From Arenicola marina (Eukaryota; Annelida; Polychaeta; Arenicolidae): DNA of 64,000 nt. The position numbers and the translations under genes were made by a program. Position 1 is the first letter of the stretch, and every line of letters begins with the position of its first letter. The notes beneath the pieces were generated by a model. That model saw only the letters and a list, made by a program, of their open reading frames with translations, had not been told where the DNA came from and did no database searches. Where the stretch lies: NCBI GenBank assembly GCA_964019135.1, contig OZ025263.1, positions 30,813,639-30,877,638 of the forward strand, given 5' to 3'. This document shows, in pieces, positions 1-64,000 of this stretch.

Positions 1-332
1 GAGATCGACGAGAACTGTGACGTAACAGCGACATGGCGGCGGGGAGAGTTGTTCAAAATTGTTGTTGAAAACTTTCACCAGTACAAAAAGTGGTGGATTT
101 TGTTTGTTTTCAATCTCATTGCCCTTGGAACTCGTCTCCTTTAGGTGCGAGGTCAAGAGAGCCATGTGTCAAGGCTAGGGCCAAGGCATACCTGCATTCG
201 CAGGGGGCCCATTCGCACTCGCAGGTACAGCGCAAAATAACTGACAAAGAAATGTTCATTTTCAAGCCCGTAGGGATGAAAAAAATTTGCATCCCCAAAA
301 CAAAAAGACTTTAAGATAGGAATGTAAATTAC
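1..332. other. Probable SEM1 intron 1, partial
   Basis: This stretch lies downstream (minus strand) of the SEM1 exon 1 donor and upstream of any recognisable exon 2. The short reading frames in it lack coding character. I see no acidic-Trp exon 2 of SEM1 here, so it is probably intron running off the left edge. Confidence 0.5.
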
Positions 333-411
333 CTTCCGCTGGAAATTCTTCAAATTCATCGTCTTCTTCAAGAAGACCCAAATCAGGTTTCTCCTTCTTT
401 TGGTCAGTCAT
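333..411 (-). CDS. SEM1: SEM1/DSS1 first coding exon
   Basis: SEM1/DSS1 is a ~70-residue, acidic, largely disordered protein of the 26S proteasome lid, the TREX-2 mRNA-export complex and BRCA2. The ATG at 411 (minus) opens 26 codons that end in the family signature DLGLLEEDDEFEEFPAE. The reading frame then meets a donor (GAAG/GTAATTT) in phase 1. In known SEM1 genes the first coding exon also ends just after this signature and the next begins with an Asp-Trp acidic stretch, which a phase-1 join allows. Later exons lie beyond the left edge. The frame extends upstream to another ATG at 444, but homology supports 411. Recognition is by motif only, yet the motif is very distinctive. Confidence 0.87.
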
Positions 412-705
412 GGTTCCGTTTGCGGCAAAGTGTGGGTAAAACACGTTAGCGGTAGAACACGCTACGTCGACTAAAAACTGAAAGCACTTTTAATGCGCAT
501 GTCATGCTGGAAGAGTTCCCGTGTTGAATTCGGCACCGTGCATATGCCTCCTGTACCCACCTGCCCCCCCCCCCCCCCCCCCCCCGGATCGCCCGCCTTC
601 GGCTCGCCCGGACATAACATATCACCGACTTTGTTTTCTAACATGAACTATTTTCATGACGTGCAAATACAGTTATATAGGCGGGCTGCCTGGTGGTCGT
701 TTTTA
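412..705. other. SEM1 upstream region with poly-C run
   Basis: This is the presumed 5'UTR and promoter side of SEM1. It contains a run of about 20 C (near 567-586). I see no TATA box and no convincing reading frame. Confidence 0.35.
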
Positions 706-1290
706 TAATTAAATAACTTATTCCCGGTGGAAATAATTTTGTCCCGGCTTAAATAGTTTATTCCCGATACAAACAATTTTTTCCTGCTTTAAATAATTTA
801 TTCCCGGTTTAACTAGTTGATGCCCAGTTTAAATAAGGTATTCCCGATGTAAATATTTTGTCCCCGGTAGAAATGTTTCCCCCCCGGTTTAAATAGTTTA
901 TTCCCCGTAGAAACAATTATTTCCTGGTTCGAATCATTTATTCTCGATGGACATGATTTATTCCCGGTGAAAATAATTTATTCTCAGTTTAAATAGTATT
1001 CCCGGTGGAAAATATTTTTCCTCGTAAAACAAGTTTTCTCTCGGTTTACATAATTTATTCCCGGTGGCAATATTTTTTCCCCGTGGAAATAATTAATATC
1101 CCGGTCTAAATAGGTTATTCCCGGTGAAAAACGACTGATCCTAGTCAAAAATAGTTTTCTCCCGGTGAAAAACGACTGATCTTAGTCAAAAATAGTTTTC
1201 TCCCGGTTTAAATAATGTATTTCCGGGGGAAATAATTTGTTCCCGGTTTAAATAGTTTATTCCTGGTGGAATTAATCTTTCCCGGTTAAA
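706..1290. repeat. Degenerate ~30-bp AT-rich tandem repeat
   Basis: About 18-20 diverged units are built around TTTAAATAGTTTATTCCCGG and GTGGAAATAATTT. Unit length drifts around 28-32 bp. One pair near 1130-1200 (GGTGAAAAACGACTGATC) is a fresh local duplication. No coding potential. Confidence 0.8.
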
Positions 1291-1567
1291 TGCTCTGTAA
1301 ACACTAAAAAAATAATGGCTTTACTAAGGCTTTGCTGACAAATCTTAGTTCTTAGCCATTATAGATTTATCGTTGCTTTCGACATGATGAAACATATGTC
1401 ATTGTAAATTGTGATATTTTATTGCAAGAAAATCAACGGAGACGGACAACGCTACTATTTCAGCTTGTAGAATATATCTTGCGCTAGCAGTTGAACTCAG
1501 CCCAGTCACGCCAGAAGCAACTGTTGTACTCTACTTTCACAAGTAGTCAATTCACGTCCCTTTTTCA

Positions 1568-4500
1568 GGCCAACAGAGCCCCTCTGTTGTGTTGGAGTAA
1601 AGAGGCCAGTTGTCTGGCCACAAGACACACCGACCTCCAAAGTAATCCTTCCTTGTTGGGGTAAAGAGGCCGGTTGTCGGGCCACAAGACCAACCGACCT
1701 CCAAGGTAGTCCCTCCGTGTTGGAGTAAAGAGGCCGGTTGTCTGGCCACAAGACCCACCGACCTCCAAAGTAATCCCTCCGTGTTGGAGTAAAGAGGCCG
1801 GTTGTCAGGCCACAAGACACACCGACCTCCAAAGTAGTCCCTCCGTGTTGGAGTAAAGAGGCCGGTTGTCTGGCCACAAGACACACCGACCTCCAAAGTA
1901 GTCCCTCCGTGTTGGCGTAAAGAGGCCGGTTGTCTGGCCACAAGACCAACCGACCTCCAAAGTAGTCCCTCCGTGTTGGAGTAAAGAGGCCGGTTGTCTG
2001 GCCAGAAGACCAACCGACCTCCAAAGTAGTCCCTCCGTGTTGGAGTAAAGAGGCCGGTTGTCTGGCCACAAGACCAACCGACCTCCAAAGTAGTCCCTCC
2101 GTGTTGGAGTAAAGAGGCCGGTTGTCTGGCCACAAGACCAACCGACCTCCAAAGTAGTCCCTCCGTGTTGGAGTAAAGAGGCCGGTTGTCTGGCCACAAG
2201 ACTGACCGACCTCCAAAGTAGTCCCTCCGTGTTGGAGTAAAGAGGCCGGTTGTCTGGCCACAAGACCAACTGACCTCCAAAGTAGTCCCTCCGTGTTGGA
2301 GTAGAGAGGCCGGTTGTCTGGCCACAAGACCAACCGACCTCCAAAGTAGTCCCTCCGTGTTGGAGTAAAGAGGCCGGTTGTCAGGCCACAAGACTCACCG
2401 ACCTCCAAGGTAGTCCCTCCGTGTTGGAGTAAAGAGGCCGGTTGTCTGGCCACAAGACCAACCGACCTCCAAAGTAGTCCCTCCGTGTTGGAGTAAAGAG
2501 GCCGGTTGTCAGGCCACAAGACTCACCGACCTCCAAAGTAGTCCCTCCGTGTTGGAGTAAAGAGGCCGGTTGTCAGGCCACAAGACACACCGACCTCCAA
2601 AGTAGTCCCTCCGTGTTGGAGTAAACAGGCCGGTTGTCTGGCCACAAGACACACCGACCTCCAAAGTAGTCCCTCCGTGTTGTAGTAAAGAGGCCGGTTG
2701 TCTGGCCACAAGACACACCGACCTCCAAAGTAGTCCCTCCGTGTTGGAGTAAAGAGGCCGGTTGTCAGGCCACAAGACTCACCGACCTCCAAAGTAGTCC
2801 CTCCGTGTTGGAGTAAAGAGGCCGGTTGTCTGGCCACAAGACACACCGACCTCCAAAGTAGTCCCTCCTTGTTGGAGTAAAGAGGCCGGTTGTCTGGCCA
2901 CAAGACACACCGACCTCCAAAGTAGTCCCTCCGTGTTGGAGTAAAGAGGCCGGTTGTCTGGCCACAAGACACACCGACCTCCAAAGTAGTCCCTCCGTGT
3001 TGGAGTAAAGAGGCCGGTTGTCTGGCCACAAGACCAACCGACCTCCAAAGTAGTCCCTCCGTGTTGGAGTAAAGAGGCCGGTTGTCTGGCCACAAGACCC
3101 ACCGACCTCCAAAGTAGTCCCTCCGTGTTGGGGTAAAGAGGCCGGTTGTCTGGCCACAAGACACACCGACCTCCAAAGTAGTCCCTCCGTGTTGGAGTAA
3201 AGAGGCCGGTTGTCTGGCCACAAGACCCACCGACCTCCAAAGTAATCCCTCCGTGTTGGAGTAAAGAGGCCGGTTGTCTGGCCACAAGACACACCGACCT
3301 CCAAAGTAGTCCCTCCGTGTTGGAGTAAAGAGGCCGGTTGTCAGGCCACAAGACTCACCGACCTCCAAAGTAGTCCCTCCGTGTTGAAGTAAAGAGGCCG
3401 GTTGTCAGGCCAAAAGACTCACCGACCTCCAAAGTAGTCCCTCCGTGTTGGAGTAAAGAGGCCGGTTGTCAGGCCACAAGACTCACCGACCTCCAAAGTA
3501 GTCCCTCCGTGTTGGAGTAAAGAGGCCGGTTGTCTGGCCACAAGACCAACCGACCTCCAAAGTAGTCCCTCCGTGTTGGAGTAAAGAGGCCGGTTGTCAG
3601 GCCACAAAACACAACCTCCAAAGTAGTCCCTCCTTGTTGAGGTAAAGAGGCCGGTTGTCAGGCTACAAGACACACCGACCTCCAAAGTAGTCCCTCCGTG
3701 TTGGAGTAAAGAGGCCGGTTGTCAGGCCACAAAACACAACCTCCAAAGTAGTCCCTCGTTGTTGGAGTAGATAAGGCCGGTTGTCTGGCCACAAGACTCA
3801 CCAACCTCCAAAGTAGTCCCTCTGCGTTGGAGGAAAGAGGCTGGTTGTCAAGCCACCATACTCACCAACCTCCAAAGTAGTCCCTCCTTTTTGGAGTAAA
3901 GAGGCCGGTTGTCGGGCCACAAGACTCACCAACCTCCAAAGTAGTCCCTCCGTGTTGGAGTAAAGAGGCCGGTTGTCAGGCCACAAGACTCACCGACCTC
4001 CAAGGTAGTCCCTCCGTGTTGGAGTAAAGAGGCGGGTTGTCTGGCCACAAGACCAACCGACCTCCAAAGTAGTCCCTCCGTGTTGGAGTAAAGAGGCCGG
4101 TTCTCGGGCCACAAGACACACCAACCTCCAAAGTAGTCCCTCCATGTTGTAGTAAAGAGGCCGGTCGTCTGGCCACAAGACACACCGACCTCCAAAGTAG
4201 TCCCTCCGTGTTGGAGTAGAGAGGCCAGTTGTCTGGCCACAAGACACACCGACCTCCAAAGTAGTCCCTCCGTGTTGAAGTAAAGAGGCCGGTTGTCTGG
4301 CCACAAGACACACCGACCTCCAAAGTAGTCCCTCCATGTTGGAGTAAAGAGACCGGTTGTCAAGCCACAAGACCAACCGACCTCCAAAGTAGTCCCTCCG
4401 TGTTGTAGTAAAGAGGCCGGTCGTCTGGCCACAAGACACACCGACCTCCAAAGTAGTCCCTCCGTGTTGGAGTAAAGAGGCCGGTTGTCTGGCCACAAGA

Positions 4501-7500
4501 CCAACCGACCTCCAAAGTTGTCCCTCCGTGTTGGAGTAAAGAGGCCGGTTGTCAGGCCACAAGACTCACCGACCTCCAAAGTAGTCCCTCCGTGTTGGAG
4601 TAAAGAGGCCGGTTGTCTGGCCACAAGACCAACCGACCTCCAAAGTAGTCACTCCGTGTTGGAGTAAAGAGGCCGGTTGTCTGGCCACAAGACACACCGA
4701 CCTCCAAAGTAGTCCCTCCATGTTGTAGTAAAGAGGCCGGTCGTCTGGCCACAAGACACACCGACCTCCAAAGTAGTCCCTCCGTGTTGGAGTAGAGAGG
4801 CCGGTTGTCAGGCCACAAGACACACCGACCTCCAAAGTAGTCCCTCCGTGTTGAAGTAAAGAGGCCGGTTGTCTGGCCACAAGACACACCGACCTCCAAA
4901 GTAGTCCCTCCATGTTGGAGTAAAGAGACCGGTTGTCTGGTCACAAGACACACCGACCTCCAAAGTAGTCCCTCCGTGTTGGAGTAAAGAGGCCGGTTGT
5001 CTGGCCACAAGACCAACCGACCTCCAAAGTAGTCCCTCCGTGTTGGAGTAAAGAGGCTGGTTGTGAGGCCACAAGACTCACCGACCTCCAAAGTAGTCCC
5101 TCCGTGTTGGAGTAAAGAGGCCGGTTGTCGGGCCACAAGACACACCGACCTCCAAAGTAGTCCCTCTGCGTTGGAGGAAAGAGGCTGGTTGTCAAGCCAC
5201 AAGACTCACCAACCTCCAAAGTAGTCCCTCCTTGTTGGAGTAAAGAGGCCGGTTGTCGGGCCACAAGACTCACCAACCTCCAAAGTAGTCCCTCCGTGTT
5301 GGAGTAGAGAGGCCGGTTGTCAGGCCACAAGACACACCGACCTCCAAAGTAGTCCCTCCGTGTTGGAGTAAAGAGGCCGGTTGTCTGGCCACAAGACCCA
5401 CCGACCTCCAAAGTAGTCCCTCCGTGTTGGAGTAAAGCGGCCGGTTGTCGGGCCACAAGACCAACCGACCTCCAAAGTAGTCCCTCCGTGTTGGAGTAAA
5501 GAGGCCGGTTGTCAGGCCACAAAACACAACCTCCAAAGTAGTCCCTCCTTGTTGAGGTAAAGAGGCCGGTTGTCAGGCTACAAGACACACCGACCTCCAA
5601 AGTAGTCCCTCCGTGTTGGAGTAAAGAGGCCGGTTGTCAGGCCACAAAACACAACCTCCAAAGTAGTCCCTCGTTGTTGGAGTAGATAAGGCCGGTTGTC
5701 TGGCCACAAGACTCACCAACCTCCAAAGTAGTCCCTCTGCGTTGGAGGAAAGAGGCTGGTTGTCAGGCCACAAGACTCACCAACCTCCAAAGTAGTCCCT
5801 CCTTGTTGGAGTAAAGAGGCCGGTTGTCGGGCCACAAGACTCACCAACCTCCAAAGTAGTCCCTCCTTGTTGGAGTAAAGAGGCCGGTTGTCGGGCCACA
5901 AGACTCACCAACCTCCAAAGTAGTCCCTCCGTGTTGGAGTAGAGAGGCCGGTTGTCAGGCCACAAGACACACCGACCTCCAAAGTAGTCCCTCCGTGTTG
6001 GAGTAAAGAGGCCGGTTGTCTGGCCACAAGACCCACCGACCTCCAAAGTAGTCCCTCCGTGTTGGAGTAAAGCGGCCGGTTGTCGGGCCACAAGACCAAC
6101 CGACCTCCAAAGTAGTCCCTCCGTGTTGGAGTAAAGAGGCCGGTTGTCGGGCCACAAGACACACCGACCTCCAAAGTAGTCCCTCCGTGTTGGAGTAAAG
6201 AGGCCGGTTGTCGGGCCACAAGACTCACCAACCTCCAAAGTAGTCCCTCCGTGTTGGAGTAGAGAGGCCGGTTGTCAGGCCACAAGACACACCGACCTCC
6301 AAAGTAGTCCCTCCGTGTTGGAGTAAAGAGGCCGGTTGTCTGGCCACAAGACCCACCGACCTCCAAAGTAGTCCCTCCGTGATGGAGTAAAGCGGCCGGT
6401 TGTCAGGCCACAAGACCAACCGACCTCCAAAGTAGTCCCTCCGTGTTGGAGTAAAGAGGCCGGTTGTCTGGCCACAAGACACACCGACCTCCAAAGTAGT
6501 CCCTCCGTGTTGGAGTAAAAAGACCGGTTGTCAGGCCACAAAACACAACCTCCAAAGTAGTCTCTCGTTGTTGGAGTAGAGAGGCCGGTTTTCTGGCCAC
6601 AAGACTCACCAACCTCCAAAGTAGTCCCTCTGCGTTGGAGGAAAGAGGCTGGTTGTCAGGCCACAAGACTCACCAACCTCCAAAGTAGTCCCTCCGTGTT
6701 GGAGTAGAGAGGCCGGTTGTCTGGCCACAAGACACACCGACCTCCAAAGTAGTCCCTCCGTGTTGGAGTAAAGAGGCCGGTTGTCTGGCCACAAGACCCA
6801 CCGACCTCCAAAGTAGTCCCTCCGTGTTGGAGTAAAGAGGCCGGTTGTCGGGCCACAAGACCAACCGACCTCCAAAGTTGTCGCTCCGTGTTGGAGTAAA
6901 GAGGCCGGTTGTCGGGCCACAAGACACACCGACCTCCAAAGTAGTCCCTCCGTGTTGGAGTAAAGAGGCCGGTTGTCAGGCCACAAGACACACCGACCTC
7001 CAAATTAGTCCCTCCGTGTTGGAGTAAAGAGGCCGGTTGTCTGGCCACAAGACCCACCGACCTCCAAAGTAGTCCCTCCGTGTTGGAGTAAAGAGGCCGG
7101 TTGTCGGGCCACAAGACCAACCGACCTCCAAAGTAGTCCCTCCGTGTTGGAGTAAAGAGGCCGGTTGTCGGGCCACAAGACACACCGACCTCCAAAGTAG
7201 TCCCTCCGTGTTGGAGTAAAGAGGCCGGTTGTCGGGCCACAAGACTCACCAACCTCCAAAGTAGTCCCTCCGTGTTGGAGTAGAGAGGCCGGTTGTCAGG
7301 CCACAAGACACACCGACCTCCAAAGTAGTCCCTCCGTGTTGGAGTAAAGAGGCCGGTTGTCTGGCCACAAGACCCACCGACCTCCAAAGTAGTCCCTCCG
7401 TGTTGGAGTAAAGCGGCCGGTTGTCAGGCCACAAGACCAACCGACCTCCAAAGTAGTCCCTCCGTGTTGGAGTAAAGAGGCCGGTTGTCTGGCCACAAGA

Positions 7501-10176
7501 CACACCGACCTCCAAAGTAGTCCCTCCGTGTTGGAGTAAAGAGACCGGTTGTCAGGCCACAAAACACAACCTCCAAAGTAGTCTCTCGTTGTTGGAGTAG
7601 AGAGGCCGGTTTTCTGGCCACAAGACTCACCAACCTCCAAAGTTGTCCCTCTGCGTTGGAGGAAAGAGGCTGGTTGTCAGGCCACAAGACTCACCAACCT
7701 CCAAAGTAGTCCCTCCGTGTTGGAGTAGAGAGGCCGGTTGTCTGGCCACAAGACACACCGACCTCCAAAGTAGTCCCTCCGTGTTGGAGTAAAGAGGCCG
7801 GTTGTCTGGCCACAAGACCCACCGACCTCCAAAGTAGTCCCTCCGTGTTGGAGTAAAGAGGCCGGTTGCCGGGCCACAAGACCAACCGACCTCCAAAGTT
7901 GTCGCTCCGTGTTGGAGTAAAGAGGCCGGTTGTCGGGCCACAAGACACACCGACCTCCAAAGTAGTCCCTCCGTGTTGGAGTAAAGAGGCCGGTTGTCAG
8001 GCCACAAGACACACCGACCTCCAAATTAGTCCCTCCGTGTTGGAGTAAAGAGGCCGGTTGTCTGGCCACAAGACCCACCGACCTCCAAAGTAGTCCCTCC
8101 GTGTTGGAGTAAAGAGGCCGGTTGTCGGGCCACAAGACCAACCGACCTCCAAAGTAGTCCCTCCGTGTTGGAGTAAAGAGGCCGGTTGTCGGGCCACAAG
8201 ACACACCGACCTCCAAAGTAGTCCCTCCGTGTTGGAGTAAAGAGGCCGGTTGTCGGGCCACAAGACCCACCGACCTCCAAAGTAGTCCCTCCGTGTTGGA
8301 GTAAAGAGGCCGGTTGTCGGGCCACAAGACCAACCGACCTCCAAAGTAGTCCCTCCGTGTTGGAGTAAAGAGGCCGGTTGTCAGGCCACAAGACACACCG
8401 ACCTCCAAAGTAGTCCCTCCGTGTTGGAGTAAAGAGGCCGGTTGTCTGGCCACAAGACACACCGACCTCCAGAGTAGTCCCTCTGTTTTGGAGTAAAGAG
8501 GCCGGTTGTCGAGCCACAAGACCGACCAACCTCCAAAGTAGTCCCTCCGTGTTGGAGTAAAGAGGCCGGTTGTCTGGCCACAAGACACACCGACCTCTAA
8601 AGTAGTTACTCCGTGTTGGAGTAAAGAGGCCGGTTGTCTGACCACAAGACACCCCAACCTCCAAAGTAGTCCCTCCGTGTCGGAGTAGAGGCCGGTTGTC
8701 AGGCCACAAGACACACCGACCTCCAAAGTAGTCCCTCCGTGTTGGAGTAAAGAGGCCGGTTGTCTGGCCACAAGACACACCGACCTCTAAAGTAGTTACT
8801 CCGTGTTGGAGTAAAGAGGCCGGTTGTCTGGCCACAAGACCAACCGACCTCCAAAGTAGTCCCTCCGTGTCGGAGTAGAGAGGCCGGTTGTCAGGCCACA
8901 AGACACACCGACCTCCAAAGTAGTCCCTCCGTGTTGGAGTAAAGAGGCCGGTTGTCAGGCCACAAGACTCACCAACCTCCAAAGTAGTCCCTCCGTGTTG
9001 GAGTAAAGAGGCCGGTTGTCTGGCCACAAGACCCACCGACCTCTAAAGTAGTTACTCCGTGTTGGAGTAAAGAAGCCGGTTGTCTGACCACAAGACACAC
9101 CAACCTCCAAAAATAGTCCCTCCGTGTCGGAGTAGAGAGGCCGGTTGTCAGGCCACAAGACTCACCGACCTCCAAAGTAGTCCCTCCGTGTTGGAGTAAA
9201 GAGGCCGGTTGTCAGGCCACAAGACTCACCAACCTCCAAAGTAGTCCCTCCGTGTTGAAGTAGAGAGGCCGGTTGTCTGGCCTCAAAACTCACCGACCTC
9301 CAAACTAGTCCCTCCGTGTTGGAGTAAAGAGGCCGGTTGTCGGGCCACAAGACACACCGACCTCCAAAGTAGTCCCTCCGTGTTGGAGTAAAGAGGCCAG
9401 TTGTCTGGCCACAAGACACATCGACCTCCAAAGTAGTCCCTCCGTGTTGGAGTAAAGAGGCCGGTTGTCAGGCCACAAGACACACCGACCTCCAAATTAG
9501 TCCCTCCGTGTTGGAGTAAAGAGGCCGGTTGTCTGGCCACAAGACCCACCGACCTCCAAAGTAGTCCCTCCGTGTCGGAGTAGAGAGGCCGGTTGTCAGG
9601 CCACAAGACACACCGACCTCCAAAGTAGTCCCTCCGTGTTGGAGTAAAGAGGCCGGTTGTCAGGCCACAAGACTCACCAACCTCCAAAGTAGTCCCTCCG
9701 TGTTGAAGTAGAGAGGCCGGTTGTCTGGCCTCAAAACTCACCGACCTCCAAACTAGTCCCTCCGTGTTGGAGTAAAGAGGCCGGTTGTCGGGCCACAAGA
9801 CACACCGACCTCCAAAGTAGTCCCTCCGTGTTGGAGTAAAGAGGCCAGTTGTCTGGCCACAAGACACATCGACCTCCAAAGTAGTCCCTCCGTGTTGGAG
9901 TAAAGAGGCCGGTTGTCAGGCCACAAGACACACCGACCTCCAAATTAGTCCCTCCGTGTTGGAGTAAAGAGGCCGGTTGTCTGGCCACAAGACCCACCGA
10001 CCTCCAAAGTAGTCCCTCCGTGTTGGAGTAAAGAGGCCGGTTGTCGGGCCACAAGACACACCGACCTCCAAAGTAGTCCCTCCTTGTTGGAGTAGAGAGG
10101 CCGGTTTTCAGGCCACAAGACACACCGACCTCCAAAGTAGTCCCTCCGTGTTGGAGTAAAGAGGCCCGTTATGAGG
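1568..10176. repeat. 8.6 kb minisatellite, 64-bp unit, ~134 copies
   Basis: The array is tandem and head-to-tail, with core pieces CCTCCAAAGTAGTCCCTCCG, TGTTGGAGTAAAGAGGCCGG and TTGTCTGGCCACAAGACACA. Units are very similar and differ at a few recurring positions (TCTGG/TCAGG/TCGGG; ACACACC/CCAACC/ACTCACC). The repeat has no stop on the minus strand in any frame, so long minus-strand reading frames appear. These are repeat artefacts with a 64-residue period. Variant patterns recur at about 1021 bp (16 units) and 448 bp (7 units), so the array has grown by multi-unit duplication. The unit contains GGCC...GGCC inverted segments that can fold. Confidence 0.97.
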
Positions 10177-11350
10177 TAAAGTTGTCTCTCCTACTTTCTG
10201 CAAGGAACAGGTCGAAAAGGGAAGGTAAGATACGTTTTAGTTCATTGTTGTAAACAAACATGATGTATCAATGTTTCATTGCCTTACATTATACATTCCA
10301 CTTATCAAGCTTTAATAATGCCGGAGATCCCGATTACTTACTTTCGGTTGAGGTAACTGGAATATTGACAGAAAGATGATATATCCATATGGCATTTGTT
10401 CGAGAACGAGACGGATTTATGCCAGACTGGTTGGTGTCACAATGGGCCACAGCCAAGTGAGTGCGAAATAGAAAGGATACCACCGAGGCACGGTACCTGG
10501 TTTATTTGCGTCTCGTCAGCGTCGTGGTCAGTTATGGTCCCTAGATCTGGATACACTTGGCAGTCATATACACGGTCTCGGTTGTTGTATTCGTCGAGGA
10601 TGTCGGTCGGATTTCAGGGGAAGTGTTGGATTCTAGACAAGGCTTTCACTCGTACGTTGGTCTCTGATGGAACTGCTGCGCGGGATAGGAAATAAAAGGG
10701 TTAAACAGAAAGTGTTCATCAGGGCTTCAGTTACGTCCAGTGAACGAGGCTAAAACGGCGCCCAACTAAAGGAAAAAACTATATTAACTTTTACATCTTG
10801 AGAAGACGTCTGCAGTACGGGCTCTAATAATATTAGATGAGCACTGGGGGGTGAATTTGCAAGCAACAGAAACTAAAAATAGCAGGCGACATTAAGCAAT
10901 TGCCCGTTGAGTTCCTTAACAGAGACTCCAACTTTGGTCAGTATATGGACAATATAGAGGATGTGACACTATTTTCCGTATGGTAGATGTGTAGGATTAT
11001 ATTGATATGTAACTCACATGGAGAGCGAGGTAATAACACTTATCGGCCAGTTTCACATCCCGCATCCAGCATCGAGTGACTTTTACTGCAAAACAGAAAA
11101 TACGACGTGAATGAATATGCAGTGCATTCATTGCATTGTAAGAACTTTCCTATATACGGTTAGGCATTGTCTTCAAATATTTCTTCGTCACACACGATAT
11201 GTCACCAGCTGATGCCTTCAGACAAGCTTTGCATGGTCTTTTGAGATCCAGTTACAAACAAGTTTAAAATAGTCGTGTTTGATAGTCTTGCCATTATTTC
11301 GTACTTGATTGTTATAACCGTAAACTGAACTGCAAGGTATAAAAAAAAGA
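10177..11350. other. No gene seen between array and acidic-protein ORF
   Basis: Unique, AT-rich DNA. A 99-codon plus-strand reading frame at 10396-10695 has no recognisable domain, and I do not call it. It probably includes the 3'UTR side of the minus-strand gene that ends at 11490. Confidence 0.4.
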
Positions 11351-11356
11351 TTTAAT
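11351..11356 (-). terminator. Candidate poly(A) signal ATTAAA
   Basis: On the minus strand ATTAAA lies about 135 bp past the stop of the acidic-protein ORF. It is a common variant signal. Position is the only support. Confidence 0.3.
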
Positions 11357-11489
11357 CACTACTCAGATATATCGTGTTCAACAAATGTTTGAAATAAGAG
11401 ACATCACAGCGGGTTGGTTTTGATGACATGAACCGCAAAATCCTTACAATTTTTCTTCCCCAGCATGGTCTTCTCCATGCCTTGTCTTC

Positions 11490-14456
11490 CTAATCCCCGC
11501 GCCTCGCATAGGAGGGCCAGTCTTCATCATCATCATCCTCCTCATCCTCATCCTCATCGTCACCCTCATCGTCGTCGTTATCCTCCGGGTCTGTGTGATA
11601 GTCGGTCCATGGGGGAAGGCGAGGGGGTGCGTATCCGTCAGTGTTGCGGCCGAGGAAGCGCAGCACCTCCAGCACGGCCTTGGTCTGGGGCGAGTCGCCG
11701 GGTCTCTTCAGGGTGATGCCGCCCATGTACTGCAGCTCACGGCCGGCCAGCTCCGAGCACCTCACGTCCGACACGGTGACGCGGCCGTCGCGTATGGATA
11801 CACGCTGAAGGGCGAGGTCCTCGTCTGTGAGGCTCTCTCTGCTGCTGGCCGCGGAGAGTTCGTGGTCGTCGTCCGTGAGAGAGCTGGTCCGTGTGTAAGA
11901 TTCAGCGACACGGTGGGGAGCGTTGACGTCGTCGTCTTCTTCGCTTTGCTCTTCTTCTTCGATTTTCTCTTCTTCTTCAATTTTCTCTTCTTCGATTTTC
12001 TCTTCATCTTCGATTTTCTCTTCTTCGATTTGCTCTTCTTCTTCGATTTGCTCTTCTTCGACTTTCTCTTCATCTTCGATTTTCTCTTCTTCGATTTGCT
12101 CTTCTTCTTCGATTTGCTCTTCTTCTTCGATTTTCTCTTCTTCTTCTTCGGTTTGCTCTTCTTCGATTTGCTCTTCTTCGATTTGCTCTTTTTCGATTTG
12201 CTCTTGTTCCATTTTCTCTTCTTCTTCATCTGCTTGTTCGAAAATCTTTTCTTCCGCTTCTGAATCCAACTCGACTGGGGTTGGTGGGGAGACGATGGTG
12301 GGGCAGTCGTGCCCTAGCATTGACAGCAGCACCCGTTCGGCCCTGGACCGCGGTTGACCACCATCTTCAGGCTTACGCAGAGTGATCCCGCCGATGTACT
12401 GCAGCTCGCGACCGGTCAAGTGCGCGCATCCGACGTCCGATACATCGATACAGCCATCGCGTAGGACTACACACTGCAGGTTGAGCTCTTCGTCGGTCAT
12501 ATCGTCCCTGGTCTCTCTCAGTGGAGGTACATTATCCTCCTCAACGTCACGCGCGTCCGGAATCTCGGGTGAATGCTCAACGGTCAAATTGTCTTCTTGA
12601 TCTTCCCCTTGGTCTTCAATAAGTTCTTTGTCTTCTACTTCATCTTCTTCCTCTTCTCCTTCGTTCGCAATGGAATCAAGGTAAGCGATGTTGGAAGCTT
12701 CTGTCTGCTGTGGCGTGAAACGAGACTCCCTTTCCTGTTCTTCTTTTTCCTCCATCTCATTCTCGTCTATTTCGGCAATAACCTCAAGCTTCTCCCCAGC
12801 GTTGTATGGGTGAAGGATGTCCCTATTTGATCCCTCATCGATCCCGTCCCTCTGCCTCAACCCAGGGTGGATAGATCCCTGGTGGGTCGGAGCGACGTTG
12901 GAGATGAGTTCCAAGTCGCGCCTGGGAGCTGTTGCAGGTCTGGGGTGGCTGGCCTCCTCCTCGCTGATGCGACGAGTCGCGTGGTTCCTCCTTGGTTTGT
13001 CTCCTTCGGATGGGACGTTGTCCCTGCGGGGTGACGCCCCGTTGCCATGGCCGAGGAAGTCAAGCAGCTCCTGCACGGCCGGGGGCTGCGGGGAGCGTCC
13101 ATCACCAGGTCTTCTCAGGGTGATGCGCCCGATGAACTCCAGCTGACGACCGGTCAACTGCGAGGACTTGACGTCGGCGACGGTGACGCAGCCATCGTGG
13201 ATGACTAAGCACTTCAGACTGATCTTCTTAGCCTTGGGGATATCTGGCTTGCTGCTGTCTGTGTTACCAGGTAGGATGTTTGTATCCCCCTCCGGCTCCA
13301 CACATGAGTCCGGTTCCATGGGAAGTCTTGGCGCTTGGCGCTGAGATGGATCGCCCGGTGGTGAGGCTGGTAGAGGGAGATGCTCTCCTTGGCTGTCAGC
13401 TGGTTTGTCTCGGTTCTTTTCGACTGATCGTCCCTCCTGCGGTGGAGTTGGAACTGCAGTGAATGACGTAGGTCGAGTCTTCTTCTCAGTTGGCGCCTGC
13501 GTGGTGTCCACGGCCGGGGCACTCACGGAGGTGTTGACGGCCCGAGAGTGTTTGTCGCTGGAAGACTGACGACCCTCGCTCCTGGCTCGCTTCAGCCTGT
13601 CTCCCGGTTTCTGTCGACCTCTGTGTTGTCCATCATCCTGTTGGACTATCATCGCTGTGTTTGTTTGATGTTGTTCAGGTACCAACGGTGGTAAAATCCG
13701 AGGGGGTTTCCCGGTCGCCCCAAGATCCTTGCCTCTGTCGCAAGACCTGGTGTCCTGTACGCTCTGCTTCTTGTTTCGTCCCCTGGATTTCTTGGATGAC
13801 GAACAGCTGGGAACCAGCGGTGGGAGAATCACAGGCGGCCTGCCACTCCTATCACAAGACCGAGTCTCGAGAAAGTGCTCCCTCACCGTCCTTCCACTTC
13901 TACCGGTCAAAGCTGAACGCTCGGGGCCCAACGGTGGTGATACCATAGGTGGTTTGACGGTGTTCTCGCGGTCGGTGATTCTGTCACAAGACCTGGCATC
14001 CTGGATGTTCCGCTTCGCCTTACGCCTCCTGGGTTCCCCTGAGGCTGATCGGCTGGGCACCAACGGGGGGAGAATCAGAGGCTCTTCTTCATCGCTAGAA
14101 TGAATCTCGATGATGTCATGCTCCACCTTGATCCCTCTTCCACCGGTCAATACTGAACGCTCCAGACCCAACGGGGGTAAAACCAGAGGTGGTTTGCTCA
14201 TCTCTCCATTGCTTCTGTCACAAGACCTGGTATCTTGGACGATCCGCCTCAACCTGGGTACCCTTCCAGCGGTCGATGTTGAGCTTTCACGGGGCACCGG
14301 TGGGGCGTCCACGGTCCTCCAACGCTTCCTACTCTCGTCGTAAGTAGGTCGCGTGATTCTCGATGGACGTTCCCGCTTGTCGACTTCCGGCCCCGAGGCA
14401 CCGGCAGGTGGCTGGGGTGGTGGTGCCACGCCGGTGGCGCTGTTAACCAGCGACAT
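11490..14456 (-). CDS. Unrecognised acidic protein with three repeated modules
   Basis: I do not recognise this ~988-residue frame (first ATG at 14456). The frame is open back to 14522 behind a possible acceptor (ATATTGGCAG at ~14515), so it may be the last exon of a spliced gene. Numbering below counts from 14522. Residues ~95-285 are basic and Pro-rich, with about four copies of a unit pairing RSCDR with PP-LPPLVP-like segments. At ~136-147 IIEI is followed by HSSDEEE, a classic SUMO-interacting pattern. Modules of about 57 residues sit at ~435-491, 679-737 and 903-958 (pattern VxIRDGxVxVSDV, LTGRELQYIGGITL, FLGH). Residues ~750-865 are a Glu/Ile-rich probable coiled coil, and the tail (~978-1000) is almost all Asp/Glu. 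GC-rich codons in an AT-rich setting and three diverged modules suggest a real gene. A nuclear or chromatin role is inference only. Confidence 0.7.
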   Translation of the reverse strand: MSLVNSATGVAPPPQPPAGASGPEVDKRERPSRITRPTYDESRKRWRTVDAPPVPRESSTSTAGRVPRLRRIVQDTRSCDRSNGEMSKPPLVLPPLGLERSVLTGGRGIKVEHDIIEIHSSDEEEPLILPPLVPSRSASGEPRRRKAKRNIQDARSCDRITDRENTVKPPMVSPPLGPERSALTGRSGRTVREHFLETRSCDRSGRPPVILPPLVPSCSSSKKSRGRNKKQSVQDTRSCDRGKDLGATGKPPRILPPLVPEQHQTNTAMIVQQDDGQHRGRQKPGDRLKRARSEGRQSSSDKHSRAVNTSVSAPAVDTTQAPTEKKTRPTSFTAVPTPPQEGRSVEKNRDKPADSQGEHLPLPASPPGDPSQRQAPRLPMEPDSCVEPEGDTNILPGNTDSSKPDIPKAKKISLKCLVIHDGCVTVADVKSSQLTGRQLEFIGRITLRRPGDGRSPQPPAVQELLDFLGHGNGASPRRDNVPSEGDKPRRNHATRRISEEEASHPRPATAPRRDLELISNVAPTHQGSIHPGLRQRDGIDEGSNRDILHPYNAGEKLEVIAEIDENEMEEKEEQERESRFTPQQTEASNIAYLDSIANEGEEEEDEVEDKELIEDQGEDQEDNLTVEHSPEIPDARDVEEDNVPPLRETRDDMTDEELNLQCVVLRDGCIDVSDVGCAHLTGRELQYIGGITLRKPEDGGQPRSRAERVLLSMLGHDCPTIVSPPTPVELDSEAEEKIFEQADEEEEKMEQEQIEKEQIEEEQIEEEQTEEEEEKIEEEEQIEEEEQIEEEKIEDEEKVEEEQIEEEEQIEEEKIEDEEKIEEEKIEEEEKIEEEEQSEEDDDVNAPHRVAESYTRTSSLTDDDHELSAASSRESLTDEDLALQRVSIRDGRVTVSDVRCSELAGRELQYMGGITLKRPGDSPQTKAVLEVLRFLGRNTDGYAPPRLPPWTDYHTDPEDNDDDEGDDEDEDEEDDDDEDWPSYARRGD

Positions 14457-14632
14457 GGCACGGGCGCTGGAACGGAAAGGGGTCCTGATACGTTGGTGTA
14501 TACCGCCTGTTTTAGCTGCCAATATATATGTATCTATTACATGGGATCTTCTACATCAATTTTGTTGCAGGCGCCAGTTATGTTCTTATGGCCTCAAGTG
14601 TTATGAGTAATATGTGAACAATCTCGTTTTTA

Positions 14633-15034
14633 AGTTGCATATCGAGCTCTTTCCCGCCAAAACTAAAGAGATTAAAATACAAATAAGCATCAATCCTTGT
14701 GTCATTCAAGATTCTCTTGTCTATATTCCACGCATTCCAGACTGCCAAATGAAGTCTCTTAGCCTTGCCCGTGATATCAATTCACCACAGTTTTCAACTT
14801 AGTGGTAAACGTCATCAGTTTGTGTGCTTAACGGTGCTTTGTTATAAGTAGCAGTGCTGCGACAGAGTTCTGCGGTGTCACGGTATAGACACCTTTGCCA
14901 CATCACAGCCGAAACGGCGATGTTTATCAGGTTTCTAAATTAATAGAATGAAATAATCTATCGAGTGTTTTTGCTAATTTTGATATAAATTTCGCCTGGG
15001 CTCAGTTTTGGCAGGAAAGAGCTCGACATGCAAC
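14633..15034. mobile_element. Inverted-repeat element upstream of acidic-protein gene
   Basis: A ~34-bp arm at 14633-14666 (contains CGAGCTCTTTCC) returns inverted at 15001-15034 (GGAAAGAGCTCG) with few mismatches. The 330-bp interior has no coding capacity. It may be a non-autonomous DNA transposon; no target duplication was identified. Confidence 0.5.
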
Positions 15035-15147
15035 TTTAACGCAACCATTCCGTCAGTGCTTGTAGTGTAAGTGATCTCATTCGTATTGGTAGCACCGAGG
15101 CAATGACTTGGTGAAAGGTGCCATTGGCGCGAATTGGACGCATTGGG

Positions 15148-17581
15148 ATGTGTACCATGCATTGGGCTGTGTACCACGTATTGGGCTGTGTACCACGTAT
15201 TGGGCTGTGTACCACGTATTGAGCTGTGTACCACGTATTGGGTTGTGTACCACGTATTGGGCTGTGTACCACGTATTGGACTGTGTACCACGTATTGGGC
15301 TGTGTACCGCGTATTGGGCTGTGTACCACGTATTGGGCTGTGTACCGCGTATTGGGCCACATATTGGACTGTGTACCACGTATTGGGCCACATATTGGAC
15401 TGCGTACCAGGTATTGGGCTGTGTATTATGTATTGAGCTGTGTACCACGCATTGGGCTGTGTACCACGTATTGGACTGTGTACCACGTATTGGGCTGTGT
15501 ACCACGTATTGGGATGTGTACCACGTATTGGACTGTGTACCACGTATTGGGCTGCGTACTACGTATTGAGCTGTGCACCACGCATTGGGCTGTGGACCAC
15601 GTATTGGGCTGTGTACCACGTATTGGACTGTGTACCACGTATTGGGCTGTGGACCACGTATTGGGCTGTGCACCGCGCATTGGGCTGTGTACCACGTATT
15701 GGGCTGTGTACCACGTATTGGACTGTGTACCACGTATTGGGCTGTGTACCACGTATTGGGCTGTGTACCACGTATTGGGCTGTGTACCACGTATTGGACT
15801 GTGTACCACGTATTGGGCTGTGTACCACGTATTGGGGTGTGTACCACGTATTGGACTGTGTACCACGTATTGGGCTGTGTACCACGTATTGGGCTGTGTA
15901 CCACGTATTAGGCTGTGGACCACGTATTGGGCTGTGTACCACGTATTGGGCTGTGTACCACGTATTGGGCTGTGTACCACGTATTGGGCTGTGGACCACG
16001 TATTGGGCTGTGTACCACGTATTGGGCTGTGTACCACGTATTGGGCTGTGTACCACGTATTGGGCTGTGCACCGCGCATTGGGCTGTGTACCACGTATTG
16101 GGCTGTGTACCACGTATTGGACTGTGTACCACGTATTAGGCTGTGGACCACGTATTGGGCTGTGTACCACGTATTGGGCTGTGTACCACGTATTGGGCTG
16201 TGTACCACGTATTGGGCTGTGCACCGCGCATTGGGCTGTGTACCACGTATTGACCTGTGTACCACGTATTGGACTGTGTACCACGTATTGGGCTGTGTAC
16301 CACGTATTGGGCTGTGTATCACGTATCGGACTGTGTACCACGTATTAGGCTGTGTACTACGTATTGAGCTGTGTATCACGTATTGGGCTGTGTACCACGT
16401 ATTGGACTGTGTACCACGTATCGGACTGTGTACCACGGATTGGGCTGTGTACCACGTATTGAGCTGTGTATCACGTATTGGGCTGTGTACCACGTATTGG
16501 GCTGTGTACCACGTATTGGGCTGTGTATCACGTATTGGACTGTGTACCACGTATTGGACTGTGTACCACGGATTGGGCTGTGTACCACGTATTAGGCTGT
16601 GGACCACGTATTGGGCTGTGTACCACGTATTGGGCTGTGTACCACGTATTGGGCTGTGTACCACGTATTGGGCTGTGCACCGCGCATTGGGCTGTGTACC
16701 ACGTATTGACCTGTGTACCACGTATTGGACTGTGTACCACGTATTGGGCTGTGTACCACGTATTGGGCTGTGTATCACGTATCGGACTGTGTACCACGTA
16801 TTAGGCTGTGTACCACATATTGGGCTGTGTACCACGTATTGGACTGTGTACCACGTATTGGGCTGTGTACCACATATTGGGCTGTGTACCACGTATTGGA
16901 CTGTGTACCACGCATTGGGCTGTGTACCACATATTGGGCTGTGTACCACGTATTGGACTGTGTACCACGTATTGGGCTGTGTACCACGTATTGGACTGTG
17001 TGCCACGTATTGGGCTGTGTACCACGTATTGGGCTGTGTACCACGTATTGGACTGTGTACCACGTATTGGGCTGTGTACCACATATTGGGCTGTGTACCA
17101 CGTATTGGACTGTGTACCACGTATTGGGCTGTGTACCACATATTGGGCTGTGTACCACGTATTGGACTGTGTACCACGCATTGGGCTGTGTACCACATAT
17201 TGGGCTGTGTACCACGTATTGGACTGTGTACCACGTATTGGGCTGTGTACCACGTATTGGACTGTGTGCCACGTATTGGGCTGTGTACCACGTATTGGGC
17301 TGTGTACCACGTATTGGACTGTGTACCACGTATTGGGCTGTGTACCACGTATTGGACTGTGTACCACGTATTGGGCTGTGTACCACGTATTGGACTGTGT
17401 GCCACGTATTGGGCTGTGTACCACGTATTGGGCTGTGTACCACGTATTGGACTGTGTACCACGTATTGGGCTGTGTACCACGTATTGGGCTGTGTACCAC
17501 GTATTGGGCTGTGTACCACGCATTGGACTGTGTATCACGTATTGGGCTGTGTACCACGCATTGGGCTGTGTACCACGTATT
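15148..17581. repeat. Minisatellite, 19-bp unit, ~128 copies
   Basis: The unit is GGGCTGTGTACCACGTATT with recurrent variants (GGACTG, GGAC at the third block, CGCATT, CACATATT). Nineteen is not a multiple of 3 and the unit has no stop in most frames, so both strands show long open frames with a 19-residue period. These are not genes. Blocks of variants recur (for example 16140-16330 versus 16590-16800), showing segmental expansion. Confidence 0.97.
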
Positions 17582-17854
17582 TTGTTGTATCATTGCTGTG
17601 AGCAGCTTTAACATGAGCAATGCCCTCTTCAAAGTGAATGTTCAATTGCAAGTATATCTATTTGTCTATATTCACTGTTGTGGACGTAAGTATGGTTTTT
17701 CCTCTGGGTACCGTGGATCATGAGATTGTATAATTGGGGGCTTATTGTGAACCAATTGCCAGGCTTTCTACTTATTAAGCAACGATTGAAAGTAAAGCTC
17801 CTTACGTTGCAGCAAGGTTCTCAGTAACAGTCGCATAAATTAACATATATATAT
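17582..17854. other. No feature seen
   Basis: Unique AT-rich DNA between the 19-bp array and a small GC-rich inverted-repeat element. Confidence 0.3.
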
Positions 17855-17972
17855 ATTAGAGATCTGCGCTGGGCGGACATGCCTTCGCGGGCTGCGGGTA
17901 CCCGCGCCCGCAAAGACCTGCGGGCGCGGGGCGGGCGCGGCCAGCGAAATTGCGTCCGCGCAGATCTCTAAT
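17855..17972. mobile_element. 118-bp GC-rich MITE-like element
   Basis: Ends are ATTAGAGATCTGCGC and its inverted copy GCGCAGATCTCTAAT. The interior is almost pure GC and itself partly palindromic (GGGTACCCGCGCCCGC), inside an AT-rich TATATAT setting. This structure is typical of a miniature inverted-repeat transposable element. Confidence 0.7.
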
Positions 17973-18027
17973 TTATATATCGGTGTCACATATAGATGTA
18001 TAAGTTTACACCCGGAAGTGATCTTAC

Positions 18028-18096
18028 CGGCGTCCATCTTGAGTCTGGTGTCGTGGCGGGTAGTGGACACGCTTGCCGGGGTCAGATGTCCTTGCC
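18028..18096 (-). CDS. Candidate internal exon (minus), gene unknown
   Basis: The segment is bounded by a possible acceptor (CCTGAAG, or GGGCAAG six bases later) and a good donor (GCCG/GTAAGATC). It is open in two frames. It is GC-richer than its surroundings. It may belong with the candidate exons at 20632-20703 and 23134-23180. The phases do not join directly to the large reading frame at 11490-14522, so a further exon or a different gene model would be needed. Confidence 0.3.
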
Positions 18097-18265
18097 CTTC
18101 AGGATGTAAGCAACATGTGCACTTCTACATATATCTCTTTTAGATCACGCCGAAATCAATTATGTTATTAAAACGATTATCAACCGGCGTCACTCATGAT
18201 TTGATTTGCTTGGTCCAGGCATATAAATAATATGGGACTAAAGAACCGATTATAAATTTAATTTA

Positions 18266-18415
18266 AGGTGCGTCACATGGGAATAAATTTCACTCTAAAT
18301 ACTCAACATGTGTAACAATTCACAAGTCACATGGGAATGCCTTTGTAAATTTCATGCCAGGTAGTCTAAATATAATAATTCTCAGGTCACATGGGAATAG
18401 GGTTGTAAATTTCAC
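18266..18415. repeat. Three direct copies of a ~55-60-bp unit
   Basis: GTCACATGGGAAT occurs at about 18272, 18326 and 18386, each followed by TTTGTAAATTTCA-like sequence. This is a short degenerate tandem repeat. Confidence 0.55.
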
Positions 18416-18639
18416 TTTTTCAGCATTGTGAACATTTTACAAATCTCCCTAGCGGCTGACAGCAAAAGCAGATTGTATTTTTTTCTCTTGTTGACCTCTT
18501 TCCAATATAAGGGCACAGTTTGACAAATTGTAAGATTCGTGCAATTTTACTGACAATATCCGCTTTGTAGGTGACAGGCGGACCAATTTGCTGAATGGTA
18601 TTGAATGGAGTTGCATCTAGCGTACAATACCAATATGCC

Positions 18640-20395
18640 TACTAAAAGCCGTGCTCAACAAGAGAGAAACCGTGCTAAGCAGTAGAGAAGCCGTGCTCAA
18701 CAGTCGAGAATCCGTGCTCAGTAGGAGAGAAGTCCTACTCAACAAGAGAGAAGCCGTGCTCAACAGTAGAGAAGCCGTGCTCAACAGGAGAGAAGCCGTG
18801 CTCAACAGTACATAAACCGTCCTCAACAGTAGAGAAGCCGTGCTCAACAAGAGAGAAACTGTACTCAACAAGAGAGAAACAGTGCTCAACAGTAGTGAAA
18901 CCGTGCTAAAAAATAGAGAAGCCGTGCTCAACAGGAGAGAAACCGTGCTCAACAGTAAAGAAGCCGTGCTCAACAGGAGAGAAACCGTGCCCAACAGTAA
19001 AGAAACCGTGCTTAACAGGAGAGAAGCCGTGCTCAACAGGAAAGAAACCGTGCTGAACGGGAGAGAAGCTGTGCTCAACATGGGCCAATCGGTGGTTAAC
19101 AGGGGAGAAACCGTGCTCAACAGTAGAGACACCGTGCTCAACAGGAGAAAAACCATGCTCAACAGCAGAGAATCCGTGCTCAACAGGAAAGAAACCATGC
19201 TCAACAGGAGAGAAACCGTGCTTAACAGGAGAGAAATCGTGCTCAACAGGAGAGAAACCGGGCTTAACAGGAGAGTGGCCGTGCTCAACAAGAGAGAAAC
19301 TGTACTCAACAAGAGAGAAACCGTGCTCAACAGTAGTGAAACCGTGCTAAAAAATAGAGACGCCGTGCTCAACAGGAGAGAAACCGTGCTCAACAGTAGA
19401 GAAGCCGTGCTCAACAGGAGAGAAACCGTGCTCAACAGTAAAGAAACCGTGCTTAACAGGAGAGAAGCCGTGCTCAAAAGGAGAGAAGCCGTGCTCAACA
19501 GGAGAGAAACCGTACTCAACAGGAGAGAAGCCGTGCTTAACAGGAGAGTGGCCGTGCTCAACAGGAGAGAAGCCGTGCTTAACAGGAGAGAAATCGTGCT
19601 CAACAGGAGAGAAACCGTGCTTAACAGGAGAGTGGCCGTGCTCAACAGGAGAGAAGCCGTGCTTAACAGGAGAGAAGTCGTGCTCAACAGGAGAGAAACC
19701 GTGCTCAACGGGAGAGAAGCTGTGCTCAACATGGGCCAATCGGTGGTTAACAGGGGAGAAACCGTGCTCAACAGTAGAGAAGCCGTGCTCAACAGGAGAG
19801 AAACCGTGCTCAACAGGAGAGAAACTGTACTCAACAGACGAGAAACCGTGCTCAACAGGAGAGAAGCTGTGCTCAACAGGAGAGAAACCATGCTCAACAG
19901 GAGAGAAACCGTGCTCAATGGGAGAGAAACCATGCACAACAGGAGAGAAACCGGGCTCAATAATAGAGAAGCCGTGCTCAACAGGAGAGCAACCGTGCTC
20001 AACAGGAGAGAAACTGTACTCAACAGGCGAGAAACCGTGCTCAACAGGAGAGAAGCTGTGCTCAACAGGAGAGAAGCCGTGCTCAACAGTAGAGAAACCG
20101 TGCTTAACAGGAGAGTGGCCGTGCTCAACAGGAGAGAAGCTGTGCGCAACAGTAGAGAAGCCGTGCTCAAGAGGAGAGAAGCTGTGCTCAACAGTAGAGA
20201 AACCGTGCTCAACAGAAGAGAAGCCGTGCTCAACAGGAGAGCAACCGTGCTCAACGGGAGAGAAGCCGTGCTCAACAGGAGAGAAGCCGTGCTCAACAGT
20301 AGAGAAACCGTGCTCAACAGGAGAGAAGCCGTGCTCAACAGGAGAGAAGCCGTGCTCAACAGGAGAAAAGCCGTGCTCAACAGGAGAGAAACTTG
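18640..20395. repeat. Minisatellite, 21-bp unit, ~83 copies
   Basis: The core is CCGTGCTCAACAGGAGAG plus AAA or AAG. Because 21 is divisible by 3, several frames stay open and encode 7-residue repeats (for example VLNRRET on plus, STVSLLL on minus). A 638-codon minus and a 523-codon plus frame result. Larger blocks (18840-19150 and 19280-19790, both with ATGGGCCAATCGGTGGTTAA) show segmental duplication. I treat all these frames as repeat artefacts. Confidence 0.93.
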
Positions 20396-20631
20396 CGAGA
20401 TAACGAAGTGAAATGTAGCTGAGGCAGATGTTTCAAAAGGAATCAACAGTAGAGATCCCCGATTCCGAATGAGTGTTAACAGAAGCGAGATACAGCTGAA
20501 AGGGAGAGAAAATAGAAGAGAAGCACAGGTCAATTGCGACTAGGTACTGATAGTCCACCAGCAATTTGATCTTAACTACCTTAACATCTGGTACAAATGA
20601 ATATATGTAATATGTCTTCCGTATGACTTAC

Positions 20632-20703
20632 CGTTGCATCCGTTCCACGTGTCGTGTCTGCGAGTCGGCAGATGGCGACACTGGGAGCTTCGGGGAATCG
20701 GTC
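20632..20703 (-). CDS. Candidate internal exon (minus), gene unknown
   Basis: A 72-nt segment has a convincing acceptor (pyrimidine-rich TTGTTTTTGTTGTGCTAAGCAG) and a near-consensus donor (ACG/GTAAGT). It is GC-rich against AT-rich flanks. Joined in phase to the candidate first exon at 23134-23180 it stays open and would give a Ser/Pro/Arg-rich, probably disordered stretch. Not recognised as any family. Confidence 0.4.
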
Positions 20704-20934
20704 CTGCTTAGCACAACAAAAACAAGGGTTTCACCCATCTTGATTAAATTGTCCATTAATTAAATATGTTGTGTTAAGTAGAGGGCACATATAGCGGGCA
20801 CATGAAAATTCAGATTTGAGATAGGGGGAGCAGTATCTGGTAATTGGTGTGAAGCAATACCCTTACTGATCTGCCAATACCACTGGCAACATTTTGATGG
20901 AACATGAAGCTTCAACTCGATGGGTATGAAGATA

Positions 20935-21001
20935 CCGTAATTTCCAGTGTATAAGTCGCACCTTTTTTCGTCGCGTCCAAGGGGTGCGACTTATACACCG
21001 G
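20935..21001. mobile_element. Short hairpin MITE
   Basis: Perfect 16-bp inverted arms GTGTATAAGTCGCACC (20947-20962) and GGTGCGACTTATACAC (20983-20998) enclose a 20-bp loop. This is the structure of a tiny, almost fully palindromic transposon derivative. Confidence 0.65.
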
Positions 21002-21179
21002 TATATGATATTCAACGCATGTTTGTTTTAAATGTCTGATCCTGGACTTTGTTTTATTCAAAGCTCGACAATTTTCCGCATATGAGCGCCCTAGATAATG
21101 TCGACGGGTGGAGGGGAGTGTCGGCGGGGAGGGGGGAGGGGCATAGATTTGGCTAGCGCTAAACTGGTAGTCAAATATG

Positions 21180-21560
21180 TCTTGATGTTTTTACATCATA
21201 GATGTTTTTACATCATAAAGGTTTTTACATCATAGAGGATTTTACATCATAGATTTTGTTGCTTTATATATGTTTTTGCATCATAGATGCTTTTACGATG
21301 TTTTTATACCATAAATAGTTTTATATCATCCATATTTTATATCATAAATATGTTTAGAGCCTCCATAATTTAAAATCATAGACGTTTTTGTTATCATCAA
21401 TGTTATGTCTCAACTGTTTTAAAATCATATATGCTAAGTATTTGTTTATATTATACATGTTACTATATTATACATGTTTCTATATTATACATGTTTCTAT
21501 ATTATACATGTTTCCATATTATACATATTTTTATATCATAGAAGTTCTCATATCGTAGTG
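21180..21560. repeat. AT-rich degenerate tandem repeat
   Basis: Units of ~17 bp resemble GTTTTTACATCATAGAT. Toward the end they grade into a cleaner 16-bp unit, TATATTATACATGTTT (21460-21530). Non-coding. Confidence 0.75.
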
Positions 21561-22039
21561 TTTACGAATATGTGCCCGAATTAAACCAGGAACTCCTACA
21601 TATTTGTGTCCAAGTTAAAGCCTCACGACTTATAGTTACATTTCCATCCGACCATTATTCGCGTGATTAAAGCTTATAGCCTGCACCGCCACTGCCACCC
21701 TACCCGGGCGATGAAAACAATTTATCTTTCAATAATCAAATCAAAGTGATTAATCAAGGGGGGTTGTGGGATGGAGGTCACAGTAAAAACTAAGAGATTA
21801 ATCAGGGAGGTTGTGGAATGGAGGTCTCAGTAAGCACTCGGACAAACTAGAAAAGTGGAGGTAGTGGAGGTCGCGCGTAGCAAGGTATATAGTGTCCGGT
21901 AATGACTGAAATATGGTCGTATATCAGGGTTATGTGATTACCAGTTTTATTTGACGGTTTATTTGACGTTCTACCTTGGGTCAAGGGACACGTGCTGCCA
22001 AGCGTAATTTCTTTCCACAGCAGGCAGGTATAGAGATAA

Positions 22040-22160
22040 GTTTGAGGTTCAGTAATAAGTTTAAACTATTGATCATATTGGATCATTCTTGCCATAGGAA
22101 TAACGAATTTCGAGTTATTTCATTGGATGTCATGTCTTCTAGGAAGAAAGCAGATTTTCG
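22040..22160 (+). pseudogene. Inverted partial copy of the 23.2-kb first exon
   Basis: The sequence from about 22040 (GAGGTTCAGT) through GGATCATTCTTGCCATA to the ATG at 22129 matches, in opposite orientation, the minus-strand sequence running from about 23275 to 23160. Both reach an ATG followed by a Ser-Arg-Lys-Lys start. The downstream part of this copy (to 22198) has no donor matching the other copy. It is probably a duplicated promoter and first-exon fragment. Confidence 0.5.
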
Positions 22161-23133
22161 TCATACCAATCTTCGATCGGACTTCTTGTTTATTTCCTAA
22201 AATTAATTGTTTCTTTTACTAAAGCTTTGGCTAGATTAATGTCTGTTTTGCTAATGTGCATGCGAATGTTACAAGTGCTTTGTTCGGTCGACCTCATCAC
22301 AGACTGATTCGTTGGGTCTCTAGTTTGCGGAGGATTGCATTAGAGGGGTGTGTGTGTTAGGGGGAGGGGGGGGGGGTCATGTTCTGCTTGCATTTAAAAT
22401 GAAATTGTTTGCTCTATAATTTCCTATGGGCCAAATAGTCAAACGTGGGTACCAATTTTTCTCTAGCATGGGGTTGAAAATTTGGGTTTTTCCATTACTT
22501 ATCATGGGGATGGTTTATATTGGTGTGTAACCGTAAAGGTATGATACACACCACGATAGACTGGCCGATTATTCTACCCTGAATACCGGAAACTTCAAGA
22601 TAAATCAATCGCCCTCGTCTCGGGTTTGCTCTATTACTTTTATTGCCTGAAGGATTTTTGTTCCATGCCTACTGCACTTTGTGAACAAATACAATTGTTT
22701 ATATCTATCTATGTTCATGCAGACATCATGCGATGAATAAATTAGAACAGAACCAGATTAGCATGTCATATTTCGCCTCATTATGCATAAATATATGTCG
22801 TATATTTACTGGTAACACATCTAAAAAGGGCTGAACATTCATTTCAACTACGACGTTTCATACAATTTTCATGCAAAATCTAAATATACACACACAATCT
22901 ATTTCTAACTGCAATTCCATTCATTTGTCAAAATTATATACTCTTCAACATTAGCAATAACATAGAATATTTACTTTTGCATGTTTATTCTACGATGAAG
23001 CGACAACAAAATATTGATCCGGTGCCGATCACTTTCGTTTGGTATTCATTACATTGACATTCCAATAATATTATGACGTATGTTTTCAACGGTATTTAAT
23101 CTGCTGTGATAAAAAAAGTTCACTAAAACTTAC

Positions 23134-23180
23134 CCCTGAGTCCCATCTTCATCTGGTACTTTCTTCTTCCTAGAAGGCAT
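23134..23180 (-). CDS. Candidate first coding exon, gene unknown
   Basis: The ATG at 23180 (minus) starts a short, highly charged N-terminus (MPSRKKKVPDEDGTQ) and runs into a strong donor GG/GTAAGTTTT in phase 2. A ~120-bp segment including the upstream region is duplicated in inverted orientation at 22040-22160. It may join in frame to the candidate exon at 20632-20703 (2.4 kb intron). I do not recognise the protein. Confidence 0.45.
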
Positions 23181-24454
23181 GATATCCAATGAACTAACGC
23201 GAAATTCGTTATCCGTATGGCAAGAATGATCCAATATGGTCAGTAGTAAACTTGTCACTGAACCTCAAATTTGTGCCCAAACTGTTTACGTATCACTAGA
23301 AACGACAATGGTCGTGACGTCATATTCTTAGACGTCCATAATGCAACGCGTTAATTGTTTTACGTCATTTACGTTGCGTCACAGGAAAAAACGTTGTTCA
23401 TTCAATCGTTACATCGCATATATTTCAGATATTTTGAGTTCATCATAGTTTAGATGTTAGTCTAATTAAATCTTTCAGTAATATCCGGAGTGCCCCATAT
23501 GAACTTGAAGATGGCTGGAAGGGTATAACAGTCAATATTTCCGAACATAAACACAATCTTCTCCAATTCATATCTCTTTTATATTCGAGAGAATACACTA
23601 CCAGCCAACTTTAGATGAGGTCTTTTAGAGTAAAGATTGGCGGGCACGGGGGCGTACCTAATTATTAAAATCCATTGCTGAGTTTCGGATCAATGTATGA
23701 GGTCTTTTCCCGCGGAGGGGGGGGGGGGGGGGGTGACTTAATAGGTTGCTGAGTTTGGAAGGGTTTCGCATCAAAGCCCGGGCCCCCTCCCCATTTACCT
23801 ACGAGATCAGTTCGCATTTTGCAGGGGTAGATCTATCTTCACAGTGCCATGCATGTCCGCTTGGTTTATTGTTTTTCCAAGTTAACCCGCCCTATGCCAT
23901 GGACGATGTTGTGCTACACCAGAATTTCCCAGGTGTGCCTATCTAGATCTAGTTAAGGTTATCTAAATGTAGTGTAGATCTAGGTTTATTTTTATATAGT
24001 TTTATATAGTTTTTTGTGGGTCACTTTATGAATATGTTTGCTTTGAAGGGTCACCTTATGAATATTTTTGCTTTGAACATGTTGAAGGGTAGCAGAAATG
24101 TCTACTCTCTCAGGCATATACTTGGCGTGTAGGACCCCCCCACCCCACCGGACTCTATTACCACCAGTAATAATATGAATTAAATATTTACTCAGGGATG
24201 CCTAACATATTATAAGCGTTTTAGAAGAGAACATTTGAACTTCTCCGGACTGAGTTTACGTCTGTGATTATGCGAAAACTGTAGCTTCCTTTTTTGCTAA
24301 ACTGAGTTTCAGCACTGTGTTTGCAATGTGGAATCAATAGGACAAATAATCTATCAGAAAATAAGTTATATAGGATCTAAACTTACCTACAAGCAGAAAT
24401 GTAATGAGCATTTGTATTAATCTTGTATTTTGCTGAACTTTCAGCACTGCCATT
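23181..24454. other. No gene seen
   Basis: AT-rich DNA with one G-run (about 23718-23733) and a short duplicated motif near 24020-24070 (GGGTCACTTTATGAATAT). No supported exon. Confidence 0.35.
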
Positions 24455-24885
24455 TTAGAAGTCGAGCTTGAATAGGTGTTGTCTCAAACAAGTTTTCACC
24501 GCCAAAATCCGCTCGGTCGGGGCGTTTTCACGGCATTTGCGCTTATGCCTGAATAAGCCTCTCTGTGACCGACACAGCTTAGCGCAGTCATCGCATCGAT
24601 GACCTGTCGTTTGGTCCATGTTGATACTCACTGACACTGGATGCCTAGATTGGTGTTTCAAATCCAGTTTCTCAAACCAGAGCCCGTCGTGGTTGGCTAT
24701 ATTCCCTCTTGCACGAGACGTAGATCTACCCAAACGGGGCAACCCCTCTTTTTTTTCGAGATGGCGGATGCTAGATCGTCCCACAAATTCGAATCGATGC
24801 CGAAACTGGCGAAAGCCTTCATCATGTCACACAGCCTCACAAGCTCGCACTTTAGCAAGTTTAGGCAAGCTCTGGGTCTTTCCAC
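24455..24885 (-). pseudogene. Zinc-finger fragment, probable LINE C-terminal relic
   Basis: The minus-strand frame 24784-24455 carries a C-x2-C-x3-C finger ending H-x3-C (CDDCAKLCRSQRGLFRHKRKC, pieces only) shortly before its stop. This finger type closes the reverse-transcriptase ORF of several non-LTR retrotransposons. A second minus frame (24885-24697) overlaps it and contains Trp-Asp-Asp-Leu, as if one sequence had been broken by a frameshift near 24740-24784. It could instead be an exon of a finger protein. No RT core is visible nearby. Confidence 0.35.
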
Positions 24886-25829
24886 AATGTCAATGTTGCT
24901 CTTCTTTTCATGCGAGCCAAACTTTGCCCAAAGCCAAGGTCAGGGCAAGGGCAAAGTAAAGCCACTTTCACTAAAAGTTTCCGTTTTGGTTTAATATCCT
25001 GAGAGGCTGAGTGAGTAAGTTAACTTGATATTTACAAAATGCGGTCCGATAACATAGGTATCCACAGACAGGTCACTTCATCACTCACAGGCTCGCACCT
25101 TAGGCCAGCTCTGGTAACCGTAAGTATCCACAAGGCACACTGACACTATCCGCGATAGATCTAACTTATCCATCGTTCCATGTCCATGACAAGAAATCAT
25201 CTGTTTACTGTTAATGTTATTCGACTAACGTTTTGAACCAGGGCGGGTGCTGTAACTGTAAGCGCCAAGTGATGCGCGTGGCGTGAACATCATGTGTGCA
25301 TCATTGTATCATATATTACTTTATTGACGTCATAACGTTGGTGGATATAATAACTGACCACTGACTGTAGACAATCTTTTTTCTCCTATTCACTTTCTAA
25401 CATTTATAAAACGCTCCACACATTTTTGTTATCATGAAAGTCCCCCCCCCCCCCCCCGACAACGTAATTTCATTATTCTAATCAATAACGTTTAATGGCA
25501 ATTTAAAGTAAATATCATTCACTTATTTTCATGAGGTCAATCAATAATTAAGATTTGCGTTTTATACCTTAATACATTTTGTAACTATAATAGTGGCCGC
25601 AATTCGAAGGGGTCATCCGACGGGGGTCGATTTCTCGACAATAAAAAAATAAGAAAACAATCTTTAAAAAAATGTCGCAGAATTTTGTGTACGTTTATAA
25701 ATGTGTCTTTAGAAAATAAAATAAAGGTTAACTTCTTTTGATACATATCAACCGGTGTTCTAATTCAAGGTCGGGAAATACGCTCAAAGGATACTAACAG
25801 TATGAATCAATAGTTCATGCTAGTAATAC

Positions 25830-25935
25830 GCAGGGGCGGATCCAGGAATTTAATGATTTCGACCAGCGGGGGGGTCGACCTATTTTTTGACGACCAAGGG
25901 GGGGGGGGGGAGGGGGGGGGCCTTTAATCGTTCCT
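25830..25935. repeat. Interspersed 'GGCGGATCCAGGAATTT' poly-G repeat
   Basis: It starts CAGGGGCGGATCCAGGAATTT-like and runs into poly-G. The same family appears near 27420-27620, 31925-32278, 34995-35166, 35457-35745, 38747-38938, 49784-49900, 51645-51830, 59195-59385 and 63640-63900, in both orientations. Confidence 0.7.
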
Positions 25936-26189
25936 CCCCAAAAAGGGTGGTCCACGCCTCAGATGGCATAGATTTTTCGTTGCAAAACGGTATTAGGGGG
26001 TTCGTTAAGCTTGAACAACGTGTGGCAGCCCATTGGCTGTACAATCTGTCACCCATCTAGTGTACGTTCAAACTAATTCCATATAAGTTGCCCAAGCTCT
26101 CTATCTTACGCGTGTCCTACAGCTGCTGGTATCCCACGCCCGATAAAACGGAAAAATCATGTGTACTAGCTGCTAGGCGCAGGACATAA

Positions 26190-26320
26190 CTGCGAGGGAA
26201 GGGGGGGGGGGGGAGTGGAAAGAGGGGGCGGAGGAAGGGGGAGGGGTGAAGAGAGGGCGGTGGAGGGGGGGGGGGTGGGGTAGATGGAGAGGGGGTTGGA
26301 GTGACAGGGGGCAGGGTGGA
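26190..26320. repeat. G-rich purine tract
   Basis: About 130 bases of near-pure G/A with runs of 10 or more G, followed by the assembly gap 175 bp later. It may form G-quadruplexes and is a likely cause of poor assembly. Confidence 0.8.
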
Positions 26321-26495
26321 AATAGTAACGGAGGTTATTATTATGGTTAGTTCGAGTTCAAGAAGTGCAATTTGTATAATCTATTTGTCACTTATAAACG
26401 CTATAGATCTAGATGCTAGAGATCTAAATTTCGGAAGGCCGTCGATGGGTTAGCAAGTGATCTCACTGGCTTATTATGCAGGTATTTAGTTGTTT

Positions 26496-26695
26496 NNNNN
26501 NNNNNNNNNNNNNNNNNNNNNNNNNNNNNNNNNNNNNNNNNNNNNNNNNNNNNNNNNNNNNNNNNNNNNNNNNNNNNNNNNNNNNNNNNNNNNNNNNNNN
26601 NNNNNNNNNNNNNNNNNNNNNNNNNNNNNNNNNNNNNNNNNNNNNNNNNNNNNNNNNNNNNNNNNNNNNNNNNNNNNNNNNNNNNNNNNNNNNNN
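26496..26695. other. Assembly gap (200 N)
   Basis: Exactly 200 unknown bases. The round length suggests a placeholder of unknown true size. The left flank (GTGATCTCACTGGCTTATTATGCA...) recurs at about 46574, so the gap edge lies in a repeat. Confidence 0.98.
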
Positions 26696-27934
26696 GGCCT
26701 GCGTAAGATAAACTGGTCAAATTCCATAGTGCATATCATACAGTAATCATAATCATTAGTAATCATACAAGCAATATGCTGTTCTGTAGCTGGTTCACCG
26801 CAATCCGGAATTGTTTGCTTCCTGATGGTCGGAAATTCATTTCGATTCGATTAGAGATTGACTACCGATTATTACGCTTTACGTCCATGCCATTTCGAGA
26901 ACAATAAGGTAATAATTAATGTGGAATGATCAATTATAGCGATAAGGGGAGACACATGTTCCCCAAACTTCATGATTCACATACGTGTTGTGCTGGCTTT
27001 CATTCATATATATATATAGTATATATGTTCCCAATATAATGTGATGTCGTATGGAACAGAAAACTGTCAAAGGGTGGGAGGGGATAGAAAAGATATAATT
27101 AAACTTGGTTACAGAGATGAGTCGAAGGAACAGACTTGTGACTCTTGTGCCAAAAATCGCGTATGTGTGAATTTTGGTAGCATCAGGCTCCGTATATTAT
27201 CTAAAGCCGTTGTTAAAGTGAAAATTTGTTTTGAAAATTTGAAAATATGATTTTATGTCATAGACAATTGTGTAACTCTTGAACCACGCCAAACCCTTCC
27301 AGATGTTCTCTCTGTTTTCTATACCATTTCAGTCAATAAATAAATTAGCCCAGATAAAAAGCTATCAATGAACGGTTAGGATAAAGCTTGTGGACATTGC
27401 CTAGCAATAACTAACGCTCAGGGGCTGATCCAGGGGGGGGGGGACGGGGACGGGGGGGGGTCGACTCGGCCCCGGCCCTGCCCCCCCCCTTTTAGGGCCG
27501 AAATTTATATCCTTCAACATATGAAAACCAAAAACGCCCCCCCCCCCCTATCCAGCATATCAGGATCCGACCCTGAAACCGGCCCCCCCCATATCCAGAA
27601 TTTATGGCTCTGCCCCTGACGCTTGAAGTGGGTGATATATTTATTTGCGAGGCTTACTTCAAGTAACGCATTCCATCATCATGAGATAGAGGTCACATGA
27701 TGACCATGTCAAGGTCAATGTAAAGACGATCCATGTGCCTAGTAAGAACCCACTGCTCTTTTCGAAGGCAGACTCGGAAAGTTTTATTCTAGTCCCTTGA
27801 GTGTAAAACAAAACGTGAAGCTGGCAGTGGAGGCTGAGCTTGAGCGCTCTTGCCGAGGCGTGTCAAACAACGTATTAACACGGCAGTAATCAGTGGTAAT
27901 CCCAACCTGAACATATATGACCGCCCGAAATGAT

Positions 27935-28100
27935 GTGATTGCAGATAGTGAGTGCGGTTGGTTAGTTGTATATTCAGGACGCTTTAACCACCTTTGGTCA
28001 TATCACGTCAATATGAGAAGGAAGGGAGAGTGGAGCCATATCGCCGGGGGTAACCCCCTACTCCTTGCGAAGAAGGACATGGGGTCCATGGCAAGGGGCC
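27935..28100 (-). mobile_element. SINE 3' body (minus), 5'-truncated
   Basis: Read on the minus strand it matches the 3' bodies of the SINEs at 47768 and 52972: CATGTCC..., GGGGTTACCCCCGG, CTCCACTCTCCCTTCC, ATATGACC, AAAGCGTCCTGAATA and a tail with AACCAACC. The tRNA-like head is absent. It is followed by a GGATCCGCG-type repeat. Confidence 0.75.
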
Positions 28101-28324
28101 CATGGGACACGCCCCACCCCCTCTTTCGCTGGAAAATAGGCGAAGCAACTTCTTCACTGGATCCGCGCTGGAAAATAAGCGAAAAAAAGTTTCTCGCTGG
28201 ATCCGCGCCTGGATGGTACTTCAATCAATAGTGACCCCTCCACCCTTTCGTAAATTTCTGGATCTGTCACTATCCATGATCTACTTAGCTAGACTATCAA
28301 GTGTCATGGGACCATCTTTATCAA

Positions 28325-28535
28325 GCAACACTTAGGCTACGGCAATAGAGTTATCGCTGAGTAGAAGATTTGTCGAGCAATTATCGGGGTGACATAAGTA
28401 GTCACCGAAGAGATGGATCTTCAGAATCACGAAAGTCCAAAGTTATATTTAATATGATTTCTCGATCATGAGCACAACCACAACGAGTTGGTGAGGCTAC
28501 GACGAACATGCACTTTTCATGCGTATGTTACTTGT
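28325..28535. mobile_element. MITE family C copy
   Basis: Shares GAAGATTTGTCGAGC-ATTATCGGG, TTCTCGATCATGAGCA and CGAGTTGGTGAGGCTACGA with the fuller copy at 40316-40562. A third partial match lies near 34455-34530. Confidence 0.6.
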
Positions 28536-28699
28536 GGCCCCAGGGGTGGTAGTCATACCCCGCGGGGCACTCTTGTACCAGTCTGGTGGGGGGGGGGGGG
28601 GGGAGACCGCGGGTGCCTTCATGCCTGTGAGAGAGCGCATATTTGTGATGAAAAAGATACCCCTATAGAGCAGATACTTTAAAACTTGCGACGTAGAGC

Positions 28700-28885
28700 G
28701 GGTTGCCGAACAAAATAGCCCTTTCGAGCGGATTTCGGCGGTAAAACCTCCTGACTGAGCGGATTCTGGCTGTAAAACGCCCCGACCGAGCGGATTTTGG
28801 CGGTAAAACGCCCGATCGAGCGGATTTTGGCGGTAAAAGCCCCGACCGAGCGGATTTGGGCGGTAAAAGAGCGGATTTTGGCGTT
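28700..28885. repeat. ~31-bp tandem repeat
   Basis: About six units are built on CGGATTTTGGCGGTAAAA and CGCCCCGACCGAG. A related single unit occurs near 48370-48420 inside another interspersed repeat, so the array arose from a dispersed element. Confidence 0.75.
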
Positions 28886-29394
28886 GAAAAAGGGCGCTTT
28901 TACCACGGTAGCCCACCAAACCCAGCCATGCATTAAGTACCCCCCCCCCCCCCAGGGGAGTCTTACACTTTCCTAATTCAGAAGATCCACCTTTTGCGTG
29001 AATACATGTACTTTTCTATATTGAACCCGATAGTCGGTCGACAAATGTTCCACTTAGCGCTAAGTAGATTTGCGTCAGCGTCGTCTATGGATGCGGCCCG
29101 GGGGCCGGTGCCAGATATCGTCAGTGCCACCTAGGTAAGCTCACCCCCACCCACCCGCCCACCCCAACCCGCCCTTAGTTCAGTTGGTAAATAACTTCAT
29201 GTGAAGAGATCTCTAGTACAAACCCCGGCGCCTGCATCTTGGGCGTGTTTCATTCTGGGGGGCATTCAGACCTAGTTTAACCTTCAACTGCAGACACCAC
29301 ACAAACATGGGTGCTGTAGGCTGTATCGTGTAGGCCACGCACATAAACCACGTTACATAAACATTGACACATAATAGGGCCGGAATACATGCGT

Positions 29395-29515
29395 CGTGCC
29401 AGTGGGGGGAGGGGGGGGGGTGGAGGTGGAAGGGGAAAGGGGGGGTGGAGGTGGAAGGGGGAAGGGGGGGGGTGGAGGTGGAAGGGGGAAGGGGGGGGCG
29501 GGTTAAGGGGGCGAA
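29395..29515. repeat. G-rich tandem repeat, ~27-29-bp unit
   Basis: GGTGGAGGTGGAAGGGGGAAGG recurs about four times. Open frames across it (Gly/Trp/Lys-rich or Pro-rich) are artefacts of composition. Confidence 0.75.
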
Positions 29516-29947
29516 GCGCACAACCCGAATGCACTCTCCGCTGGGTCACGGGGTTATCTAACCACCAGAGGGCGTCTGGTGGAGGGGTGATGAAGGTTAT
29601 GCATGCATATGTTTAAGTTGAACACAATAGGATTGCGGTGGCTTTAATATCCAAGCTGTTCTTAACATCCATGTATCTCGCACCACATGCAATTATTGTA
29701 AAACATATAAAAACATGTTGTATTATGTTAATGCCGTTTCTTGTCAAAGATACAAACAGAGCTCATACTTGTAACGATGTTATATAAAATATACATAAAC
29801 AATCTGAGCATCGCTAACACGACTAGTATGTATCTCAGAACTATGACAATAAATTGACTTTAAGTGGCCAGGCTGTACATTTCCATTTGCCTTCAAACTG
29901 CTTTTTTTGTTTAAATTATCTTTTGATCCGCATTATATTTTTCTATT

Positions 29948-31320
29948 TTTTTTTTGTATAAACTTTATTTATTTAACGAGGTTACCGATAGCGAATACAC
30001 ATATCAACGGCCACCTCAACATGTAACAGAAATGTGGTTGTGGAGATGAGGTTAAGTCATTAACAGGTACAGTTGATCAAATATACAGAAAGTTCAAATT
30101 CAATACAGTGACAAAGATTTAGTGGCATACAACCCTGAAAATCAAATCGACAGCATAGCTCTTAGATAAACCGACCTGTTTCGGAAATGAAAATTTGCAC
30201 TGCTTTAAATAATTTAGTATTATCTTCAAGGTTAATGTTGGAGGAACCGAATAAGAGGAGATTGCAGAGACTAGCGAGTTGGTTCTTAGACGCAGCCGTA
30301 AGATCCAAGATAAAACCATATTCAACAACGAAGGCGATACCATTTAGAAGTTCATTGCAAAGATTGTTATAAGTTGGACATTGTAGTAGATAGTGGATTG
30401 AATCTTCAGGTTTTTTAGTACAACCGTTTTGACAGTATTTGGTGGGGATGAAACCATAGTTGTACCTATGAGCGTTGAGGCCACTAAGGCCAAGACGCAG
30501 TCTGCAATGATTGACGGCTGCATAACCCGTAAACATGTCATACAGTGCATTGCGCGAACTGAAAAAACGTTCTTTATATGAAGATTTAAATGACATACAT
30601 GACCCCGACTGCCTCAGTTCAGGCGGCAAGTTGTTCCATGCGCGAGCTGTGCTCCACAAGAAAGAGTTCATAACATAACTTTATTTACAGCTTAGAATGT
30701 ATAAATCAGTACTTCTGCGGAGCACATGGTGAGAAATATCTGAGGTCTGGGGTGGAACGAGAGACGAGAGGTAACTCGGAGATAAATTGTTAATCATCTT
30801 ATATAGCAGACAGAGACTAAAATAAGTACGTCTGGTAGATAACAGTTCAACACCAGTTTCTGCAATAAGTTTAGCATTAGACGTGCTGGCGTATGCCCTC
30901 GTCGCCGTGAGTAATGCCTGGCGCTGCACGCCCTCTAGTTTTTCGCTTTGATACTTAGTAAGGTTGCCGTGAAAGACAGGGGTGGCGTATTCTAATAGTG
31001 GTCTAATATGCGTTTTATAAACGCATAACTTGGTTTTCCTATCAACTTGCTTAGGCATACGCTTCAATAGAGCAACAGACTTAGAAGATCTGCACACCAT
31101 GTTGTTAACTTGCGTATCCCAGTATGTTTCTGGTGAGAGTGACACCAAGGTGGGTATGACTGTCTACGCGCCGTATTTTGGTTGAACCCAGGTACAAGTC
31201 TAGTTCATTAGGTCTCTGAAGCTTCTTACTTAAAGTCACATACACTGTTTTCGTCGGATTAAAAGTTATTCTATTTGGTTGTAATATTTTATTAATCTTG
31301 CGATATGACTTGGGCAAGAC
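29948..31320 (-). mobile_element. 5'-truncated, broken LINE (non-LTR retrotransposon)
   Basis: Minus-strand frames from 31317 to 30162 carry the C-terminal part of a LINE reverse transcriptase. They show the F-N-P-x-K-T region near 31260, HTHLGV near 31150, then the YxxHIRPLLEYATPVF segment. The last frame has a WNNLPPELR, FKxxYK-like C-terminus. The copy is dead. A frameshift near 31140 separates the first two blocks, and an in-frame TAA at 30681-30683 separates the last two. The catalytic RT core is missing by 5' truncation. The 3' side ends in T-rich sequence (A-rich on minus) near 29948. It sits ~420 bp upstream of the first visible exon of ACE gene A. Confidence 0.85.
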
Positions 31321-31744
31321 AAGACTTCTTTACATTTACAGGAAAATATGCATTTCTTAGCCGACAATATTATATGGTTCTTTAATTAGTTATCAATTGA
31401 GTTTTGCATGCCTGAATATATCCATTCCACAAGGGAATATTCTAAAACATAAAGTTTCTTGTCAAAGGTACAAACATAGTTCATACTTGTAAAAACCTTT
31501 TATTAAATGCACATGAAACAGTCAATCAGAAGAGCTTAGACTTGATATATTTATGCCTAAACTGATTTCTATACGTTGATTGTATTCTTCGTCTATTTAT
31601 CGAATGCAGATACGCAGTTTGACGTCAAGTAAAAGTTCATTTTCTACATATGTCCATTGGCAATTTGTTCAGGGGTATTAATTCTGAGATTGCAAAGTTT
31701 ACATAATAATTTATGTAACCTGGCTTTTTCTTATTGATTCACAG

Positions 31745-34700
31745 TTAAGCACAATTGGTGCTGACCTGGAGAAAGCATACAGTACTGCTAAGCTCTGCAA
31801 CGCTACGAAATGTTACTCCCTGGACCCCGGTAAGTATCGAAATCAGTGGCAAATCATGAAGGAATCATTTGACGATCACTGTCGGCCCATATGTATGGGA
31901 TATGGTTCTCAATTTTATTGTCGTAATCATAGGCGTGTCCAGGGGCGGGGGGTGGGGGGGGGGGGGGGGGAGGGCATAGGGGTACGTGCCACCCATTTCA
32001 GAGTCTAAAGTATATCAGTGCCCCCCTTTTAAATCTCTGTGCTCCCCGCCCTCCCGGTCGTCAAAAAAATTATGGGCCCCTCGGTCGCAATTTTGTTCAG
32101 CTCCCCTCTCTTCCGGTAGCAATTTTGTTCAGCCCTTACCCCCTTCCGCTCGCAAGTTATTCCAGCCCCCCCCCCCCGCCCCCCGCCCCGTCCTACGTCG
32201 TCAAGCTTTTTATTATTCTTATTTTATATTTTTTATGTTGTTTTCCCCTTTTAAAGATTCCTGCACACGCCCCTGTTAATATTGTTTTGATCCCTACTAA
32301 ATGCAGATGTAGTGGAAAGCCATATTAGAAAGGAACGAATGGGGTTCAGAAAGAATACGTCATGCTTCAGAAGACTATTAGAACGATCACTGTTACAGTA
32401 CATTACAGTAAGGCTTGAGACAAAGCCAATGATTTGTTTTTACTTGACGAGATGTGCATGAAAAAAATGCATTTTTTTATTCTGCTTCATGCAATCTGTA
32501 ATAATGACAAAAGTCATTATCATATCCAGACTTGACACGGATCCTGACGAGTTCCCGCGATTGGGATGAGCTGTTGTGGGTCTGGAAAGGGTGGCGAAAT
32601 GTGTCCGGAAAGCAGATGAAATCCAAGTACCAGGAGTTCGTGGAGCTCCAGAACTCAGCAGCCACGCAAAACGGTCAGTCCGCCATATTGGATCAGTGAG
32701 CCCGCCATGTTGGATCAGTCAGTCCGCCATGTTGGAGCAGTGAATCCGCCATGTTGGATCAGTCAGTCCGCCATATTGGATCAGTGAGCCCACCATGTTG
32801 GTCAGTGAATCCGCTATATTGGATCAGTGAGTACACTATGTTAGATCAGTTAGTCCGCCATATTGGATCAGTGAGCCCGTCATGTTGGATCAGTCAGTCC
32901 GCCATGTTGGAGCAGTGAGTCCGCCATTTTGGATCAGTCAGTCCGCCATGTTGGAGCAGTGAATCCGCTATATTGGATCAGTGAGTCCACTATGTTAGAT
33001 CAGTTAGTCCGCCATATTAGATAAGTCAGTCTGCCATATTGGATCAGTGAGTCAGCCATGTTGGATCAGTGAGTCCACCATGTGGGACCAGTGAGTCCGC
33101 CATGTTGGATCAGTGAGTCCGCCATGTTGGATCAGTAAGTCCGCCATGTTGGATCAGTAAGTGCACCCTGTTGGATCAGTGAGTTCGTCATGTTGGATCA
33201 GTGAGTCCGCCATGTTGGATCAGTGAGTCCACTATGTTAGATCAGTTAGTCCGCCATGTTGGATCAGTGAGTCCGCCATGTTGGATCAGTAAGTCCGCCA
33301 TGTTGGATCAGTAAGTGCACCCTGTTGGATCAGTGAGTTCGTCATGTTGGATCAGTGAGTCCGCCATGTTGGATCAGTAAGTCCACCATGTTGGATAAGT
33401 CAGTCCGCCATATTGGATCAGTGAGTCCGACATGTTGGATATGTCAGTCCGCCATGTTGGATCAGTCAATTCCGGCATATTTGAGTGTGTAGTCCGCGGT
33501 ATTGACTAGTTTAGCCGCCATGTTGGATGTCTAAATCAGACCGCCACTGATGCACAGCTAACTCGAAAACTGGCGGCTGTTTTATTCCATTTGCCATTCT
33601 TCGCTTGATGCTTGACCCGAATATTTCTATTTGTCCCAAAGCCATGATAAGCTGGACAAAAGAAGTTGTTCTTTCATCGCAAGCCTTTTAATTGAGATTT
33701 TAGAATAATTTGCCCGCCCAAATTACTGGAGTTATCTGGATTGTCGTATTCCCTTCTCTGGACACAGAGTACGCGGACACGGGTGAGTACTGGCGATCCT
33801 GGTATGAGTCGGACACGTTTGAGACGGACTGCCTCCGGCTGTGGGAGGAGGTGAAACCCCTCTACCAACACCTGCACGCCTACGTCAAGAGGAAGCTGAT
33901 GGCCCGCTACGCCGACAGGGAGTTCCCCAGCTCCGGACACATCCCGGCACACATCCTCGGTGAGCGCTGTCTGGATCACATTGGCGGATCCATCCGGATC
34001 AAAAGCCGAGGGGGACGTTTATTTGCCGTTCATTGATCAGTTAATGCGGAGATTTGCAGCTCTAACGCGATCCATTCTAAGGATTTCTGTCTGAAACGGC
34101 TATAACTAACACATGAGCGATACCACGCAACGATTGTAAGGATTACAGCCCACATATTGTCGCCAAGACACACACTTGTTTGACCAGAATGACGCGGTAG
34201 CATGTTCGGGTCTCCATAATGTATGGGACTATGTTGAATACACATGAACATCAGATGTTTTTCATTGAATCAAAAATTGCCTGTGGGCAAATATAATGAC
34301 GATGCAAATGTCTGTATATTGAAGGGAATATGTGGGCACAGCAATGGACCAACCTGGTGGACATTGTCAACCCGTACCCCTCCCGGGCCCCGATAGATGT
34401 CACTGCGGCGCTGGTGGAGCAGGTCAGTGGGAGATCATACTTAAGTTCTCGGTCGCAAGGTGGCTCATGAGCACCACTACAAGGAGCTGGTGAGGTTACG
34501 ATGTAAAGACCCTTTTCGTACGCAAGCTAAGTTAGGCAGCCTAAGTTTTGCACGAAAAAGCGCCTTTCGTCGCAGCCTCTCACAAACGTTACTAAGGGTT
34601 GGCCGATACGAGTACTTGAGGCGGGAGTTCAATAAATGGAACAGCCTGCAATGTAATTTGCATACACAAAGTAACCGCGTAACAGATGGCGCGTGCAAAA

Positions 34701-37700
34701 GGGGAATGGTGATTTCTGATTGGTCGTTTTTGCGTCGCGCACTCAAGAGGGCGCTGCCCATAAAAACAGCGCATTATGGGGCAGTGGGTCGATTGTAGGA
34801 AGAATACAGCGTTACTCGTCAGACTGAAAAATACTAGCTTTCGTGAAGGATCCCTTGTGTGATCCCCTAATCGGTATATTAGGCCGATTGCGCAGGGTAC
34901 AGGCTTTCTACAGATATATTTAGTTTATAAATATGGGCCCTAGCTGAGGAATTGAGTAGTCGCCTTGAGGCAGGGCTGGACGCTTGCCCAGCAGATGTAG
35001 TCAGAGGCGGATCTAGGAATTTGCCAAGGGGGGGGGGGGTTGCTCTCTGAAAAACTTGCGACCGAGAGGGGGGGGGGGCGCTGCTTGGAGAAGCTGACTT
35101 TAACAGTGTATGTTCAGGTTCCCAAGGTTGCAACCCCCCTAACCCCCCCCCTGGATCCGCCCCTGGTAGTAGATGCCCCTAGCTGTAGAAGTTGTCGGTG
35201 TCACGAACGGTTTCAGAGGCCTACATGATATACATGATTGAGGTTTGGCCGGCCCATTATAGTCACTGACGTTGTGGCCATTGGATCTGTCGTGTCATCT
35301 ATTGCTGCTACTATCATATCTAGTTGGAATGGCACGTAGAAGTCCGTATGTCGGTAGCTATGAAATGACTCCGTGAAATATGATGCGTGGCCCGATTTAT
35401 GAATATCGGCCAATAAGATAGTTTTGGTTCTATTTTTTCGTGCCGTGTTTGAAAGATTAGCAGGATTTAGGGGTAAACAGGAATTGTCCAGGGGGAAGAA
35501 TGCCGTTTTTTAATGCAAAATCTGAGGCGTGGACCCCTCTTATTTTGAGGAAAAATCTGAAGCGGCGTGGACCCCCCCCCCCCCGCCCCACGGTTCCCGG
35601 TTCCAAGTTTTCAGTGGCCTCTCCTCCCCCGGTCGTCAAACAAATAGTGGACTCCCGGTCGCAATTTTGTTCAGACCCTACCCCCGGTCGCAAGTTTCAG
35701 TGGAACCCCAACACCCTATTCAAATTCTGGGTCCGCCCTTGATCATCAGATACTTCCAGAGCGTATTAACTGTTTTCACATCTCATCGAGATTATTTGAT
35801 TTACAGGGTTACACGGTGCAGCGAATCTTCAACATGTCCGAAGAGTTCTTCACGTCTCTAGGGCTCATCCCCATGACGACAGCATTCTGGCAGAATTCCA
35901 TGATAGTGAAACCCGACGACCGGGAAGTGGTCTGCCACGCCTCAGCCTGGGACTTCTACAACGGAAAGGACTTCAGGTCTGGTCACCCCGGCGTATTTCT
36001 AACTATGTGTATCCACTTTGCCATCTGTGGTACAGATGGAGGAGGTTTGCTCATTTTCTAATCGTTGCCAAATAGATGGCTCGATACTCCGAGACTAAGC
36101 CCCGCCCACGCTTGGGTCCTTTTTCGTTAAGGAGTGAGAAGTACTCATGTCTGAAACTGACAAGAAAATGACACACTGCTTTGTTTGTCGGACTTGTTTG
36201 TCGGACTTGTTTGTCGAACATAACGCACGTGAAAGACGTTTTTCGCCACATGATTGGATAAAAGCAGCCAGTGGCGTCAATCAATGACTGACAGTCGCAA
36301 TCGGTCTATTCTATATACCACATGGTACAAAGTTGCCATCTACTGCTTGAGCCATTCAAAGTCACCCATGCGTGGCAGGCACACTCTTGTAATGGCTACT
36401 CGTGGGTGATTCTTCACCAGATAGTGCCACTGGACGCATTTCTTTGGTAACCCGGATATATTCCCAAGGTGGACCGAATGCACACATTACGCATCGGTTT
36501 ACCGCCCGACACATTTTTCACACGGCTCGCGCGCGCGCATTCATTCGGTATGCCGATGTGCCCCGTTCAAACAGCCCGGGACTTGGGAGAAGATAGAAAA
36601 GTGACTGTCTAGGCTGGTTCCATTGCCCCTAAATGAACGGGACATGACGAGTCTGAACATTTCATTGACATTCGGCGTAGCCCGACCGGCAGGTCCGGAG
36701 GAGCCTGAGTAAACCGGGCCGCCTACCGGTCCTGGCCCAAAGAAATGCGCCCATTGATAGGCCGAGTATCCCTCATGGTTCGACTTTTTTTCGCAATATC
36801 TTATTTTAACAGGAACCATCGTGGATATATTCACAGCCATTTATTGTCACATAAAGAAAGCAAATCATTTCTGTCTTGTCCCGTAGAATCAAGCAGTGCA
36901 CAGATATTACAATGGACTGGCTTATTACCACTCATCACGAGATGGGACATATTCAATATTTTCTCCAGTACAAAGACAAGGCCATGGAGTACAGAGACGG
37001 GGCTAACCCAGGTATAACTGCTTTTCTTCCAGGTGTCGTTAGGTGGTGGAAACATGCTGGAAAGAGGAACTGTTTAGTCATTAAAATTCACGATTTATGA
37101 GGCAAATATAAGGTAGCTTTAATATGGCGAATCGAGCGATAGCGTCATACAAAACGATCATTTGGGGTTCTTCTTATAGTTTATATTAGCAGTTTTCGGT
37201 TAGCGATAATAGGGGATTTTGCAGCATCATTCATAATATAATTATTATATTTCCATGACTCGTTCTTGTTTCCACCATGTTCCACGGACTATACTGACCT
37301 TTTGTCTGGATTGCAATGAATGCGATTTAATTAACGTAATAACCAAATCATACAATGTTTCTCTCCTAGAATCAAGCAATGCACAGACATAACCCAGAAA
37401 TGGCTGGAAACCACCCATCATGAGATGGGCCACGTTGAGTATTATCTCCAGTACAAAGATAAACCTGTTGTGTACCGACGCGGGGCAAATCCAGGTAGCC
37501 ATGGGTATACCCAGCCTTGTAAATACTAGGTACCTTATCTACATATATCATTGAAATGAATTGAGTATATGAACTCTGTCTGCTTTTGCTATATGCTGAT
37601 TCTTCCCGGCACTATTCAAATAGGTGTTTCTATTAAGTGTCGTTAGACCTGTTAAAGAACATGGCTACCACAACATGCAACCTTACACTCGAATTCAAAC

Positions 37701-40700
37701 TGGAATCACTCCAATATAACTAGTCATACAATGTCAGTTTGCCTGACATGAATGTTATACATTTATCTGATCTCAAAGGTTCCATTGGACTCACTGACTT
37801 CCAGGATTATGCGATCTACAGTAAAGAGACTACTAATGAAATAATTGATGAACGTTACTTTGGGGACGGGAACACTTTTTTTGATGGCCATGTTCTTGAC
37901 GAGGTCTAATAACTATGAACATCTTCCTTTTGCGAGGATTATGCATGCGGTGTTTCAGTACAAAGTTACCCATCGACTCAACCAAGCATGTTTTAACATC
38001 TCTTCCTGGAGGATCTTCTGTGCTTGACTCTTCGTTAAGGTTGCGACAAGGCTTCACGGTCACCACCGTCTGCTATATACAGTTCTCGCAATTGGGGATT
38101 TTTAGAAGTTCCATATGATATTCTTCTTGACGTATAGTATACTAATCACATATCGTAACCACATATCTCACAAAGGTTTGCATGTAAATACATTTCCAGT
38201 CGTTACGCGAACGCCGGATGTCTCTGCATTGCTTGAATCAATATCTTATAATTATATCTAAGTATGCATTAAAGTACAGTCGCAAGTTTTAGAATATTCG
38301 CTCTAAAGGCACGCTTGTAAACGTGAATGTTTTTGGCATCCATGTGAAGCGCAAATCTCAGTCGGAATACATGATTAGTTAAGTTATTACATGCTGAAGA
38401 CATATCTATATGAAAACGTTTCGAGAAACACAGGTCTAACGTAAAATGTTGCTGAGACACAACTAATTAATCTGGCTAAATCGTGAATGACGTCATCATC
38501 TCAGGGTTCTGATTGTTCGTTGTGCGCTTGTTGCCAAGGTTTCCACGAGGCTGTTGGTGACGTCATGGGTCTGTCGGTGTCCACTCCGGAACATCTGAAG
38601 GAAGTCGGCCTCTTGACGGAGATTTCCCTGGACGAGGGTAAGGCGGTACTACCTGGATCCTATTGTGGGTTAGGCTTCAGCGCAGTCATTGTAAATAGAC
38701 GGATTCGGGGGAGGAGGGGAGTCCCTGGTGTCGGGATCCCCCGTTTTTTTTGAGGACGAATGCTGTTTTTCAATGACATATGAAGACTAATTAGCCATCT
38801 GAGACGTGGATAACCCCCCCTCCCCCCCACACACACCCAGGTCTTAAAAATATAGTTTCAGAGTCCCCTATCCCCGGTCGCAATGTTTCAGTGGAACCCC
38901 CCCTCCCCCTTTTCAAATTTCTGGATACGGCCCTGCTATAAATATATTGACGGATTTACAATTACAAGATCATGGTATTCCACTGCGAAACACCACGGTA
39001 TACGCAGTGAATTAGGGGCAAAACTTTGTCATCTTTTTGCTCAACAGTTTGGCGTCATAACATGATGACCAAATTATTTGATCAACTAAACTAAATCCTA
39101 CTTATAACTTATTAAGTTCATTTAAAGTCAAAGTCATAAATGCCGTAGACACACGTTTCTGCCCATATTTTCTGCGAATTTGCCTCGATCACTCTAAAAA
39201 TCCCTGACGTGAGAAAGCAACACTAGACCATTTTAATGATATCAAACTTACCTTTGTAATGCGATGTTATCCTTTTTAATGACACAAAGAATATTTCTTC
39301 ATGCTGACACTCCGTTGGCAGAAAACGCTCTGCCGCCAAAATACTAAGACACGCGTCATAAAATGATGGTTGCCATGGCGCCAAACGTGCTTTGAACAAT
39401 ACATGCTCTATATTTATACCAGCCACGAGGATGCCATGGCAACTATAGAGCCTTTCATTGTCTGTGATTTAGTCTAGTTGTGAAAGTGTGTCTGCTCCCA
39501 ATGGAGTGTCAGCATGGAGAAATATTGTTTGTGTCTTAAAAAAGGATAACCTCGCAGTACAAACGTAAGTTTAGTATCATTAAAATGGTCTAGTGTTGCT
39601 TTTTCACGTCAGGGATTTTTGGAGTGATCGAGGCAAATTCGCAGAAAATATGGGTCGAAACGTGTGTCTACGGCATTTATGACTTTGACTTTATGTAAGC
39701 TTATTAACGTTCTGTGCCATTGCGTTAGAAAAATATACTTATCTCTATCTCTAGTAAGAATTGCATATAACACTATAATGTTCACACAATCGTGGCATCA
39801 ATGTTAACTGTTATCTATTGTTATAAGCCATCCATATATATGTCATTTTTGGGATGGTGGGAACAGTACTAAACACGTGGCAACTTAAACGCCGGATATT
39901 CAATTTGCGAATACAGTAATGTTGCAATCATTATTTGATTGCATAGTATGACGTTAACTTCTCGATGGGCCAGGCCCTGGAGAAGGAGGTCTTCAAGGCA
40001 ATGTCGGTGTAATTATTTGATTGCATAGTATGACGTTAACTTCTCGATGGGCCAGGCCCTGAAGAAGGAGGTGTTCAAGGCAATGCCGGTGTAATTATTT
40101 GATTGCAGAGTATGATATTAACTTCTTGATGGGCCAGGCGCTGGAGAAGATTGCCTTCTTGCCCTTCGGTTACCTTATCGACCAGTGGCGTTGGAGTGTT
40201 TTTCGGGGGGAGACGACGCATGAGGACTACAACAGGAAGTGGTGGGAGCTAAGGTTGGTCTCCGTGAGCCAAAGCAGCAATTCGGATTGACCTAATTATC
40301 TGTCCAGTCCAGTCTGGGGCCGCATTCATAATGGCCACTAAGGCTACGACACTAGACGTAGCGCCAAGTGGAAGATTTGTCGAGCGATTATCGGGATCAA
40401 AGTACATAACTAGTCACCCGAGAAGTGAATTTCTGAATTAAGAAAGTGCTAAAATTATATTGAAGATTATTTCTTAATCATGAACAACACCACAGCGAGC
40501 TGGTAAAAGACGAAAATACACTTGTCGTGCGTAATTTACTAGGGGATTAGGAATACGGCCCCAGGGTATTGCTGGGAGCAGTTTGCACAAGATTGATATG
40601 TGAATTCATGCTGTACAAGGATAGCAGTGTTTTATCGAGGTGCAATTATATTCATGGGTGATTGCGTGTCGTTGAATTGAAGTAAAAAAAAGGGACAATC

Positions 40701-43700
40701 ATAATCTTGATATGAAAGCGCGTGGGTTTGTGGGTTTTTCTATGACGTAATTTATATCTATGACGATCATCTCTCTATGACGGTCATCTCTCCATGACGG
40801 TCATCTCTCTATGACGGTCATCTCTCTATGACAGTCATCTCTCTATGACGCTCATCTCTCTATGACTGTCATCTCTCCATGAAGATCTACATATGACGGT
40901 TATTTCTCTGTGGCGGTCATCTTTCTATGAAGGTCATCTTTCTATGGCTGTTATCTCTCTCTGACGGTCATCTATATGACGGTCACTTCTCTATGACAGT
41001 CATCTCTCTATGACATTCATCTCTCTATGACAGTCATCTCTCTATGACGGTCATCCCTCTATGAAGGTCATTTATCTATGACGGTAATCTCTCCATGGCG
41101 GTCATCTCTCCATGACGGTCATCTCTCTATGACGGTCATCTCTCTATGACGGTAATCTCTCCATGGCGGTCATCTCTCCATGGCGGTCACCTCTCTATGA
41201 CGGTCATCTCTCCATGGCGGTCATCTCTCTGTGGCGGTCATCTCTCTATGACGGTCATCTCTCTATGACGCTCATCTCTCTATGACTGTCATCTCTCCAT
41301 GAAGATCTACCTATGACGGTTATTTCTCTGTGGCGGTCATCTTTCTATGAAGGTCATCTCTCTATGGCTGTTATCTCTCTCTGACGGTCATCTATATGAC
41401 GGTCACTTCTCTATGACAGTCATCTCTCTATGACATTCATCTCTCTATGACAGTCATATCTCTATGACGGTCATTTCTCTATGACGGTCATCCCTCTATG
41501 AAGGTCATTTATCTATGACGGTAATCTCTCCATGGCGGTCATCTCTCCATGGCGGTCATCTCTCTATGACGGTCATCTTTTTTATGGCGGTCATCTCTCT
41601 ATGACGGTCATCTCTCTATGGCGGTCATCTCTCCATGGCGGTCGTCTCTATGACGGTCATCTCTCTATGGCGGTCATCTCTCTATGGCGGTCATCTCTCT
41701 ATGACGGTCATCTCTCTATGACGGTCATCTCTCCATGGCGGTCATCTCTCCATGGCGGTCATCTCTCTATGACGGTCATCTCTCTATGGCGGTCATCTCT
41801 CTTTGGCGGTCATCTCTCTATGACGGTCATCTCTCTATGGCGGTCATCTCTCTATGACGGTCATCTTTCTATGACAGTAATCTCTCTATGACGGTCATCT
41901 CTATGACGGTAATCTCTCCATGGCGGTCTTCTGTCTATGACGGTTATCTCTCTATGACGGTTATCTCTCTATGACGGTCATCTCTCTATGACAGTCATCT
42001 CTCTATGTCAAGTATTGCTCTTTCGCCTCGATCGACATTTGTGCAATGCTCGTTTCTCTTGCTCCGGCAAATGTGAAATCGGAATCAGCGTGGTTGTCAC
42101 TATTCCAGATGCAAGCACCAGGGCGTGAGTCCCCCCGCCATGAGAGAAAATGACGACTTTGACCCAGGCGCCAAGTACCACATCCCAGGCAACACGCCAT
42201 ATATTAGGTAAGTACGGAAGCCCAGTAGTGCCATGGGGTGTCAGCGCGGTGACGGGTGGCGGCCGCACAACTCACATAAAACACCAGGGTCAATTAATGA
42301 TTTCTGTGAATGCTCCTATTGAAACAAGAAATATTGGTATTGGCTCACCCTGCTGCAGTATAATCCATCAAGATTGCTGAGGAATTGCTACTCTGCATGA
42401 TTGATACTTTCGATGATGCTAGATCAGTTTGCTTTGACTATATATGTGTGTATTATATTTTTATGTATTATATTTGTGTGTATAATATTTGTATGTATTA
42501 TATTTGTGTGTATTATATTTGTATGTATTATATTTGTGTGTACGTACGGTTCGCGTCATTGACACCCTTTCTGCTGTTTTCGCTCAGTCCTTTTTTGTTC
42601 GACGACACCATGCCCCCCCTAACGTCATATCTATTATGTATTATATATATTTATACATAAATTGTGTTATTTCAGGTATTTTGTGAGCTTCATCATCCAG
42701 TTCCAGTTCAGCCAAGCTCTGTGCGATGCTGCCGGATACAACGGAAGCCTGCACCGTTGCGACATCTACCGGTCAACTGCCGCGGGGAAGAAGCTCGGGT
42801 AAACTATTCCCCGCGCCGTTTGATCAATGTGTGACGGACCGTTCCATCAACACTCTGCCTTCGATTCACTCCGCTAGGGCTCCATTATATCTCTGTTGTC
42901 GCCTACTTCTTCAATGCCTTTTCACACTCGCTCGCTAGGGCGGCGCTGCACAAATTGATAGGAAAAAATGCTCCGCGCATTTTTACGAATTAGTGCCGGG
43001 GACCCAGACGAAGCCTAATATCACACGGTATCAGGTGAACAAATCTCTCTCGGATATAACTTTTTCCAAGCGGTACAATTAGTGTTTTGCTGTATTAAAT
43101 ATACAGAGATCGTTATTTGTATGTTTTATTGTTGAAAATAATAATGTTGCAAGAAATTACAACTGATTTGACCGTTTTTCAAAAATCTTGAAATCCGCTC
43201 CCGGCCGACAGCAGCGGTAAAATCGGAGCTTGCGTAGCGCCACCGGCTTTAATATATTAATTTATATTTATGTAGAGAGGATGGAAACATTGCGTCGGAG
43301 ATTGATCGCAATGTTCCCATCCCCTCCAAAAAGATATAAATTAATATATTAAGGCTATAGATGCACACGATGTCATATTTAATGTCATACTATTTACATA
43401 CATGCATATGTATTCAGAAATAGTAAATGCCATATGATGGAATTTATTGGTGCCCTGCCTTAATAGCTACATCCCTAATACTAACGTTGTAGTATAGGTG
43501 TGCTACTGCACTTATCTTATTGCCTGTGTCATCAGACTAACCAGTTAAGTCGGCTAAAATAAAACCGAGTTAATTCGGCTAAAACCTACATCGATGGCTT
43601 ATGACCATGGCTTATTACAATCGCCTATGACCATGGCTTATGACCATGGCTTATCCCATATGTTGCCCCGAGAGCTAATCACGACCACTCTAGATTGAGG

Positions 43701-43985
43701 CTGTGGTGCACGGTTTGCAGGGACATGCTGGCGCTGGGCTCCTCCAAGCCGTGGCCGGAAGCCATGGAGGCCATCACGGGTCAGCGCGACATGAGCGCCT
43801 CGGCCCTGATCCGCTACTTCCAACCTCTCTACGACTGGCTCAAGGTGCAGAACGAAGGACACGACATTGACTGGGACGACGAGTGTCCGGGCGGGAGTCT
43901 GGCCTCCGCGGGGGTCAGCATCGCTACTCTACCTATCGCCATCGCCATGGCAACCATCCTGGCATGCCTTCTGATCCGAAAGTAA
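31745..43985 (+). CDS. ACE-family metallopeptidase, gene A (membrane-anchored form)
   Basis: M2-family zinc dipeptidyl carboxypeptidase (angiotensin-converting-enzyme type), which removes C-terminal dipeptides at the cell surface. Exons homologous to B exons 3-13: 31745-31829, 32530-32673, 33768-33959, 34325-34422, 35807-35976, 36887-37011 (8a) or 37370-37494 (8b), 38539-38637, 40109-40253, 42109-42207, 42676-42798, 43721-43985. With one exon 8 they form one open frame of 514 residues. Visible are CHASAWDF, zinc motif HEMGH, third ligand in FHEAVG, substrate and chloride residues in KYH and PYIRYF, and both disulphide Cys pairs. Unlike B, the C-terminus ends in a hydrophobic segment ([20 protein letters not shown]), so it is probably membrane-attached (TM more likely than GPI). 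Exons 1-2 (signal peptide, N-terminus) were not found upstream, where a LINE and a gap lie. Confidence 0.88.
32674..33535 (+). repeat. 22-bp minisatellite starting at the exon 4 donor of gene A
   Basis: About 39 units of GTCCGCCATGTTGGATCAGT plus GA/CA start at the first intron base after A exon 4. The first unit is the donor itself (CG/GTCAGTCC). Many units carry GTGAGT or GTCAGT, so the intron begins with a ladder of donor-like sites. The paralogous donor in B (CG/GTCAGTCTT) has no array. Confidence 0.93.
34440..35806. repeat. Gene A intron 6: dispersed repeats
   Basis: The intron holds a partial MITE-C match (34455-34530) and unique sequence with a 112-codon frame (34460-34798) that I do not accept as a gene. 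Two poly-G/GGATCC-type repeats follow (34995-35166; 35457-35745, the latter with CGGTCGCAATTTTGTTCAG and CCCGGTCGCAAGTTTCAGTG). Confidence 0.55.
36085..36310. mobile_element. MITE family A copy (one arm)
   Basis: Shares AAGCCCCGCCCACGCTTGG, CATAACGCACGTG, CACATGATTGGATAAAA and the end AATCGGTCTATT with the copies at 54101 and 55729. It contains a small local triplication of TTGTTTGTCGGAC. Confidence 0.7.
36431..36753. mobile_element. MITE family B copy
   Basis: Terminal inverted repeats GGACGCATTTCTTTGG and CCCAAAGAAATGCGCCCA bound ~320 bp that contain CATTACGCATCGGTTTACCG and a GCGCGCGC stretch. Same family as 48126, 53741 and 54196. Confidence 0.8.
36887..37011 (+). CDS. Gene A exon 8a, first copy of the catalytic zinc-site exon
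   Basis: 125-nt exon, acceptor TTGTCCCGTAG, donor CCCAG/GTATAA, enters in phase 2 and leaves in phase 1 like B exon 8. It encodes the disulphide Cys and [17 protein letters not shown]. Both zinc His and the catalytic Glu are present. It differs from exon 8b at about 10 of 42 residues. It is very likely an alternative to 8b (see finding). Confidence 0.88.
37370..37494 (+). CDS. Gene A exon 8b, second copy of the catalytic zinc-site exon
   Basis: 125-nt exon, acceptor TTTCTCTCCTAG, donor TCCAG/GTAGCC, same phases as 8a. It encodes [17 protein letters not shown] followed by a [14 protein letters not shown] end. It is 358 nt downstream of 8a. The visible exon 8 of gene C is of this type in both protein and donor flank (GTAGCCATGG). 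Confidence 0.88.
37495..38538. other. Gene A intron 8, no feature seen
   Basis: AT-rich, no further exon recognised. Small frames at 37833-38118 show no ACE similarity. Confidence 0.4.
39106..39710. mobile_element. Fold-back element with ~200-bp arms
   Basis: The left arm (39106-~39310) returns inverted in the right arm (~39485-39710). Paired landmarks are AAAGTCATAAATGCCGTAGA with TCTACGGCATTTATGACTTT, and CTCTAAAAATCCCTGACGTG with CACGTCAGGGATTTTTGGAG. The ~180-bp interior has no coding capacity. It is a non-autonomous fold-back transposon in gene A intron 9. Confidence 0.85.
39931..40148 (+). repeat. 82-bp tandem repeat of the exon 10 acceptor region (gene A)
   Basis: Two upstream copies plus the functional one, each starting TTATTTGATTGCA(T/G)AG at 39931, 40013 and 40095. 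Each copies the last ~15 intron bases and the first ~40 exon 10 bases (GATGGGCCAGGCCCTGGAGA), then ~26 bp of intron. The two decoys keep an AG at the acceptor position (GCATAG). Confidence 0.9.
40316..40562. mobile_element. MITE family C, full copy
   Basis: Imperfect terminal inverted repeats GGGGCCGCATTC / GAATACGGCCCC bound 247 bp. It shares internal sequence with 28325-28535. Lies in gene A intron 10. Confidence 0.7.
40757..42006. repeat. 17-bp minisatellite in gene A intron 10, ~73 copies
   Basis: The unit is TCTCTCTATGACGGTCA with CCATGGCGG variants. A block with the rare motif GAAGATCTAC at 40881 and again at 41301 shows a 420-bp higher-order period. The 119-codon frame at 41532-41891 is a repeat artefact. 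Confidence 0.95.
42440..42545. repeat. 15-bp AT-rich tandem repeat
   Basis: About seven units alternate GTATTATATTTGTGT and GTATTATATTTGTAT in gene A intron 11. Confidence 0.85.
43252..43354. mobile_element. ~100-bp fold-back MITE in gene A intron 12
   Basis: Arms TAATATATTAATTTATAT and ATATAAATTAATATATTA continue inward as GATGGAAACATTGCG versus CGCAATGTTCCCATC. Nearly the whole element is one hairpin. Confidence 0.8.
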
Positions 43986-44115
43986 GCTGACCGGAAGTAG
44001 CCTGACCGAAAGCATGCTGACCGGAAGTATGCTGGTCGGAAGTTTGCTGACTGGAAGTAGGCGAACCGAAGTAGGCTAATCAGAAGTAGCCTGACGGAAG
44101 TAGGCTGACCGGAAC
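43986..44115. repeat. Degenerate ~16-bp repeat in gene A 3'UTR
   Basis: Directly after the stop, units like TGACCGGAAGTAGGC recur about eight times. The same repeat type lies after the stop of gene C (60110-60280, minus strand). Confidence 0.75.
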
Positions 44116-44907
44116 CATACTGCTTTGTGCTCGTATGACGGATCGGAATTCGACTAAACATTCCCGAGAGCGCAATATGCACACACTCGCCCCCCCCCCC
44201 CACCCCCCCGCTCCACGGTCTCCCCTACCAACCCATGTAATGACAGTTATAAATTACGAATGTTTTGTACAGTAAGGCTTGGATCAAACAGATGATGCAA
44301 ATTAATGAGGCGCGCCAAGAGGTGTGATAAATAGTACAATGCTAATTAAATATGTTTTATTTCTTTCATTTCTGTGGCGATTAACTCATGCGTGGCTCTT
44401 GTACTTGATACGGATGAGTGATTCCGGAAGTAGATACAGTAGTAGTACATTTTTACCTGTAGTTTCTACAACATGCGACACCAACATGAACTTCCATATA
44501 ATCCACGTTGCTAATTACGATGAAACTTTATTTCAGCCAAAGAATGTGCATGTTTGATTTTGTTGATTTATATCTTATGGCATATTATCGGGGCTTAGGT
44601 CGTAACTAATTTCCGTAGCCTTGCAATCACTTAGGTACTTTCCCAGGACTGAAACTATGTTAAAGGTCATGATGTTCTGTTCCATAAACCTAGTACCCCG
44701 ACACCCATCTAGTATTTGTGTATATATGGCTAGAATAATGTCACACGCTCTATTGGGAATGTAATACTATGTAACAGGTTTGCAGATAATCAGCATTTTA
44801 TTGCTGTCAAGCTGAGATCAAATGCACGACCCGAGATAAGTTATGTCAAGAAAACAATGGTAAATTTGCATGTGACTCAGTGCTGTATGCTGCGCCTTTT
44901 TTTTCAA

Positions 44908-44917
44908 AATAAATAAA
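44908..44917 (+). terminator. Candidate poly(A) signal for gene A
   Basis: Two overlapping AATAAA motifs (AATAAATAAA) about 920 bp after the stop. No closer canonical signal was seen. Confidence 0.4.
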
Positions 44918-45006
44918 AAACAGAATTGTTCTCCATCCTTCTGATTTGTGCGATGTCACCCCACGACCTAGTAGGTGGCGCTTGCGGCAAGTGTCGAGTT
45001 TGCTCC

Positions 45007-45235
45007 GGATAGTATGACGTCACACCAGATGACATGACGTCACATCGGATATCATGACGTCACGCCGCATAACATGACATCACACCAGATGACATGACGT
45101 CACACCGGAGAGCATGACGTCACACCAGATGACATGACGTCACATCGGATATCATGACGTCACGCCGCATCACATAACATCACACCAGTTGACATGACGT
45201 CACACCAGATGACATGACGCCACATCGGATAGCAT
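45007..45235. repeat. 20-bp tandem array of TGACGTCA (CRE-like) sites
   Basis: Eleven units plus a partial one, with pattern ATGACGTCACACC plus a 7-base linker. Eight units have a perfect TGACGTCA palindrome, the consensus site for CREB/ATF bZIP factors, at 20-bp spacing. Units 2-4 and 7-9 are near copies (100-bp period). It lies between A and B, ~2 kb upstream of B. Confidence 0.9.
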
Positions 45236-45639
45236 GCGTGGGATGGGATTTTAACCAGGCTTAATTATTATACTTATGTTTAATAATACCTATGTTTAAT
45301 AATAGTAAAAATATCCGATTGGTAAATACGACGTCGTTCTCAACTTTAATGAGATGATATAAGCCCTGATTTTATCCTTTTTATTTCATTTATAAATCGA
45401 AATAAACGCCATCGTAGTTTGACATCTTCGGGAGTGGAGGGTGGCCTGGGGGAGGGTGAGAGGGGGAGGGTTAATTTAAAAGCTCATATGAGATCATAAC
45501 GGGCACTTACAATGCAGTGCTACTTCACGTGGGGACAGTGATGAAGGTGTTACCAAGCCCATAAACGCGTCATCATATCATAACGCATCCATGATGGTTG
45601 ACAGTCGTCACATGCTCATCACGCTGAGTTAAAGGTGCT

Positions 45640-46568
45640 ATAGGGCTATAAAGTCTCGTTGGCTTAGACTTCCGGTTTACTCATTTTGGGGACAAACAAA
45701 CGAAGCACGTGTTCGGAACGAGTTTAGAATCTCTGCGCACACTGGTATCCTGACTATCTGTGATGTAGGCGTGACGTGTATGTTAGGCAAGGAGAGAGAC
45801 TGGGAACCAGACTACCTGCGCCAAAAGCCAGGCGCCGAGGGGTGGGTATATTGCGGAAGACCTAGCGCTATGATTAAAAATATTTAAGAAATATAGCTTC
45901 ACAAAACGGATAGATGACATATTTTTTATTTGTTTGCGCCATCACAATGACGAATATTTGTTACGACGGGACAATACGACTGAAAAACTAACGTTTTTTT
46001 GCATTTCCTACGAAAACGAGGCATTATGACGTCACACGGATTCTCCCCGGTTACAACGTTGGCGCAACGCTTCAAACAGAAAACTTACAAAAATGAAGAA
46101 ACTTGGTCTTTTCGTGATCCAAAAGTGATACGAAAACATCCAACTGGTCTTATTTTATCTTTACCATGTGGTTTAATGACGCACCCGTGTGTTGTTACTC
46201 CATGCACTGCACATTTTGAAAGCGGAATGGTTAAGTCGATCACTTGCTCTCGCCATTTTTGTTACCGCGGAGGCACGCGAACCCCTGTGACGTCACTCGC
46301 TGTTTGGTGACGTTATTTTTAGCTTTCGAGTGTTTTGAAGACGGATTTTTCCTTTGTATATTCCCAAAGTTCTGCGCATCATCGCCTCCAAATATTTTAA
46401 CGTATATCTCTCATAGCCATGTTTAGTGAAATGGTACTCATAGTCTTTAGGATAAACCTGGAAAGAAACTGACTTATAGCTGCCTATACTTCAACATGGA
46501 GCACGTGTGTTTGTTTGTCCCCAAAACTGAAGTCTCGCAGCTCGATCGCGAGAACTGTATAGCCCTAT
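45640..46568. mobile_element. ~930-bp inverted-repeat DNA transposon, non-autonomous
   Basis: Ends ATAGGGCTATA and TATAGCCCTAT are followed by further paired blocks (TTTGGGGACAAACAAACG versus TTTGTTTGTCCCCAAAA). The interior has only short frames (103 codons at 45999-46310) with no transposase motif. Confidence 0.75.
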
Positions 46569-46885
46569 TACGTGATCTCACTGGCTTATGATGCATGCAT
46601 TTCGTTGTTTAGCGTTCTCTTGGACCTAATAAAAACGGATGACTTGAAAAAATAGTTTGTTTGTTATCATGCAGTCATAGGCCTACATGTAAAATACGGT
46701 AGCTTGAACTCCGTGCTGTATATATCAAAAATGCTGATTTACCGGATTAACCGGTTTAAATCAACTATCAGGGTGCAGTGACTGTTCTCACTTGTTGTGG
46801 TTGGAGATGTGTCAGAGAACTGTTGAACCAGGTAGTGTGTCATTAAAACATGCAAAAGGTGTCGACCCCTGTCAAACCGTTATGT

Positions 46886-46922
46886 CATCTCTCTCTCTCT
46901 CTATGTATATATATATATAATT
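46886..46922. repeat. TC/TA microsatellite
   Basis: A (TC)n run is followed by (TA)n, about 270 bp upstream of the gene B start. Confidence 0.85.
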
Positions 46923-47194
46923 CTATATCATGACATATGCAAGATGATGAAACATTGGTGGTACAGACGAACAGAGGTAAAATCTAAGTACAGATCCGAT
47001 AAGCAAGTTAAAAAAAACCAGCGCAGCCATTAGAACTAATCTTCTCTGATTAATATTGAGCGATGACTTTTCAGACATGTTTTATGTCCTCGATATAATT
47101 AATGCGCCTAGTTCAAGATAACGCGTGGACGCTCAAGTTTAAATTGACGACGTTAACGAGTGTCCTGCTCAGTTCTGACGGGACATCGAGAGGG

Positions 47195-50100
47195 ATGGCG
47201 ACGCAAGGACGGCTAGCGGTGTCGCTCCTACTGCTGCAGCTGCTGGGGTGTTCAGCAGCCCAGAACACTGACGAGGCAGAGGCGGCCGCCCGGGCCCTGC
47301 AGTACACAGAGGAGGCCCAGGTCGTCTACTTCAATGATGCCACCGGCTATTGGAACTATCAGACCAACATAACGGATTACAACCTGGCCATCGCGGTACG
47401 TACGTGACAATTCAAACTTTCTAATTGACATGTATTTAATATAAGATTTGAAAATACTATACATTAAATATTATATTCATATTAAGTGATAAGTCAAAAT
47501 TGAAAACGTAACCGTTCAATTGACAGGTATTTAATATTATCTTTGAAAACACTATGCATTAACTTTATTTATATCAAAATGGACAGTAGTAATTTATAAT
47601 GACATAAATTTGTTTGCACTAATTAACATTAAAACAATGCATTTTCAAAATCGAAACGACTAAAGCGAGATAATCCTATGGTGATCAAATCATCATTTAT
47701 TTCTTTATTGCACATGTATAAATTAACACTATGCGTGAATTTGGGTCCATTTACGCCTGGTTCCGTTCAGCAGAGGGGCCGCCTCGATAGCTCAGAGCGC
47801 TCGCCTTGAGTGCTCTGGCCACCTGAGAGCCTAACGGCACGTGGACCGGTGGTTTGCGCCACGCTTTGACCATGTTTTTGTGGTCGCAGGTTAAAGATAC
47901 CATGTCATTCTTCGCAAAGAGTATGGGGTTACCCCGGGGACATGGCTCCGCTCTCCTTTCCTTCTCCCATTGACGCGATATGACCCAAAGTCTTTAAAGC
48001 TACCTGAATACACAACCAACCAACCGTACATTAGATTGTCAGTGATGACAAGCAGCATGGCGTATTATTTTGGCGCATAGATATAAGCCTACTGTCGCAC
48101 AATGCCACTGTTTCTTTGACATACTGGCTGCATCTCTTCGGTAGCGGGTATATACCCAAAGTAAACTGAATACTCACATTACGCATCGGTGTACCGCCCG
48201 AATTTCTTCCCCCGGGTCGGGTGCGCGCGCATTTATTCATCATGCCGATCGTCTCCCGTTCAAAATAGCACCGGCCATTCGGCAGAAGATGGCGACTCAT
48301 TGGAAAGTGGCAGCCGAGGCTGGTTCCATGTCCCTTGAATTAATTCACCGGACTTTACCGAACTTAACATATTATAAAAACGCTCCGACCGAGCTGATTT
48401 TGACGGTGAAAAAAAAGGGGGGGAGGGGCGCTTACAGTGGAGCCCCCCCCCCCAAACCCAGCAATGTATTATGCCCCCCCCCGGGGGGTCACCGCATAAT
48501 ATTCTGGATCAGGTCGACGTGCTTTAATTAGCATATTTATTAATGCCGAAATTGTGGACGATAGGTGGAAGGCGGCGCAGCCTCGGCAGCCTTCGACAAG
48601 CTGAAGGGAGAGGAGGCGGACAGTTTCGCCTGGGAAGGCTTCTCTGACTACAGCCTTAAGAGGCAGTTCAGCAAGATCGGAGACCTGGGCTACTCTGTGC
48701 TACCCGAGGCACAGTACCAGAGGGTATGACATAGGCATAAGATCACATTACCAGAGGGTATGGCATAGGCTTAAGGTCACATTACCAGAGGGTATGACAT
48801 ACACATAGGGCCTCAATACCAGAGGGTACGACATAACAAAAGTGCTGCTTCAATGTTTTCCTTTATTTCTTGTCGCATGTGACCCCTATGAAGTTAACAT
48901 GTGTACTTCAAAGTTACAAGTATAATTTGTAACAAAACTAAATTACCGCGTTGAATTTAACCGAAACTCGTATTAGTCCGGCTCAACCATTATTGGCCAA
49001 TACATTATATGATAGCATTTGTAATGTGATAATTGTCGTGGTTTGGTTTTTAGTACAGCGAGCTGAATAACGAAATGGAGGCAATCTACAGCACGGCCAA
49101 AGTGTGCAATAGGCCAGGAGACACCTCAGGGACATGCTATCCCCTGGAACCCGGTATGTTGTCTGATATATGTCAATGCTTATATAGTTTGTGTTATGGA
49201 TAAGCGGGAACTTTGTGTATGAAAGCCAGAGGGATCTTTGTTTTCAATAGTCCGAAGCCCAAGAAGACAATTTTAACCTATTATAGTTCCAGATACATTA
49301 TTAATGTTGAACCATATGTGGAAACTGCCAATGTTAAATAGCGACTGCCTTGAGTCGGTTGTGCCCTTGTGGAAAATCGGACTGGCTGAAGGCAGCGGTA
49401 GCTTGCTAGTGTCTAAAAGGTCTAAACGTGACGACTTGTCAGTAGGGAGCTGTCAAAGAAATATATACAATTAAATGGATATGAAGAGCCTGCACAACTT
49501 GTAACCAGTATAAACAGCAAACTTGTAGCTGCCATAAGCGGCCTCCCATGGCCATATGTGACGCCTATAATTGTGCCTGTTAACAACTTCATTCATCAAG
49601 AGAGGTACTTTATCTTGTGTCAGACCTGGTGACAATCATGGCCAATTCCACGGACTGGGACGAGCTGATCTGGGCGTGGCAGGGCTTCAGGAACGAGAGC
49701 GGCAGGAAGATGCCAGATATGTACCAGGAGTTCGCCGGCCTTCTCAACACGGCAGCTACTATGAACGGTCAGTCTTCAAAGGGGTGGATCCGGGAATTTA
49801 AAGAGGCGAGGGGGGGAGGGGGCTCTGAACAAAACTGCGACCGGGAGATCCACTAATTTAATAACGACAGAGGGGGGGGGGGGGGGGGAGGGGGGGGGGT
49901 GACCCTCAAAGCCCAAGGTAGCACAATTGGTAATTTCTGAAATTAAAAATACTAGCACGCATTCATTATGTAATAAAATTTACCAAATTTATAGAATGAT
50001 GCTATAGGGCTATTGTACCAGATTATTGTCAATGCCAACATATTCAAAGAGTTGCCACCGACTTAATAATTAATAATATTGTCAACGATTCACTCCTGTT

Positions 50101-53100
50101 TTGCATTTGCCGAAAACAGACGAAAGTAACCGATAACCTGTAAATCCAGGTTACGCTGATAACGGAGAGTACTGGCGCTTCTGGTATGAGGACCCGGAGT
50201 TTCGGGCTCAGTGCGAGGGTCTCTGGGATGACCTTCGACCCCATTACGAGCAGCTCCACACCTACGTCCGCCGGAAGTTGAAGGAGCGTTACCCGAACGA
50301 ACCATTCCCGAGCAGCGGGCACATCCCAGCCCACATTCTAGGTTGGTTGCCTCTTGATAATATTGTTACTGCATTTAATCTTTTGATTGTTTTGTTGATA
50401 TATAAAGTATTGTTAATGTGCCAACTTGTCATAGGAAAACGGAAGTATTTTTATCTTCGTTATTGGCCAAACACGCAGGTTCGTTCAGCCGTCATGAAGT
50501 CATCAATTCGTTACGCGACATATAGAGCGTTACCCCATCTGTGTGTAGTCCATATCTGTCACAATGGCTATAATTAATATGTTGTTTATTTTGCATTATC
50601 CGCTAGCATATATCGTCTTCAAGATCCATGTCATTACGAAATAAATCTCATCACGATTTTCATCAATTCATCACAAAATATAGTGCGATTAATGCCGGGC
50701 CATCGTGCCTTCTCTTTTGCTTTTCGAAGCTTGTATCGTGATATCCAGATCAAATACCAATGACTTCTACCCAATTAGTAATAGGAAAAGAAGCATTAAC
50801 TGATAGGGAAAAAGATTAAGGCCGCTTTCTTGGATTATTGGATGGTTGGTGTGATTTGGATTATTGGGTGTTTAACGTAATGTTTTAACAACCAGGGAAC
50901 ATGTGGGCCCAGGACTGGTCTGCACTGGAGCCTCTGATGAGACCATTCCCTGACAAGCCTGGCCTTGACGTCACCGACGCTCTTGTGGAACAGGTTGGTA
51001 TGGCTTATGACTTTATTGTGGATGATAGCTCAACCCAGATGAGCCAATAATTAACTTTTTGGGAACATATTCCACTTAATTTTTAGCAATCGACAACGAT
51101 ATAATATTGCTACTTTCTATTGGTCGGTCTTACGTAGTGTATAATGGCCGAGCCAGCCCTGCATCTCGCAAGCCGACTTTTTAATCACAGAAGAGTTACG
51201 ATGGTCTCTTGTCCTGTATATCCTGAGCACCCTGAAGCGGCATTGTCCTGCGTGGACGCCTGGCAACCAACACGACCCCCGGGGAGCCTTTATTAATGCA
51301 AGGCCTGTATCTGAGATTAGATCTCAAGCTGCTCATTACGCCGCCATGGTGCTGTTTGCAATACTATCCACACGATCCAAGTTCAAGCAACCATGACACA
51401 TGATCCTAATACCAGTTATTACGCGCAGGGATACAACGCAACAGGACTCTTCATCCTGGCGAATGAGTTTTTCACGTCGCTGGGCATGGAGCCGATGCCA
51501 CAGCCGTTCTGGGACAAGTCCATGATTCTGAAGCCTGACGACCGAGAGGTGGTGTGCCACGCCTCCGCCTGGGACTTCATGAACCAGATCGACTTCCGGT
51601 AAGGTCCAATTAACACATCTGGCGGCGTATTTGACTGGGCGCTTGCAGCGGCAGATCCATGATTTTGCCAAAGGGACAAGGAGAGGGCAGGGGGGGGGCA
51701 CAAGTCTAAAAAAAGTGGGTGCACGAGTCATTTTAGATGCCGCCGAAAATAGACGAAATTGGCCTTTTCACGCCGTGCAAGGGGTGCAAGTGCCGCCCGT
51801 GCCCCCCTCCCTGGATCCGCTACTGGCTTGTAGAACCAAAATCTCGTTCCACTGAAATCTCGCACATTTGGAAAGTTCTATTGCAGAACTAGAGAAAAAA
51901 GAAACATGTTATTTTCATGATAGATGTTGCAGGTATAAATTTTAAGAATATTGCGGATAAGCAAATGGCATGACGATGATTGCCTGATGCTAAACGCTGT
52001 GTAACGGTTTTGGGCGTTGCTTGTGAAGTGTTTCAATTAGTATGAAATATTATATGGTTATAAGGCCGTGGATACCCATTGGTGGAACGACACCAAGAAA
52101 ACTGCACAGTCACATGGTGAAGTGCACTGACATAAATATTCGCTTGAAACTCAATTTCTCGTTAAAGATCAATTAGACAAAATAAGATTGAGAACTAGAA
52201 CAGCGAAAGAAATGGAATGGGGAACGATGAAGGTTTACTTCCTCGAGGAGGGAAGGGGGGCAGTACAAGCACATTTCGCCCAAACGGAGCCGCTCTTCTT
52301 CTAGCTGTATTAAAATCTTGTATATGTGTATCCTTCGTCTTCAGCATCAAGCAGTGCACAGAGATAAACACAAAGTGGCTGATCACTACTCATCACGAGA
52401 TGGGACATATTGAGTACGATCTACAGTACAAGGAACAGCCAGTGCCATTCAGGAATGGGGTCAATCCGGGTAAGTACATCCGCACTCCAGGCAATGTTGA
52501 GATACCATGTTATCACTTAGGGACGGACGCCTTGATATACATCGGAGGCTCTGATTTGTTTTTCATTCATTAATATCTAATTTTAATTTCGAAATAATTT
52601 TTTTTGGTACTCTTGCTTTGCCTCTTACAGAAAACAAGTTTTTTCCTTTTTCGTTAACAAAAAATATGCCGTCGCCTATTAAAATGAATACATTTTGCAG
52701 ATTCCCCCAAAATAACGCTGACCTCGATCCCCATGGCGACAAAAACTAATTCAGCCCTCGTCGAACCCCCAAAAATAGTTTTGGCCTCCACAAACCACAA
52801 GCCATAGCCCCCCCCCCCCCCACTGGATATCAACTTCTATACTTGGTCAACCGCGACGGCCAAATGGCTTGCTGTCATCCACGTTTAATCCACTCAATGT
52901 TAGTTGTGGGATATGGAACTCCCGTTGGCCTATCCAACCGCGTGGGGAAATGCAGCATGACAAGTTTAAGAGGGGCCGGCCCGCTAGCTCAGTGGGTTAG
53001 AGCGCTCACCTTGAGTGCTCTGGCACGTGGATCGGTGATTCGCGCCCCGCTGTAGCTATGTCTGTGTAGTCGCAGGATAAAGATCCCATGTCCTTTATCG

Positions 53101-56100
53101 CAATGAGTAGGGGGTCACCCCCGGGGACATGGCTCCACTCTCACTTCCTTCTCCCATTGACGCGATATGACCAAAAGTGGTTAAAGCGTCCTGAATAAAC
53201 AAACCAACCAAGTTTAAGAAGTTGCTCTTTTTCATCTTTGCGGCGACTCACGCCATTGCAGGGAAAAAAGCGAGGCAATGTTTCATTAAAAAATAATCAA
53301 ACAGGAGGAAAACACCATCTGTGTATCCTCTCCTTTGTCTAATAATGTTTGCAGATCACTGATATTATGTAAGCCATGACACAAGATCGATAGACCACTG
53401 AACATGTTGCAGTCCTTGTCCAGCAATGAAAGCCGGTACAATATGTTTTTTCCTCTTTTTCTTTTTTATTCAACATTTATTTTTTTAACGAGGTTTACAA
53501 CAAGTAGGGGGTTACCCAAGTACACGTAGAGATAGAGGTTTACAACAAGTACAATATGCTTCGGTTGTGACAGGTTTCCACGAGGCCATCGGAGATACCA
53601 TTGCGCTGTCTGTGTCGACCCCGACCCACATGCAGAGCATTGGGCTGCTGGAGGCCGGCGCCGCTGATCCAGGTGAGGAGACATCTGTATGACCCAACAT
53701 GGCGACCATCTTACCGGCCTTGGCCTTGGCCATCACACAATTGGCGCATTTCTTTGGGTCAGGTTCGGTATCCCGTAACACGTGACAGGGAACTTCCGGG
53801 TGTGCCGATAGGGATATGCCTATTCCAATCAAATGCACACACCGTTCACACCTGCTGCACGCAGGGGCATTGGAACCAACCTAAGCTCATCACCTTTCAG
53901 TCAGCCGCCATCTTCTCCCGAATGTCCCATGCTGTTTTGAACGAGGCACACCGGCGTACTGAATGGATGCGCGCGCACCCATACCCGGGGGAAAGAACTG
54001 TCTGGCGGTATACCGATGCGTAATGTGCGTATTCGGGTTACCGCAGGGATATAACGAGCTACCAAAGAAATGCACCCCATGAGTCGTATGAAGCCACACG
54101 AATAGACCAATCCAGGCTGTCAATTATTCACAATTCCGACAAACAAAGCAGCATGTCCCTTTCTTGTCTGTTTCAGAGATGGTTGTCAATTTCATAGTGG
54201 GCGCATTTCTTTTGTAACCCGGGGGTATCCCTACGGACCGAATACGTACATTACGCATCGGTTCACCGCCCGACACTTCTTTCACCCTGGTATGGGTGCG
54301 CGCGCATCCATTCGGTTCAAAACAGCACGGGACATCAGGAGATTCCAGAGCTCTAATGTGCACCGGATATGAACGTGGGTGTGTGCATTTGATATCCCTA
54401 TCGACAAACTCGGAAGTTCCCAGTCACGTGTTGCGGGTCCCGGGGGGAACACCTAACCTGGCCCAAAGAAATGCGCCCACTCACGATTGAGGAAAAAGGA
54501 CTCAAGTGTGGGCCGGGGCTTAGCGCGGAGTCTGATTCGTTCTATTGTCCAATTATCCATAGATAAATGTACATAAAAAGGAGTTAATGTAACTATTGGT
54601 GTGTGCACACGCTTTTCGGTGAGCATATGTAAAGTATTTGTATTTGTGCCAGAGGAATTTATACAGACAACTGCATGACCGTTTGCCAATTCCGAATTAC
54701 ATACAAAAATAGTTCCTCTTCTGAACCAAGATTTTTCCCCATTATGGCATTAAACAATTATTTTGTTGTCATTGCCACTCTTACTACTATATTACCTGAC
54801 AGAGTGGTAACAGTCACAACTGTAGTGAAGTTCAAGTTATGGAACACTCATTCAGAACAATGCCTGCAGGCAAGGACGCATTGCAATTACGCTAACTAAA
54901 TATCATCAAATCCTAGTAGTGTAGTTTCACTATGTGAGTCAGGCAGAGGCAACGGATATTTTCTGCCATGATGTCATATGATATTTCTATGTGAAGCAGC
55001 AGTGTGATGATTATGACGCTATATCAAACCTTCGCTTTATATAGAATCCTTGTGGTGACTTTAACGCTATATTATACCTACGTTCTCGGTGACCGTCAGA
55101 GGTTGACATGAACTTCCTGATGCTGGAAGCCCTGAAGAAGATCGCCTTCATTCCCTTCGGCTACCTCATCGACCAGTGGCGCTGGGACCTGTTTGCTGGA
55201 GTCTTCCCCAGGGAGGACTACAACAGTAACTGGTGGGACGTCAGGTCAGTCAACGTCCCATTAACTGATTAGATATATAGATATGTACTCACCGCGCAGA
55301 GTTGCCGATGATAAGTCGTAACTAAACACAAACAACGGGCTGGTTCCAAGGGGAACATGGCAAGCTGGTGCGCTATCTAGCTCTTCCGGTTCAAGCTAGC
55401 AATTCCGCTCTGTCGATTGGCTGCGTATAAACCAATAAAGACGCAATAGGTGTGGCTGCCCTGTTTGCTTATGTGTCTATATTTGCATTATAGTTGCACT
55501 ATAGTTGCACTATAGTTGCATTAGCCGTTGCCGCCTTGTGGCATCTGTCTGTGATAACGAGGAATGTAATTACGTGCGTATGCGGCGAACATTATATCTT
55601 ATTGGCGTAGTATGTGTCCTTGGGGTTCGGAATACAAGTTATTTTTGGCTAACTATTATTTTCTAAGCCATATTGCGTCGCACAATTGTGCTTGATGTAT
55701 CGGCTCAGCTGCACATGGAATAGACCGATCCAGACTGTCAATCACTCACTGGCGTCACTGTTTGCTTTTATCCAATCATGTGGTGCAAAAGGGTCTTCCA
55801 CGTGCGTTACGTCGGACAAACAAGTGGGACAAACAAAGAAGCATGTCACTTTCTTCTCAATTTCAGAGCTGAGCACTTCTCACTTGTACCTACCATCAGC
55901 TATGGTTGTCAATTTCATACTCACGGTCAACGTGTTGATCGGTCTATAGACCGATCCAGGCTCCGACACTAATTCCCGCCCACGCTTAAGTCATCTTTGC
56001 TTACTTTTGAGTATGAAATTGACAACTATAGCCGATGGCAGGCACAAGTGAGAATTACTCATCTCTGAAACCGAAAACAATGTGACATGCTGCTTTGTTT

Positions 56101-57671
56101 GTCCGACTTATTTGTTCGACATAACGCACGTGGAGGACCCTTTCTCACCACATGATTGGATAAAATCAACAGTGATGTCAATGAATGAGTGACAGCCTAG
56201 ATCGGTCTATTAACACGCAACACTCACAATGCCTCGAGCCATTATCTCTCCGCCAGATTTCGCTACCAGGGAGTAGCACCGCCGGTCACTAGGAGCGCTG
56301 GCGGCGACTTCGATGCCGGAGCGAAGTATCACGTGCCGGCAAACACTCCTTACATCAGGTTAGTCAGGGTAACAAACAGTATAACAACAGCATATGAAGC
56401 CTAATTCTCGATATATTATACTAACATATTAAAATCGCATTTGACAGCATTTGTCGCGTAAACCGCACTGTCGACTAATAAAACACTTGGATAATATGAA
56501 CAATACATTCAACATGAGTTGAAAGCATATAGTCTACGCCTACTTTATAGCGTGTATACGCCAACCCAGTGGCACTGTCTGTATGGACCACTGACCATGG
56601 TTTCACAGGACCACTGACCATGGTTTCACAGGGCCACCGACCATGGTTTCACAGGGCCACTGACCATGGTTTCACAGGGTCACTGACCATGGTTTCACAG
56701 TGACACTGTCTGTATGGACCATGGTTTATCTGTGCTTTCCGACAGGTACTTCGTGAGCCACGTGCTCCAGTACCAGTTCCAGAAGGCGATGTGTGACGCT
56801 GCTGGATTCAACGGACCCCTCCACCAGTGTGATTTCTACCAGTCCTCGGCCGCAGGGGACCTCCTCGCGTACGTCACACCCTCGTGGTCGTGCGGGAGGG
56901 TGGTGGGGGGGGGGCACTATATTTCATTTGATATACTATTTTCATATGTGATAAATTAACCTCAATGCATTAGGTTAGCATAACTCCATTATCTGAACAT
57001 AAATGCATTTTATGTTAACTTAAATGTATTTATGTTAACTTAAATGTATTTATGTTAACTTAAATGTATTTATGTTAACTTAAATGTATTTATGTTAGCT
57101 TAAATGTATTTATGTTAACTTCAAGGTATTTATGTTAACTTAAATGTATCTATGTTAACTTAAATTTATTTATGTTAACTTAAATGTATTTATGTTAACT
57201 TAAATGTATTTATGTTAACTTAAATGTATTTATGTTAACTTCAATGTATTTACGTTAACTTATATGTATTTATTTTAACTTAGATGTATTTATGTTAACT
57301 TAATATACATCATAGTAAATTAATTTATTCTATTAAATTTCGTCATATTATATAGTCATAAGTTATAGCCAGATATTTATTAACATTTTTGTACAGGGTT
57401 TAATATTACGGCTGGAACAGATAACTAATATTTATGAAAAAAATGTAAATGTACTTTTAATTTTGACTGCCACTTCAGTGACGTCATGAAGCTGGCTGCG
57501 TCCCTGCCATGGCCGGATGCGCTGGAGAGAATCACGGGAACGCGCACCATGTCCGTGGGCCCTCTAGTCCAGTACTTTGACCCACTTTTCTCGTGGCTCG
57601 ATACACAGAATGTCGGTGAAACACCCGGATGGACCGACGCCTGTCCCACCGGCTCCGTCGAGTTTTCGTAG
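47195..57671 (+). CDS. ACE-family metallopeptidase, gene B (complete, secreted form)
   Basis: M2-family zinc dipeptidyl carboxypeptidase. Thirteen exons give 616 residues, the length of single-domain invertebrate ACEs: 47195-47395, 48565-48723, 49054-49153, 49624-49767, 50150-50341, 50896-50993, 51429-51598, 52345-52469, 53574-53672, 55100-55244, 56257-56358, 56746-56868, 57479-57671. All junctions are GT/AG and in phase. The ATG at 47195 gives a clear signal peptide ([20 protein letters not shown]); an in-frame ATG at 47102 would bury it. Zinc site HEMGH 372-376 plus E400 (28 apart, as in ACE), catalytic E373, H342 in CHASAW, and K501/H503/Y510/R512/Y513 match known substrate and chloride positions. 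Cys pairs are 341-359 and 528-540. No membrane segment follows, so it is probably secreted. Only one exon 8 is present, unlike gene A. Confidence 0.94.
47768..48030 (+). mobile_element. tRNA-derived SINE in gene B intron 1
   Basis: The head resembles a tRNA (A-box-like ATAGCTCAGAGCGCTCG, degenerate B-box GTGGTTTGCGCCAC). The body has CCATGTCATTCTTCGCA, GGGGACATGGCTCC and GACGCGATATGACC, and the tail has AACCAACCAACC. Same family as 52972 and the truncated minus copy at 27935. Confidence 0.85.
48126..48350. mobile_element. MITE family B copy, right end lost
   Basis: Begins TGGCTGCATCTCTTCGG and contains ACTCACATTACGCATCGG, GTGCGCGCGCATTTATTC and CGTTCAAAATAGCAC as in other family B copies. 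It grades into a poly-G-type repeat (48370-48500) with no right terminal repeat. Confidence 0.65.
48715..48850 (+). repeat. 34-bp tandem repeat of the exon 2 donor (gene B)
   Basis: TACCAGAGG/GTATGACATA, the end of exon 2 plus the donor, recurs at 48715 (functional), 48749, 48783 and 48817 with an exact 34-bp period. Each copy keeps GTATG or GTACG at the donor position. Confidence 0.9.
49784..49900. repeat. Poly-G/GGATCC interspersed repeat, gene B intron 4
   Basis: GGTGGATCCGGGAATTTA is followed by CTCTGAACAAAACTGCGACCG and long G runs. It is the same family as 25830 and others. Confidence 0.65.
51645..51830. repeat. GGATCC-type interspersed repeat, gene B intron 7
   Basis: It starts GGCAGATCCATGATTTTGCC and ends CCCTCCCTGGATCCGCTACTGG. 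The ends read as imperfect inverted repeats around a G-rich to C-rich interior. Confidence 0.6.
52972..53212 (+). mobile_element. tRNA-derived SINE in gene B intron 8
   Basis: Best-preserved copy. Head GCTAGCTCAGTGGGTTAGAG (A box), then GGTGATTCGCGCCCC (B-box region), body ATCCCATGTCC..., GGGGACATGGCTCC, GACGCGATATGACC, and tail CTGAATAAACAAACCAACCA. It is not a functional tRNA, because the arms do not close. Confidence 0.9.
53462..53520 (-). mobile_element. Possible LINE 3' tail fragment
   Basis: TTTATTTTTTTAACGAGGTT resembles TTTATTTATTTAACGAGGTT at the 3' edge of the LINE near 29970. The fragment ends ~50 bp before gene B exon 9. Confidence 0.4.
53741..54079. mobile_element. MITE family B copy, gene B intron 9
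   Basis: TTGGCGCATTTCTTTGG at the left and CCAAAGAAATGCACCCC at the right are imperfect terminal inverted repeats. The interior matches other family B copies (CGATGCGTAATGTGCG, GCGCGCACCCATACCCG). Confidence 0.8.
54101..54546. mobile_element. MITE family A copy split by a family B insertion
   Basis: The left part (54101-54195, AATAGACCAATCCAGGCTGT...) and right part (54482-54546, CACGATTGAGGAAAAAGGAC... to TTCTATT) match one contiguous family A arm. The middle is the family B element at 54196-54481. Confidence 0.75.
54196..54481. mobile_element. MITE family B, intact, nested in family A
   Basis: 286 bp with perfect 17-bp terminal inverted repeats AGTGGGCGCATTTCTTT / AAAGAAATGCGCCCACT. It interrupts a family A element and is therefore the younger insertion. 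No transposase is encoded. Confidence 0.88.
55729..56211. mobile_element. Two family A MITEs joined at their ends
   Basis: AATAGACCGATC at 55729 and ATCGGTCTATT at 56201-56211 bound 483 bp. In the middle a perfect 20-bp palindrome GATCGGTCTATAGACCGATC (~55937-55956) is a tail-to-tail junction of two terminal repeats. The two halves are largely inverted copies (for example CACATGATTGGATAAAA versus TTTTATCCAATCATGTG). Confidence 0.82.
56592..56732. repeat. 23-bp tandem repeat, gene B intron 11
   Basis: About five copies of CCACTGACCATGGTTTCACA plus GGG lie just upstream of the exon 12 acceptor. Flanking copies of CACTGTCTGTATGGACCA at both ends suggest a compound repeat. Confidence 0.85.
57005..57305. 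repeat. 20-bp tandem repeat, gene B intron 12
   Basis: About 15 copies of TTATGTTAACTTAAATGTAT. AT-rich, non-coding. Confidence 0.92.
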
Positions 57672-57698
57672 ACAAGTCTTGCGCCGTACGAGAGTTGC

Positions 57699-57704
57699 AA
57701 TAAA
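57699..57704 (+). terminator. Poly(A) signal of gene B
   Basis: AATAAA lies 28 bp after the stop codon at 57669-57671, giving a very short 3'UTR. Confidence 0.7.
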
Positions 57705-60109
57705 TGAGTACAGCTCAGCGGAGCGTTATCACTATTTGTCGACGCCATAACATACACACTGACAAGCGATTACGAGATTGCGTCACCCTTAGAGTGAGAA
57801 TGACGTAAATTGTAAAATCCGGATTAGTCTTCGGTCCACTACAATGACCTTGACCTTAACAATTGACTTGGCGGACTTCATTTGTGACATATTTGGCCCC
57901 TCAGATCCAGATTTGGCCCCTCAGATCCAAATTTGACACCTCATATCCAGATTGACCCTTCAAATCCGGCAGCTCTAAAACTGTCGTTATAGTGCGCATC
58001 CTCTCAATTGTTGGCCCCATCCCAAAAGTCAAAGTCACTCTTTAGTTTCGCCCCAGGGCTCAACGATCTCACTCGGTAGACAGCTAAAGCCAAACTGCCC
58101 CTTTATTTAGTTTCGGTCTACATTTCTAGTTTCTACATCCCTACCATGCACATTAGTTTTATAGCAACCAACTCAATCATCCCACCATCCCAGCTTAAAC
58201 TCCCCCCCCCCCTCCGCCCCCCCCCCACAACAGTAGGCCTACACTGGCACCGCGGTCGCTACCACCGCTCGCGACAGTCCAGAGCCTCTCTGTAATGTTG
58301 TTAGTTTTAGAAGATTAGTGAGCCGCGCGGTGTTGATATCTTGTTTGTATAAGCCAAGTGACGAGTCCCCGGCCACACATCACGCAATTGAGGTCGGCCA
58401 GCTGTTCTTAATAGTTAATAGCTCTCTTAGGGTCCCATGTTAAACATTGAGAATTTGTTGCCGAAGATTCCTGTGACCTTGACCTTTGACGTCCATCACC
58501 GCTAACGAACTTGACCGAGCCATGTTTTGCGTTTTGCAACCTACAGAGCGCGCTCGCGCACACACAGACACAGAGACAAACCAAAAAAGATTTTCCTTCA
58601 TAACAAGTGCTGCCATGGTAGAGAGACGGCAATGGGTATTTCCGTTCCTTGGGAACGTGCTTTTCATTTCACCGTGAACTGGGAATGAGAAAAATAATTC
58701 ACCGTAAATTGGGAAATTGACAAAATTATTTCTTCGTGATTTGGGAATCGGAATACGACCCCTCCTTGCCCCCACCCCCCATAGTAGTCAATGCCCAACA
58801 TCAACACAGAGCGCAAAAAATTGAATGACTTCTGGATTTAGGTACACATCGTGTCATGGAATTAATCTATTTATTTGTAACAAGCATGCCAGCGACATCA
58901 CTGAAAAGATATATTGCGTCATGTATTAAGTAATTTGTATTGTAACTGATATAATTTCATAATATCACTTTATGTTAAACTCTACACAGGTCAGGTGTTG
59001 CAGAATGATATGCAGGGCTTCAGAGCTTTCGATCTTCAACATGGTAGCAGTTGCTCGTAATTTTCGTCGATGCATATATATTGAAGCCGCCATAATCTCA
59101 TACGAATATATATGTGAGATAAGATACTGTCATTACCACAAGAGCCATGGCGGCAGTGGTGAATACATAATCCCGAATCTCGAATGTCTCCCTGCAGGGG
59201 CGGATCTAGGGGGTTTGGGAGTTAGTAGGGTAAGTTACAATGCCCACCCTCTTGGGAACGTGAATCTACACTGTAAGAATCTGGTTTTCCGTTGTCGCAA
59301 GCCCCCCACCCCCCCCGCCCCACCCCACCCTACCCGCCGCTCCCTTGTCCTAGATTCCTTGTCCTAGATTCCTAGATCAGCCCCTGCCTTTTTTACCAAG
59401 GCATTACTTTATATCTCTTTTTTACTAATATTTTGCGGAGCAAATAATCGCATGATATAACCTACTTGGTCGGTATTTGTATCAAACTAGCTTGGAAAAA
59501 TCGGTCAGAAGGTCAGAAGGAACGACAGATGTATTAACCGATAAGCATGATCTAGCATGTAGTATGCACCTGAAGGTCAGGTGCTAGACATGTTACTGGC
59601 GATATGTAGATGCACATACGAAGAGTATTTGGGCGTTATCAATATGAAACTGGTCGAAAATAACTTTCAAATTACATACATCAATTAGCTAAACACCGTA
59701 TAACATACAATCCTGTTACAAATGTGAGCAAAAGTCGCTTTTGTAAAAAAATAAAGCGTGGTAAAAACTCGATAAAATGGAACAAAAAAGACACAAATAC
59801 AAAGGAAACTAGAGGTTCTTAGGGTTTAATGTAAAACACTGACATAATTAACACCATTAGTAATTGACGTACTGTTGTCGTCATTTAAATACACCTGTCA
59901 CGAGAAATGTTTCCCTCTGGGGTGATAATGGGTCAACACCTGTTCACAAACATACAGAAAACAATCACTGTGACAATTGCCCCTCCGACCATGAAGACAT
60001 CAATAAGTCTAGAAGCGTTGATCATGGTGCTTATTAATTCTTGATTATGAATAGCTGATAATATACACATATATGAATAGCCAGTAATTAAAATAGAACC
60101 CATGATCAC
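57705..60109. other. B/C convergent intergenic region
   Basis: Genes B and C end toward each other here. Contents are a short ~22-bp repeat at 57895-57965 (TTTGGCCCCTCAGATCCAGA), a C-rich tract (58200-58230), an imperfect ~33-bp repeat at 58640-58745 (TTGGGAA, TTCACCGTGAA) and a poly-C interspersed repeat (59195-59385). No exon was recognised. Confidence 0.5.
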
Positions 60110-60280
60110 CGGTCTACTTCCGCTATGCCTACTTTCGTCATTTCTACTTCCGTCACGTCTACCTTCCGCTATGCCTACTTCCGCTATGCCTACTTCCGCT
60201 ATGTGTACTTTCGCTCTATCTACTTCCACCTCGCCTAATTTCGTTATTTCCTAATTCAGCTATTTCCACTTCCGGTCAGC
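60110..60280 (-). repeat. Degenerate ~16-bp repeat in gene C 3'UTR
   Basis: On the minus strand units like GGAAGTAGGCATAGC recur about nine times right after the gene C stop. This parallels gene A's 3'UTR repeat. Confidence 0.75.
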
Positions 60281-63200
60281 CTACTTTCGGATCAGAAGGC
60301 ATGCCAGGATGGTTGCCATGGCGATGGCGATGGGTAGAGTAGCGACGCTGACCCCTGCGGAGGCCAGACTCCCGTCCGGACACTCGTCGTCCCAGTCAAT
60401 GTCGTGCCCTTCGTTCTGCACCTTGAGCCAGTCGTAGAGAGGTTGGAAGTAGCGGATCAGGGCCGAGGCGCTCATGTCGCGCTGACCCGTGATGGCCTCC
60501 ATGGCTTCCGGCCAGGGCTTGGAGGAGCCCAGCGCCAGCATGTCCCTGCAAACCGTGCACCATCGAACGTTTTCATTTTATCCGACTTAATTGGTTAGTG
60601 CTACAGGAAATGCTGTAGCACACCTATAAATATTAGGGGTGTAACTATTAAGGCAGGGCACCAATAAACGTCATCCTTTGGCCTCAATGTAATGTAATCG
60701 ATTTTAGTGGAATTGAACACCTTTATTTAAAGTGTTGGCACGATAACACAGGAAGTGTGGGAGCACAACCAGCCATATAATGGATGTAACTATTACGATA
60801 GGGCACCAATATGATTTTTTTTCAAAAATCCTTCCACCAATATGATGTTATTACATCTGCTTTAGGTGAATATATTGTGAAATCATGCCGTATATACATG
60901 CCCACGTGAGGGCCGATACGTTATCAAACTGTTAATATATGTGTGTTAGTATACAATTAAATTCAGACTGGTACCCGAGCTTCTTCCCCGCGGCAGTTGA
61001 CCGGTAGATGTCGCAGTGGTGCAGGCTTCCGTTGTATCCGGCGGCATCACACAGAGCTTGGCTGAACTGGAACTGGATGATGAAGCTCACGAAATACCTG
61101 AAAATATACCGAAGGTATAAAGGTGACAATGTGTGTGATAAGGGAAAGTCACATAATATTTTCAATATTTTAAATCTCCATGGATAAAGAAATTAATTTG
61201 AGGACTTTCATAGAACTGAAGCAAGAAAACTTACTACAAGACTTCGGTTCTAGTATCGCTCCAAATGTGTTAATTATAATTTAAAAATATTTGAAAATAT
61301 AATGCAAAATGCTAGTGTTGGGCATTGGTTACGTCATAATTGTATTATCGGTTCTGCTCCTTCATTAAAAGAGTATAACGGATGTTTGGCTCGCTCGTCG
61401 CCGGTTTAAATTCATTCAGATATTAAGACGACGAAAGACGACCTACCGCCATTATCTTTAAATATAATCCGAAAATAACGATAATTGTCATAATGATAGA
61501 GAAACGAGGCCTACAATGACAACACGAAGAAATGGCACAACTTAGAATGGTGCAGCAGTCACACCTTATGTAAGCCACGTTTACTGGGATGTGGTACTTG
61601 GCGCCTGGGTCAAAGTCGTCGTTGTCTCTTATTACGGGGGGACTCACGCCCTGGTGCTTGCATCTGGAAGTCAATTAGTGTCTAAGGAAATTGTGTTTAA
61701 TCCCCGGGATTTAAGCTTTTAAATAAACATTATTTACTTTGATAACCTTTCGAAATTGAAAAGAAAATCTTACCAAAAAATCGTTATTACCGCAAATTAC
61801 AAGCGATTTTTGGCATGTTGTAATTAGATTTCTATACTGGCTAGAATGTTTTACTTATAATATTTACTTGTAATATTATACTGTTATAATACTTAATCCA
61901 CGTTCCACGCCAAGTGCATAAATATCAGTTAAGCCGGAACTCCCACAAAAGAGCCATAAATTGGTGTCACGTGGAGGAATATATGTTTTATATTAAGACT
62001 TATACAAGATGTTTATGTGATATCCTTAGTATATGTGCTGATGTGGCCGAATGGGAGCTGGTGGTACACACCTTAGCTCCCACCACTTTCTGTTGTAGTC
62101 CTCATAGCCGACCTCCCCTCGAAAAACACTCCAGCGCCACTGGTCGATCAGGAAACCGAAGGGTAAGAAGGCGATCTTCTCCAGCGCCTGGCCCATCAGG
62201 AAGTTAATGTCATACTCTGCAATCAAATAAAGATACTGACATTGCCTTGCAGACCTCTTTCTCCAGTGCCTGGTCCATCAAGAAGTTAACGTCATACTCT
62301 GCAATAAAATAATGACACTGACATTGCCATGAAGACCCGCTTCGCCAGGGTCTGGCCCATCAAGTAGTTAACGTCATACTCTTCAATAAAATAATGACAC
62401 TGGCGTTGCCATGAAGACCGGCTTCTCCAGGGCCTAACCATCAAATATTTAATGTCATACTCTGCAATAAAATAATGACACTGGCATTGACATGAAGACC
62501 GGCTTCTCCAGGGCCTGGCCCTTCAAAAAGTTAATATCATACTCTGCAATAAAATTGCCTTGCAGGCCGACTTCGCCAGGGCTTGGCCCATCCAGTAGTT
62601 CTGCAATAAAATAATGACACTGACATTGCCATGAAGACCAGCTTTGCTAGGGTCTGGCCCATCAAGTAGTTAACGTCATACTCTGCAATAAAATAATGAC
62701 ACTGACATTGCCTTACCTTCATCTTGGAATATCTCCGTTAGGAGGCCGATCTCCTTAAGATGTTCCGGAGTGGACACAGACAGACCCATGACGTCACCAA
62801 CAGCCTCGTGGAAAGCTTGACAACAAAGATTAACGTCTTTTTAAAAATTGTGAGAAGTAGAATTCTAAGAAGTAGAAATTCTTAGAAGTAGAAATTCTTA
62901 GAGGTAGAAATTCTTAGAAGTAAAAGTCCTTAGAAGTAGAATTCTTAGAAGTAGAAATTCTTAGAAGTGAAAACTTTTTGAAAGCAGAAATTTTAGAAAT
63001 TCTTGGATGTTGAAATTCTTAGAAATTGAAATGTTTATATGTAGAAATTCCCAGAAGTAGAATGCATTACAAGTAGAATTTACTGAAGCATACCAAATCA
63101 GAGCGTTAAAACGTATTATTATTAGAAGCCGACCTTGTTAGAACATTTACGTTGTACTTGAATGTTGGGTTGAGGTATATTGTAGCCAATAGATTATCTA

Positions 63201-64000
63201 TCATACGTGTTCATATTTCACGAAAATATTTGAGCGAATATGCATTAAACCGCAGTATCATTGCCATTCATTAATATTTTAGTTTGTACTATAGTTTTTG
63301 TAGAAGACAATCACGCGGCTAAATGTTAAACACTACAGGACACAGGACAATCAAGCAATGCACAGGCATAATACATAAATTTGTTATATTAATGTCATCA
63401 AACAGCATATTTATTGCTTGAAATGTGAATGATCAAGATGTATAGTTCTGACGTGTGCTACATAAGGAAATGGTACGAATATAATGACATGCGAATCCAT
63501 TACACCGAGCAAAGGCTACTAATGAAGCAGGTCAACTAATATGTTACTTCCGAGGCCTCCACACGAGAAAGCACTAGTCAGCATCTGAATAAGTGTAGAG
63601 GGTTAATACACCTCAAGGCTAAAGGACACGTAGAAGTGGCGGATCCAGAAATTTAATTTACGAAAGGGGGGGGGCACCATTTATTTAATTCCTATCCAGG
63701 CGCGGATCCAGACGGAAACTTTCGGCGGGGGGGGGGGGGGGGCGAGGGGTGGTGCTAGTGAGGTTGTGCAGAAAGAATTCTCACTGTACCCCCTGTGCCC
63801 CCTTTTAGGGGGTCACGTGCCTTTTTTTGCCTATTTTCCAGCGAAGGGGGGGGGGAGGCACGTGCCCCCTGTGCCCCCCACCCCTTGGATCCGCCACTGC
63901 GTTGTATCGAGCATGGCGTGTAACCATGGCTACCTGGATTCGCCCCACTTCTGTAGACAATAGGTTTATCTTTGTATTGGAGATCGTATTCAATGTGGCC
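60281..64000 (-). CDS. ACE-family metallopeptidase, gene C (3' part, membrane-anchored form)
   Basis: Minus-strand exons homologous to B exons 8-13: 64000-63934 (partial 8), 62815-62717, 62216-62072, 61663-61565, 61097-60975, 60545-60281. Lengths and phases equal gene A. The visible frame is 265 residues plus stop. Substrate and chloride residues KYH and Y-I-R-Y-F and the Cys pair [13 protein letters not shown] are kept. The last exon differs from gene A at only 2 of 86 residues and has the same C-terminal hydrophobic segment. Exon 9 begins with an Ala codon (GCT) where A and B have the family's usual Gly before FHEA. The part with both zinc His lies beyond the right edge. Convergent with gene B. 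Confidence 0.9.
62217..62710 (-). repeat. 82-bp tandem repeat of the exon 10 acceptor region (gene C)
   Basis: Six decoy copies lie upstream (minus strand) of the functional exon 10 acceptor, with landmarks at plus positions 62295, 62377, 62458, 62540, ~62597 (partly deleted) and 62679. Period is 81-82 bp. Each holds TTATTTTATTGCAG-like intron end plus AGTATGACGTTAACT and the exon start. It matches the three-copy array in gene A. Confidence 0.9.
62850..63080. repeat. ~16-bp tandem repeat, gene C intron 8
   Basis: About 12 imperfect copies of TTCTTAGAAGTAGAAA. Confidence 0.88.
63349..63372 (+). pseudogene. Exon 8 5'-end fragment in opposite orientation
   Basis: AATCAAGCAATGCACAGGCA and the next bases match the first ~24 nt of gene A exon 8b with one mismatch. 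Here it is on the plus strand, inside an intron of the minus-strand gene C. Similarity fades after ~40 nt. Confidence 0.5.
63640..63900. repeat. Poly-G/GGATCC interspersed repeats, gene C intron 8
   Basis: GTGGCGGATCCAGAAATTTA then G-run, GGCGCGGATCCAGACGG then G-run, and a closing CTTGGATCCGCCACTG. Two nested or adjacent copies. Confidence 0.7.

Follow-up and report, generated by a model that had tools for sequence, protein, structure and literature searches.

A putative pair of mutually exclusive zinc-site exons in an ACE-like gene of the polychaete Arenicola marina

An ACE-like gene of Arenicola marina, here called gene A, very probably encodes an M2 peptidase with two mutually exclusive zinc-site exons, 8a and 8b, the exchange of which would alter the S1′ and S2 subsites and, probably, the choice of peptide. 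The gene lies in the window, i.e. the whole 64-kb stretch of DNA that was analysed (G000:C18:30813639-30877638; coordinates outside the window are on the same contig), which contains three ACE-like genes, the plus-strand genes A and B and the minus-strand gene C, which continues past the right end.

Gene A and its duplicated zinc-site exon

Gene A was assembled from plus-strand exons, of which exons 3 (31745..31829), 4 (32530..32673), 5 (33768..33959), 6 (34325..34422), 10 (40109..40253), 11 (42109..42207) and 12 (42676..42798) were recognised by their GT–AG splice sites and homology to ACE. Exon 7 (35807..35976, donor gtctgg) and exon 9 (38539..38637) are the upstream and downstream partners shared by 8a and 8b, and the coding part of exon 13 (43721..43985) encodes a hydrophobic C-terminal tail, with the stop codon at 43983-43985. 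Both 8a and 8b contain the zinc motif HHEMGH, and the third zinc ligand is supplied by exon 9, in the sequence FHEAVGD, which fits the pattern HEA[IV]GD. Against the Pfam M2 profile (PF01401) the 8a form of the protein scores 779 bits and the 8b form 778 bits, the match covering profile positions 99-579 of 581. The closest protein among the best 120 of 7995 matches is from Owenia fusiformis, with 66% identity.

The first 98 profile positions are absent from gene A because exons 1 and 2 fall at an assembly gap, a run of 200 Ns at 26496-26695. Decay of the gene through loss of these two exons was considered and rejected, as homology to the paralogous gene D (described below) starts right at the gap edge, at 26696, the first base past the Ns.

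Several other features of this part of the window were recorded. About 1.3 kb of gene A (29949-31265) is missing at the matching site of genes D and E, and this stretch holds two minus-strand ORFs (30162-30671 and 30681-31148) that look reverse-transcriptase-like by eye and have no Pfam match. A minisatellite-like array occupies 40700-42000 in intron 10, and long arrays of the same kind are seen at 1506-10142, 14974-17723 and 18617-20533, all of these being judged by eye and from ORF lists. On the minus strand, 11490-14522 is a 1010-codon ORF rich in charged residues and without a Pfam match.

Exons 8a (36887..37011, donor gtataa) and 8b (37370..37494, donor gtagcc), both on the plus strand and both with counterparts in genes C, D and E, lie between the single-copy exons 7 and 9. 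Each is 125 nt long, with identical phases and GT–AG sites, and each is preceded by tag and ends in CAG|gt. The original prediction had described two such exons, with these positions, lengths, phases and splice sites and with intact zinc and catalytic residues, and recomputation reproduced every one of these properties. It had also put their divergence at about 10 of 42 residues; the ten differences stand, and the exon total is 41, so that in gene A the two copies differ at 10/41 residues and 32/123 nucleotides.

Joining exons in silico gives four outcomes. Either of the joins 7-8a-9 and 7-8b-9 leaves gene A with an open frame of 514 residues from exon 3 to the stop, while the inclusion of both copies (7-8a-8b-9) yields ESSNAQT and then a TAA as the eighth codon past the 8a junction, and the omission of both (7-9) yields FPRGCW and a TGA as the seventh codon. 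It had been claimed beforehand that both exons together lead to TAA, that neither leads to TGA and that only a single copy keeps the frame, and these joins confirm it. In our model the spliceosome would link exon 7 to either 8a or 8b, and that exon in turn to exon 9; the both-in and both-out products would be lost because their frame breaks, and the reading frame alone could thus enforce single inclusion at the level of the protein.

A cluster of ACE genes retaining the pair

A search of the 867-Mb assembly gave 60 exon-sized ACE matches, 59 of them within one stretch of ~151 kb, in which five ACE genes are clustered; A, C, D and E carry the exon pair and B has one exon 8. Gene B, with exons matched from 47267 to 57632 on the plus strand, has its single exon 8 at 52346..52471 (plus strand, donor gtaagt), without duplication. 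In the minus-strand gene C, exon 8b occupies 63934..64000 of the window, where it is cut by the window end, and is complete on the contig at 30877696-30877572; exon 8a lies outside the window at G000:C18:30880078-30880202, again on the minus strand. The part of gene C beyond the window had been named as a place to look for the pair, and with it in hand both 8a and 8b are present. Gene D carries them on the plus strand (8a at 30923769-30923893, 8b at 30924252-30924376) and gene E on the minus strand (30975421-30975297 and 30974938-30974814). All 13 exons were detected in D and in E, matched singly, and the start of exon 1 in these genes is signal-peptide-like by eye.

All eight exon-8 copies of A, C, D and E are open, 125 nt long and bounded by AG and GT, and the same four frame outcomes are obtained in each gene when exon 7 is joined through to exon 9. 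Since both exons persist in four genes with their frames open and their splice sites intact, the pair is more than a chance arrangement. With 0-4 nucleotide differences per exon, A, D and E are copies of recent origin, and the lineages that independently retain the pair hence number two, A/D/E and C. The mutually exclusive arrangement put forward in the original prediction is supported, and is strengthened by the presence of both exons in C, D and E; on genomic evidence, 8a and 8b are a well-supported candidate for a mutually exclusive pair of catalytic exons.

The same loci bear on the possibility that 8a and 8b derive from two alleles, or two genes, misjoined during assembly. Gene A does adjoin the 200-N gap, near which the assembly is incomplete or could be misjoined, but this gap is the only N run in the window, 8a and 8b are spaced by an identical 358 nt in each of A, D and E (in C the distance is 2381 nt), and the order 7-8a-8b-9 recurs at four distinct loci of a single 38-Mb contig. 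The 32/123 nucleotide differences are, moreover, far too many for alleles, and we consider the chance of such an artefact negligible.

Age of the duplication and selection on the two exons

Between 8a and 8b of gene A, dN is 0.17-0.18 and dS 0.8-2.9 by two methods, and across A, C, D and E the corresponding ranges are 0.16-0.24 and 0.6-2.9. With 91/123 identical nucleotides, the two exons are about as distant from each other as they are from exon 8 of gene B, which they match at 89/123 (8a) and 86/123 (8b). All four 8a copies differ from all four 8b copies at 17 fixed nucleotides, and no site showed the pattern of within-gene conversion in a comparison of the A and C exon pairs. Judged by these figures, the exon duplication is old, predating the split of A and C, and under purifying selection; a recent duplication or an allelic origin of 8a and 8b is ruled out by the divergence.

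An old duplication may also leave behind a copy that is no longer used, in which case only one of the two exons would function, the other being a fossil or spare. Signs in keeping with this are seen in gene C. Its 8a has methionine at position 368, where 216 of 221 listed segments have lysine and none has methionine; its fit to those segments is at the 2nd percentile, and its dN/dS, 0.3-0.4 in the comparison with A, reaches as much as 0.8 in that with E. Gene C 8a may therefore be decaying, in which case one of the two alternative exons would be undergoing natural loss. The segments compared here came from 249 listed proteins, which gave 256 exon-8 segments, 221 of them distinct, the proteins being the top 120 matches in each of three sets (7995, 713 and 937 matches), which is not a random sample.

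The remaining copies speak against an unused exon. At dS values of 0.6-2.9, genes A, D and E have kept the frame, the catalytic residues and the splice sites in both copies, and most of the changes between the 8b exons of A and C are silent (dN 0.04-0.05, dS 0.5-0.7). In fit to the family, A-8a ranks at the 47th percentile of the 221 distinct segments, A-8b at the 70th and the exon of gene B at the 10th, so that both gene A exons look like ordinary ACE exons; an extraction demanding K368 gave percentiles of 48, 69 and 10, respectively. Both exons appear to be maintained by selection in A, D and E, with 8a of C doubtful. The original prediction had named relaxed selection on one copy across species as a refutation, and such relaxation is seen here in gene C 8a only. 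We therefore regard the single-exon explanation as unlikely, and favour the use of both exons.

The relationship between genes A and C is uneven along their length. By exon, dS between them ranges from 0.04-0.05 (exon 5) to 0.5-0.7 (8b) and is undefined for exon 6, and this unevenness suggests patchy gene conversion between the two paralogues. As further observations on this pair, their last exons (43704-43998 and 60268-60562) are 97.6% alike in opposite orientation, and around exons 8b-10 the genes are only about 84-88% alike. Tandem repeats of ~82 bp lie just upstream of the true exon 10 in both (39928-40109 in A and 62259-62714 in C, where they are longer); they include the opening 13-20 codons of exon 10 together with the preceding intron end, and E has one copy. 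A weak antisense match of 11 residues at 63350-63388 (E 0.08-4.4) was treated as chance.

Predicted effects on the S1′ and S2 subsites

Residues are numbered here as in human testis ACE, the numbering being taken from the alignment and from the zinc-site numbering in published papers. Of the positions assigned to subsites in the relevant table and passages of these papers, 376, 379 and 380 (S1′) and 391 and 403 (S2) fall within this exon (PMC12025037 Table 3, PMC11880972, PMC7024173). In gene A, 8a has D376, I379, T380, F391 and D403, and 8b has K376, E379, T380, Y391 and R403, i.e. four of the five published positions differ. The choice of exon would thereby swap residues 376, 379, 391 and 403 lining S1′ and S2, with 8a giving a C-domain-like S2 (F391 and the acidic D403) and 8b an N-domain-like S2 (Y391 and the basic R403). 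Mapped in this way onto known subsite residues, the earlier idea of a single gene encoding two enzymes that differ around the active site gains support, and the swap probably changes which peptides are cleaved.

In human somatic ACE these two S2 positions distinguish the domains, with F391/E403 in the C domain and Y369/R381 in the N domain (PMC11880972, PMC7024173, PMC12025037 Table 3). The relevant part of PMC7024173 attributes the preference of RXP407 and RXPA380 for one or the other domain to F391/E403 versus Y369/R381; the corresponding section of PMC11880972 agrees for RXP407, and cautions that inhibitor preference does not always follow from direct contacts at 381/403.

The number of subsite differences is not in itself exceptional. 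A hypergeometric test for their enrichment gave p 0.009, but p 0.067 once sites were weighted by their natural variability, and enrichment in the pocket was therefore retained as a description and discarded as proof. Among homologous pairs of the listed proteins with exactly 10 differences in this exon, at least four pocket differences were found in 31/263 pairs of a first set and 224/1311 of a larger one, so that the 8a/8b swap is in line with the usual difference between two ACE enzymes and does not amount to an exceptional clustering. Similarly, the pattern of change at 376, 379 and 403 (four alternative pairs) is not rare, occurring in 457/1311, 73/394 and 15/126 natural pairs with an equal number of differences. 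The pocket pattern also varies across the paralogues, with D391 and S403 in 8b of gene C and G376 in 8a of gene E.

The listed proteins do reveal a link between the two S2 positions. Where position 403 is charged, and with kinship ignored, it is acidic in 79/85 segments with F391 and basic in 39/66 with Y391. In a median of 26 of 48 phylogenetically independent F/Y pairs the Y member was the more basic one, against 3 in which it was the less basic and 19 ties (sign test, p 1.5e-5); the tree for these pairs was built without exon 8, and 223/246 segments had sufficient flank. The extraction pattern behind the 31/263, 224/1311 and F/Y-pair sets required K368. Across ACE homologues, residues 391 and 403 thus tend to change in step.

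How one exon might be chosen

Steric exclusion between neighbouring exons needs an intron that is too short to splice, of the order of tens of nucleotides. The introns between 8a and 8b, of 358 nt (genes A, D and E) or 2381 nt (gene C), are too long for exclusion of this kind by closely spaced splice sites. No U12-like donor was seen by eye in gene A when judged against the U12 consensus, the listed sites reading as U2-type GT–AG.

The original prediction had also proposed that an 11-bp complementary pair in the intron between the two exons, 37044..37054 (the left arm of the stem, plus strand) with 37267-37277, might help the choice. The pair exists, and is present in D and E; its proposed role fared less well, the stem being absent from C, where the left arm is not conserved, and a stem at least as long arising in 7/200 dinucleotide shuffles. 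As a general switch it is unlikely. The 8a-8b segment folded no better than 20 shuffles of itself (z 0.23), and neither this folding nor the 11-bp stem revealed conserved competing RNA pairing near the exons.

A block of the intron at 37247..37281 (plus strand), which holds the right stem arm, is conserved with gene C at 81% over 37 columns, and lies at a similar distance upstream of the 8b acceptor in the two genes (88 nt in A and 86 nt in C); it is a candidate regulatory element. The first six donor bases are kept in A, C, D and E, as gtataa for 8a and gtagcc for 8b, and, ranked by pairing with U1, both donors of gene A fall within the top 2% of the GT sites on the plus strand between 30000 and 60000. 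The best candidates for deciding the choice are the splice sites themselves and possibly the block upstream of 8b.

The donors are also relevant to a different proposal, namely that the pair serves the control of expression, both-in and both-out splicing acting as an off-switch by premature stop, and not the diversity of the enzyme. Both kinds of product stop early in all of A, C, D and E, and the U1 pairing of the donors at gene A exons 7, 8a and 8b is poorer than that at gene B exons 7 and 8, but the donors of gene A exons 4, 6, 10 and 12 are also weak or weaker, so that weakness is not peculiar to the pair. An off-switch would not, furthermore, require two different intact coding exons, and known specificity sites are among the differing residues. 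We hold it to be very improbable in place of enzyme diversity, although the two roles may be combined.

Comparison with known systems

The two predicted S2 types of gene A resemble those of the human enzyme, with 8a matching the C domain (phenylalanine with an acidic residue) and 8b the N domain (tyrosine with a basic residue). The route differs: in vertebrate ACE both pockets came about by duplication of a whole domain, whereas here they would be provided by alternative exons of a single-domain gene.

Mutually exclusive exons are already known in enzymes, as described for ketohexokinase in the pertinent passages of PMC6464065: the isoforms KHK-A and KHK-C each omit exon 3C or 3A, are tissue-exclusive and differ in their affinity for fructose. 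Ketohexokinase is, however, not a metallopeptidase, and in the ACE gene the swapped exon holds the zinc-binding and catalytic motif itself. CgACE of the oyster is likewise a single-domain lophotrochozoan M2 ACE, for which the splicing, intron and isoform passages of PMC3235092 report no alternative zinc-site exon. In the open-licence literature, as far as it was covered, no report of a mutually exclusive or alternative exon in ACE was found. The earlier statement that alternative splicing of the zinc-site exon is not known as a usual feature of ACE may need qualification, as the moth, bivalve-like, cricket and stick-insect cases described below could take the arrangement beyond this animal.

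ACE is among the best-studied peptidases and is a drug target. If the reading given here is correct, one gene yields paired enzymes in which the roles of positions of the 391/403 type can be tested, and one ACE gene could serve several peptides without domain duplication. Should the arrangement be widespread, many annotated invertebrate ACEs would show just one of two catalytic forms.

Indications from other animals

It is possible, although we hold it with a good deal of doubt, that a splice switch of the zinc-site exon is old, or has evolved repeatedly, in protostome ACE, yielding N-like and C-like peptidases. This reading draws on the four paralogues of A. marina, on moth and bivalve-like protein pairs, on tandem copies in a cricket and a stick insect, and on the coupled change of 391 and 403.

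The moth pairs are each from a single species. In Aphomia sociella, P0125 (isoform 2-T2) and P0170 (isoform 1-T1) share 647 aligned residues, of which 5/41 within exon 8 and a further 2 outside it are different, the exon differences including 376, 379 and 403, with 391 unchanged. The Chilo suppressalis proteins P0149 and P0168 likewise differ at 5/41 in exon 8 and at 2 places elsewhere, and the exon types TAAFFK and TSEFF are common to both moths. Cases from outside A. marina could be mimicked by tandem paralogues with conversion, by separate assemblies or by chimeric contigs; for Aphomia, the origin of P0125 and P0170 from contigs of different size is in keeping with tandem paralogues or two assemblies.

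A broader count of pairs differing in exon 8 only was made, using pairs that are near-identical on both sides and have at least four differences inside the segment compared. It gave 4/22 eligible pairs for exon 8 versus 16/253 over 13 partly overlapping control segments, single ones of which reach 5/32 and 4/22, so the excess is not clear. On its own this count proves little, and the argument from other animals rests on the same-species moth pairs and their shared exon types.

Two exon-centred region searches turned up gene models with tandem copies in Gryllus bimaculatus and Timema californicum. The Gryllus model (P0121) has copies with E376/E403 and K376/R403, and in the Timema model (P0122), read by eye, copy 1 has D376 and F391 and is cut short, and copy 2 has N376, Y391 and R403. 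Around the copies both models are irregular, in a manner suggestive of forced joining by the predictor.

P0079 and P0103 (635 and 640 residues), which look bivalve by kinship, differ at 7/41 residues in exon 8. Outside this exon, 74 differences were observed up to column 206 of 640 and only 2 after it, which may reflect alternative 5′ exons, gene conversion or a chimeric contig. Their source contigs, no longer than 2512 and 2172 bases, have no room for introns like those of gene A.

The oyster-like proteins P0047 and P0050 were rejected as a pair differing in exon 8 only, having 4/41 differences inside it and 37 places outside. P0050 agrees with the Saccostrea protein P0081 at 39/41 residues of exon 8 (flanks 90%), and P0047 is identical to P0038 in the exon (flanks 92%). 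This is a weak hint of two exon types in the oyster-like proteins, which lend correspondingly weak support to a protostome-wide switch.
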